Below, one piece after another: positions 1-45,446 of a DNA stretch of 45,446 nt (the first letter of the stretch is position 1; every line of letters starts with the position of its first letter). Below the pieces are notes generated by a model. That model was not told the DNA's origin. It made no database searches and was given only the letters and a program-made list of their open reading frames with translations. The stretch comes from Pseudomonadota bacterium. Lineage in GTDB: Bacteria; Pseudomonadota; Alphaproteobacteria; Acetobacterales; Acetobacteraceae. A program made the position numbers and the translations under genes. The stretch spans positions 1 through 45,446 of the forward strand of contig JAJZFA010000004.1 in assembly GCA_021805565.1 (NCBI GenBank), given 5' to 3'.

Positions 1-1042
1 CGAGGCTTTTCGCCGTGGCCAGCGTACGTTCCACCACCAGTCCGGTCATATAGCCGTAGATCGCGTTGCCGCCGAACGCGACGCCCGATCCCGGCGGATA
101 TTTCTTGTCCCAGGCGGCACGAAATTCTGTCCGCGTCATGCCGATTTCAGGCTTGTAGTCGTAATTGGAGGCTGGAACATAGCTATAGATGTTGGTCAGC
201 GCGGACACGCCGGCGTTCTTCTCGATCTCGTCCTTTTCGGTGCCGGCGTAGATGGAAAAGACAAAGCGGAACTGCGTGCCGCTATCCTGCAGATTGCGCA
301 GGAACGCGATGTCGTTGCCGACATAACCCAGTTCCAGCACCGCATCCGGGTTGAGCGCGGCGATGTTGTTGATCGGCACGGTATAGTTCGATGTGCTGGT
401 CGGAACGCCCTGGTAATAGACGACCTTAACCTTGCCGTCGCGTTCGAAGAAGCCTTTTAGGGCAGCGGCCTGGGTGCCGGTAAAGTCGTTGGTGGAAAAC
501 AGGATGGCGACCGTCTTGATTCCGGCCTTGGCGCCTTCGTCGGCGAGAAAGTCCGAGATGTAATGCGGCCAGATCGTGGACACCGGATCGGCCATCAACG
601 CGACGTAGGGGTTGTCGTCGGTGAAGAACGCCGCTCCGGTGCCGGACACGTCGAACAGAAACTGTTTATGTTCCTTGGCGATCGGCACGCCCACCGAAGT
701 CAGCACCGACCCGGAGTCGGCGATCAGCAGATCGACGTGATCCTGCGTGATCAACTGGTTGTACAGCGTGGCGGCGGTGGCGGTGCTGCTTTGGTCGTCG
801 TAGGCAACAAGCTTGATGGGGATTTTCTTGCCGAACGCCCTGACCTCGGCGCCGCCGGCGGCGTTCGTCTGGTCCACCCACAGCTTGAAGGCGTCGAACA
901 CCGGCATGGAAATGCTGGCATACGGCCCGGAACTGGCATACAGCGCGCCGATTTTGATCTCGGCAGGAGCGGCCGGCTGCGCATGCGCCTGCCCAAAGGC
1001 GGCGGCGCACAGCAATCCCATAGCCAGGGCCTTGAACGTCAT
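1..1042 (-). CDS. ABC transporter substrate-binding protein, branched-chain amino acid type (3' end outside window)
   Basis: Periplasmic solute-binding protein of a Leu/Ile/Val (HAAT) type ABC importer. The first 22 or so residues form a signal peptide (MTFKALAMGLLCAAAFG, then AHA before QP). The mature protein begins EIKIGALYASSGPYA, the usual first strand and ligand-binding loop of the type 1 periplasmic fold. About 347 residues are visible and the C-terminus lies beyond position 1. An in-frame ATG at 1048 sits almost on the GGAAGGAA ribosome site, so the ATG at 1042, six bases further on, is preferred. The real substrate is unknown: such proteins also bind aromatic acids, amides and urea, and the catabolic genes beside it would fit an aromatic or terpenoid compound. 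No permease or ATPase gene is in view. Confidence 0.88.
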   Translation of the reverse strand, partial: MTFKALAMGLLCAAAFGQAHAQPAAPAEIKIGALYASSGPYASISMPVFDAFKLWVDQTNAAGGAEVRAFGKKIPIKLVAYDDQSSTATAATLYNQLITQDHVDLLIADSGSVLTSVGVPIAKEHKQFLFDVSGTGAAFFTDDNPYVALMADPVSTIWPHYISDFLADEGAKAGIKTVAILFSTNDFTGTQAAALKGFFERDGKVKVVYYQGVPTSTSNYTVPINNIAALNPDAVLELGYVGNDIAFLRNLQDSGTQFRFVFSIYAGTEKDEIEKNAGVSALTNIYSYVPASNYDYKPEIGMTRTEFRAAWDKKYPPGSGVAFGGNAIYGYMTGLVVERTLATAKSL

Positions 1043-1200
1043 TGGCATTTCCTTCCCGCGCCTTGTCGCTACATCTGCTACTACACCGCCAACGGGCACG
1101 GGGCACCGAACCAGGGCAGCGTCAGAACAGCGGCATGTGATACAGGCCCCTATGCGCTGTCAAATCGGTGCGCATCCTACGCCGGTCCATGACTTACGCC

Positions 1201-2247
1201 CTACCAGTTCGTGTTGAACCCCGCGAACGTGTGCGGAATGCGCCGGATATCGGTCACCAGTTCCTTCGCCAGTCCGGGAGCGGTCCCGGCCGGAAAATGC
1301 AGATCGATCGAATCCGCCAGGCCGCCGAACCGCTCGCCGATCGCATTTGCCAGCACGTTGTATGTCCCGCAGGCCGCGAAAACGCGGACGGCATCGTCCG
1401 GAACCTCCGCCGCCATCCGGTCCCACTGACCCTCCACCGACATCCGGTGCAGCTTCGCGCCAAGCTCCTCCAGCCCGTGCAACGCCAGGATCGGCAGATA
1501 GGTGCGGGTCGATCCATAAAATCCGATACGTCGGCGGGCCAGTTCCATTTCGGCGGCGACGGCGGCATCGTCCGGACCGGTGCAGACAAAGCCGCCGCCA
1601 TGGACATCGAAATTCAGCCGCGATCGTCCGCCGCGGCGCATCCCCTCCATCATTTGCGGCAGGCACACCTGTTCCAGATACGCACGCGAACACAGCGGAT
1701 GAAGGCGCACCCCGTCGCCCACCTGTCCTGCCACGCGCAGCATTGCCTCGCCCACCGCGGCGATCGTCACCGGCACCATCGGCAATCCGGTCGGTTCGGG
1801 GGAAAAATCCGGCGTCATCAGCGTCAGTTTGTAATGCGGGCTGTCGAAATTTAGCCGCCCACGAGTTTCCCACGCCGTCCACACCGCGCGCAGCGCCTGC
1901 ACATAATCGCGCATGCGCGGCGCCGGAGCGGTCCAGGAAATGCCGAAGCGGCGTTCGTTATGGCCCTTCACCTGACTGCCGAGACCCAGCACCAAACGCC
2001 CGCCGCTATTGGCATGAATATCCCACGCCTGCTGCGCCAGCGCGGTCGGGCTGCGCGGAAACGCCACGACGACCGACGGCGTCAGTTCCAGGGTTTGTGT
2101 CGCCAGACCGGCCAGGGCCAGCGGCGTCAGCGGATCGTGGCCGAGTTCGACCGTCATCGCGGCATCGAATCCGGCGGCCTCGGCGGCCGCGGCCGCGGGG
2201 GCGACATCGCGCCAGTGCCGCTGAGGCAGGATGGTGTAAACGCGCAT
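1201..2247 (-). CDS. LLM-class flavin-dependent oxidoreductase
   Basis: Luciferase-like monooxygenase fold, 348 residues, probably a cytoplasmic flavin-dependent oxidoreductase that takes reduced FMN (or F420 in relatives) from a partner. The N-terminus MRVYTILPQRHW is followed by the typical barrel segments VELGHDPLTPLA, a stretch ending TPSVVVAFPRSP, and GRLVLGLGSQVKGHNERRF. The last is the classic family loop near the flavin phosphate. The start is coupled to the stop of the isomerase upstream: the TGA and ATG share one base at 2247, so the two are translated as one operon. The substrate cannot be read from sequence. F420 use is possible for this subfamily, but no F420 genes are seen here. 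Confidence 0.87.
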   Translation of the reverse strand: MRVYTILPQRHWRDVAPAAAAAEAAGFDAAMTVELGHDPLTPLALAGLATQTLELTPSVVVAFPRSPTALAQQAWDIHANSGGRLVLGLGSQVKGHNERRFGISWTAPAPRMRDYVQALRAVWTAWETRGRLNFDSPHYKLTLMTPDFSPEPTGLPMVPVTIAAVGEAMLRVAGQVGDGVRLHPLCSRAYLEQVCLPQMMEGMRRGGRSRLNFDVHGGGFVCTGPDDAAVAAEMELARRRIGFYGSTRTYLPILALHGLEELGAKLHRMSVEGQWDRMAAEVPDDAVRVFAACGTYNVLANAIGERFGGLADSIDLHFPAGTAPGLAKELVTDIRRIPHTFAGFNTNW

Positions 2248-2852
2248 CAGCCGGCCCCCAGCCGGCGCTCGACGAACTCCAGCCGGTCCTGGCCCCAGAA
2301 AATATCGTCACCGATCACATAGCTGGGCGCACCGAACACGCCTTTGTCCAGGGCCGTCTGGGTGTCGGCGAGGCGCCGTTCGACCCAGCGCGGTTCGGCG
2401 CCCAGTTTCATCACCTGACCGGCGTCCAGGCCGATGTCGGCGATCAGCCCCGCCAGGGTCGCCGGGTCGGCCGGATTCTTCTGTTCTTCCCACAAAGCCT
2501 GAAGCACGCGGTGCGCCAACTTGATCGCGAGCTGGTCGCCGGCGGTTTCCCGCAGTGCGATCACGCAGCCGGCGGCGGGCAGTTCGTTCGCCGGAAAATG
2601 GGCTGGTTCCAACTGGATCGGAATGCCAAGCCGGTCGCGCCAGCGCGGCAGTTCCTGCATGCGGTATGCCTGCCGCTGGGGGGACCGCTTCGGCAGCGGC
2701 AGCCCGCCGGATTGCGCGAAGATGGCGCCGAAATCGACCGGATAGACCCGCATCGTCGCGTCGTGCGCCATCGCCATGGTCTCGATCCGGGCGGCGCCGA
2801 GGTGAGTCCAGGGGGAATTGAGCGAGACATAATAGTCGATGTGCAGCGGCAT
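2247..2852 (-). CDS. 2-hydroxychromene-2-carboxylate isomerase family protein (DsbA/GST-kappa fold)
   Basis: 201 residues of a thioredoxin-like DsbA/GST-kappa protein. The N-terminal strand and turn HIDYYVSLNSPWTHLG carry the NSPW motif, where the family keeps its active Ser (about residue 13) for glutathione. The C-terminal signature GVFGAPSYVIGDDIFWGQDR is diagnostic of HCCA isomerases. Family members isomerise 2-hydroxychromene-2-carboxylate in naphthalene-type degradation, and many homologues act on other glutathione conjugates. The start at 2852 was chosen because GGAGGT lies six bases ahead; a longer frame to 2948 has no such site. It is divergent from the MBL hydrolase and overlaps the downstream LLM gene by one base. 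Confidence 0.87.
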   Translation of the reverse strand: MPLHIDYYVSLNSPWTHLGAARIETMAMAHDATMRVYPVDFGAIFAQSGGLPLPKRSPQRQAYRMQELPRWRDRLGIPIQLEPAHFPANELPAAGCVIALRETAGDQLAIKLAHRVLQALWEEQKNPADPATLAGLIADIGLDAGQVMKLGAEPRWVERRLADTQTALDKGVFGAPSYVIGDDIFWGQDRLEFVERRLGAG

Positions 2853-2953
2853 TGGTGACCTCCGGATCGTTGCGGGCGATCCTGACGGGCCGGCCGGATT
2901 GGCACAAGTCAGGCAAACCGGGTTAGGCTGCGGCAACGGGGAGAACACGCGGC

Positions 2954-3805
2954 ATGAAATGGACGATTGGCGACGTCACCGTGACGAAATTCGTCGAACT
3001 GGAAATGACCGGCGGGTCGCGGTTTCTGCTGCCGCAGGCGACGCCGGAAGCGATTTTGCCGATTGCATGGCTGCAACCGCACTTCGCCGACGAAACCGGG
3101 CGGTTGCGCATGAGCATCCATAGCTTCGTCGTGGAAACACCGGATCGCCGGATCGTGGTCGATACCTGTTTGGGCAACGACAAGCAGGGACGGCGAATTC
3201 CGCACTGGAACGACCGCGACGGGCCGTTTCTGGCGGACCTGACGGCGGCGGGGTTTCCGCCCGAGTCCATCGATACCGTGCTGTGTACCCATCTGCATGT
3301 CGATCATGTCGGGTGGAACACGCGGCTGCTGGATGGCAAATGGGTGCCCACCTTCCCGCGGGCGAAGTACCTGATGGGCCGTACCGAATACGACCATTGG
3401 CGCAGCGTGAAGGACCGGCCGGACATGGCGAACATCCTGGCCGATTCGGTCACGCCGATCGTCGAGGCCGGACTGGCGACGATGGTCGAAACGAACGAGA
3501 AAATCAGCGATGAGATTAGCCTTGTCCCGACGCTAGGTCACACGCCCGGCCATGTCAGCGTGATGATCCAATCGCGCGGCGAACAAGCCTTGATCACCGG
3601 GGATTTCATGCACCACCCCTGCCAAATCGCGCATCCGGACTGGAGCACGCTGGCCGACAGCGACCCGGATCAGGGGATCGAGACACGGCGGCGGATGTTC
3701 AAGCGGCTGGCGGGTACGCCAGTGCTGATTATCGGTACTCATTTCGCGGGCGCCACGGCCGGGCGCCTGGTCACCGACGGCGACACATACCGCCTGGATG
3801 TATAG
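2954..3805 (+). CDS. MBL-fold metallo-hydrolase
   Basis: A 283-residue metallo-beta-lactamase-fold hydrolase. The first metal motif is CTHLHVDHVGWN (His113, His115, Asp117, His118). It is followed by GHTPGH (His200), TGDFMHHP (Asp217) and IGTHFAG (His263), so the dinuclear zinc site is complete. The layout resembles the AttM/quorum-quenching lactonase and related esterase groups that act on small ester or lactone substrates, but no substrate can be fixed. No signal peptide is visible, so it is probably cytoplasmic. It is followed nine bases later by the LimB-like monooxygenase, with GGAGA between the two. A joint role, monooxygenation then hydrolysis of the lactone or ester product, is an inference. 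Confidence 0.9.
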   Translation: MKWTIGDVTVTKFVELEMTGGSRFLLPQATPEAILPIAWLQPHFADETGRLRMSIHSFVVETPDRRIVVDTCLGNDKQGRRIPHWNDRDGPFLADLTAAGFPPESIDTVLCTHLHVDHVGWNTRLLDGKWVPTFPRAKYLMGRTEYDHWRSVKDRPDMANILADSVTPIVEAGLATMVETNEKISDEISLVPTLGHTPGHVSVMIQSRGEQALITGDFMHHPCQIAHPDWSTLADSDPDQGIETRRRMFKRLAGTPVLIIGTHFAGATAGRLVTDGDTYRLDV

Positions 3806-3814
3806 GAGAATTCG

Positions 3815-4969
3815 ATGACCTATTTGCGCAGCGGCATTTTTCTCGCGCCATTCCACGACCTCAGCGAAAATCCCATTCTGGCGCTGGAACGGGACATGGA
3901 ATTGCTGCAACACCTTGACGCGCTGAACTACCATGAGGCGTGGATCGGCGAGCACCATTCCGGCGGGTTCGAGATCGTCGCCAGTCCGGAACTGTTCATC
4001 GCCGGAGCCGCCGAACGGACGAAGCATATCCGGCTGGGAACCGGCGTGGTGTCGTTGCCGTATCATAATCCGTTCATCCTGGCGGATCGCATGGTGCAAC
4101 TGGATTACCAGACCCGTGGCAGGGCGATGATGGGCGTCGGACCCGGTTCCCTGGTGCACGATGCCAAGAAGATCGGCATCGAACCGGAAGACCAGCGCCG
4201 GCGGATGAACGAATCCCTCGACGTCATCGTGGAATTGTTTCGCGGTGACACCGTGACGCGCAAGACCGACTGGTTCGACCTGCGGGATGCGCGGCTGCAA
4301 CTGCCGCCCTACACGCGGCCGCGGATGGAAATGGCCGTGGCGGCGGCGAAGTCCCCGGCGGGGGCGCTGGCGGCGGGGCGGCACGGTCTGGGTATGCTGT
4401 CGATCGGCGGCACAAGCGGCGATGCGTTGACCCATCACGCCAACAACTGGGACCTGTATGCGACCACCGCCCGGGAAAACGGCCATGTGCCGGATCGCCG
4501 GAACTGGCGCCTTGTGACCCTGATGCACATCGCTGAAACGCGCGAGCAAGCCCGGGAAAACGTCAGGCACGGACTTGACAAGTTCTGCGATTATTTCCGC
4601 GACGTGGCGACGTTCCCGATCGTGCCGGGCGATATAACGGATCGTTACCAGTACATGATCGACAGCGGGTCCGCCTGCATCGGCACGCCGGACGATGCGA
4701 TCGCGTTTATCGAACGGTTGCTGAAAGGCTCCGGCGGATTCGGCGTCATCATGGAACTGGCGCAAAACTGGGCGGACTGGGGACAGACGAAGCGCCATTA
4801 CGAACTGATGGCGCGCTACGTGCACCCGCATTTCCAGTCGTCCCGCGAATGGCGCGGCGACAGTTACGCTCATGCGCGCGATCACCATGCCGCGTTCGCC
4901 AGTCAGTCCGGCGCGGCGGTGCAGGCGGAGATCGACCGGCAGATGGCGAAACGGCGGGCGGCGGAGTAA
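3815..4969 (+). CDS. LLM-class flavin-dependent monooxygenase, limonene 1,2-monooxygenase-like
   Basis: 384 residues of the bacterial luciferase-like superfamily. The N-terminus is FGI-type (LRSGIFLAPFHDLSENP), followed by EAWIGEHHSGG, RLGTGVVSLPYHNP and GRAMMGVGPGSLVHDA. This order and spacing recall the Rhodococcus limonene monooxygenase LimB and related FMN-dependent oxygenases, which need a separate flavin reductase. The gene starts nine bases after the MBL hydrolase (ribosome site GGAGA just before it), so the two form a small operon. The second LLM enzyme is divergent, a few genes to the left. Substrate is unproven; a terpenoid, ketone or long-chain aldehyde is plausible. A strong hairpin at 4993-5033 ends the unit. 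Confidence 0.88.
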   Translation: MTYLRSGIFLAPFHDLSENPILALERDMELLQHLDALNYHEAWIGEHHSGGFEIVASPELFIAGAAERTKHIRLGTGVVSLPYHNPFILADRMVQLDYQTRGRAMMGVGPGSLVHDAKKIGIEPEDQRRRMNESLDVIVELFRGDTVTRKTDWFDLRDARLQLPPYTRPRMEMAVAAAKSPAGALAAGRHGLGMLSIGGTSGDALTHHANNWDLYATTARENGHVPDRRNWRLVTLMHIAETREQARENVRHGLDKFCDYFRDVATFPIVPGDITDRYQYMIDSGSACIGTPDDAIAFIERLLKGSGGFGVIMELAQNWADWGQTKRHYELMARYVHPHFQSSREWRGDSYAHARDHHAAFASQSGAAVQAEIDRQMAKRRAAE

Positions 4970-4992
4970 CACATGCCGGGACGAACGCGAGG

Positions 4993-5033
4993 CCGCTGTC
5001 ACGGTCAGGCTTCAGCCTGGGCCGTGACAGCGG
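4993..5033. terminator. Bidirectional terminator hairpin between convergent genes
   Basis: A perfect 12-bp stem (CCGCTGTCACGG pairing 5022-5033) encloses a second stem CAGGC-TTCA-GCCTG. It sits between the LimB-like gene (ends 4969, plus) and the MFS gene (ends 5054, minus), where a shared terminator is expected. No long T run follows on either strand, so it may act as a transcript-end stabiliser as much as an intrinsic terminator. Confidence 0.6.
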
Positions 5034-5053
5034 GTGACGGACCCCGGCGACCC

Positions 5054-6427
5054 CTACCGGATCGCGATCGCCGCGACCAATGCCCCGCATATTTGAACCG
5101 CGCCGCCTAACAGCATCGCGATCCGCCAGCCCTCCATCCCGCCGCCGAACAGGTTGAAAGTCGCACCCAGCACCGCGACACCCATCGTCGCCCCAGCCAT
5201 GCGGGCAACGTTGATGAGGGATGCCGCGGTACCGGCGCGCTCCGGCCCGGCCGCATCGGCCGCGACCGACATGAGTGGTCCGGTATTGATCCCCATACCG
5301 ATGCCTGTCAGCGCCAGTCCGAATTCCGCCCAAACCAGCGGCGCGCCCAGATGGGTAAAGCCGAGAACCACCAGGCCGGACCCAATGATGGCGGTCCCGC
5401 CGGCGGCTGACGCGCGGACGCCGATGCGTTGGGCTAAGTGGCCCGAACGGGGGGCGGTCAGGAAAAACAGAAGCGCGCAGGGCATCAGCGCGAGACCAGC
5501 GCCTTGTGCCGTCATCAACCGCGATGACTGCCACACCAGGGGAAGCAGGAAAATCATACCGTAGATGCCGAAGGTCATCGCCGCCGTCGCGATGACGGCG
5601 CCCCGAAAGGAGCGTCCCTGGAACAGATCTTGCGGCACCAGGGCCGCGCTGCCGGCGCGGCGTTCAGCGATAAGCAGGAAGGGGATCGCCAGCCCTGCGG
5701 CGGCGAGCGACACACCCCACTCGGGACCGCCGTCACGGATGGCGATGACCGCGAATACCAACCCGCCCAGAGCGATGGCGCCCAAAATCTGGCCCGGGAA
5801 GTCCAGGCTTCGTCCCGTCGGGTACGAGGACTCCGGCACAGCGGCGCGCGCCAGGATGACCGCGGCGACCGCCACCGGAATGGCAACAAGGAAGACGCTC
5901 TGCCAGCCGAAGCGGCCGATCAGCAGCCCACCCAGGGTTGGGCCGATGACGAATGCGAGGCCATTGCAGCTGGCCCAAACGCCCAGCGCCCGGCGGCGTT
6001 CGGCGCGATCCGGCCAGACGGTGCTAACGATGGCCAGAGAGGCCGGCAACAGCATGGCAGCGCCGATGCCCATGACCGCGCGCGCGCCGATAAGCACGCC
6101 GATACTGGGGGCGAACACGCACACGACCGATGAAACCGCGATCACGGCGGCGCCGGTCTGAAACACCAGCCGGCGGCCGAAGATATCGGCGCAGAGCCCA
6201 CCGCTGAGAAGAAAGACAGCGTACACCAAATTATAGGCGTCCACGACCCATTGCAGCGCCGCGACGGACGCATCGAACGCCGTGCCGATCTTCTGTGCGG
6301 CGAGGTTGACCACCGAGGTATCGATCTGTGCGACGAGGACCCCGAGGCACACGGTCAAGAGGATCGCGCCGCGCCGGGCGGGGGCGTCGTCGGTAAGGAC
6401 GGCCGTGCTGGAGCTATCGTAAGACAC
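5054..6427 (-). CDS. MFS transporter, DHA2 (EmrB/QacA-like) family
   Basis: A 457-residue multi-pass inner membrane protein with about 12-14 hydrophobic segments. The DHA2 features are VNLAAQKIG at the end of helix 1, LQWVVDAYNL before helix 2, and the loop GGLCADIFGRR (motif A). Members are proton-driven drug and toxic-compound exporters. The start is a GTG at 6427 with AAGGA nine bases ahead. It is divergent from the WYL regulator at 6536, and the 108-bp gap holds a perfect inverted repeat. The likely arrangement is a regulator controlling its own exporter. The exported compound is unknown. Confidence 0.9.
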   Translation of the reverse strand: MSYDSSSTAVLTDDAPARRGAILLTVCLGVLVAQIDTSVVNLAAQKIGTAFDASVAALQWVVDAYNLVYAVFLLSGGLCADIFGRRLVFQTGAAVIAVSSVVCVFAPSIGVLIGARAVMGIGAAMLLPASLAIVSTVWPDRAERRRALGVWASCNGLAFVIGPTLGGLLIGRFGWQSVFLVAIPVAVAAVILARAAVPESSYPTGRSLDFPGQILGAIALGGLVFAVIAIRDGGPEWGVSLAAAGLAIPFLLIAERRAGSAALVPQDLFQGRSFRGAVIATAAMTFGIYGMIFLLPLVWQSSRLMTAQGAGLALMPCALLFFLTAPRSGHLAQRIGVRASAAGGTAIIGSGLVVLGFTHLGAPLVWAEFGLALTGIGMGINTGPLMSVAADAAGPERAGTAASLINVARMAGATMGVAVLGATFNLFGGGMEGWRIAMLLGGAVQICGALVAAIAIR

Positions 6428-6467
6428 TGGTTTGATCCTTTGAGTTGGGGTCTATTGTCAGGCCATG

Positions 6468-6513
6468 CTACCCACTCGCTCCTGACACCGTTATGTCAGG
6501 AGCGAGTGGGTAG
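6468..6513. promoter_or_regulatory. Perfect 19-bp inverted repeat, probable operator of the divergent regulator/exporter pair
   Basis: Left arm 6468-6486 (CTACCCACTCGCTCCTGAC) and right arm 6495-6513 are exact reverse complements around an 8-base centre. The inner part reads TGACA-N6-TGTCA-like. It lies between the divergent start codons of the MFS exporter and the regulator, 23 bases upstream of the latter. WYL-domain regulators commonly bind palindromes next to their divergent target, so operator function is inferred. A terminator role is unlikely because it lies upstream of both genes. Confidence 0.65.
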
Positions 6514-6535
6514 CGTCGCGATACCGGAGGGTGGG

Positions 6536-7261
6536 ATGCGCCGGGCCGATCGATTGTTCGACATCATCCAGGTGTTGCGGACCCAGGCCGGGCCGGTCAC
6601 CGCCCAGGCGCTGGCTGGCCGGCTGGAGGTAACGGCCCGCACGATTTACCGGGATATCGCCTCATTGCAGGCGAGCCGCGTGCCGATCGAAGGTGCGGCG
6701 GGGGTCGGATATGTGTTGCGGCGCGGGTTCGACCTGCCGCCGCTGATGTTTACGATCGAGGAGGTCGAGGCTATCGCCGTCGGCGCCCGGATGCTTCGCC
6801 GAACCGGCGATCCAGGTTTGCAATCGTCAGCCGAAAGCGTGCTGTCTAAAGTCAGCGTCTTATTGCCGGATTTACTTGGTCAGCATCTCGCCAACCCGCC
6901 GTTCTTCGTGTCGGGCCATGGCGCGCCGCTTCCGCTGGCCGCCGATCTATCGGCGGTTCGCGCCGCGATCCGGGAGGAGCGCAAGCTGTGCATTGTCTAT
7001 AGCGATACGAAAGGCGACAGAACAATCCGGGTTATCTGGCCCGTTGTCGTCGCTTATTACGTGGAAGCGACATTGATTGGAGGGTGGTGTGAACTGCGGT
7101 GCGATTTCCGGCACTTCCGGGCGGACCGGATCGAACACATCGACTTGCTGGAGGAACATTTTCCCGGTGGCCGGCGCGCGCTGTTGGGCCGCTGGCGGGA
7201 CTTGTTCGGGGGCGAGGTGGAGATGCCGGTTATGTCACGCGCCCCGGTCGTCCCGCCGTAA
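6536..7261 (+). CDS. YafY-type transcriptional regulator (HTH_11 plus WYL domain)
   Basis: A 241-residue regulator. Residues 1-60 form a winged helix (RRADRLFDIIQVLR, then VTARTIYRDIASLQ as recognition helix). The hinge GYVLRRGFDLPPLMFT follows, and residues of about 75-235 make the WYL ligand-sensing domain and its C-terminal extension. The start at 6536 was chosen because GGAGG lies six bases ahead; the frame is open further upstream but runs through the palindrome and the exporter gene. Such proteins usually repress or activate the adjacent divergent gene, here the DHA2 exporter, in response to a small ligand. Confidence 0.88.
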   Translation: MRRADRLFDIIQVLRTQAGPVTAQALAGRLEVTARTIYRDIASLQASRVPIEGAAGVGYVLRRGFDLPPLMFTIEEVEAIAVGARMLRRTGDPGLQSSAESVLSKVSVLLPDLLGQHLANPPFFVSGHGAPLPLAADLSAVRAAIREERKLCIVYSDTKGDRTIRVIWPVVVAYYVEATLIGGWCELRCDFRHFRADRIEHIDLLEEHFPGGRRALLGRWRDLFGGEVEMPVMSRAPVVPP

Positions 7262-7377
7262 TCGAACGTCTGGCGGCCGGCGCGGTATCAAGGGTATCTT
7301 TGACCGCGGCCCAGTTCATTGCAAGCTGTGGGGACCACCGGGTCTGAACGGTCCCGATGCCTGGGAAGGAGGCACTC

Positions 7378-8007
7378 ATGTCGCAAACGATGATCCTGCA
7401 TTGGTCCCCCCGGTCGCCGTACGTGCGGAAGGTGATGATCGCCATTGCCGAAATGGGGTTGCGGGACCGGGTCCGGACAGTACGCACGGTGGCGGGCGGC
7501 ACCACGCCGCATTTGGAACTGATGAAGCTTAACCCCGTGGGGAAGATACCCACGCTGGAGCTTGCGGACGGAACCGCCATTTACGACTCGCCGGTGATCA
7601 TCGAGTACCTCGATACGCTGCATGACGGCCCGAAGCTTTATCCGGCGGCATGGCCGGAACGGCTGACGGCGCTGCGGCGCCACGCGCTGGGGCAGGGTAT
7701 GCTGGATGCCGCGCTGTTGCTGCTGGGGGAGGCGTTCCGGCCGTCCGGACGCCAGAGCCAACCGCATATGGACCTGTGGCGCGCGAAACTGACCGCCTGC
7801 GTCGCGGCGCTGGAGACCGAAGCCGATGCGCTTGCCGCCGGCGCTTTCGGCGTCGGCCATCTGACCATCGGGGTGGCGCTGGGGTATCTGGACTTCCGGT
7901 TCGCCGGGCTGTCGTGGCGCACCGGTCATCCCAGGCTGGCGGCATGGCAGGACACGTTCGATGCGCGTCCGTCGGTGTTGGCGAATATGCCGGTGGATGA
8001 CCGGTAG
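7378..8007 (+). CDS. Glutathione S-transferase family protein
   Basis: 209 residues. The N-terminal thioredoxin-like half has SPRSPYVRKVMIAI (glutathione-activating region), LNPVGKIPTLEL with the conserved cis-Pro at residue 58, and YDSPVIIEYLD, where Asp70-Ser71 replace the usual Glu-Ser that holds the gamma-glutamyl group. The C-terminal half is an all-helical domain. It conjugates or isomerises electrophiles with glutathione in the cytoplasm. The start at 7378 has AAGGAGG six bases ahead. It is followed 21 bases later by an ACS-type MFS transporter, so uptake and conversion of one organic acid is a reasonable guess. Confidence 0.9.
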   Translation: MSQTMILHWSPRSPYVRKVMIAIAEMGLRDRVRTVRTVAGGTTPHLELMKLNPVGKIPTLELADGTAIYDSPVIIEYLDTLHDGPKLYPAAWPERLTALRRHALGQGMLDAALLLLGEAFRPSGRQSQPHMDLWRAKLTACVAALETEADALAAGAFGVGHLTIGVALGYLDFRFAGLSWRTGHPRLAAWQDTFDARPSVLANMPVDDR

Positions 8008-8028
8008 GCGGCCGGAGCGGGGAGACCG

Positions 8029-9342
8029 GTGACCGGCGTTTCACAGTCGGACAGCCGCTCGGGCCGGTCCGGCCGCAAGCGCTTCATCGTTTATGCGCTG
8101 TTGTTCGCGATGACGCTGATCAACTACTTCGATCGCGCGGTGCTTTCGATTGCTATGCCGGTGCTGATCGTTCAGTTCGGTTTGTCCCCTGTTGCCGCCG
8201 GCTATCTGTTGTCCGCGTTCATCTGGTCTTATGCACCCAGCCAGTTGCCGGCCGGTTTGATGCTGGACCGGTGGGGCACCCGCGCTACCGCCGTCCGCTG
8301 CATCGCGTTCTGGTCCGCCGCAACCGCGCTGACCGCCGCGGCGACGTCGTTTCCGTTTCTGTTTGTCAGCCGGCTGCTGCTGGGGATCGGCGAATCGCCC
8401 ACGTTTCCGCTTGCCGCGCGCGCCATCCGCGAGTGGGCGCCGGTTAAGGAACGAGCGTTGGCGTTCTCGATCTCCGGGTCGGGCCCGCCATTCGGCACCG
8501 CCGTGTCAGCGATCGCCATCGGCTGGCTTGTCAGCACGATCGGCTGGCGGCTGGCCTTCGTCTTCTCCGGCGCGCTGGGATTCCTCTGGGTTGCGGTGTG
8601 GCTGCTGGTTTACCGCGACCCGGAGCAGGCCTCCTGGCTGGGATCCGCCGAACGCCGCATGATCCTGGCGGAACGGTCGCCCGGAGGCACAAACGATACC
8701 AGCGGCATGAGCCTCAAGGAGCTTTTGAGTTACCAGACCATGTGGGGCCTGTTTCTGGTCCAGGGCTGCGTCAACTACACGCAATATTTGTTCCTGACAT
8801 GGCTACCGACCTATCTGGTGCAAACCCGTGGCCTGAACATCATGCATTCCGGGATGCAGACCGGTATTTGCTACCTGGGCGCCATGGTGTTGACACTTCT
8901 GATGGGCCGGCTTTGCGATTACCTGATGACGCCGCGCGCCGTCGCCGCCGGCAACCGGCGCTATGCCGTGGTGATCCTGGCGTTCGGGGCCTCGGTCATG
9001 ATGCTGGCGCCGTACACCGCCTCCAACGCAATATTGCTGGCCGAAATCACTGTGTCGCTGGCATGCGTGCAAAGCGTGTTCGTCAACACGTATGCACTGA
9101 CCAACGACCTGCTGCACGCCGGTAAAAGTATCGGCGCCGCCGTTGGCTGGATTCAGTTCGGCTGCAATATTTTCGGTCTTGCCGCACCGATCGTCACCGG
9201 ATACATCGTTGCGGCAACGGGTCTTTTCACCAGCGCCTTTCTGGTGGCGGGTGCGCTGCTGATCGCTGGTGCCGTCATTACGCTGACCATGACACGCCGC
9301 CCCGTGGGCGCATCGCGACCGGGGCTTGTTGTTTCGGGATGA
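8029..9342 (+). CDS. MFS transporter, anion:cation symporter (ACS) family
   Basis: 437 residues with 12 predicted membrane helices. Helix 1 reads YALLFAMTLINYFDRAVLS, the hallmark INYFDR of the ACS family (hexuronate, galactonate, phthalate and 4-hydroxyphenylacetate carriers). The central LKELLSYQTMWGLFLVQG and the segment FLTWLPTYLVQTRG are also typical. It probably imports an organic anion with protons. It begins with GTG at 8029 after a GGAGCGGGGAG site, 21 bases beyond the GST gene. Substrate is not predictable beyond an organic acid. Confidence 0.9.
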   Translation: MTGVSQSDSRSGRSGRKRFIVYALLFAMTLINYFDRAVLSIAMPVLIVQFGLSPVAAGYLLSAFIWSYAPSQLPAGLMLDRWGTRATAVRCIAFWSAATALTAAATSFPFLFVSRLLLGIGESPTFPLAARAIREWAPVKERALAFSISGSGPPFGTAVSAIAIGWLVSTIGWRLAFVFSGALGFLWVAVWLLVYRDPEQASWLGSAERRMILAERSPGGTNDTSGMSLKELLSYQTMWGLFLVQGCVNYTQYLFLTWLPTYLVQTRGLNIMHSGMQTGICYLGAMVLTLLMGRLCDYLMTPRAVAAGNRRYAVVILAFGASVMMLAPYTASNAILLAEITVSLACVQSVFVNTYALTNDLLHAGKSIGAAVGWIQFGCNIFGLAAPIVTGYIVAATGLFTSAFLVAGALLIAGAVITLTMTRRPVGASRPGLVVSG

Positions 9343-9590
9343 GGCCCGGTCAGCGGGCGCCGGATCGGCGCCGCCGATCGGTATTGTCCGCCCTTGGCCT
9401 GGGCTATAATGTCGCTCGTGACTGACACCGGACGACCGGATCGCGCATCGGCAATCAGGCCGCGAAGAAGATCTCCGCCACCCCGATCCCCGGCGACGGC
9501 CCGTATTTGATTTTATACCGTAATAAAATATCGAAAGCCTTGAGCCTGACCTACCGGTCTGGCAATCTGGCATTAAGGAGTTTTCCCCTG

Positions 9591-9827
9591 ATGCCCACTG
9601 TCCTCCGCCTTGATGGCTACCGATTTTTCTTCTACAGCCTGGAGAACACCGAACCGGCGCATGTCCATGCCGAACGGGGCGGCAACGCCGCGAAATACTG
9701 GCTTAATCCCGTCGCTCTAGCGATGAATAACGGCTTCCGCTCGCATGAATTGACCAGGCTGCGGACGCTCGTGACTGAATACCGGAACACCTTCCAGGAG
9801 GCATGGAATGCCCATTTCGGCAGCTAA
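9591..9827 (+). CDS. DUF4160 domain protein
   Basis: A 78-residue protein with the DUF4160 pattern: MPTVLRLDGYRFFFYS, then ENTEPAHVHAERGG with the conserved His-x-His, then a helical C-terminus ending FQEAWNAHFGS. The start at 9591 has AAGGAG ten bases ahead; the frame is open upstream but without a good site. DUF4160 genes are regularly found with DUF2442 genes, as here, and the pair has been suspected to be toxin-antitoxin-like. No biochemical function is assigned from sequence. The last 20 bases overlap the next gene. Confidence 0.85.
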   Translation: MPTVLRLDGYRFFFYSLENTEPAHVHAERGGNAAKYWLNPVALAMNNGFRSHELTRLRTLVTEYRNTFQEAWNAHFGS

Positions 9828-10050
9828 ATTTGACCCTACCGCCGTTGATGTGCGGGCTGACGACAGCCTGTTGCATGTCGTCATGGCAGATGGCCGGGAA
9901 CTCTCCGTCCCCTTGGAGTGGTTTCCGCGCCTACGTGACGCCACCCCTGAGCAGCGTGGACATTGGCGCTTTATCGGCCGGGGTAAGGGAATCCATTGGC
10001 CGGACGTAGATGAGGATATTTCCGTCGAAGGGCTTTTGCGCATCTCCTGA
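9808..10050 (+). CDS. DUF2442 domain protein
   Basis: An 80-residue DUF2442 protein. Typical features are DDSLLHVVMADGRELSVPLEWFPRL, in which ADGRELSVPL and EWFPRL are the conserved parts, and WPDVDEDISVEGLL at the C-terminus. It starts inside the DUF4160 gene (20-base overlap) with AGGAGG six bases ahead, so the pair is translationally linked. DUF2442 proteins are small, often encoded by plastic genomic regions. Here the pair is bordered downstream by a tandem repeat array. Confidence 0.86.
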   Translation: MPISAAKFDPTAVDVRADDSLLHVVMADGRELSVPLEWFPRLRDATPEQRGHWRFIGRGKGIHWPDVDEDISVEGLLRIS

Positions 10051-10452
10051 CCATGCTGAAACAGCTTAAGGGCAGCATCGGCAATAAGTGCGTCAGCACG
10101 CCGATAAAGCTGCCCGCTCAAACGACGATTTACCGCAGCATCGGCAATAAGTGCGTCAGCACGCCGATAAAGCTGCCCGCTCAAACGACGATTTACCGCA
10201 GCATCGGCAATAAGTGCGTCAGCATGCCGATAAAGCTGCCCGCTCAAACGACGATTCACCGTAGCATCGGCAATAAGTGCGTCAGCACGCCGATAAAGCT
10301 GCTCGTTTAAACAAAGATTTAGGGCACGCTCGACGTCGCAGGCCGAATCGATAATTGCCGGGCGCTGCCCTTAGCCCTCACCGAATCCGGTTGACAATGG
10401 CGACCCCAGTCCCTACCTCGCCGCCTTCCCACTGAACCGAGCGCGTTTTGAT
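10051..10452. other. Intergenic region holding a 63-bp tandem array and its tail
   Basis: About 400 bp without a credible gene between the DUF2442 gene and truB. It is filled by four copies of a 63-bp unit (10072-10323) and a tail to about 10380 that resembles the tail of a second repeat at 18641. The last 70 bp precede truB and show no clear promoter. An open frame through the array exists only because 63 is a multiple of three. Confidence 0.8.
10072..10323 (+). repeat. Four tandem copies of a 63-bp REP-like unit
   Basis: Copies start at 10072, 10135, 10198 and 10261, each beginning G(C/T)AGCATCGGCAATAAG. The first two are identical over their length; the third differs by a few bases and the fourth has a diverged 3' half leading into TTTAAACAAAGATTTAGGG. 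Each copy can fold: ATCGGC pairs with GCCGAT, with a bulge AATAA, then GTGC-GTCA-GCAC. Related single copies lie at 18641-18750 (same strand) and 18790-18858 (opposite strand). There are no spacers, so it is not CRISPR. Confidence 0.85.
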
Positions 10453-11379
10453 ATGTCCCGCCGCAAGCCTCGCGGCCGCCCGCTCGACGGGTGGCTGATC
10501 ATCGATAAGCCGGCCGGCATCACCAGTACCGATGTCGTCAATCGCGTCAAACGCCTGTTCGACGCCCAAAAGGCTGGGCACGGCGGCACGCTGGATCCGC
10601 TTGCCACCGGCCTGCTGCCGGTCGCGTTCGGGGCGGCGACCAAGACTGTGCCGTATGTGATGGACGGCACCAAGCTCTACCACTTCACGCTGAAATTCGG
10701 CGAAGCGCGCGACACCGACGACGCCGACGGGCAAACCATCGAAACCAGCGATGTGCGTCCCGACGATGCCACGATCGAACAGGCGCTGGCCGGCTTTCGC
10801 GGTGCCATCATGCAGGTTCCGCCCATTTTTTCCGCGATCAAGGTGGCGGGCGAACGTGCGTACGACATGGCCCGCGAAGGCCGCCCGCCGGTGCTCGAAC
10901 CGCGCCCGGCCCGGGTGGACCGCTTTGTATTGATTGCCCGCCCGGACGCCGACACCGCGATTTTCGAGGTCGCATCCGGCAAAGGCGTTTATATGCGCAG
11001 TCTGGCGCGCGATCTGGCCAGGGCCTGCGGTTCGGTGGGCCACATCGCCGCGCTGCGGCGCCTGCGGGTGGGGCCATTCCTGGAACACCACGCAATTTCG
11101 CTGGACAAACTCAATCAGACCGACGATACCGCGCCCGCATCTCCGGACCTTTTGCTTCCGGTCGCGACCGCGCTGGCCGACATCCCGGCGCTGGCCTTGA
11201 CCGAACAAGAGGCCGCCGATCTGAAACAAGGCCAGGCGATCAGCCTGGTTGCGTTGATGGGTCGGATTCCGGCAACGGCCGATCCCAACGGAGGATTGGC
11301 CCGAGCCATGGCGGGGGGCCGCGTGATCGGGTTGTGCCGTCTGGAAGACGGCATGCTGAAGCCCGAACGGGTTCTTTGA
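10453..11379 (+). CDS. truB: tRNA pseudouridine(55) synthase TruB
   Basis: 308 residues. TruB isomerises U55 to pseudouridine in the T-loop of nearly all tRNAs. The N-terminus [17 protein letters not shown] and the catalytic motif [12 protein letters not shown] (Asp48) are clear. Further motifs are [15 protein letters not shown] and the downstream [13 protein letters not shown]. The C-terminal 60 residues form the small TruB_C domain. It is followed by rpsO and pnp in the order common in Proteobacteria. The start at 10453 matches the family N-terminus, though no strong ribosome site is visible. The usual upstream partner rbfA is absent, its place taken by the repeat array. Confidence 0.97.
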
Positions 11380-11422
11380 ACCCCGCACGCGCTTCGTTTC
11401 CTCATGCACCAGGAGTATCCCG

Positions 11423-11692
11423 ATGTCGCAGTCTCCCGAAGTTCGTTCGGCGCTTATTAGCGACTACAAAACCAATCAGACCGACACCGGCAGTCCGGAA
11501 GTTCAGGTCGCCCTGATCTCCGAACGGATCGGCACCCTGACCGAACACTTGAAAATTCACGCCAAGGATTTTCACTCGCGCCGTGGCCTGTTGATGCTGG
11601 TGGGCCGGCGCCGTCGGCTGCTGGATTACCTCAAGCGGAAGGACTCCACCCGGTATCAGACGCTGATCGGGCGGCTCGGCCTGCGCCGATAA
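11423..11692 (+). CDS. rpsO: 30S ribosomal protein S15
   Basis: 89 residues, full length for S15. Key segments are [36 protein letters not shown] and [16 protein letters not shown], the 16S rRNA-binding helices. S15 nucleates the platform of the 30S subunit by binding helices 20-22 of 16S rRNA. AGGAG sits eight bases before the ATG. It lies 43 bases after truB and before pnp. In relatives S15 represses its own translation through its leader RNA, but no specific fold could be shown here. Confidence 0.98.
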
Positions 11693-12006
11693 GAATTACG
11701 CTAGGCACGGTCGGGAATGATGCCTATTTCCCGTCCGGTTACTAAACACGCAACCTGAACGGGGGCAGGCAGTCCCCCGGCAACACCGTGGTACACGGTT
11801 GGCATAACGACCGCCGATCCGGCATGCTCCGAAAGGTGCGGGACCAAAGACGGCGTTTCCGGCCACATGGCCGCGGCTGCGATTCCGTCCTACGGTGCGC
11901 AGCACGCGCTCCGTGTTACCCGAGACGCCGCCAGCCCGCACCTGGCCGAGTCCCGTTTCGGTTGTTCGGTTGTCCGTCGGTGCCATGCATCCATAAGGAC
12001 GATCGA
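11693..12006. other. rpsO-pnp intergenic region with alternative hairpins
   Basis: 314 bp without a gene. Just after rpsO, two pairings are mutually exclusive: TAGGCA (11703-11708) with TGCCTA (11721-11726), or CGGTCGGGAA (11708-11717) with TTCCCGTCCG just downstream. Next come a GGGGG/CCCCC hairpin and CCGTG-GTA-CACGG. The last 200 bp form the pnp leader. Enterobacterial pnp leaders carry an RNase III/PNPase autoregulation hairpin; whether this leader does the same is not known. Confidence 0.5.
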
Positions 12007-14241
12007 ATGTTCAATTACTTCCGCAAGGAACTCGACTGGGGCGGGCGCAAGCTGGTTCTGGAAACCGGCAAGATTGCTCGTCAGGCCGACGGTGCCGTCA
12101 TGGTCTCCTACGGGGAGACCATCGTTCTCTGCACCGCCGTTGGCGTCAGAACCGCCAAGCCGGGTCAGGATTTCTTCCCGCTGACCGTTAACTACCAGGA
12201 AAAAGCGTTCGCGGCCGGCAAGATTCCGGGCGGGTTCTTCAAGCGCGAAGGCCGCCCGTCGGAAGCCGAAGTGCTGAAAAGCCGCCTGATCGACCGACCG
12301 ATCCGCCCGCTGTTTCCGGAAGGTTTCCGCAATGAGGTGCAGATCGTCGCGACGGTGCTGAGCTACGATAACGAAAACGACCCCGATGTGGTCGCCATGA
12401 TCGGTTGCTCCGCCGCGCTGACGCTGTCCGGCATCCCGTTCTTCGGGCCGATCGCGGCGTCCCGTGTCGGTTACCAGGACGGCCAGTATCTGTTGAACCC
12501 AACGCGGGAGCAGTTGCTGACCAGCGAGCTGGACCTTGTGCTCGCCGGAACGACCGAGGGCGTTCTGATGGTCGAGTCCGAAGCACAGGAACTATCCGAG
12601 GACGTTATGTTGGGTGCCGTGACCTTTGGGCACGGGGCATTCCAGCCGGTGATCCAGGCAATTATCGAACTCGCCGAACATGCCGCCAAGGAACCCTGGA
12701 AGCTGGCCGGGAAGTCCGACGAAGAATCCGTGCTGGCCGCGCGGGTCGATGCCCTGGGCCGTGCCGGCATCGCCGAGGCGTATCAGGAAAAGGTGAAGCA
12801 GGTCCGTTATGAGAAAGTCGGTGCCGCGAAGAAGGCAGCCGCCGCCGCGCTGACCGCCGAAGGCCTGGATGCCGACAAGGCCAAGGGCCTGTTCAAACAC
12901 CTGGAAGCCGATATCGTTCGCAATTCCATTCTGGACACCGGTATCCGCATCGACGGTCGCGACACCCGCACCGTTCGCCCGATCGTCGCCGAAGTCGGCA
13001 TCCTCCCCCGAGCGCACGGGTCCGCGCTGTTCACCCGCGGCGAAACGCAGGCGTTCTGCGTCGCGACGCTGGGTACCGGTCAGGATGAACAGGTCGTTGA
13101 CGCGCTGCTGGGCGAATACCGCGAAAATTTCATGCTGCATTACAACTTCCCCCCCTATTCGGTGGGCGAAGCCGGTCGCATGGGTTCCCCGGGCCGCCGC
13201 GAAGTCGGTCACGGCAAGCTGGCATGGCGTGCCATTCATCCGCTGCTGCCGGGTAAGGACAAATTCCCGTACACCATGCGGGTGGTGTCGGAGATCACCG
13301 AATCCAACGGTTCGTCGTCCATGGCGACGGTTTGCGGCACCTCGCTGGCGCTGATGGATGCCGGTGTTCCGCTGAAGCGGCCGGTGGCGGGCATCGCCAT
13401 GGGGCTGATCAAGGAAGATCGCGGTTTTGCCGTGCTGTCCGACATCCTGGGCGATGAAGATCACCTCGGCGATATGGACTTCAAGGTCGCCGGAACCGAG
13501 GCGGGCGTGACCAGCCTGCAGATGGACATCAAGATCACGTCCATCACCTTCGACATCATGAAGACAGCGCTGGAGCAGGCAAGGGACGGTCGGCTGCACA
13601 TTCTTGGAGAAATGGCCAAGGCACTGACCGATGCCCGCGGAGACGTGGCCACCACGGCGCCACGGATCACCATCATTAGCGTGCCGAAGGAGAAAATTCG
13701 CGAAATCATCGGCACTGGCGGAAAGGTGATCCGCGAGATCGTCGAGCAGACCAAGTGCAAGATCGATATCGACGACGATGGTACGATAAAGATCGCCGCC
13801 GTCGATACCGAACAGGCGCAGAAGGCGATCGACTGGATTCGTGGCATCGTAGCGGAGCCGGAAATCGGCGTAATCTATAACGGCAAAGTCGTGAAAACCG
13901 CCGATTTCGGCGCTTTCGTGAATTTCCTCGGGTCCAAGGACGGCCTGGTTCACATCAGCGAACTGACACAGGGCCGCGTTGGAAAGACCACCGATGTGGT
14001 CAGTCAGGGCGACGCGGTGAAGGTAAAGGTCATCGGCTTCGACGAACGCGGCAAGGTGAAGCTGTCGATGCGGGTTGTCGATCAGGCGACTGGTGCCGAT
14101 ATCACCGAAACGGTCGGCGCCAAGCCGGCGCGTGGCGGGGAAGGCGGGGATCGCGGCGAACGCGGCGGTTTCCGTGGCGAACGGCGGGAGCGGTTCGAAC
14201 GGTCCTCGCCCGATGGCGACCAGCCGGTTTCCGGCGACTGA
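12007..14241 (+). CDS. pnp: Polyribonucleotide nucleotidyltransferase (PNPase)
   Basis: 744 residues. PNPase is a trimeric phosphorolytic 3'-5' exoribonuclease of the RNA degradosome. The order is two RNase PH-like domains (the first starts [20 protein letters not shown], with [20 protein letters not shown]; the second has [13 protein letters not shown] and [11 protein letters not shown]), a KH domain ([15 protein letters not shown]) and an S1 domain ([18 protein letters not shown]). The C-terminal tail is rich in Arg-Gly. The start at 12007 has AAGGA seven bases ahead and matches the family. The frame is open 73 codons further upstream, but that stretch has no family similarity. Confidence 0.98.
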
Positions 14242-14268
14242 ACCATACGGCGATCCGATCCGTAGTAA

Positions 14269-14317
14269 TACCGACCGGCGGAAAGGATGGTTCTTTCATC
14301 CTTTCCGCCGGTTGGTA
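14269..14317. terminator. 21-bp stem hairpin after pnp
   Basis: Arms 14269-14289 (TACCGACCGGCGGAAAGGATG) and 14297-14317 pair with a single G/A mismatch around a 7-base loop. It begins 27 bases after the pnp stop. No T run follows, so it may act mainly as a 3'-end stabiliser. The outermost bases (TACC...TTGGTA) resemble the ends of the next hairpin, suggesting one repeat family. Confidence 0.55.
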
Positions 14318-14356
14318 TCGCACGACGGGTTGGAGGGCGGCGGCGCGCCAAAAAAA

Positions 14357-14417
14357 CTTATACCAAGCCGCATCGACCCGTTCTTCACGGGTCGACCTTT
14401 AAGCGGGTTGGTATAAG
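14357..14417. repeat. Two-part palindromic repeat with TTATACCAA/TTGGTATAA ends
   Basis: Outer arms 14357-14371 (CTTATACCAAGCCGC) and 14403-14417 pair with one mismatch. An inner stem TCGACCCG (14373-14380) pairs with 14388-14395 around TTCTTCA. A half copy, CTTATACCAA, occurs at 43727-43736 upstream of cysD. The form is that of a REP/BIME-like intergenic palindrome. Confidence 0.6.
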
Positions 14418-14443
14418 ACGGTAGCGCCTATATTCTTCTGCTT

Positions 14444-14472
14444 GTGGCTTACCGGTTACGCCGGTAAGCCAC
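14444..14472. repeat. Perfect 12-bp hairpin upstream of the NMO-family gene
   Basis: GTGGCTTACCGG (14444-14455) and CCGGTAAGCCAC (14461-14472) are exact complements around TTACG. The site is 86 bases before the next start codon. It could be a leader hairpin or a second terminator for read-through from pnp. No T run follows. Confidence 0.55.
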
Positions 14473-14557
14473 CGGGGTGCCGGAAACCAAAACACGGGGT
14501 CGCCTCAGGACCCACGGGCTTTCCTGGGGAATTGGCCTTTCGTAAGGACATGCGGCC

Positions 14558-15970
14558 ATGCGAGCAATCAACGCGATACGGATGGGCGGGGTTGATGTCC
14601 TGCCACTTGTGGAAGGCGGCAAGGGCGTTGCTATTTCCAATGGATTGTCGGCTGGCCACTGGGCGCTGGCCGGTGGCGTCGGCACGTTCAGTGCCGTCAA
14701 TGCCGATAGTTTCGATTCGGATGGCCGGATAATTCCGCAGGTTTATCGCGGCCGGACCCGGCGCGAGCGGCATGAGGAACTGGTTAATTACGCCATTCAG
14801 GGCGCGCTGACTCAAGCCCGCCGGGCGTGGGACGTAACCGGCGGCAAAGGCCGTATTCATGCCAATATTCTGTGGGAAATGGGCGGCGCGGAACGCATTA
14901 TCACCGAGGTGCTGGAGCAGGCGAAGGGCCTGATTCACGGCATCACCTGCGGCGCCGGGATGCCGTACCGCCTGTCGGACATCGCGGCCCGGTTCAATGT
15001 TCATTATTACCCGATCATCTCCTCGGCCAGGGCCTTCAGCGCGCTGTGGAAACGGGCCTATTCCAAAACCGCCGAATTGTTGGGTGGCGTGGTCTATGAA
15101 GACCCGTGGCTGGCAGGCGGGCATAACGGACTGTCGAATGGCGAAGACCCATTGCGCCCGGAAGACCCGTTTCCTCGGGTTATGGCGCTACGCAAGGTCA
15201 TGCGCGACTTCGGTCTGGCGGAAACCCCGATCGTCATGGCCGGCGGAGTCTGGTGCCTGGAAGACTGGGAAAGCTGGATTGAAAACCCCGATCTCGGCCC
15301 GGTTGCGTTCCAGTTCGGTACCCGTCCGCTGTTGACGCAGGAAAGCCCGATCGGCGACGCGTGGAAGCAGCGGCTGCTGACCTTGAAGGAAGGCGATGTC
15401 TTCCTCAACCGGTTCAGCCCGACCGGATTTTACTCCAGCGCCGTCAGCAACGGCTTTCTGGACGAATTGCGTGGCCGCAACGATCGTCAGGTGGCGTTCA
15501 CCATGGAAACCATTGGCGAACATGTCGCGGAACATGGCGTCGGACCGCGCAAGCGCATCGTCTATCTGACCCATGCCGACCGTGAACGCGCCCTGACATG
15601 GGAACGGCAAGGCTTTACCGATGCGCTGCGCACCCCCGACTCGACGCTGATCTTCGTTACCCCGGACAAGGCCCAGGAAATTCTGGAAGATCAGACCGCC
15701 TGTATGGGGTGCCTGAGTTCCTGCCGCTTTTCCAACTGGGCGCAGCACGATCCCGACTTCACGAACGGCAAAAAGGCCGATCCGCGCAGTTTCTGTATCC
15801 AGAAAACCTTGCAGGACATTGCCCACACCAGCGACGAGCCGGACGCGGTGGACCGAAACCTGATGTTCAGCGGCCACAATGCCTACCGGTTCGGCAAGGA
15901 TCCGTTTTACTCGAACGGTTTCATCCCGACCGTCAGGCAGTTGATGGAACGGCTGCTGACCGGGCGGTAA
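14558..15970 (+). CDS. Nitronate monooxygenase/enoyl-reductase-like TIM barrel with C-terminal cysteine cluster
   Basis: 470 residues related to the nitronate monooxygenase (2-nitropropane dioxygenase, PfaD-like) FMN TIM-barrel family. LPLVEGGKGVAISNGLSAG and HWALAGGVGTFSAVNA near the N-terminus, GLIHGITCGAGMPYRL in the barrel, and TPIVMAGGVWCLEDW for the phosphate loop support this. It is longer than ordinary NMOs. Unlike them it has Cys382, Cys385, Cys389 and Cys413 (C-x2-C-x3-C-x23-C) in a C-terminal extension, a spacing expected for an iron-sulfur or zinc site. It is probably an FMN oxidoreductase. Substrate is unknown. It stands alone between pnp and nrdJ, after a leader with hairpins. 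Confidence 0.78.
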   Translation: MRAINAIRMGGVDVLPLVEGGKGVAISNGLSAGHWALAGGVGTFSAVNADSFDSDGRIIPQVYRGRTRRERHEELVNYAIQGALTQARRAWDVTGGKGRIHANILWEMGGAERIITEVLEQAKGLIHGITCGAGMPYRLSDIAARFNVHYYPIISSARAFSALWKRAYSKTAELLGGVVYEDPWLAGGHNGLSNGEDPLRPEDPFPRVMALRKVMRDFGLAETPIVMAGGVWCLEDWESWIENPDLGPVAFQFGTRPLLTQESPIGDAWKQRLLTLKEGDVFLNRFSPTGFYSSAVSNGFLDELRGRNDRQVAFTMETIGEHVAEHGVGPRKRIVYLTHADRERALTWERQGFTDALRTPDSTLIFVTPDKAQEILEDQTACMGCLSSCRFSNWAQHDPDFTNGKKADPRSFCIQKTLQDIAHTSDEPDAVDRNLMFSGHNAYRFGKDPFYSNGFIPTVRQLMERLLTGR

Positions 15971-16178
15971 GGGCGGTTTGCTGCCTTCCGATCAGTGTGC
16001 CTGAGGCCTCCTCGCCGCCGCAATCCGGAGCGGTACGTGCTGGCTATGGCCTAAAGCGGCGCGCGAAAACCAACGCGCCTGACGCCGGCCGGGTTTGCGA
16101 TGGCCGCATCGGCGAGCGACCGCGCCGCCACAGGCCGCGACCGCCACTGCCCGCAGGTATTACGCGCTATGCCAGAAT

Positions 16179-16226
16179 TTGGCGTATATTGTGTTTCAAT
16201 TCTCTCGTGCCCACTATATATAGGAT
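16179..16226 (+). promoter_or_regulatory. Tandem NrdR-like boxes upstream of nrdJ
   Basis: Box 1, 16179-16194, ends GTATATTGTGT; box 2, 16211-16226, reads CCACTATATATAGGAT. Both resemble the NrdR consensus ACACTATATATTGTGT, box 1 in its right half and box 2 in most positions. The gap between them is 16 bp, so centres are 32 bp apart, about three helical turns, the spacing known for paired NrdR boxes. They lie 25-72 bp before the nrdJ start. NrdR repression of ribonucleotide reductase when dATP is high is therefore likely. Confidence 0.65.
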
Positions 16227-16250
16227 GCCTACGCAATTGGGGTCCCAGAT

Positions 16251-18635
16251 ATGGACGGTTTCTCGGCAGGTCTCGTGCAGTGCGATCCGGTTCCGGGCGC
16301 GCATTTCGGCGATATCGGCCTGACCCCGCGGCACCTCGATCCGGGCATGGGGGTCGCCGTTGCCCGTCGTACGATTTTCCGTCCTGAGGACGCCGAATGT
16401 TTTGGCCGGGTGGCCGATCGCGTGTCCGCCGGCAACATGGCGCTGCTTGGGCAGCACCCAACCGATGCCGAATTGCAGGAACAGGGCCGGCTGCGCAATG
16501 CCATCGCCACCGGAGCGCTGCTGACATCCGGCCGCCATCTGCAACATGGCGACCCCAGTCAGCCCGAACGCAACATGGAGGTTTTCACCAACTGCGCCAC
16601 CGCCATCGCGTCGTTTGCGAAGTTTTATCTATTGCTGAACGGGTCCGGAGTCGGGCGCAGCTATGATGACGCCCTGATGGCGATCGACTGGGCGCATGCG
16701 CCCACGCTTTTGCTGTATCTGTCGCCAGACCATGCCGATTATCCGCACGGGTCCACGGCGCGGGCGCACCTGGGTGTGGACCTGGGGTTGCTGCCATGGG
16801 GCACCGCGACGGATGACAGCGGCGTGGTCGCGGCGTTTCTGGCCACGGAGTTGGTTTCCGACCCGCGCACCGTGCCGGCCGGTACCACGTGCCATCGAGT
16901 CGCCGATAGCCGCGAGGGCTGGGCCAAGGCCGTCGAACTGCTGGAATCGATGACGTTCCGGCGTGAAAGCGGCGCGACCTTGCTGCTGGACATGTCCGCG
17001 ATCCGCCCCGCTGGATCGCCGATTCGCGGCATGCAGGGGCGTCCGGCGTCCGGACCGATTTCGCTGCTGCGGGCCTTCCTCAATATCCGCCGGCATGTCA
17101 TCGGCGCGGCCGCAACGCTGGCGGCCTGGGAACAGGCGTTGCTGATCGACCACCATTTTTCCGTCGAGGTGCAGGTCGGCGGCGCTCGCCGGGCCGCCCG
17201 GATGGCAACCAAGTCCTGGCGCGACCCCGGTATTGTCCGTTTCATTCAGTGCAAGGCGGAGGGCGGGCTGTGGACCGCCAACCACTCGGTCATGGTCGAT
17301 GCGGAATTCTGGCGGCACGTCCGCTCCGGCGGCAGCGACCCGTTGACCGTTCATGCGCAAGCGGTGTTCGCCGAAGCCACGCGGTGCGCCTGGATCAACG
17401 GCGAGCCCGGTTTTATCAACGGCGATGCGTTGGAAGATCATCGCACCGGATCCGCCTGGGACAAACCGGTGTACGACGACGGGCGGGACTTCCGCAGCGC
17501 GCGTTATCAGGTGGACGAAGCCGCTGGATTGCTGGCGGATGTCTCGCGGCGGGCGGCCGGATCCAGGTTTCCGGTCACCACCAACCCGTGCGGCGAAATC
17601 GCGCTGCATGTCACCGGCGGGTATTGCGTGATCGCCGACTTCGCGCCGTTGCTGGCTTGTCCGGTTCCACTGGATGCGATGACGCCGGGTCAGGCTCCGC
17701 GCGACGTGGCGGCGCTTTGGGATGCGCGCGTGGAGGATTCCGTCCGGCTGGGCGTGCGCTTCCTGATGCGTGCCAATGGGATGGACGCTTTGTATGCCCA
17801 GGAAGTCGCCCGTACCAATCGCATGGGGATCGGGCCGACCGGGCTGCATGAATGGGCCTGGCTGCGGTTCGGTCTCGATTTCAATCAATTGCTGGATGAG
17901 ACCGTGTCGGCGCCGTTCTGGGCGATGCTCGTTCGGCTGTCGGACGCGGCCAAGCAGGAAAGCACCGCGTACGCAAACGCGCTCGGCCGGGCGATACCTG
18001 CGACGGTGACCACGGTGAAACCGGCCGGCACGACCAGCAAGCTGTTTGGCCTGACCGAGGGCGCGCATCTGCCCGCTCGGCGGCAGTATCTGCGCTGGGT
18101 GCAGTTCAAGGGCGTCCGCGATGACAACAGCGGGGAGTGGGACGCTGGATCCGATCCGCTGCTGGCCGATTACGCCCGGCGGGGCTATCCGATGCGGACC
18201 CTGAAGACATTTCCGGGGATGACGGTGGTGGGCTTTCCGACCGTTCCACTGTTGATGCGTCTCGGCATTGGCGCGCGCAGCGTGACGGCGGGCGAGGCGT
18301 CGCCCGGCGATCAATATCGCTGGTTGCGCCTGCTGGAGAAGCACTGGATCGGCGCCGAACAGGGCAATCAGGTGAGCTATACCCTAAAGATTTTCACCGA
18401 CCGGCATGATCTGGATTCGTTCAGGGCGATCGTGCGAGACCAGCAACCCACCGTGCGCTGCTGCGCCGTTCTGCCGAGCCGCCCGGATCATGAACTGGGC
18501 TATGAATATTTGCCGGAGGAGGAGATTTCGGAAGCCGATTTCGAAGCGATCGTGCTGCGTATCGAGGCCGGCACGGTGCGGGAGGCAGTGGACTGGGTTC
18601 ATTTGGACTGTGCGAGCGGGGTTTGCCCGATTTAG
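16251..18635 (+). CDS. nrdJ: Adenosylcobalamin-dependent (class II) ribonucleotide reductase
   Basis: 794 residues. It reduces ribonucleotides to deoxyribonucleotides by a B12-derived thiyl radical and works with or without oxygen. The active-site set resembles the monomeric Lactobacillus RTPR. Cys115 is in EVFTNCATA, Cys447 in TTNPCGEIAL and Cys459 in GGYCVIADF. A C-terminal pair, Cys787 and Cys792 (CASGVCPI), has the usual C-x4-C spacing for re-reduction by thioredoxin. NGSGVGRSYDD and VKPAGTTSKLFGLTEGAH are further conserved segments. The start at 16251 has only a weak ribosome site. Tandem NrdR-like boxes lie just upstream. Cys447 and Cys459 are 12 apart rather than the 11 I recall for the Lactobacillus enzyme. 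Confidence 0.92.
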   Translation: MDGFSAGLVQCDPVPGAHFGDIGLTPRHLDPGMGVAVARRTIFRPEDAECFGRVADRVSAGNMALLGQHPTDAELQEQGRLRNAIATGALLTSGRHLQHGDPSQPERNMEVFTNCATAIASFAKFYLLLNGSGVGRSYDDALMAIDWAHAPTLLLYLSPDHADYPHGSTARAHLGVDLGLLPWGTATDDSGVVAAFLATELVSDPRTVPAGTTCHRVADSREGWAKAVELLESMTFRRESGATLLLDMSAIRPAGSPIRGMQGRPASGPISLLRAFLNIRRHVIGAAATLAAWEQALLIDHHFSVEVQVGGARRAARMATKSWRDPGIVRFIQCKAEGGLWTANHSVMVDAEFWRHVRSGGSDPLTVHAQAVFAEATRCAWINGEPGFINGDALEDHRTGSAWDKPVYDDGRDFRSARYQVDEAAGLLADVSRRAAGSRFPVTTNPCGEIALHVTGGYCVIADFAPLLACPVPLDAMTPGQAPRDVAALWDARVEDSVRLGVRFLMRANGMDALYAQEVARTNRMGIGPTGLHEWAWLRFGLDFNQLLDETVSAPFWAMLVRLSDAAKQESTAYANALGRAIPATVTTVKPAGTTSKLFGLTEGAHLPARRQYLRWVQFKGVRDDNSGEWDAGSDPLLADYARRGYPMRTLKTFPGMTVVGFPTVPLLMRLGIGARSVTAGEASPGDQYRWLRLLEKHWIGAEQGNQVSYTLKIFTDRHDLDSFRAIVRDQQPTVRCCAVLPSRPDHELGYEYLPEEEISEADFEAIVLRIEAGTVREAVDWVHLDCASGVCPI

Positions 18636-18640
18636 GGCCG

Positions 18641-18750
18641 GTATCGACGATAACCGCGTCAGCACGCGGATGGAGCTGCCCGCTCAAACAAAGGCTTGGA
18701 ACATGCCCGGCGCCGTAATCCGACGCGATAATTTCTGGGCATGGCTAACG
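18641..18750 (+). repeat. REP-like element, single copy after nrdJ
   Basis: Related to the 63-bp array at 10072-10323 and its tail. It shares GCGTCAGCACG, AGCTGCCCGCTCAAAC and, further on, CGATAAT...GGGC. Its head forms CCGCG-TCAGCA-CGCGG where the array forms GTGC-GTCA-GCAC, so the stem is kept while its bases differ. It starts six bases after the nrdJ stop codon. Confidence 0.7.
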
Positions 18751-18789
18751 GATTGCTCAACGATAATCGCGACAAGCGGCAGCAGCGGG

Positions 18790-18858
18790 CGATCCCTAAA
18801 CTTATGTTTTACAAGGAAACTTTGCTGGCGTGCTGACGCGCTTATTCGCCAGCGTTGC
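18790..18858 (-). repeat. REP-like element, inverted copy before hicB stop
   Basis: On the minus strand it reads GCTGGCGAATAAGCGCGTCA, then GCACGCCAGCAAAG and on to GTTTAGGG, matching the array unit and tail. The outer stem is GCTGGC/GCCAGC instead of ATCGGC/GCCGAT, a compensated change. It ends directly at the hicB stop codon. With the copy at 18641 it forms an inverted pair in a 220-bp gap. Confidence 0.7.
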
Positions 18859-19284
18859 CTAGGCGGCCTGGCGAACTTCGCTCGCGATTTGCTTTCCTAG
18901 GTGCCACAGGGCGTCTTCCAGCGTGCCGATTTTTGTTTGATGGTCCAGGTCGAGCATCCGCCGGACTTCGCCCTCTTGCTTTCCCAGTTTATGAGCGAGT
19001 GTCACTTTGTTCAAACCGGCCTCCCGCATCGCCAAATAGAGCGCGAGTTTGGCCGATTCGAGCATCGGAACGACAACAAAAAACTGTCCCTTGGCAGAAG
19101 GCGCCGGTAAACCCCGCTTCATTTTTGCCAACCCGCCCAGCGCGGCAAGAAGCGCGTCGGACGCCAGAGCATGGGCATCCGCCTGCGTATCGCCCTCGGT
19201 CAGCGCCTCGGGAACGTCAGGAAAACGCACCTGCCACGCGCCATCGGCGCTTTGGTGGACGGTATATGGATAAACGAACCGCAT
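18859..19284 (-). CDS. hicB: HicB-family antitoxin
   Basis: 141 residues. Residues 1-65 form the partial RNase H-like HicB fold (FVYPYTVHQSADGAWQVRFP, then DVPEALTEGDTQADA). Residues of about 85-130 form a DNA-binding helix-turn-helix (REAGLNKVTLAHKLGKQEGE). HicB binds and neutralises HicA and represses the operon. AGGAG lies seven bases ahead of the start. It follows hicA after 29 bases, the toxin-first order normal for hicAB. The last codons abut an inverted REP-like element. Confidence 0.9.
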   Translation of the reverse strand: MRFVYPYTVHQSADGAWQVRFPDVPEALTEGDTQADAHALASDALLAALGGLAKMKRGLPAPSAKGQFFVVVPMLESAKLALYLAMREAGLNKVTLAHKLGKQEGEVRRMLDLDHQTKIGTLEDALWHLGKQIASEVRQAA

Positions 19285-19313
19285 ATCGTACTCCTACCCC
19301 CCCGCCCGTGCGG

Positions 19314-19532
19314 TCAGGAAAGGCCTTCTTTTGTCAGGCCAAGCTGCTTCGGGATGTCGTGCAAAAGCCCTGGCCCTATCTCTTTTTTTCCCCGGTCTTT
19401 AACGGTCGTAAGCTTGTCGCCAAAGAGCAAGTGCCCGTGGCTTCCCTTGCCGTGCCGGGGTTCATACTCAAATTCCAGGTCTCGCTGTTTGGCGAGGCGC
19501 TTTAGCTTTTTCGCCAGTTCAGCGCCGTTCAC
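19314..19532 (-). CDS. hicA: HicA-family mRNA interferase toxin
   Basis: 72 residues with the double-stranded-RNA-binding-like HicA fold. VNGAELAKKLKRLAKQRDLE opens the protein, GKGSHGHLLFGD contains the catalytic His, and KEIGPGLLHDIPKQLGL closes it. HicA cleaves mRNA when freed from HicB. The GTG at 19532 was chosen because homologues begin M-N-G-A/S-E-L at this point. An upstream extension has no family similarity and no ribosome site is evident for either. It lies just downstream of tRNA-Thr on the same strand, a common place for acquired genes. Confidence 0.85.
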   Translation of the reverse strand: MNGAELAKKLKRLAKQRDLEFEYEPRHGKGSHGHLLFGDKLTTVKDRGKKEIGPGLLHDIPKQLGLTKEGLS

Positions 19533-19668
19533 GACCGACGAATCGCGCAGCGATGTGCGATATACAAGGCGCGTCACATAATTATGTGCCGTATCGTGCT
19601 GACATGCACCCGGCTGCGTGCCCGAGAATGGCGCATCCGGCGAATGAATAACAATTTCAGATATTTGC

Positions 19669-19743
<75 letters not shown>

Positions 19744-19872
19744 GACCGGACAATTCCGCCTATACAGTTCTCCCTCGCGGCAAGCAACCCGCGATAGTGC
19801 CATCGTGGCTTTTGCAGGCCGCACCGGCATGGCACTGTGGCCGTCTGTTCTGGCAACACCGAAGGATTCGCC

Positions 19873-20797
19873 ATGCCGATACCGGTCATCCTCGATTGCG
19901 ACCCAGGCACGGACGACGCCATCGCGATCTTGCTGGCGCTCGCATCGCCGGAACTGAACGTCCTCGCCATCTCCGTTGCCGGCGGCAACGTGGGGCTTGA
20001 CCAGACACTGCCCAACGCACTGGCCCTGACCGCCCTGGCCGAATCCAAGGTGCCAGTCCATGCCGGGGCCGACCGGCCTTTGCTGGGGGCCTTCGTCAGC
20101 GAAACCCGCATCCACGGCAACAATGGGATCGGCGGCGTTGTTCTGCCGCCGGGCGGACCGGCCGAACCGGACCTGGCGGCGGACGCGATCCGACGGATCC
20201 TCCGTAACGCCGCCGAACCGGTGACCCTGATCGGGATCGGACCCGCCACCAACCTCGCGCTTGCCCTCGGCACCGAACCCGCGCTGACCGCCAAGGTCGC
20301 ACAAATCGTGCTGATGAGCGGCGCCTGGGCCGAAGGCAATGTAACGCCCGCCGCCGAATTCAACGCCTGGAGCGACCCGGAGGCGCTGGCGATCCTGCTC
20401 GCCTGCGGCCGCCCTGTGGTATTCGCGACATTGGAACTGACGGCGCAGGCACTGACCACCCCGGCCCGGATCGCGGCATGGCGAGCCGGCGGAACCGGCC
20501 GGTGCCTTCAGGCGGCCTGCGATATCCAGGCGACGGTGCCGCTGTCGAACCGGTTTGCGATACCCGGTGCGCCGCTGCACGATCCCTGCGCCGTCGCGTG
20601 GTTGATCCAGCCGGACCTGTTCACAACGCGCGCCTGTTCGGTGCGGGTGGACCTCGGTCCCGGTCCGGGTCGCGGCCGCACCCTGATCGATCGGGTGGGG
20701 CCGCACCGGCGATCCCGCCAACGCCATCGTTCTGGAAACCCTAGACCCGGACGGCTTCTTCGATTTGCTTGGCCGACGGATATCCCGCTTGCCCTGA
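19873..20797 (+). pseudogene. Inosine-uridine preferring nucleoside hydrolase, frameshifted near the C-terminus
   Basis: Nucleoside hydrolases split nucleosides into base and ribose. The N-terminus VILDCDPGTDDAIAILLALA contains the Ca2+-binding Asp cluster. GIGPATNLALAL, AEFNAWSDPEA and PLHDPCAVAWL are the later motifs. After RTLIDRVG at about 20700 the reading frame leaves the family sequence. Dropping one base in the GGGGCC run at 20697-20702 restores RTGDPANAIVLETLDPDGFF and a stop at 20795-20797, giving the usual length of about 308. In the unshifted frame the protein would run on to 21141 through the next gene. It may be a real mutation or a sequencing error in a G run. Confidence 0.8.
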
Positions 20798-20923
20798 TCG
20801 CGACCGCGATGGCCGCGACTCCACGCAACGCATTGCAAATTTGGCGGGGCAAAGCGATCCTGTCGCGAATACGGGATGGCCTGATGGCGAATCTCGGTCC
20901 ACCGATCGTCCTGGGAGTCAATC

Positions 20924-21709
20924 ATGTCAACCGAACTGGAACCGGCGCTTGCCGATTTGGAAGCGCGGATGGACGAAGCCGAACGCCTGGCCAAAAGCGC
21001 ACTTGTCCGCCTGAAGAAAGCCCGGCGAATGACGGCGATAGGCGATATCAATGGCATTGTCGCCCAGCTCGAACAGGCCCCGGACGCAGCCGACCGAACC
21101 GCCGCGGCGTTTCGCGCGTTGGGCGGATCGTTCGCCTATGATGCCGGGGACGCTTTTGCCGACGGCACGTACATCGCCGAACTGATGGCGGAAGCCAAAC
21201 GCCAGGGCGTGACGATCGTCGATCGCAACGGCCGGCTGAGCGCATTTCCGCTTCTGCTGAAGCTTGACGCCAAGGCTCAGGCCGTAAAGGTCGGACGCAA
21301 GACCGTGCGGGCAATTCGCCCCTCGGCCCTGGTCAAATCGTTGAAGGCCGCGCAACAGGCCGGTGGCTTCAACGCTGCCGGTTTCCTGGAACACCTGTGG
21401 CGGGCGTACCTGCATCTGGCGCCGTCCGGCTGGACGGCACGAGCTGGTTCGGACGGACCGGCTGTATCGTTGGCGCAAATCCATACGCTGCTGACATTGC
21501 TTCCGGCCGCCGCCGCGGAGTACCCGCGGGAGGCTTTCGTGTGCGATCTGTTGCGCCTCAATCGCGCGCCCGATACAAAAACAAAGGGCGGCCTGGGTTT
21601 TACGCTACCGGCGTCCACCGGCAGCAAGGGCCAGGACCGGCTGACCGTTTATGACGAATCCGGCGGCGAGCATATTTTTGTCGGCATCCGGTTCCTGGCC
21701 GCCAACTGA
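20924..21709 (+). CDS. Unknown protein, first gene of a three-gene BrxD-like ATPase cassette
   Basis: 261 residues with no family I recognise. Residues 1-40 are a charged helix likely to coil (LEPALADLEARMDEAERLAK, then SALVRLKKARR). The middle (about 75-140) alternates strands and helices (ADGTYIAELMAEAKRQGV, IVDRNGRLSAFPLLLKL). The C-terminal half has FLEHLWRAYLHLAP and ends in a beta-rich stretch (GQDRLTVYDESGGEHIFVGI). There is no signal peptide, membrane helix or known nuclease motif. GGGAG precedes the ATG. The next gene follows after 16 bases, and that gene overlaps the third, so it is probably a subunit or DNA-binding partner of the ATPases. A promoter could lie in the 126-bp gap after the nucleoside hydrolase. 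Confidence 0.75.
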   Translation: MSTELEPALADLEARMDEAERLAKSALVRLKKARRMTAIGDINGIVAQLEQAPDAADRTAAAFRALGGSFAYDAGDAFADGTYIAELMAEAKRQGVTIVDRNGRLSAFPLLLKLDAKAQAVKVGRKTVRAIRPSALVKSLKAAQQAGGFNAAGFLEHLWRAYLHLAPSGWTARAGSDGPAVSLAQIHTLLTLLPAAAAEYPREAFVCDLLRLNRAPDTKTKGGLGFTLPASTGSKGQDRLTVYDESGGEHIFVGIRFLAAN

Positions 21710-21725
21710 ACAGGAGGCATACCGC

Positions 21726-22667
21726 ATGGCGATCCCGCTCGGTTCCTGGCTGGAGACAATGCGCGAGGAGTACCTGGCGTCCTTCATCCCAGCGGGCGGC
21801 AGCGCCGTCCGCTTCGTGGTCGTGGCCGATCCGGACCAAATCCAGTACGCATCGATCCGGCTCCGCGATCAGGGCAGGCAATGCGGGCTGACGGCCATCT
21901 GTTTAGATACCGCCACAACCAAACTGCACCAGCTGCAGAACCTGTTTTTTGCCATCGCCAAAGCCGTGGACTGGGATGCTCTGACGCGCACCCAACTGGA
22001 ACGCATCGTGGCGAACAGCGGCTATCGCTGGCCCGAACCCGGCCAGCGTATGTCGCTTGCCATGCTCGCGGACGCGAACGATGTCGCGCCGGGCCTGCTG
22101 CACACGCAGATCAACCAGGAAATCACCCGCATTGTTTGGCAGGATGCCGGCCTGGCGCAGGATTTCCGGAATGCCATGATCGCGTTGCTCGCCGCGCGCC
22201 TGGCGGGCGATCGCGAGGCCGTGCGCAACACGGTGATGGACTGGCTGCAAGGCGCGCCTGGCCGCCTCGCTGGCATAAGGGAAGCCGGAATTGGCGCGAA
22301 AATTGGCCGCAACAATGCCCGCGCGATGCTGAAGTCGCTGTGCCGCTGGGTCCGGCTGTGCGGGGGAAACGGCATTCTGCTGGTCATCGACATCGGCCGC
22401 CTGCTGCGGGAGCGGCGAGAGGTCCAGGATGGCCATGTCTATTCGGCCGCCGCCGTGATGGATTGCTATGAGGTATTGCGACAGACGATCGACGACGCCA
22501 GCCACTTGGAAGGCTTCTTCATGACCGTCATCGCCGACCCGCCGCTATTGGCCGACGATGGACGCCGGTCCCTGAACCAATACACCGCGCTGAAGATGCG
22601 GGTGTGGGACGACGTGCGGCCGCGGCAGGGCGACAACATGCTGGCGCCCCTGGTGCAACTGCAATGA
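21726..22667 (+). CDS. Degenerate BrxD-like P-loop protein (predicted pseudo-ATPase)
   Basis: 313 residues that align by eye with the BREX-type ATP-binding family (BrxD, DUF2791). Where that family has its Walker A loop this protein reads FVVVADPDQIQYASIRL (residues 30-46), with no GKS/GKT. Its Walker B segment is GILLVIDIGRLLRE, with Asp222 kept but the catalytic Glu replaced by Ile. The family helix pattern before and after is retained (NARAMLKSLCRWVRLCGGNG; VLRQTIDDASHLEGFFMTVI). It is probably a structural subunit that pairs with the intact ATPase next door. AGGAGG lies nine bases ahead of the ATG. Its stop overlaps the next start as ATGA. Confidence 0.72.
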   Translation: MAIPLGSWLETMREEYLASFIPAGGSAVRFVVVADPDQIQYASIRLRDQGRQCGLTAICLDTATTKLHQLQNLFFAIAKAVDWDALTRTQLERIVANSGYRWPEPGQRMSLAMLADANDVAPGLLHTQINQEITRIVWQDAGLAQDFRNAMIALLAARLAGDREAVRNTVMDWLQGAPGRLAGIREAGIGAKIGRNNARAMLKSLCRWVRLCGGNGILLVIDIGRLLRERREVQDGHVYSAAAVMDCYEVLRQTIDDASHLEGFFMTVIADPPLLADDGRRSLNQYTALKMRVWDDVRPRQGDNMLAPLVQLQ

Positions 22668-23893
22668 CCTGGCGCGACACGGTTCCCGCGCGGTTCGCCA
22701 TCGAGGCACTGCGCGCCGGCGTGCCGAACAGCCAGGCAATCCTGCGGCTGGGTTGTCCGGACGACGCGATCGAGGCGCGCTTCGAGGCCGCCCTCGATAA
22801 CGCCGCCGATACACCAGAACCAGGGTTTTCCATCGCCGGCGGTTTCGGCACTGGCAAATCGCATTTACTCGGCTATCTGCGCGAGGCAGCGCTGCTGCGG
22901 CAATTCGTGGTCAGCACGGTTACGGTCAGCAAGGAAACGCCGCTGTCCATTCCGGGTGTGACCTATGCCGCGGCGATGCGAAACGCCACCGTGGCCGGTG
23001 TCAACGACGACGCGGTCACGCGCGCGCTGAGCAACGCCGAACGCCTGGAGGGGGCAACGCAGAGCCTGGCATTATGGGCAGGCACGCCAGAAGCGGGGAT
23101 GTCGCAGTTGTTCGGTGCCGTGATCCATTTGATCGGGCGGGGCATGGACACGGAGTTGCGCCAGGCGGTGGAAGCGTTTCTGACCGATGGCAGGCCGCCC
23201 CTGCCGCCGTTGCGCCGGGCGCTGAAAGACAAATCCATCCGGTCGTTGTTCGATATCGAACCGGTCGCCCCCGCGGAACTCGTTCGCCAGCGCATGCGCT
23301 TCATGCCGCAGCTGTTTTGTGCCGCCGGATTCGCGGGATGGGTCGTGCTGCTGGACGAGGTGGAACTGATTGGCCGCTATGGGCCGTTGCAGCGCGCTTT
23401 GGCCTACGCGGAACTATCGCAATGGCTGGGTCTGGACGCGGCGGATCGTATTCCGGGCATTTTCGCCGTATGCGCGATTACCGACGACTACGCCGATGCG
23501 GTGATCGCCGCGAAACAGGACGCCCAGAAGCTGACCGACCGCTTGCGGCTGCGTAATCTGCCGCGTCAGGCAGACCAGGCCGGGCTGGCCATGCGTGCCA
23601 TACAGTCCGCAATGAAACTTCGTGCCCCGGACGACTCCGATTTGGCGCGGCACGAACAGGCTGTGCGGAATTGCTATACCGAAGCGTACGAATGGCAGGC
23701 GCCGCAAGCGGAGATGGGCGTCCGCCAGGCAAACCGGACGATGCGGCATCACATCCGTGGCTGGATCACGCAATGGGACATGCTGCGGGTCGCCGGCATC
23801 GATGCGGGCGTGGTCGAAACGGTGGCCATTACCGACTACAGCGAAGATGAACGGCTGACGGAAACGCCCGAAGGTTTCAGCGATCCGGGCTAG
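22664..23893 (+). CDS. BrxD-like ATPase (BREX ATP-binding/DUF2791 family)
   Basis: 409 residues. It has an intact Walker A, AGGFGTGKSHLLGYL (Lys65), and Walker B, GWVVLLDEVELIGRYG (Asp231, Glu232). It also has FAVCAITDDYAD as a probable sensor 1 and a C-terminal helical region with ANRTMRHHIRGWITQWD. The opening (FAIEALRAGVPNSQAILRLG) is the usual start of the family. Members are found in BREX and related phage-defence loci and are thought to couple ATP hydrolysis to DNA remodelling or restriction. Its start lies in the stop of the degenerate paralogue (ATGA), so expression is coupled. No helicase, methylase or PglZ gene is present in view. Confidence 0.8.
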   Translation: MTWRDTVPARFAIEALRAGVPNSQAILRLGCPDDAIEARFEAALDNAADTPEPGFSIAGGFGTGKSHLLGYLREAALLRQFVVSTVTVSKETPLSIPGVTYAAAMRNATVAGVNDDAVTRALSNAERLEGATQSLALWAGTPEAGMSQLFGAVIHLIGRGMDTELRQAVEAFLTDGRPPLPPLRRALKDKSIRSLFDIEPVAPAELVRQRMRFMPQLFCAAGFAGWVVLLDEVELIGRYGPLQRALAYAELSQWLGLDAADRIPGIFAVCAITDDYADAVIAAKQDAQKLTDRLRLRNLPRQADQAGLAMRAIQSAMKLRAPDDSDLARHEQAVRNCYTEAYEWQAPQAEMGVRQANRTMRHHIRGWITQWDMLRVAGIDAGVVETVAITDYSEDERLTETPEGFSDPG

Positions 23894-23905
23894 CCTCGCG
23901 CGCTG

Positions 23906-25078
23906 TTACCAGGCCGCGTCGAGCAGTGCCCGCACCGCGGCCGGGCCGTCGATCTTGCGCGGATTGGTATGCACCCAGCGGTCATGCATCGATGCGACCG
24001 CGATCCGATCCAGTTGCTCCGGTTTCACACCCGCGTCGCGCAGCGTGCCGGGCAGACCCAGGCCGGCGATCAGCGCCGCCACGGCATCGGCGGCCCCGCC
24101 AGCGCCCGGCCGCCCGAACGCGGCACTAATCCATTCCTGGCGATCCGCGTTGACGGCAAGGTTGAACCGCAACACATGCGGCAGCATCACGCAGGACGTG
24201 TAACCATGCGGCACATTCGCGGTTCCGCCCAGCACGTGCCCAATGCCGTGGCTGGCGCCCATCGGCACGCCGCTATGCGCGCCCAGGATAGCCATCCATG
24301 ATCCCAACTGGCAGTTCAGCCTTGCATCCAGATCGGCCGGATCGGCCTTCACCGCCGGTAATCCTGCGGTCAGCAGGCGCAGCGCGTGCAACGATGTGCC
24401 ATCCGAATAGGGCGTTGGTGCCACCGAACAAATCGTTTCCACCGCATGATCCACCGCCCGGATTCCGGTCGAAAGAAACAGCCACTCCGGCGTGTGGACC
24501 GTCACCTCGGGGTCCAGGATCACCGTCTGGGGCATCATCAGGGGGTGGCCGAAGCTTTCCTTCATATGCCGTTCGGTGTCGGTGCAGCCGGCGAATGGGG
24601 TGAATTCCCCAGCCGACAATGTCGTCGGAATATCGACCGAACGGATCGCGGGCGGGTTGACCGCCGGTCGCTCGGTTTTGCCGTCTGGCGCGACCCACGC
24701 CCGGAAGGCATCCAGCTGGCTGGGATGGGTCACGTCGTTGCCCAGGCACAGCCCGACCATCTTGGCCGCGTCGGTAACCGATCCGCCTCCGACGGTTAGA
24801 ATCAGGTCGGCCTTGGCTGCCCGCGCTTCATTCGCGGCCGCCACCACGTCGGCGCGCGGGGTATGGGCGCCGATCTTCGCGCACAGGCCGGCCATGCGAT
24901 TGCCCAGCACCCGGCGTACGGTGCCTGTCACCCCGGTTTCCCGGTGGAGCGTGCCGCTGGCCATCACATAGACCGCGCGGGCGTCCAGCCGAGCGATTTC
25001 CTCGGCCAGCGCCTCGGCGAATGGCAGACCGTATATGACCCGCTCCATCGGCGGGTAGCGGTGGATACCTTGGATCAT
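23906..25078 (-). CDS. Iron-containing alcohol dehydrogenase/maleylacetate reductase-like
   Basis: 390 residues of the group III (iron-type) alcohol dehydrogenase superfamily. The NAD(P)-binding part has TVGGGSVTDAAKMVGL; the metal-binding helical part has GIRAVDHAVETIC and MGASHGIGHVLGG followed by VPHGYTSCVMLPHV. The sequence IPTTLSAGEFTPFAGCTD lies between them. The closest style is maleylacetate reductase, which reduces maleylacetate to 3-oxoadipate in aromatic ring breakdown, but simple alcohol oxidation is possible. GGGAGA lies eight bases ahead of the ATG. It stands alone and is convergent with the BrxD-like cassette, only 12 bases apart. Confidence 0.88.
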   Translation of the reverse strand: MIQGIHRYPPMERVIYGLPFAEALAEEIARLDARAVYVMASGTLHRETGVTGTVRRVLGNRMAGLCAKIGAHTPRADVVAAANEARAAKADLILTVGGGSVTDAAKMVGLCLGNDVTHPSQLDAFRAWVAPDGKTERPAVNPPAIRSVDIPTTLSAGEFTPFAGCTDTERHMKESFGHPLMMPQTVILDPEVTVHTPEWLFLSTGIRAVDHAVETICSVAPTPYSDGTSLHALRLLTAGLPAVKADPADLDARLNCQLGSWMAILGAHSGVPMGASHGIGHVLGGTANVPHGYTSCVMLPHVLRFNLAVNADRQEWISAAFGRPGAGGAADAVAALIAGLGLPGTLRDAGVKPEQLDRIAVASMHDRWVHTNPRKIDGPAAVRALLDAAW

Positions 25079-25169
25079 GTTTGTCTCCCAGCCCGATTTT
25101 CTTTGCCAAAACGCCCGAATCGGGAGCAGACTACACCCGTCGTAGCAACAACTGAAAGGAGGTGATCCT

Positions 25170-25235
25170 GTGTCTCATTGTTCGGTGGCAACCCTCGCCA
25201 TGACCTGGATCGCCGGCGCGAAAACGCCGGCTTAG
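25170..25235 (+). CDS. 21-residue small open frame with an exceptionally strong ribosome site
   Basis: GTG at 25170 opens a 21-codon frame, MSHCSVATLAMTWIAGAKTPA, ending in TAG. The 14 bases at 25155-25168, AAAGGAGGTGATCC, are a full complement to the 3' end of 16S rRNA, with GGAGG seven bases before the start. The coding end forms a hairpin (CCGGCG...CGCCGG) and a terminator follows at 25274-25308. It could be a small protein, a leader peptide with no downstream gene, or a regulatory RNA that binds 30S subunits. It is divergent from the alcohol dehydrogenase. I cannot assign a family. Confidence 0.55.
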   Translation: MSHCSVATLAMTWIAGAKTPA

Positions 25236-25273
25236 ATTACTCCGGTCCGGCAACGGACAGTCACAACAATGCG

Positions 25274-25308
25274 AAGGCCCTGGGCTTATGTCCGGGGCCT
25301 TTGGCTTT
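25274..25308 (+). terminator. Terminator hairpin shared by the small gene and the convergent membrane-protein gene
   Basis: AAGGCCCTGGGC (25274-25285) pairs with GTCCGGGGCCTT (25290-25301), allowing G-U pairs, around the loop TTAT. It is followed by TGGCTTT on the plus strand. The loop also contains the minus-strand stop codon (TAA at 25288-25286) of the membrane-protein gene. It therefore closes two convergent transcripts in one site. Confidence 0.7.
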
Positions 25309-25870
25309 CGTGGCCCATCGCGCGCTTTTCCTCCACGCCGCGGTTGATACCCGCCAAAATCCACCCGAAAAACACCATCAGCGCGCCCGAACTGACCGCG
25401 TTCAGGGTAAACAGCGATGCGTAGGCCGATACCGAAAACCGGATGGGTGGGATATCCAGCCGCCCGCGCGTCAGCCACCATGCGGCCAGCGGCAAGGCGG
25501 TCATGATCAGCATGACGAACCGTTCCCGCCACGTGAAAAGGATGGCCGCCAGCATTCCGCACGGCAGATACAGGAGCTGAATACCGGCCGCCTCGCCGAG
25601 CATCATTGAGCAAAATGCGACGTTGGCGACCGAGAATACGATCATCGCCACCCGGCCCAGCAGGCTGGAGCGCCGGGCGATGGCGGGGACGGCAAAGAAG
25701 AGCAGGCCTGAGAACGCATCGGGAAGCCCGATCCAGGCGTCCGAACCGGCGATCCACCATAAGTACAACGGATAATAGGGCTGATTCCAGGCGAGAACCA
25801 TCGCGATGGTGTTATTCGCCGCGACGTGGGGATCGTCGCTCGCGGTGTAGGCGCGCAGCCATCGCAGCAT
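25286..25870 (-). CDS. Multi-pass membrane protein of unknown function
   Basis: 194 residues with about five hydrophobic helices: PLYLWWIAG near the start, SGLLFFAVPAIA, VAMIVFSVANVAFCSMMLG, LLYLPCGMLAAILF and SSGALMVFFGWILAG. It resembles the N-terminal membrane sensor halves that precede cyclase or kinase domains, but no catalytic domain follows. The start at 25870 (MLRWLRAYTASDD) was chosen on protein character; the frame continues upstream into the methyltransferase gene without meaning. It begins 64 bases after the CFA-like gene on the same strand, so it may be the last gene of the rpoE operon. Confidence 0.68.
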   Translation of the reverse strand: MLRWLRAYTASDDPHVAANNTIAMVLAWNQPYYPLYLWWIAGSDAWIGLPDAFSGLLFFAVPAIARRSSLLGRVAMIVFSVANVAFCSMMLGEAAGIQLLYLPCGMLAAILFTWRERFVMLIMTALPLAAWWLTRGRLDIPPIRFSVSAYASLFTLNAVSSGALMVFFGWILAGINRGVEEKRAMGHESQRPRT

Positions 25871-25934
25871 CGTGATACCTGTTCCTGGGGGGCATGGCCC
25901 GGATCGTGCCGGAGCAGTTATGCCGATACTGCCC

Positions 25935-26966
25935 TCAGCGCGCCAGCGGACGCAGCCGATAGTGGCTGACGCCCCATTCCGAACCGCCGACGTGGCCGAA
26001 CAGGCCGGCCGTCGCCAGGAAGAACAGGCGCCAGCGGCGTTTCCACAGGGCTGCCTCGGCGCCATAGACATCGCGCAATACCCGCGCCACCGCGTCTTCA
26101 TTGCGATCGAAATTCGCCAGCCAGTCGCGCGCGGTGCGGGCGTAGTGTTCGCCGCCCCACCGCCATTCGTCCTCCACCTCGAACACCTCCGCCACATGCC
26201 GGATCAGCCGATGGCTTGGCATGATCCCGCCGGTGAAGAAATGCTGGGCGATCCAGTCTTCCTTGTCCGCGACATCGAACAGGTATGGCGCGGAATGGTG
26301 GCTGAACACATGCATGAACAACCGTCCATCCGGCCGCAGCCAGCCGTACACACGGCGGAGAAGCGACTGCCAGTTGGTCATGTGTTCGAACATCTCCACC
26401 GAAACCACCCGGTCGAAGGTCGCGTCCGGGGAGAAATCGTTCATGTCGGCGGTAACCACAAGCAGGTTGTTCAAGCCGAGATCGGCGGCCCGCCCCTCGA
26501 TATAGATGCGCTGGCCGTGCGAATTGGATACGGCGGTGATGCGCGATGCTGGATAGCGTTCGGCCATCCACAGGCTGAGCGAACCCCATCCGCATCCCAG
26601 TTCCAGAATATCCTGGCCGTCGGTAAGGCCGGCATGTGCGGCGGTTTCCGCCAGGGCGTGCTCCTCGGCAATCGGCAGCGTGTCCTGGGGCGTGCGGTAC
26701 AGGCAGCATGAATATTTCCGCCGTGGCCCGAGAGCCAGGCCGAAGAAGTCCGAATTGACCTCGTAATGCTGTTCGTTTGCCGCATCGGGGCGGACGGCGA
26801 TCGGCTGCTGAGCCATCAGGCGGGCAAAATCGGCCTCCGACGGGCTGCCGTTGCGCGCCAGTTTGCGGCGGGTGCGGTCCACCAGGAACGATATCCCGGC
26901 GGATGTGACCGCATCCGGAAATGGGACACGCTCGATTACATTCGTGGCGACGGTGACGAAGCTCAT
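25935..26966 (-). CDS. SAM-dependent methyltransferase, CFA synthase/coclaurine N-methyltransferase-like
   Basis: 343 residues. The SAM loop is ILELGCGWGSLSLWMAERYP (residues 120-139), followed by VSVEMFEHMTNW and WIAQHFFTGGIMPS. The segment KYSCCLYRTPQDTLPIAEE is typical of the branch of the CFA-synthase superfamily that includes plant coclaurine N-methyltransferase, and the protein is shorter than true CFA synthases. It probably methylates phospholipid fatty acyl chains or furan rings. Its ATG overlaps the stop of the DUF1295 gene by four bases. As part of the ECF11 lipid operon it could be a UfaM or FufM equivalent in furan fatty acid synthesis; the exact role is inferred. Confidence 0.85.
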   Translation of the reverse strand: MSFVTVATNVIERVPFPDAVTSAGISFLVDRTRRKLARNGSPSEADFARLMAQQPIAVRPDAANEQHYEVNSDFFGLALGPRRKYSCCLYRTPQDTLPIAEEHALAETAAHAGLTDGQDILELGCGWGSLSLWMAERYPASRITAVSNSHGQRIYIEGRAADLGLNNLLVVTADMNDFSPDATFDRVVSVEMFEHMTNWQSLLRRVYGWLRPDGRLFMHVFSHHSAPYLFDVADKEDWIAQHFFTGGIMPSHRLIRHVAEVFEVEDEWRWGGEHYARTARDWLANFDRNEDAVARVLRDVYGAEAALWKRRWRLFFLATAGLFGHVGGSEWGVSHYRLRPLAR

Positions 26967-27757
26967 CGGCGGGATTCCTTTGGCGGCAGCGGGAAGAACG
27001 GGCTGACCCGGGCCTGATACGCGCGGAACGCATCGCCGCGCGATTTCAGCATCTGTTGTTCGAGCACGGGGACGCCAGAGACATGGACCAGCAGCCAGTA
27101 CATGAACGCCGGCCCGGACAGAGCCAGCCAGCCCCAGTACCAGCCGCCGGTCAGGTCGATGGCCAGCAGCGAATAGGCGACCCAGCCGAACCACTCGAAA
27201 AAGTAATTGGGGTGGCGGGACCAGCCCCAAAGCCCGGCATCGCAGACCCGCCCCCGGTTAGCCGGATTCTTTTTGAAGCGGCGAATTTGGTCGTCGGCCA
27301 GGCCTTCGCCAACGACGGCGACGATCAACACGGCGATGCCGGCGATATCCAGCAGGCGTGGGAACGGCGCGGGGTTATGCGCCGCCAGCATCATCGACAA
27401 ACCGAGGACGGCAGCGGCAGCGGCCTGGATTTGCAGGAACAGGAATAGTCGGATCTGAAAGCGCGGTCCCCATTCCTGGCGCAGCGCGGCATAACGGGCA
27501 TCTTCCGGCCCGTGCATCGAACGTTGGGCGATGTGCAGGCCCAGCCGCAGCGACCATGCGGCGATCAGCAGGGCAACCACGATCTGGCGGGTGGTGACCG
27601 GGCCGGGAACGAACGCCATGACCAGCCCGGAAATGCCCAGGCCAAACGACCAGACAACATCGACCCAGCTGGAATTTCCAGTCGTGCGTTGCAGCGCCCA
27701 GCCACCGGTCATGATGACCGATAGAAGGATGGCGGCCACACAGAAGGTCAGGATCAT
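26963..27757 (-). CDS. DUF1295 (steroid 5-alpha-reductase-like) membrane protein
   Basis: 264 residues with about seven membrane helices. The family signature GLWGWSRHPNYFFEWFGWVA lies in the C-terminal third, and the N-terminal SSWVDVVWSFGLGISGL is equally typical of DUF1295 (COG3752). It is an inner membrane protein thought to be an NADPH-dependent lipid reductase relative. A COG3752 protein is also part of the RpoE-ChrR regulon in Rhodobacter as I recall. It overlaps the esterase gene before it and the methyltransferase gene after it, each by four bases (ATGA), so the three are tightly coupled. Confidence 0.9.
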   Translation of the reverse strand: MILTFCVAAILLSVIMTGGWALQRTTGNSSWVDVVWSFGLGISGLVMAFVPGPVTTRQIVVALLIAAWSLRLGLHIAQRSMHGPEDARYAALRQEWGPRFQIRLFLFLQIQAAAAAVLGLSMMLAAHNPAPFPRLLDIAGIAVLIVAVVGEGLADDQIRRFKKNPANRGRVCDAGLWGWSRHPNYFFEWFGWVAYSLLAIDLTGGWYWGWLALSGPAFMYWLLVHVSGVPVLEQQMLKSRGDAFRAYQARVSPFFPLPPKESRR

Positions 27758-28653
27758 GGGATGGCTCCGGTCACCGGTCGCGCCGAAGCAGCCACCGCGG
27801 TTAAGGGTGGCACGTAGCGATCCAGGAATGCTGTTACGTCGGCCATGGATGGTGCCAGCCAATGCAGCACGCCGGCCATCGCACCGATGATCTTGGTGTG
27901 GTTGATGCCGGGATAAATCCGTTCTTCCACCACGCCCCCATCCTTGCGGATGGCATCCGCCAAAAGCACCGTATTGCGTGGCAGAACGGTGGTGTCGTCG
28001 CTTCCCGCCGCCAGGAACATCGGCGGCGCATTGCCCCTGGCAAAGGTAATCGGCTGGCTCAATCGCAAATCGCCCGCCGGGGAAAAGATCGCATCCAGTT
28101 CGGGGTCGTGCAGCGGCAGAAAGTCGTACGGGCCGGCCAAACCGGCCATGGCGGTTATATCGCGATCGGGGTCCAGACCGACCGCACCGAGCCACTGCTT
28201 ATCCAGCGTCAGCATGGCGACATTGTACGCGCCGGCGGAATGGCCCATCAGGAAAATCCGGCCTGGGTCGCCGCCGTAACTGGCGATATGCGCCCGCGTC
28301 CAGGCGACCGCCGCGGCATTGTCCTGCAGGAACGCCGGAAACCGGACCTGAGGATACAGCCGGTAATCCGGCACCACCGTCAGGAAGCCGCGCGCCGCCA
28401 GGGCCGCCGCGACAAAGCGGTATTCGGCCTTGTTGCCGTCTTTCCAGCCGCCGCCGTAAATAAACACGATAACCGGTGCCGGGGTTTGTCCCTTTGGCGC
28501 ATAGATATCCAGCGTGTGCCGGTCCCCCGGCTCATAACGGACATCGAATGTCTCGGTAATGCCGGACTTCGGCGATAGCGCATTCAGAATCGCAACGGGG
28601 GAACAAGCCTGTAGCATGCTCAGCATCGTTATACCCCAAACCCAGCGCGGCAT
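27754..28653 (-). CDS. Alpha/beta hydrolase (esterase/lipase family), probable lipoprotein
   Basis: 299 residues. A lipoprotein-type signal (WGITMLSMLQAC, Cys near residue 18) opens it, so it is probably anchored in the periplasm. The hydrolase core has VIVFIYGGGWKDGNK (oxyanion loop, Tyr in place of the usual His), FLMGHSAGAYNVAML (nucleophile Ser), AAGSDDTTVLP (acid) and INHTKIIG (catalytic His). It belongs to the carboxylesterase/BD-FAE-like group. The start at 28653 has GAGG six bases ahead; a longer frame to 28692 overlaps chrR. It lies seven bases after the chrR stop and overlaps DUF1295 by four bases. A role in lipid turnover within the stress operon is inferred. Confidence 0.85.
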   Translation of the reverse strand: MPRWVWGITMLSMLQACSPVAILNALSPKSGITETFDVRYEPGDRHTLDIYAPKGQTPAPVIVFIYGGGWKDGNKAEYRFVAAALAARGFLTVVPDYRLYPQVRFPAFLQDNAAAVAWTRAHIASYGGDPGRIFLMGHSAGAYNVAMLTLDKQWLGAVGLDPDRDITAMAGLAGPYDFLPLHDPELDAIFSPAGDLRLSQPITFARGNAPPMFLAAGSDDTTVLPRNTVLLADAIRKDGGVVEERIYPGINHTKIIGAMAGVLHWLAPSMADVTAFLDRYVPPLTAVAASARPVTGAIP

Positions 28654-28660
28654 GCGTACC

Positions 28661-29272
28661 TCAATAACCGATCGTGCGCTGCGCCAGCCCAAGCAATCCG
28701 CGCAGTTTCATGCCTTCCGACGCGATGACGCACAGGCATGGTTCCGTCCCGATAACCAAAGGCGGGCGATCGTGATCGACAACCGGTTCGGACAGGTCGC
28801 CGGGGCCGTATTCGCCGGAACCGTCGGCGAACCGGCCAGATAGAATACAGGTCAGTTCCAGCCCGGCATGGCCGTGCCGGGGCAGGGACCGATTCGGCTG
28901 CGCCAGCACCAGCCCGCCCCAGGCACCGTCCCCGGCGCGCATGGGCCGGTAGCGTGCGCCCAGTCCGATCGGCCACCAGCGCCCGAGAACCATGCGGTTG
29001 AGCGGTGCGGGAAGGTCTGGATTCAGGATTGGCGGTGGGGCTGGGGCGGGTTCGTCCACGCGGTCCAGCAATCGGCTCAGGGCGTCGCCTGACAGCGGAA
29101 CTGGCGTCAATTCGTCCAGCACGGCGCCACCGGTCGCTTCAAGCGTCGCGAGCGACCGCCGGCACACCGGACACCGCGCCAGATGCAGCGCCGCGACGGT
29201 TGACAGCGCGGACGGCAGCGAGCCGGCCGCATAGGCCGCCAATGTTGTTTCGCTGGGGTGGTGGCGGATCAT
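28661..29272 (-). CDS. chrR: ChrR-type zinc-binding anti-sigma factor
   Basis: 203 residues with two zinc modules like Rhodobacter ChrR. The N-terminal anti-sigma domain has His5, His30, Cys34 and Cys37 (HLARCPVC), matching H6, H31, C35 and C38 there as I recall. The C-terminal cupin domain has His133, His135, Glu139 (RHGHAGLE) and His167, spaced like its singlet-oxygen-sensing site. It holds the sigma factor inactive until singlet oxygen or organic hydroperoxide triggers release. The ATG overlaps the sigma-factor stop by four bases. Confidence 0.93.
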   Translation of the reverse strand: MIRHHPSETTLAAYAAGSLPSALSTVAALHLARCPVCRRSLATLEATGGAVLDELTPVPLSGDALSRLLDRVDEPAPAPPPILNPDLPAPLNRMVLGRWWPIGLGARYRPMRAGDGAWGGLVLAQPNRSLPRHGHAGLELTCILSGRFADGSGEYGPGDLSEPVVDHDRPPLVIGTEPCLCVIASEGMKLRGLLGLAQRTIGY

Positions 29273-29838
29273 CCGAGGTCTCCCAATACCGAGCGCAGCC
29301 GGCCGATGGCGAGGCGCAGGCGCGATTTCACGGTTCCTAGTGGAATGCCGAGTTCCTTTTCGATTTCGGCGTGAACCTTGTCCTCGAAAAACGCCTTGCG
29401 GATGACGTCGGCCTGCTCCGGCGGGAGCACGGCGAGGGCGGAACGGATCCGTATTTCCTGTTGCGACATCGCCAGCACGTGGTCGGCCTGCATCGGCGCG
29501 GCGGGCTCTTCCAACGGGTCCGGCATCAGGTCGCTCGGGTGACGTTCCCGCCGCAGCGAATCGATCCGCAGATTACGAGCGATGGTGAAAATCCAGGTGG
29601 ACGCACCGGCCCTGGCCGGATCGAACAGACGGGCCTTTTGCCAGACCGCCAGCATGGTTTCCTGCGCGAGTTCCTCGGCGGCCGTTGGACCGGAGCCGGC
29701 GCGGAGCATCCAGGCTTTCACGCGCGGGGCAAAATAGGCAAACAGGTCCGCGAATGCCGCTCGGTCGCGCCGAACGGCAATGGCCTCGATCAGGGCGGCG
29801 TGGTCGGGGCCGTCCGGCGCTTTGGCGGGTTGTGTCAT
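29269..29838 (-). CDS. rpoE: ECF11-type RNA polymerase sigma factor (RpoE of the RpoE-ChrR pair)
   Basis: 189 residues. Region 2 is visible as FAYFAPRVKAWMLRAGSG followed by AEELAQETMLAVWQKARLFD and STWIFTIARNLRIDSLRRE. Region 4 is LPPEQADVIRKAFFEDKVHA followed by GIPLGTVKSRLRLAIGRL. With ChrR immediately downstream it belongs to ECF group 11, which controls the response to singlet oxygen. The start at 29838 is the best by homology, although the GGAGG is only one base from the ATG. A promoter of its own type lies about 100 bases upstream, so it is autoregulated. It heads the minus-strand operon. Confidence 0.92.
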   Translation of the reverse strand: MTQPAKAPDGPDHAALIEAIAVRRDRAAFADLFAYFAPRVKAWMLRAGSGPTAAEELAQETMLAVWQKARLFDPARAGASTWIFTIARNLRIDSLRRERHPSDLMPDPLEEPAAPMQADHVLAMSQQEIRIRSALAVLPPEQADVIRKAFFEDKVHAEIEKELGIPLGTVKSRLRLAIGRLRSVLGDLG

Positions 29839-29945
29839 GCCTCCGGCGGATATACGGCGGCGAAACGGAAGCACCAGCCCCCATTCGTCCTGGGATTGGG
29901 GGGGGGACAATCGCGAGAGAGCGGGGGCTGATGCATTCACAATTC

Positions 29946-29975
29946 CTGTTACGCCGGGACGACGAAAATAGATCA
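29946..29975 (-). promoter_or_regulatory. Predicted ECF11 promoter of rpoE-chrR operon
   Basis: On the minus strand, TGATCT (29975-29970), 18 bases, then TAACAG (29951-29946), preceded by GGCG. The -35 element and spacing match the RpoE-ChrR promoter type TGATCC-N18-TA as I recall it for Rhodobacter. The predicted start lies about 100 bases before the rpoE ATG. Confidence 0.68.
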
Positions 29976-29988
29976 CCGCGATATCCGG

Positions 29989-30018
29989 TGATCCAGGCAC
30001 TTGCGCATGGCGTATCAC
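29989..30018 (+). promoter_or_regulatory. Predicted ECF11 promoter of the FAD oxidoreductase operon
   Basis: TGATCC (29989-29994), an 18-base spacer, then TATCAC (30013-30018), again preceded by GGCG. It is back-to-back with the rpoE promoter, with 13 bp between the two -35 elements. The start site would be about 40 bases before the ATG at 30068. Confidence 0.7.
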
Positions 30019-30067
30019 TCCCATGATTGTAACAGAAAACATCGGCAATCGGGATACACGGAATATC

Positions 30068-31384
30068 ATGACCGGCCAGAGGATGCGGATTGCGGTTGTC
30101 GGCAGCGGAATCGCCGGATTGTCGGCGGCCTGGCTGCTGAGCCGGCGGCATCGCGTCACGCTGTTTGAAAGCGCACCCCGCGCCGGCGGCCATAGCAACA
30201 CCGTGGATATCGGCGGCGTGCCGGTCGATACCGGGTTCATTGTGTATAACGAAGCGACATATCCGAACCTGACAGCGCTGTTCGCCCATTTGGGGGTTCG
30301 TACCAAAGCATCCGAAATGAGTTTCGCGGTGTCGCTGGACGACGGCGGGCTAGAATATGCCGGCACCGATCTTGGCGGGTTGTTTGCCCAGCGCCGCAAT
30401 GTGATGCGTCCGCGCTTCTGGTCGATGTTGCGCGATCTGTATCGCTTTTATCGCGAGGCGCCGGAACAGGCCAGGACCATGCCATCCGGCCTTACGCTTG
30501 GGGCTTTTCTCGACTCGCAGGGCTATGGTGCGGCGTTTCAGCGAGACCATCTGCTGCCGATGGCGGCGGCGATCTGGTCGGCCTCGGCGGACACATTACG
30601 GGATTATCCCGCGCTGCATTTCATCCGGTTCTGCGACAATCATGGGTTATTGAAATTTACCGGCCGGCCGGTCTGGCGCACGGTCGATGGCGGTAGCCGG
30701 GAATATGTGAAGAAACTTATGGCGAAAATCGGCGAGACCCGGCTGGGCCGTCCTGTCCGGTCGGTGCGGCGCCGGGCCGATTGCGTGGTGCTGGCCGACG
30801 ACACCGGTGCCGAGGAAGTTTTCGATCACGTTGTGTTTGGCTGTCACGCGGACCAGGCGCTTGGGTTGCTCGACCGGCCGTCGGCTGCCGAGGCAACGCT
30901 GCTCGGCCGCTTCGGATATACCAAAAACCGGGCGGTGGTGCACGGCGATGCCCGGTTGATGCCGAAACGGCGCCGGGTGTGGGCAAGCTGGAACTACCTC
31001 GGCGGCCGCAACGGCGGCGACGCGCTTCATGTGACCTACTGGATGAATCGCTTGCAAGGCCTGGCGGATGCGCCGCCGATTTTTCTGACGCTTAATCCGT
31101 CGGTGGAACCCGCGTCCGGTTCGGTGCTGCATGAGCAGGTGTATGACCATCCGCGATTCGATACGGACGCGATGCAGGCACAACAGCAGCTTTGGTCGTT
31201 GCAGGGCCGGCAGCGCACCTGGTTCTGCGGCGCCTATTTCGGCGCCGGGTTCCATGAGGACGGCCTGCAATCGGGCCTTGCGGTCGCCGAACAGCTTGGC
31301 GGTGTCCGCCGCCCGTGGACGGTGGCGAACGAAAGCGGCCGGATTATCGTAACGCCATCGGAAGCAACGGAGCTGGCCGCATGA
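30068..31384 (+). CDS. FAD-dependent amine-oxidase-like protein (UfaD/RSP_1091-like desaturase candidate)
   Basis: 438 residues. The FAD fold opens with RIAVVGSGIAGLSAAWLLS; ESAPRAGGHSNTVDIGG and VDTGFIVYNEATYPNL follow. This is the COG2907 group. In Rhodobacter a member next to rpoE-chrR (RSP_1091) is needed for the singlet-oxygen response and acts in furan fatty acid synthesis as a desaturase (UfaD), to my memory. The ATG at 30068 is preferred over 30023 because the earlier codon lies at the -10 promoter element; 30083 is also possible. The stop overlaps the DUF1365 start (ATGA). Confidence 0.86.
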   Translation: MTGQRMRIAVVGSGIAGLSAAWLLSRRHRVTLFESAPRAGGHSNTVDIGGVPVDTGFIVYNEATYPNLTALFAHLGVRTKASEMSFAVSLDDGGLEYAGTDLGGLFAQRRNVMRPRFWSMLRDLYRFYREAPEQARTMPSGLTLGAFLDSQGYGAAFQRDHLLPMAAAIWSASADTLRDYPALHFIRFCDNHGLLKFTGRPVWRTVDGGSREYVKKLMAKIGETRLGRPVRSVRRRADCVVLADDTGAEEVFDHVVFGCHADQALGLLDRPSAAEATLLGRFGYTKNRAVVHGDARLMPKRRRVWASWNYLGGRNGGDALHVTYWMNRLQGLADAPPIFLTLNPSVEPASGSVLHEQVYDHPRFDTDAMQAQQQLWSLQGRQRTWFCGAYFGAGFHEDGLQSGLAVAEQLGGVRRPWTVANESGRIIVTPSEATELAA

Positions 31385-32145
31385 CATCGGCGATTTATTC
31401 CGGTACAGTAATGCACCGGCGCTTCAAGCCGCTCGGTCACAACCTGAGTTACCGGCTGGCGCAAATGCTGTTCGATCTGGACGCGATGCCAGCGTTGCGG
31501 CTGTTTTCGCATAACCGTTTCAATCTGGTCAGCTTCCACGATCGCGATCATCTGGATGGGTCCGGGACCGATCTGCGCATTCAAATCGGACATTTGCTGA
31601 CCACGGCCGGGCTGGAACCCGATGGCGGCGCGATCCGCCTGCTGTGCATGCCGCGTATCCTGGGACACGCATTCAACCCGATCAGCGTGTTTTTCTGCTA
31701 CCGCCGCGATGGCAGCCTGCTGGCGTTGCTGTATGAGGTCAACAACACGTTTGGACAACGGCATTCCTATCTGATCCCGGTCGCGGATCGCGATGCGGCG
31801 ACAATCCGGCAGCGCTGCGACAAGGGGTTCTATGTCTCGCCGTTCATGCGGATGGACATGACGTATGCGTTCAACGTCGTTCCGCCCGGCGATACCGTTG
31901 CCGTCGTGGTTCATGGCGACGATGCGGATGGCCGGGTCATCACCGCGTCGTTTACCGGGCGGCGGCGGGAGGCATCGGACGCGGCGCTAACGGCCATGCT
32001 GCTGCGTTACGGATTGCTGAGCCTGAAAGTCATCGGCGCGATCCATTGGGAAGCCATCAAACTATGGTTGAAAGGGCTGCGCATTCAGCCCCGGCCAGCC
32101 CCGCCCGACCATCCCGTCACCATCGTTTCCATCCAACAGGGTTAA
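31381..32145 (+). CDS. DUF1365 protein
   Basis: 254 residues of DUF1365 (COG3496). Diagnostic stretches are AIYSGTVMHRRFKPLGHNLS, MPRILGHAFNPISVFFCYRR and VNNTFGQRHSYLIP. The family is always found beside FAD amine-oxidase-like and CFA-type genes, as here, but its chemistry is not well established. In Rhodobacter a DUF1365 gene (RSP_1090) lies in the RpoE regulon, and an oxygen-inserting role in furan fatty acid formation (UfaO) is possible for this family. It overlaps the FAD gene by four bases and ends three bases before the CFA-like gene. Confidence 0.9.
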   Translation: MTSAIYSGTVMHRRFKPLGHNLSYRLAQMLFDLDAMPALRLFSHNRFNLVSFHDRDHLDGSGTDLRIQIGHLLTTAGLEPDGGAIRLLCMPRILGHAFNPISVFFCYRRDGSLLALLYEVNNTFGQRHSYLIPVADRDAATIRQRCDKGFYVSPFMRMDMTYAFNVVPPGDTVAVVVHGDDADGRVITASFTGRRREASDAALTAMLLRYGLLSLKVIGAIHWEAIKLWLKGLRIQPRPAPPDHPVTIVSIQQG

Positions 32146-32148
32146 ATC

Positions 32149-33369
32149 ATGTCCGATGTATCGACCCATGTTTCGCCGGTGCAAGATGCCGGCGCGTCCG
32201 GCCTGGGCTGGATGGCGGCCCGGCTGTCGCGGGTGCTGTTCTCGCGTGTCCATACAGGGCGCCTGACGATTGTCACACCGTCGGGTATTCGGCTGTCGCA
32301 CGGATCCAGTAACGGCCCGGAGGGTATTGTGATCCTGCGGAACTGGCGGATGCTGCGGCGGCTGTTTCTACAGGGCGATATCGCGGCCGCCGAGTCCTTC
32401 ATCGATGGAGACTGGGAAAGCCCGGACCTGCCCGCGCTGGTCGAACTCGCGGCGCTGAACATGCCGACCCTGAGCGATACGTTCGCGTCCAACTGGCTGC
32501 AACGGCTGCGCAACCGGATTCAGCACCGGATGAATGCCAACACCAAACGCGGCAGCCGGCGCAACATCCAGCATCATTACGATCTGGGGAATGCGTTCTA
32601 TCGCACATGGCTAGATAGCGGCATGAGCTATTCCTCGGCGCTCTATGCCACCCCGGATATGACGCTGGAGGAGGCGCAACTGGTCAAACAGCGCCGCGCC
32701 ATCGAATTGATGGACACGGTGCCAGGTCACCAGGTGCTCGAGATCGGCTGCGGCTGGGGCGGTCTGGCGGAGCAACTGGTGCATGGCGCCGGTTGTCATG
32801 TGACGGGTGTGACACTGTCGCCGGCCCAACTGGATTATGCCAGCGAACGGCTTGCCGGGGCGCGGGCCACCGATTTACGTTTGCAGGATTATCGCGACGT
32901 GCCCGGCCAGTTCGACCGGATCGTTTCAATCGAAATGATGGAGGCAGTCGGTGAATCGTACTGGCCGAGCTATTTCGCTACGTTGCGCGACCGGTTGAAG
33001 CCGGACGGGGTAGCCGTGGTGCAGGCGATCACCATCGCCGAGGATAAATTCCAGGGTTATCGCCGCTGCACCGATTTCATCCAGCACTATATATTCCCCG
33101 GCGGCATGTTGCCGACCATTGGCGAGATCCGGCGGCAGACCGAAAAGGCCGGTATGCTGTTGCGATCGATGGAGACATTCGGCGACAGCTATGCTCGTAC
33201 GCTGGCGGAATGGCGGCGGCGGTTTCATGCGGCATGGCCGGAAATCGAACGTTTGGGATTCGACACGCGGTTCCGGCGGATGTGGGATTATTACCTGTCT
33301 TATTGCGAAGGCGGCTTCCGCGCCGGCACCATCGACGTGGGGCTTTACGTCATCGCGAAACCGGCATGA
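32149..33369 (+). CDS. Cyclopropane-fatty-acyl-phospholipid synthase family methyltransferase
   Basis: 406 residues, the usual length of bacterial CFA synthases. The N-terminal lipid-binding part (about 1-120) is followed by QHHYDLGNAFYRTWLD, then the SAM loop VLEIGCGWGGLAEQL (near residue 200), SIEMMEAVGE and YIFPGGMLP. It transfers a methyl group from SAM to unsaturated phospholipid chains at the membrane face. In the RpoE-ChrR regulon of Rhodobacter a CFA-like enzyme (RSP_2144, UfaM) methylates vaccenoyl chains and is needed for full ChrR release, so this copy is a good UfaM candidate. The stop overlaps the next start by four bases. Confidence 0.91.
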   Translation: MSDVSTHVSPVQDAGASGLGWMAARLSRVLFSRVHTGRLTIVTPSGIRLSHGSSNGPEGIVILRNWRMLRRLFLQGDIAAAESFIDGDWESPDLPALVELAALNMPTLSDTFASNWLQRLRNRIQHRMNANTKRGSRRNIQHHYDLGNAFYRTWLDSGMSYSSALYATPDMTLEEAQLVKQRRAIELMDTVPGHQVLEIGCGWGGLAEQLVHGAGCHVTGVTLSPAQLDYASERLAGARATDLRLQDYRDVPGQFDRIVSIEMMEAVGESYWPSYFATLRDRLKPDGVAVVQAITIAEDKFQGYRRCTDFIQHYIFPGGMLPTIGEIRRQTEKAGMLLRSMETFGDSYARTLAEWRRRFHAAWPEIERLGFDTRFRRMWDYYLSYCEGGFRAGTIDVGLYVIAKPA

Positions 33370-34010
33370 TCGGGCGCCGGCTGATGCTTGCGGCGCCGGC
33401 CATGCTGGCGATCCGGCCCGCGTACGCCGCCCTGCCGGTGCCGCCCGGTGGGCGGCTTGCGTTTCATATCCTGCGCAAGGGCAGCACGATCGGCGAGCAC
33501 ACCGAAACGTTCCAGCAATCGGGCACGACCCTGATCGTTTCGGTTCTCGTTGAGATCGCCATCGGAATCGGTCCGGTCAAGTTCTTTCGTTACAAAAATA
33601 GCGCAACTGTCCGCTGGGAGGCGGAACAGGTCGTATCGATCGATGCCGAAACAAACGACGACGGAACGCCCCAACGGATGTCCGCCCGGCGCGATTCAAG
33701 CGGTCTGGTGGTCGAGGGGTCGAAAGCGGTCCGGTATGTCGCGCCGCCTCGTTCGCTGCCCGGGACTCACTGGAACCGGGCTATGCTGGATGCGCCGTTC
33801 ATCAATACCGAAGACGGTCGCCTGATGCATCCAACGGTGACACTCGCCGGGACGGAGAAGGTGGCGGTGACCGGCGGGACGGTCGATGCGCAGCATTTCG
33901 CTCTGCGCGGCGACGCGAACCTGGACACATTCTACGATCTGACGCCGGCCTGGGTGGGGCTTCGGTTCACCGCCAAGGACGGGTCGGAGATCCGGTATCT
34001 GCGCGCGTAA
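33366..34010 (+). CDS. DUF6134-like exported protein
   Basis: 214 residues. The N-terminus IGRRLMLAAPAMLAIRPAYA is a signal peptide with a twin Arg before the hydrophobic stretch, so the protein is probably periplasmic. The remainder is beta-rich (GGRLAFHILRKGSTIGEHTE; VKFFRYKNSATVRWEAEQV) in the style of DUF6134, a family often in lipid-modification loci. It has no visible catalytic motif. It is the last gene of the plus-strand ECF11 unit, overlapping the CFA-like gene by four bases. About 170 bp separate it from the ATP-grasp gene. Confidence 0.78.
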   Translation: MIGRRLMLAAPAMLAIRPAYAALPVPPGGRLAFHILRKGSTIGEHTETFQQSGTTLIVSVLVEIAIGIGPVKFFRYKNSATVRWEAEQVVSIDAETNDDGTPQRMSARRDSSGLVVEGSKAVRYVAPPRSLPGTHWNRAMLDAPFINTEDGRLMHPTVTLAGTEKVAVTGGTVDAQHFALRGDANLDTFYDLTPAWVGLRFTAKDGSEIRYLRA

Positions 34011-34177
34011 CGGACGGTACATCCGGGGTTGGCGGAGGCATTGCCGATGGTCCGGAAAGCCTCGATTTAGGTTCGCCTGACCTTGTTGATGAACCGCACC
34101 GGATCATCTGGGCTGTAAAAGCCCTTTCCAGGCACCGCGTTTTGTTTATCATGCCGCATTGCAAAACGGAGATGCGG

Positions 34178-35674
34178 ATGCAGGCCGGTGGTGGGAGCCA
34201 GACTCAGGTCCAAAGCCAATCGCCGGCGCGATTGCCGCCGCTCGGAACCATGCAGGGGTACGACCCTGGCGCGTTTTTTTGCGAAATGCTCCGGCCCGGA
34301 CAGCCCCAGCACCCGACCATGACCCTTTTGCTGTCTCGCCTTGCCGGACTGCCGATCGAAAACCTGCGGCTCCGGGCGGCCGACGCTGAACGGGATCTGC
34401 TGGAACGCGGCATTACCTTCACCGTGTATTCCGACGCCACCGCGATCGACCGAATTCTGCCGTTCGACCTGATTCCGCGCGTGATCACGCCGGCCGAGTG
34501 GCAGCAGATCGAAACCGGCGTGGTGCAGCGCGTGCGGGCGCTGAACATGTTCTTGTACGACATCTACCACGACCGGAAAATTCTGGCGGACAAAATCGTT
34601 CCGGCCCGACTGGTGCTGCAAAACGCCGGCTATTGCCAGGCGATGGTGGGCTTCGATGTGCCGTTCAACACCTATGTCCATGTCTGCGGCACCGACATCG
34701 TGCGCGACGAAACCGGCGCGTTCCGCGTGCTGGAAGACAATGCCCGCACTCCGTCCGGCGTCGCTTACGTCGTGGAAAACCGCCACATGAGCCTGCGGGT
34801 CATGTCCGACCTGATGACCAGCCTGCGCGTGCGCGGCGTGGACGAATACGGCTTGCGGCTGCACAACGCGATGGCGGAAATCGCGCCGCCGGGGGTGGAA
34901 GACCCACAGGTCGTGGTGCTGTCTCCTGGCATCTTCAATTCCGCCTACTTCGAACACGTGTTTCTCGCGCGCGAAATGGGCGTGCCGCTGGTCGAGGGGC
35001 GCGACCTGACCGTCGAGGGCGGCAAGGTTTGGATGCGCACCACGTCGGGCCTGGCGCAGGTACATACGATTTACCGCCGGATCGGCGACGATTTCCTCGA
35101 TCCCGACGCGTTCAACCCCGATAGCATGCTGGGCGTGCGCGGACTGATCGAGGCATGGCGCCGGGGCGCGGTGGCGATCGCCAACGCGGTCGGCACCGGC
35201 GTGGCCGACGATAAGGCGATCTATGCCTATATGCCGCGGATCATCCGGTATTATCTGTCGGAAGAACCGATCCTGCCGAATGTCGATACACGAATCTGCG
35301 CCGAACCGGATGCGCTGGCCTATACGCTGGAGCATTTGCACGAGCTGGTGGTCAAGCCGGTAGCCGAATCCGGTGGATACGGGCTGCTGATCGGCCCGCA
35401 CGCGTCCAAAGCGGAACTGGCGAACTTCCGGGCGCTGCTGAAGGCGGACCCAGCCAATTATATCAGCCAGCCGACGCTGAAATTATCGGTGTCGCCGACG
35501 CTGTGCGACGATGGCGTCCGGCCGCGGCATATCGATCTGCGGCCGTTCGCGGTAACCGGAAAGGACACCTGGGTTCTGCCGGGCGGGCTTACCCGGGTTG
35601 CGCTGCGGGCCGGAACGCTGGTGGTCAATTCGTCCCAGGGCGGCGGGTCCAAAGATACCTGGGTGCTGGCCTGA
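34178..35674 (+). CDS. Circularly permuted ATP-grasp protein (DUF404/DUF407)
   Basis: 498 residues. The features are GYDPGAFFCEMLRPG, FLYDIYHDRKILAD, VHVCGTDIVRDETG and LEDNARTPSGVAYV, then VVKPVAESGGYGLLIGPHA near the C-terminus (ATP-grasp nucleotide part). Such proteins are predicted peptide- or amino-acid-ligating enzymes and are nearly always encoded with an alpha-E protein, as here. The ATG at 34178 has CGGAG six bases ahead; 34151 and 34172 are weaker candidates. The stop shares one base with the next start (TGATG). The product is unknown. Confidence 0.9.
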   Translation: MQAGGGSQTQVQSQSPARLPPLGTMQGYDPGAFFCEMLRPGQPQHPTMTLLLSRLAGLPIENLRLRAADAERDLLERGITFTVYSDATAIDRILPFDLIPRVITPAEWQQIETGVVQRVRALNMFLYDIYHDRKILADKIVPARLVLQNAGYCQAMVGFDVPFNTYVHVCGTDIVRDETGAFRVLEDNARTPSGVAYVVENRHMSLRVMSDLMTSLRVRGVDEYGLRLHNAMAEIAPPGVEDPQVVVLSPGIFNSAYFEHVFLAREMGVPLVEGRDLTVEGGKVWMRTTSGLAQVHTIYRRIGDDFLDPDAFNPDSMLGVRGLIEAWRRGAVAIANAVGTGVADDKAIYAYMPRIIRYYLSEEPILPNVDTRICAEPDALAYTLEHLHELVVKPVAESGGYGLLIGPHASKAELANFRALLKADPANYISQPTLKLSVSPTLCDDGVRPRHIDLRPFAVTGKDTWVLPGGLTRVALRAGTLVVNSSQGGGSKDTWVLA

Positions 35675-36639
35675 TGGACATGATGCCCCGCCGCCACAAG
35701 GTCCACCTGATCGGGCGGCACGCGGAAAGCACGCTGTGGCTCGCTCGCTATATGGAGCGGATCGAGAACATGGCGCGCATCCTGGACGTGACCAACACGT
35801 TCGCGCGCGACGCCGACGACACGCGCAACTGGTTGTCGATCCCGCGCATCAACGGCGATCTGGCGGCTTTCTTCGAAAAACATGGCGAGGCGACTCAGCG
35901 CAGCGTTGGCGAATTCTATTTGCTCGACGACACCAATCCAACCTCGGTGCAGTCGTTCATCGCCGCGGCGCGGGAGAACGCGCGCACGCTGAGGGCGCTG
36001 ATTTCCACTGAAATGTGGTTGCAGATCAACGTGTTCCATGGCCGCATCCGGCAATTGGCCCCCGCCACGGTCGCCCCGGACCATTTTACCGCTGTGTGCG
36101 GGATGCTCAAGGATGGGGCGCAGGCGCATACCGGCATCACCGAAGGCACGCTGTATCGCGATCAGGCCTGGCATTTCTACATGATCGGCCGCTATCTGGA
36201 ACGTGCGGACCAGACCACGCGCCTGCTCGACACGCGGTTTCATTCGCTGGCCCCGCGCACCGACGCGGTGGACGCCGATATCGACGCGGGCCACTGGAAT
36301 GCGCTGTTGCGGGCGGCGGCGGGGTATCACGCCTACCGGCGGGAACATCCCAGCGGCTACAACGCGACCGAGGTTGCCTGTTTCCTGCTTGCCAATACGG
36401 CGTTTCCGCGCTCCGCCGGGTTGAACCTGGCGCAGGTGGAGTGGCATTTGACGCAGTTGCGGTCGCGGTATTTCCTGCGCATGCCGGCGGCGCTGGAACG
36501 GCTGGACCAATTGAACGGCATGATGACGTATCAGAACATCGCCGAACTGGCGGGCCGGAATCTGTCGCCATTCCTGGACTACGTGCAGCGGGAAATTGGC
36601 GCGCTGCATCAGGATATCGTTGGAACTTTCACGGGATAG
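35674..36639 (+). CDS. Alpha-E domain protein (DUF403)
   Basis: 321 residues, nearly all helical. HLIGRHAESTLWLARYMERI at the start, YLLDDTNPTSVQSFIAAAR and FYMIGRYLERADQTTRLLDT are the alpha-E hallmarks; Arg and Glu residues of the two YMERI/YLERAD repeats are kept. The protein works with the circularly permuted ATP-grasp enzyme. The usual third partner, a transglutaminase-like protease, is not in the window. The start shares one base with the ATP-grasp stop. Confidence 0.9.
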   Translation: MDMMPRRHKVHLIGRHAESTLWLARYMERIENMARILDVTNTFARDADDTRNWLSIPRINGDLAAFFEKHGEATQRSVGEFYLLDDTNPTSVQSFIAAARENARTLRALISTEMWLQINVFHGRIRQLAPATVAPDHFTAVCGMLKDGAQAHTGITEGTLYRDQAWHFYMIGRYLERADQTTRLLDTRFHSLAPRTDAVDADIDAGHWNALLRAAAGYHAYRREHPSGYNATEVACFLLANTAFPRSAGLNLAQVEWHLTQLRSRYFLRMPAALERLDQLNGMMTYQNIAELAGRNLSPFLDYVQREIGALHQDIVGTFTG

Positions 36640-36716
36640 CCGCTTCGTGGATGCGGACGGACGGCCCCAACACTCAATCGCAGAGCTCTCGGGTATAGGG
36701 GCATAGGGCCGGATTT

Positions 36717-37688
36717 ATGAAGCATATCGCGATTCTGACGAGCGGCGGCGATGCCCCCGGCATGAACGCGGCCATCAGGGCCGTGACGCGCAGCGCGCTG
36801 GATCGGGGCATCACGGTCTATGGCGTACGCCAGGGCTGGCAGGGCCTGGTCGATGGACAGTTCCGCGAACTGAACGCGCGCGACGTTGGCGGTATTATTC
36901 AGGTCGGCGGTACCTTTCTGGGCAGCGCCCGGTCCGCCGAATTTCGCGAGGAGCGCGGCCGGTCCAAGGCGCTGCGCCACCTCGCTCAGCGCGGCATCGA
37001 CGGCGTGGTGGTGATCGGCGGCAACGGATCGCAAACCGGATCCCATATGTTGAGCCAGCTTGGGGTTCATGTGGTCGGCATCGCGTCCACCATCGATAAC
37101 GATTTGCTGGGGACCGATATTTCCATCGGCTGCGATACCGCGATCAACGTCACGCTGGAGGCGATCGACCATCTGCGCACGACCGGATCTTCGCACAATC
37201 GGGCGTTTCTGGTCGAAACGATGGGGCGGGATTGCGGTTATCTGGCGATCATGGCGGGCCTCGCGGGTGGCGCGGAAGTAATTTCCACGCCGGAATTCGA
37301 GGTTCCGGCCAGCGAAATCGCCCAGCGGTTGCACGCGGCGTACGAGCGCGGCAAGACGCACGCGATCGTGGTGATCGCCGAGGGCGTCAAGGAAAATGCC
37401 GCGAAAATACTGGCCTATTTCGATGCGGATAAGCAGCGAACCGGGTTCGAACTGCGGGCCACGACCCTTGGCCACGTGGTGCGCGGCGCCCCACCCAGCG
37501 CGTTCGACCGGTTATTGGCAACCCGGTTGGGCGTAGGGGCGGTGAAAGCACTCAGCGACGGCGAAACCGGCATCCTGATCGGCTGGCAGAAAAACGAGGT
37601 GACGCGCACGAAGCTGGCGGCCATCGCGGGACAGATCAAGCCGGTGGATACGGAACTGCTGGAACTGGCGCGCATACTGGCGAAGTGA
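36717..37688 (+). CDS. pfkA: 6-phosphofructokinase (PfkA family) with Asn at position 103
   Basis: 323 residues, a near colinear match to bacterial PfkA. Visible parts are LTSGGDAPGMNAAIRAV, LGSARSAEFRE (Arg72), TIDNDLLGTD (Thr125, Asp127, Asp129) and ETMGRDCGYLA. The nucleotide site reads GGNGSQTG (residues 101-108), where E. coli has GGDGS with the Mg2+-binding Asp103. Gly104 is the residue normally found in ATP users and not the Asp of pyrophosphate users, so ATP is the likely donor, but Asn103 may change metal handling. It stands alone, 77 bases after the alpha-E gene. Confidence 0.9.
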   Translation: MKHIAILTSGGDAPGMNAAIRAVTRSALDRGITVYGVRQGWQGLVDGQFRELNARDVGGIIQVGGTFLGSARSAEFREERGRSKALRHLAQRGIDGVVVIGGNGSQTGSHMLSQLGVHVVGIASTIDNDLLGTDISIGCDTAINVTLEAIDHLRTTGSSHNRAFLVETMGRDCGYLAIMAGLAGGAEVISTPEFEVPASEIAQRLHAAYERGKTHAIVVIAEGVKENAAKILAYFDADKQRTGFELRATTLGHVVRGAPPSAFDRLLATRLGVGAVKALSDGETGILIGWQKNEVTRTKLAAIAGQIKPVDTELLELARILAK

Positions 37689-37779
37689 TGGCCTGCCGTG
37701 GGTTTTGCGATCCGGGATATTGACGGTCGCCACCGACCCGCGTTGCCAACCGAACGCCGCCAAGGTTAGGTTTCATGCC

Positions 37780-39861
37780 ATGTCCAGCACCATCAAAGCA
37801 TCGGTCTGCCCGCACGACTGTCCGTCCACCTGCGCCCTGTCGGTGGAGGTTATCGGCAACACCCGTATCGGCGCCGTCCGTGGCGCCGAAGACAACAACT
37901 ACACCGTCGGAGTCATCTGCGCGAAAGTGTCGCGATACGCCGAACGCATCCACCATCCGGACCGGCTGACCCAGCCGCTGCTGCGCACCGGTCCCAAAGG
38001 GTCCACCCAGTTCCGAACCATTTCGTGGACCGAGGCACTCGACCGCGTCGCGGATCGTTTCATCGCCGATACCGCCCGGCACGGCGCAGAGTCGGTATGG
38101 CCATTCTACTATGCCGGGACGATGGGGCTGGTGCAGCGCGACGGTATCAACCGGCTGCGCAACGTCATGCGCTATTCTCGCCAGAAGATGACAATCTGCA
38201 CGTCGCTGCCTGAAATTGGCTGGCATGCCGGCGTCGGGCAAAGCCGCGGCACCGATCCGCGGGAGATGGCGCAATCGGACCTGATCGTGGTCTGGGGCGG
38301 CAATCCCGTGTCCACGCAGGTAAACGTCATGACTCATATCGCCAGGGCCCGCAAAGAACGCGGCGCGAAACTGGTGGTAATCGATCCTTATAAATCGCCA
38401 ACGGCCGCGGTGGCCGATATGCATCTGGCGACCAGGCCGGGAACCGACGCGGCGCTGGCCTGCGCGGCGATGCATGTTGCCTTCCGCGACGGCCACGCCG
38501 ACCGCGACTATATGCGGCAGTACACCGACTGCCCGGATGCGCTGGAAGCGCATTTGCGCGATCGCGGGCCGGACTGGGCGTCTGGCATTACCGGCCTGCC
38601 GGTGGCGGCAATCGAAGCGTTCGCCTCGCTGTATGGCAGGACACGGCGCAGTTTCATCCGGTGCGGGTATGGTTTTGCCCGCAGCCGCAACGGCAGTGCG
38701 GCGATGCACGCCGTGTCCTGCCTGCCCGCCGTGACCGGGGCCTGGCAATACGAAGGCGGTGGCGCGTTGTGGTCCAATCGCGGGATGTATCACTGGAATA
38801 AATCCCTGATCGAGGGCCTCGACGTTCTCGATCCGTCGATTCGCCTGCTGGACATGAGCCGGCCCGGCAGTGTCCTGACCGGCGACCGCAATGAGTTGCG
38901 CGACGGGCCGCCGGTGCATTCGATGCTGATCCAAAATCAGAACCCGCTGACGGTCTGCCCGGACAGTAACCGGGTCCGCCGCGGGTTCGGCCGCGACGAT
39001 TTGTTTGTCGCCACGCATGAGCAATTCTTGACCGAAACGGCGCGATGGTCCGACATCGTGCTGCCCGCGACGATGTTCATGGAGCATGACGACATTTATC
39101 AGGCCGGCGGTCATAGCCATATTCAGATCGGCCCGAAACTGATCGATCCGCCGGGCGAATGCCGGTCCAATCATGAGGTTTTGCAGGGGCTGGCCTCGCG
39201 CCTGGGGGCGAAACATCGTGGCTTCGACATGACGGCGATGGACATCGTCGATGCGACGTTGCGCGAATCCGGTTATCCCGATGCGAAGACGGTGCTGGAA
39301 CAGCGCTGGCTCGACGACATGCCGCCGTTCCGGACCGCCCATTTCCTCGACGGATTCCCAACGAAGGATCGCCGGTTCCACTTCGCGCCGGACTGGGCGG
39401 CCCTGGGCGACAACCACGCGGTCATGCCGAAACTGCCGGACCAGTTGAACAATACGGAGTGCGGCGGCGATACCGCGCCGTTCCGGCTGGTGACGGCACC
39501 CGCGCGCAGTTTCCTCAACACCAGTTTCACTGAAATGAATTCGGGCAGGAAGCGCGAAGGCCGTCCGACGGTGCTGATGCATCCGGACGACGCGGACAGG
39601 CTTGGGCTGGCGGATGGATCGAAAGTCCGGCTTGGCAATGTGCGTGGCGAGGTCATCCTGCATGCCCGCCTGTCGGATGCCCAGCAGCCGGGCGTTTTGG
39701 TCGCGGAAAGTATCTGGCCAAGCGAATGTTTCGAGGGTAACATAGGGATTAATGCACTAACTAGCGACGATCCGGGGCCACCTTGGGGGGGCGCCGTCTA
39801 TCACGATACGGCCGTCTGGATGCGCGCCGAATCCAGTTCGTTGGCTATCGCGGCGGAATAA
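37780..39861 (+). CDS. Molybdopterin-dependent oxidoreductase, 4Fe-4S, DMSO reductase superfamily
   Basis: 693 residues. The N-terminus VCPHDCPSTCALSVEV with Cys10, Cys14, Cys18 and Cys47 forms the 4Fe-4S site. The body has DLIVVWGGNPVSTQVN, GAKLVVIDPY and GYGFARSRNGSAAMHA, typical of the bis-MGD enzymes. The C-terminus carries the barrel ATRSFLN-like PARSFLNTSF and VLMHPDDADRLGLADGSKV. No signal peptide, so cytoplasmic. The substrate is unknown; the CPHDCP group includes several poorly known dehydrogenases. The ATG at 37780 keeps the first cysteine at position 10; an ATG at 37775 is out of frame. DoxX follows 14 bases later. Confidence 0.88.
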   Translation: MSSTIKASVCPHDCPSTCALSVEVIGNTRIGAVRGAEDNNYTVGVICAKVSRYAERIHHPDRLTQPLLRTGPKGSTQFRTISWTEALDRVADRFIADTARHGAESVWPFYYAGTMGLVQRDGINRLRNVMRYSRQKMTICTSLPEIGWHAGVGQSRGTDPREMAQSDLIVVWGGNPVSTQVNVMTHIARARKERGAKLVVIDPYKSPTAAVADMHLATRPGTDAALACAAMHVAFRDGHADRDYMRQYTDCPDALEAHLRDRGPDWASGITGLPVAAIEAFASLYGRTRRSFIRCGYGFARSRNGSAAMHAVSCLPAVTGAWQYEGGGALWSNRGMYHWNKSLIEGLDVLDPSIRLLDMSRPGSVLTGDRNELRDGPPVHSMLIQNQNPLTVCPDSNRVRRGFGRDDLFVATHEQFLTETARWSDIVLPATMFMEHDDIYQAGGHSHIQIGPKLIDPPGECRSNHEVLQGLASRLGAKHRGFDMTAMDIVDATLRESGYPDAKTVLEQRWLDDMPPFRTAHFLDGFPTKDRRFHFAPDWAALGDNHAVMPKLPDQLNNTECGGDTAPFRLVTAPARSFLNTSFTEMNSGRKREGRPTVLMHPDDADRLGLADGSKVRLGNVRGEVILHARLSDAQQPGVLVAESIWPSECFEGNIGINALTSDDPGPPWGGAVYHDTAVWMRAESSSLAIAAE

Positions 39862-39875
39862 GGGGAACAATAAAA

Positions 39876-40271
39876 ATGAACGGAACCGCATTGACCACAA
39901 CCTGGACACCGCGCTTGCTGAGCGTGCTGCGCATCGTGGCTGGATTGCAATTCCTGGAACACGGAACACAGAAATTTTTCTCGTTTCCGATGCGAACTGG
40001 CTCCGCGCCGGAACTGGCATCATTGATCGGCGTGCAGGGATGCCTGGAAATCGTGGGCGGCTTGCTAATTATCCTCGGGCTGTTTACCCGGCCGGTGGCG
40101 TTCGTTCTGGCAGGCAACATGGCGGTAGCCTATTTCATGGCCCACGCGCCACGTAGTTTCTTTCCGGCCCTGAACGGCGGCGATGCGGCGATCCTGTTCT
40201 GTTTCGTATTTCTGTATCTGGCGGCGGCCGGCGGCGGTGTGTGGAGCATCGACGCGAAGCGCGGGGGCTAA
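39876..40271 (+). CDS. DoxX family membrane protein
   Basis: 131 residues with four hydrophobic helices: LLSVLRIVAGLQFLEHGTQK, LEIVGGLLIILGLFTRPVAF, AGNMAVAYFMAHAP and AILFCFVFLYLAAAGGG. The first carries the family motif LRIxxGLxFLxHGxxKF. It is an inner membrane protein; some relatives belong to thiosulfate or quinone oxidation, others to redox stress defence. The last codons (SIDAKRGG and stop) lie inside the first unit of a 24-bp tandem repeat. It is 14 bases from the molybdenum enzyme gene, so the two are probably one transcript. Confidence 0.88.
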   Translation: MNGTALTTTWTPRLLSVLRIVAGLQFLEHGTQKFFSFPMRTGSAPELASLIGVQGCLEIVGGLLIILGLFTRPVAFVLAGNMAVAYFMAHAPRSFFPALNGGDAAILFCFVFLYLAAAGGGVWSIDAKRGG

Positions 40272-40369
40272 TCCGACGCGAAGCGCGGGGGCTAATCCGA
40301 CGCGAAGCGCGGGGGCTAATCCGACGCGAAGCGCGGGGGCTGATCCGACGCGAAGCGCGGGGCTGACTC
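40251..40369 (+). repeat. Five tandem copies of a 24-bp unit at the doxX 3' end
   Basis: Units of GACGCGAAGCGCGGGGGCTA plus ATCC start at 40251, 40275, 40299, 40323 and 40347; the last lacks a G and its end. Each unit codes D-A-K-R-G-G-stop in the doxX frame, so the repeat copies the gene end with its stop codon, leaving the protein unchanged. The units are nearly identical, suggesting recent slippage. Confidence 0.88.
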
Positions 40370-40420
40370 GCTGATACGATATCGTGCGTGGCCATGCCAT
40401 ATCGCGCTGTGCGACATATC

Positions 40421-40445
40421 GCTGGCCGCCCTCACGGCGGTCAGC
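40421..40445 (+). promoter_or_regulatory. Hairpin just upstream of the osmC-like ribosome site
   Basis: GCTGGCCGCC (40421-40430) pairs with GGCGGTCAGC (40436-40445) with one G-T pair around CTCAC. AAGGAGG follows immediately (40446-40452), then ATG at 40460. Pairing could limit or protect access to the ribosome site; function is not shown. Confidence 0.35.
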
Positions 40446-40459
40446 AAGGAGGCGCGATA

Positions 40460-40891
40460 ATGGCCCAAATCAAACGGCATGCGTCGGTTCGGTGGACAGG
40501 AACCGGCAAAGACGGAACCGGCAGCATGACCACGCAAAGTGGAACCCTGAAGGATACACCCTATGGCTTCAACGCCCGGTTCGGCGATGGAAAGGGCACC
40601 AACCCCGAGGAACTGATCGCGGCCGCCCATGCCGGCTGTTTCAGCATGGCGACGGCGTTCCAGCTCAGCGGCGCGGGACATCCGCCGGAAAGCCTGGATT
40701 GCGTGGCGAATCTGACGATGGAACAAATCCCGGGCGGTTGGAAGATCGCGGCGATCCATTTGGTGTTGAAGGCGAAAGTGCCGGGGCTGGAGGATGCGAA
40801 ATTCCAGGAACTGGCGAAGGGGGCGAAAGACAATTGCCCGGTTTCGCAAGTGTTGAACGCGGTCATTACGCTGGACGCGACGCTGTCCTGA
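40460..40891 (+). CDS. OsmC/Ohr family peroxiredoxin-like protein
   Basis: 143 residues. The two active cysteines are in AAAHAGCFSMATAF (Cys60) and KDNCPVSQVL (Cys126), the positions seen in OsmC itself. The opening RHASVRWTGTGKDGTGSMTT and GKGTNPEELIAAAHAG fit the OsmC subgroup rather than Ohr. It reduces organic hydroperoxides in the cytoplasm using a dihydrolipoyl-type donor. The start at 40460 has AAGGAGG seven bases ahead; a longer frame upstream has no family sequence. Confidence 0.92.
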   Translation: MAQIKRHASVRWTGTGKDGTGSMTTQSGTLKDTPYGFNARFGDGKGTNPEELIAAAHAGCFSMATAFQLSGAGHPPESLDCVANLTMEQIPGGWKIAAIHLVLKAKVPGLEDAKFQELAKGAKDNCPVSQVLNAVITLDATLS

Positions 40892-40957
40892 TCCCGAGGT
40901 TTTCCGAACCATGCCGGCGTCGGACCGTCCTCGGCGGAATGACGCCGGTTCGTTCAG

Positions 40958-42796
40958 TCAGGCAATGATGCCGCGCGTCCGCAGCGCCGCCACCACGTCG
41001 TCGGCCAGCGCGTCCGGCCCGCGTTCAAGCGTCAGCAGCCTGATTTCGGGGTCCAGCGGTTCCTCATAAGGCGCATCGACGCCGGTGAAATTGCGGATCT
41101 GTCCGGCATCCGCTTTCTCATACAGTCCCTTCGGATCGCGCCGGCGACACTCCGCGATTGGCGTATCGACGAAAATTTCCAGAAATTCGCCGCCGCCAAC
41201 GCGGTCGCGGGCTAGCATCCGCTCCGCCCGGTACGGCGAGATGAACGACACGATCGCGATCAGCCCTGCCTCCACGAACAGCCGGGACACCTCGGCGATG
41301 CGCCGGATGTTTTCCACGCGGTCGGCTTCGGAAAACCCCAGGTCGCGGTTCAGCCCATGGCGCACGTTGTCGCCATCCAGGGTCATGGTGTGGTGACCCA
41401 GCGCATGCAGGCGTTTTTCCACCAGATTGGCGATGGTCGATTTGCCGGCCCCAGACAGCCCGGTAAACCACAACACCGCCGGACGCTGGCCTTTCAGCGA
41501 CGATCGCGCGGCCTTATCGACATCCAGGCGGTGCCAGACGATATCGGCGTTGCGGGTGTGGATCGCGGTCACCATGCCGGCACCCACCGTGCCGCGGGTC
41601 AGCCGGTCGATCAGGATGAATCCGCCCAACGCCCGGTTGGTTTCATACGTCTCGCAGATCGCCGGATGGGTCAACGAGATCGATACCCGCCCAATCTCAT
41701 TCAATGCCAGTTCCCGGGCGCCGATTTCCTCCAGTGTCTCCATGTCCAGCCGGGTGGAGATCTCCGTGATCGTTGCGACCACGGTTCGTGTTCCCAGCAT
41801 CAACAAATACGCCCGGCCGCGAAACAAGGGCGTTTCGTCCATCCAGACGACCCAACTGTCCAGACTGTCCGCGACGGCCGGCGCGGCTTCGGCCGACAGC
41901 ACGTCGCCGCGGGACACATCGATTTCGTGGTCCAGCACCAAGGTTACCGGATCGCCGGCGTTTGCCCGTGGCAGGTCGCCGTCCATGGTGACGATCCGGC
42001 TGACGACGGCACCGGTATTCGCGCCGGCATTGATCAGTCTGTCGCCCGGCCGCACCGATCCGGCCGCGATCGTTCCTGCGTAGCCGCGAAACCCTTGATC
42101 GGGGCGGCTGACATACTGCACCGGCATCCGGAAGGGGCCGGTTTGGGCCGAGGCGGGTTCGGCGGTTTCCAAAGCCCGCAGCAGCGGCGAGCCGGTATAC
42201 CAGGGCATGCGCGTGCTGGGACCGGTGACATTGTCGCCATCGCGCGCGCACATCGGTATCGGCGTGATCCTGTCGAATTCCAGCTTGCCCAGCAGGGTAC
42301 GAAAATCCTGTCGTATCGCGGCGAATACCGATTCGGCGAACCCGGCAAGGTCCATCTTGTTGACGGCCAGCACCACCTGCCGGATGCCCAGCAGCGACGC
42401 GATGGCCGCATGGCGGCGGGTTTGCGGCAGAATGCCCTTGCGCGCGTCGATCAGCAGGATGGCCAGATCGGCGGTCGAGGCGCCGGTGACCATATTGCGG
42501 GTATATTGCTGGTGGCCGGGTGTATCCGCCAGGATGAACCGGCGGGCCGGAGTTTCGAAGAACCGGTAGGCGACGTCGATGGTTACGCCCTGCTCGCGTT
42601 CGGCTTCCAGGCCATCGACCAGCAGCGCGTAATCGGTGGCGCCATCGACCGTGCCGAACCGCTTGGAGTCGCGTTCCAGCGCGGCCATCGTGTCGTCGGG
42701 GATGGTGCCGCATTCGAACAGCAGCCGGCCGATCAGGGTCGATTTGCCGTCATCGACGCTGCCGCAGGTCAGAACGCGCAGAACCGAATCGGGCAT
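40958..42796 (-). CDS. cysNC: Bifunctional sulfate adenylyltransferase subunit 1/adenylylsulfate kinase (CysN-CysC, NodQ-like)
   Basis: 612 residues. Residues 1-430 are CysN, a GTPase related to EF-Tu: [15 protein letters not shown] (P-loop), [12 protein letters not shown] and VNKMDLAGF. Residues of about 445-612 are APS kinase: [32 protein letters not shown] and [14 protein letters not shown]. With CysD it makes APS from ATP and sulfate and then phosphorylates it to PAPS. The fused form is common in alphaproteobacteria. The start overlaps the cysD stop by one base (TGATG). Confidence 0.96.
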
Positions 42797-43701
42797 CAGA
42801 AATATCCCTCGCGCTTCTTGCGTTCCATCGACGAATCTTCATCGCGGTCGATCAGGCGCCCCGAGCGCTCGGAGTCGCGGGTGACGCGCATTTCGGCGAG
42901 AAGGGTGTCCAGGGTGGTGGCATCGGACAGCACCGCCGCCGACAACGGATAGCAACCCAGGGAGCGGAAACGCACCATCCGATCGACTGGCTTTTCCCCC
43001 GGTTCGAATCGCATGCGATCGTCATCGACCACGATGATCTGGCCACCGCGCATCACAGTGGGCCGCATGGCGGCGAAATAGAGCGGCACGACATCGATTC
43101 CCTCGGCCGCGATATAGGTCCAGACATCCATCTCGGTCCAGTTGGACAACGGGAACACGCGCATGGTCTCGTTCGGCGCCAGTTGCCCATTGTAAAGATG
43201 CCACAGTTCCGGCCGTTGTCGCTTCGGATCCCAGGCATGGCCGGGTGCGCGCACCGAGAAAATCCGTTCCTTGGCGCGCGAACGTTCCTCATCGCGGCGC
43301 GCGCCCCCTATGGCGAAATCGTAATTGCCCTGCGTCAACGCCTGTTTCAGCGCGTCGGTTTTCATGATCTGGGTGTAGGCGCCGCCATGGTCGAACGGAT
43401 TGACGCCGTCGCGCAGCCCGTCCGGATTGGTATGCGGCCGCAGATCCATTCCAAAGCGCCGCACGGTTTCGTCGCGGAACGCGATCATCGCCCGGAATTT
43501 CCAGGTTGTATCGATGTGGACCAGGGGGAAGGGGGGTTTAGCCGGATAGAACGCTTTGCGGGCAAGGTGCAGCAGGACCGAGGAGTCTTTCCCGATCGAA
43601 TACAGCAGCACCGGGCGGACGGCCTGGGCGGCGACCTCCCGGAAAATCCGGATGCTTTCCGCTTCCAGCGTCGCGAGATGGGCGGGCCGTGTTTCAGTCA
43701 T
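42796..43701 (-). CDS. cysD: Sulfate adenylyltransferase subunit 2
   Basis: 301 residues. [19 protein letters not shown] opens the protein; the PP-loop [20 protein letters not shown] binds [19 protein letters not shown] and [20 protein letters not shown] are further PAPS-reductase-fold motifs. The C-terminus [10 protein letters not shown] is typical of CysD. It forms the ATP sulfurylase with CysN, whose GTPase drives the reaction. AGGA lies seven bases ahead of the ATG. It is the first gene of the pair. No cysteine synthase or reductase genes are adjacent. Confidence 0.96.
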
Positions 43702-43726
43702 ACTGCTATCCTGCCGGGGCGCTCGG

Positions 43727-43736
43727 CTTATACCAA
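43727..43736. repeat. Half copy of the TTATACCAA palindromic repeat
   Basis: CTTATACCAA matches the outer end of the hairpin at 14357-14417. Here no complete partner arm is found; 30 bases further on is a run of seven T (in GCGCATTTTTTTGG) before the convergent end of the NCS1 gene. It may be an eroded copy. It lies 25 bases upstream of the cysD start. Confidence 0.4.
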
Positions 43737-43778
43737 CAGCCCAAACACGGGTAAGCGCATTTTTTTGGTTCGCCGCCC

Positions 43779-45257
43779 TTAATCTCCGGCGCCAATCGCC
43801 ATCGCGGGCTGCCCGCTTCCCGACAGACCGCGATAAACCACTGCGCCCGCGCTGGCCCCGATCAGCCAGCCCCAGTCGCCCACATTGAAGACCAGGCCGT
43901 ACGCCCCGCACAGGGCCAGCCCGATCGACAGCGCGCCGGACAGTGCCAGTGCGACCAGCGCTTTGCGGTTCCAGCCGCCGTCGTAATAAAAAGCCCCGTC
44001 CGGCGACTTTGTGTAAAGATCGGCAACCGCCACGGTTTGCTGTTTCACGATGTAGTAATCGACAACGATAATGCCGAACATCGGCCCCAGAATCGAACCG
44101 AAAATACTGACGAACAGCGTGATAGCATGCGGACTCGCGACAAAGAGCCATGGGCACACCAGCACCGACAGTACCGAAGCGATCAGGCCGCCCAGCCTGA
44201 AATTTATCCGTTCCGGCCATAGATTGGCGATGTCATAAGCAGGCGAAACAAAATTGGCGACGATGTTGATACCCATCGTCGCCACGATGAACGTCACCGA
44301 ACCGATCATCACGACAATCGGATTGCCGATCCGCTCGACGATTCGCACCGGATCCATGATCGCCTCGCCGAATACTTTCAGCGTGCCCGCCGTCACGATC
44401 ACGGTAATGATCGAGAATACAAGGAAATTCACCGGCAGGCCGAGAAAGTTGCCCGCTTTCATCGCGGCTTCGTTCTTCCCAAATCTGGCGAAGTCGCCGA
44501 AGTTCAGCAGCAGCGCGGCGAAATAGGCAACGATCAGCATCGCCGCGTTGGCCATCGTGCCCAGTGTCGCGCCAGTGGACGAAGCGGGCGGACTCAACTG
44601 TAGCGAAAGACTGGAAAATCCGGTCTGCCACAGGATCCAGATCGCCAGCGCGAACATGACGATATAGACAACCGGTCCGCAGAAATCGATAAACCGGCGG
44701 ATACGTTCCATCCCGCTCAGGAAAATCAGCAACTGAAACAGCCACATGAACAGGAAGCTGAGCCATCCGAGGGTGGACAGCCCCACGATACTGTCATGGG
44801 TTAAAGCGCCAGCCGCGGGCACCAGGGTTAAGATCAGGACTTCGACGGCTTTCGACGCGAAATACGTTTGAACCCCGTACCAGACGATCCCGACCACGCC
44901 GCGCACCAGGGCCGCGAGGTTGGCACCCATTACCCCGAACGAAATCCGGGCGACCACCGGATATGGAATGCCAAGCCGCAATGACGGCCGCCCGATCAGG
45001 TTCATCAGGAAATAGACCGCCGTAATCCCCGCAACCATGGAGATCAAAACCTGCCAGCCGGTCAGGCCGAGGAAGAACAGGCTGGCGGCAAACGTATAAC
45101 CCCCGACCGAATGAACGTCGGACATCCACATCGCTACAAGACTGAAGACGCCCCAGGTGCGTCCCTCGGGTGCCGTCGGCGCAAGGTCGGCATTGTACAG
45201 CGCCGGGTCGGCGCCTGGGACGGCAAGAATCGGCGGTACATGGGCATCCGCGGGCAT
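43779..45257 (-). CDS. NCS1 family nucleobase:cation symporter
   Basis: 492 residues with about 12 membrane helices. The N-terminal cytosolic part ends in [20 protein letters not shown]; helix 1 follows as [20 protein letters not shown] (the family motif [11 protein letters not shown]). Later segments include [20 protein letters not shown] and [15 protein letters not shown]1 carriers import nucleobases, allantoin or hydantoins with sodium or protons. The start at 45257 (MPADAHVPP) has AAGGGGAAG ahead; a longer frame to 45332 is less likely. Upstream sequence 45258-45446 holds no identified gene. Confidence 0.9.
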
Positions 45258-45446
45258 AATACTTCCCCTTCTTGACAGCGGCCTGCTTGAAGAACTGCCC
45301 CCGTCCCAGGCACGATCACCAGCAATTCTCATTTTGATTTTCTGTTGGTCGGCACAGGCTTTGTCTCATCTCCGAAGGCATCGCGGTGAGCTTCGATGGA
45401 TGGCGGCGGTCACGGTGGGATTGGCGGTGGCTTCGCAAAAGCGAGC
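45258..45446. other. Right edge, probable promoter region of the NCS1 gene
   Basis: 189 bp without a confirmed gene. Short open frames reach the right edge on the plus strand (from about 45388 on), one with a hydrophobic start, but none has enough length to be judged. No palindrome or riboswitch was recognised. Confidence 0.4.

Follow-up and report, generated by a model that had tools for sequence, protein, structure and literature searches.

The locus considered here raises the question of why a bacterium would keep an ATPase next to a relative that has lost its ATP-binding motifs, and what the two could be doing together with a third protein. The window, which is the whole 45,446-nucleotide stretch of an Acetobacteraceae contig, contains these three genes one after the other on the plus strand. 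The features that the argument needs are as follows.

18859-19682: hicB (PF15919) and hicA (by eye), next to tRNA-Thr(CGT), upstream of the trio
19879-20794: gene for a nucleoside hydrolase, immediately before the trio, with a frameshift near 20696-20700 relative to the intact copy in L003
20924-21709, plus strand: gene 1, a 261-aa protein with an N-terminal helical hairpin or coiled coil and no family matches
21726-22667, plus strand: gene 2, a 313-aa BrxD-like pseudo-ATPase
21825-21848, plus strand: ADPDQIQY, degenerate, at the P-loop place of gene 2 (sequence; alignment to BrxD)
22386-22403, plus strand: IDIGRL, at the Walker B place of gene 2 (sequence; alignments including BrxD)
22664-23893, plus strand: gene 3, a 409-aa BrxD-like ATPase (PF10923, E 1.1e-17)
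22838-22861, plus strand: Walker A, GGFGTGKS, residues 59-66 of gene 3 (sequence)
23348-23365, plus strand: Walker B, LLDEVE, residues 229-234 of gene 3 (sequence)
23894-23905, no strand: 12-base gap between gene 3 and a convergent iron-alcohol dehydrogenase gene, the site of an SNF2 gene in relatives

An active and an inactive ATPase with a third protein

The gene coordinates bear out the coupling described in an earlier note on this DNA, with 16 bases between genes 1 and 2 and an ATGA overlap between genes 2 and 3. The convergent gene 12 bases downstream of gene 3 encodes an iron-containing alcohol dehydrogenase (PF00465/PF25137). Both ATPase-family proteins match the Pfam family PF10923 (BrxC_BrxD) above its gathering cut-off of 22.2 bits, gene 2 with 48 bits (E 1.1e-12) and gene 3 with 64.5 bits, and the BrxD models of PADLOC and NCBIfam match them too. 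The placement of both genes in the BrxD family, made in that note from the letters alone, is therefore sound at the level of PF10923. On the BrxD equivalog model NF033438, gene 3 reaches 58.3 bits and gene 2 44.5 bits, far below the cut-off of 350 bits.

The same note held that only gene 3 keeps its Walker motifs, and this holds well beyond the window. In sets of 121 proteins for each gene (the best homologues among the matches listed, plus the query), Walker A is present in 120/121 gene-3 proteins and in 0/121 gene-2 proteins. A hydrophobic run followed by DE, sought with a loose regular expression for Walker B, is found in all 121 gene-3 proteins of these sets; the expression also matches 19 of the 121 gene-2 proteins. 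Fifteen of these 19 were inspected, and in none of them does the match fall at the Walker B place of gene 2. Fourteen have it at a later strand, as ADE near residue 271 (one of the 14 has a match at the N-terminal strand as well), and the remaining one has it at the N-terminal strand only. At the Walker B place itself, D222 of IDIGRL is invariant in the alignment and is not followed by E. Judged by these motifs, the pattern of a live gene 3 and a dead gene 2 is not one genome's chance.

The structural model of gene 2 has an AAA+ fold of the ORC/Cdc6 kind, with ORC2 as its best structural match and BrxC (9zll, 9zdx) among the top ones. A gene 2 unrelated to BrxD had been named in advance as the result that would overturn the proposed pairing; with PF10923 matched and BrxC among the structural matches, the kinship stands. 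Gene 1 was said to be unlike anything known, and Pfam, PADLOC, and NCBIfam indeed give no match to it at E up to 1. Its AlphaFold2 model (mean pLDDT 88.9, pTM 0.72) is made up of a helical hairpin or coiled coil (residues 5-66), strands (99-128), helices (133-213), and C-terminal strands (225-258). Foldseek found no match to the model with E < 0.001 in the PDB and a viral library.

A conserved trio and its variable helicase

A survey of genomes, set beforehand as a second test, found that the three genes are kept together. The family sample comprised 150 genomes from the family to which the window belongs, its own genome among them. Gene 2 has a strong match (337 bits or more) in 16 of these, gene 3 in the same 16, and gene 1 in 15. 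The whole trio lies in order on one contig in 13 of the 16 genomes; in G020 it is split over two contigs, and in G108 and G133 it is cut by contig ends. Apart from such contig-cut genomes, the family survey gave no strong match to one trio gene without the others. Wider samples gave 12 strong matches among 299 genomes of the order, a single match besides the window among 385 genomes of the class (G511, 235 bits), and none beside the window among 299 genomes of the phylum. The module is present in 4 of 14 genomes of G511's family. On inspection by eye, weak matches elsewhere (L044-L053, part of the set) resemble BREX loci or loci with BrxD plus a helicase. The trio is a real unit, and it is the core of a traveling four-gene module.

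The fourth gene is seen in relatives. When neighbors were compared, one family recurred directly 3' of gene 3, an SNF2 protein of about 440-480 aa, and in L006 its SNF2-related domain (PF00176) scores 155.9 bits against a cut-off of 24.9. Pfam places helicase domains only in this gene 4 (one copy scanned). In G511's family, the protein is about 650 aa long with an N-terminal extension; for example, gene 4 of L043 (4009-5970), a locus of this second family, has about 210 extra N-terminal residues.

Enough downstream sequence was available at 27 loci, window included, with G108, G969, and the second G802 copy outside this tally as they are cut by contig ends. An intact gene 4 directly follows gene 3 in 12 of the 27 (G055, G010, G084, G148, G020, G057, G092, L010, G511, G802, G803, and G800), is interrupted in one (L005), and survives as a remnant in three (G058, G134, and L008). 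It is absent in 11: the window, L002, L003, G076, G133, G129, G014, G094, G835, G956, and G996. For L002 there are just 744 bases after gene 3, but another gene starts there. The earlier statement that no helicase is present holds for the window copy but not for the module at large, given an SNF2 gene in 12 loci and a broken gene or traces of one in four. In the window, the 12 bases after gene 3 hold no trace of gene 4, nor is there a gene-4-like gene elsewhere in its genome, which has other SNF2-like proteins.

Mapped on a 20-row tree of the trio, the presence of gene 4 takes 6 changes, and well-supported branches force at least 5 of these. The remnants in relatives mean that loss has happened; at the other loci, we infer the direction of change to be loss too, and the window copy most likely lacks gene 4 by loss. 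No replacement gene is common to the helicase-less loci among the neighbors listed. In G058, whose own gene 4 has decayed, an SNF2 protein away from the cassette (C59:583-1842, a 476-aa frame with 333.7 bits to the gene-4 profile) is a possible stand-in.

Purifying selection on the trio persists without gene 4. Among the window, L002, and L003, the closest helicase-less copies, dN/dS is 0.14-0.27 over the three genes (dS 0.5-1.1), and for G058 compared with G134, both with a decayed helicase, the trio gives 0.19-0.29. As a separate observation, an in-frame TAG interrupts gene 2 of L087 (1548-2492, G969), while genes 1 and 3 there are open.

Inheritance and surroundings of the trio

The trio tree places G000, L002, and L003 in one fully supported group with G084 and G148. 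The tree of Pnp (polynucleotide phosphorylase), which is poorly resolved with 8 of 14 inner branches open, rejects G000, its congener G099, G084, and G148 as a group (AU p 0.02). Also, the trio of the congeners G835 and G956 is a distant version, and a single clade for the three members of the genus is rejected (p 2e-75). These trees suggest that the trio has moved horizontally, even from species to species within a genus. Ancient duplicates followed by differential loss could give the same tree picture; no genome with both versions of the trio was seen in the family and order samples. Distances are still correlated overall (Spearman 0.75, 91 pairs of 14 genomes), which indicates inheritance within clades as well.

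The immediate surroundings of the trio had been described as hicAB, a tRNA, and repeats, and these fared differently. The hicB gene is confirmed by PF15919, and hicA is recognized by eye only; no hicAB was noticed beside the trio in the part of the relatives' gene lists that was covered. The tRNA-Thr(CGT) is real, and a tRNA is not a conserved neighbor of the trio: one lies within 1 kb in 1 of 30 other loci scanned. Across these loci, two single matches inside module genes look spurious, and the others are 3 kb or more away. The one case is L030 (10267-10341, G014), with a tRNA-Val that precedes gene 1 by about 450 bases. The repeats find no confirmation: they dwindle to one direct and one inverted 18-base pair in 15500-26500, where the thresholds applied yielded no tandem array. 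The order of nucleosidase and trio is common to the window, L002, and L003.

A PADLOC scan at E 1e-15 covered 127 of 144 called neighbors, up to four genes on each side at 22 loci, with 8 of them in the window; the caller was a simple one, and genes it missed lie outside the scan. Ten families were matched, and five of these are IetA/IetS at one locus, L031 (4037-7469), where homologues of this known defense pair lie directly upstream of a four-gene cassette. The others are C3a214 (a GlgB-like protein in L029), mad2, two mad3 matches (one of them an SMC protein), RTasPolA (the polA product), and REase_II. The last is a 518-aa protein in the SMC neighborhood of L020 that may be a generic repair enzyme. 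Judged by eye and by the 25 of 143 Pfam families listed, most neighbors seem to be housekeeping genes; three neighbors of trio loci have a phage-integrase domain.

Around the L082 cassette (93-18514), there are a TrwC relaxase, a tyrosine recombinase, a weak NikA-like match, a Band_7 protein, and a group II intron protein, which make this region an apparent conjugative or mobilizable element. L043 shares flanks with L082, and L084 shares its integrase (by eye). One genome, G802, carries L084 (related to L082, cut) plus L081, which lies by chromosomal genes; such genes, for coenzyme A and for dUTPase, adjoin L081 and L083. Queries of phage records with gene 3, of plasmid records with genes 2 and 3, and of viral contigs with gene 2 gave no match.

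Known systems and the possible role of the module

Several known systems offer partial likenesses. As in type 2 BREX, with its BrxD and BrxHI, an ORC/Cdc6-type ATPase is found next to a helicase, and BrxD models are matched. A helicase-loading or activating role has been proposed for BrxD of type 2 BREX, and its role is also described as uncharacterized (PMC12839542). However, the helicase here is a short SNF2 protein and not the Ski2/Lhr-like BrxHI, and the module adds an inactive ATPase partner and the new gene 1. No BREX family was found at E 1e-15 among the neighbors scanned, so that the BREX set of BrxX/PglX methyltransferase, PglZ, and BrxC-size ATPase is missing there. According to the same source, BREX pairs BrxC, an active ORC/Cdc6-type ATPase, with BrxB, described as an inactive STAND NTPase (PMC12839542). 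The BrxC-BrxB(-PglZ) group resembles the present pair in its active/inactive pairing and in the place of BrxC among the structural matches of gene 2; it differs in that gene 2 itself belongs, though inactive, to the BrxC/BrxD family and in that the module has no PglZ.

Shango is likewise a small operon with an ATPase next to a helicase (PMC10250203); its SngB profile matches genes 2 and 3 only weakly (15.3 and 19.6 bits). The differences from Shango are that gene 1 does not match TerB, that relatives carry an SNF2 helicase (PF00176) and not the DEAD/DEAH-box SngC, that the window locus has no helicase, and that the module has two ATPase-family genes, one of them inactive. The view that this is neither standard BREX nor Shango is thus supported by the features tested (no BREX family, no TerB, no DEAD/DEAH).

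The AAA+ fold also recalls ORC of eukaryotes and archaea. ORC combines active with inactive ATPase subunits in mixed complexes, and these act as helicase loaders. Unlike ORC, the module has no identified origin-recognition winged helix, and its partner is an SNF2 motor rather than MCM. Gene 4 of the relatives matches the SNF2 models of Zorya ZorD, Dpd DpdE, and DISARM DrmD; however, the likeness ends with the generic SNF2 motor, and no other family of these systems is found among the scanned neighbors. A search of the open-access literature, to which subscription papers and preprints do not belong, found no description of this gene set among the papers listed. Compared to modules of an ORC-type ATPase and a helicase, two elements are new: the dedicated inactive paralogue and gene 1.

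The reading preferred here is that of a horizontally spread four-gene module with the trio as its core, in which an ORC-type pair would act with an SNF2 motor, most likely in defense; we hold it with about even confidence. It builds on gene order, the ATPase pair, the gene-2 fold, retention, selection, tree conflict, and gene-4 decay. Genes 2 and 3 would assemble on DNA as a mixed ring or clamp, with gene 2 as a structural half-site that completes the interface between subunits but hydrolyzes no ATP, like the inactive subunits of ORC. Gene 1 might scaffold the complex, recognize DNA, or serve as an adaptor, and ATP hydrolysis by gene 3 would load the SNF2 motor on stalled or foreign DNA, or license it there. 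In copies without gene 4, the pair could, speculatively, act alone as a DNA-bound block or borrow an SNF2 protein encoded elsewhere. These steps are modeled on what is known of ORC/Cdc6 and on the BrxD-BrxHI proposal (PMC12839542).

As to the role itself, phages or other mobile DNA would be the most likely targets, a call that could go either way. The patchy distribution, the tree conflicts, the fast change, a conjugation context, kinship to the BREX ATPases, and IetAS directly upstream of one cassette count for defense; mostly housekeeping neighbors, no nuclease found in the module, and no phage, plasmid, or viral matches count against it. A check for defense islands gave IetAS beside one cassette and mostly housekeeping genes among the other scanned neighbors. 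The housekeeping surroundings could also be read as a sign of chromosome maintenance, with the ORC-like pair and SNF2 motor serving replication restart, repair, or the clearing of stalled proteins. Many loci lie among such genes, several of them for replication or chromosome upkeep (SMC and a PriA domain by Pfam, polA by PADLOC, xerC-like and murA by eye), and the purifying selection, the AAA+/ORC-like fold, and the lack of any killing domain found would fit. This role is nonetheless rather unlikely, since a core repair gene would hardly be so patchy (16/150 in the family, 3/9 listed congeners), conflict with the host tree, adjoin conjugation genes in part of the second family's copies, and repeatedly go without its fourth member.

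Conjugation context brings in another candidate, the maintenance or transfer of conjugative or integrative elements, with the copies of the window's family stranded on chromosomes. The relaxase, recombinase, and weak NikA-like match near the L082 cassette and the related flanks of L043 and L084 speak for it, but no relaxase or mobilization gene was noticed in the part of the Acetobacteraceae gene lists that was covered or beside L081 and L083, and plasmid records have no match to genes 2 or 3, which leaves it improbable. It is more doubtful still that the trio of this genome is a decaying remnant, inoperative without its helicase. The missing gene 4 of the window, L002, and L003, the frameshifted nucleosidase just upstream, and the stop in gene 2 of L087 would suit decay, yet in just these helicase-less copies the three genes are all intact and under the purifying selection given above, and gene 4 is missing in several clades. 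The SNF2 class of gene 4 would also allow a RapA-like motor guided by an ORC-like ATPase in transcription or nucleoid remodeling; the proteins of the module showed no transcription domain and nothing else points there, so this role is very improbable.

For the preferred reading, the fullest version is a tentative one, possible though open to real doubt: a new four-gene defense system whose SNF2 loader is a hetero-oligomer of an ORC/Cdc6-like ATPase with its own dead paralogue, with a coiled-coil adaptor of new fold. ATPases of this kind sit beside helicases in type 2 BREX (PMC12839542) and in Shango (PMC10250203). The present module is minimal and separate, and it offers a natural active/inactive ATPase pair in natural copies with and without the motor. 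With three or four short proteins and neither methylase nor PglZ involved, it would allow a test of the idea that the ATPase loads the helicase. If the full version is true, selection maintains the loader part alone in many genomes that have lost the motor, so that it would act on DNA in its own right.
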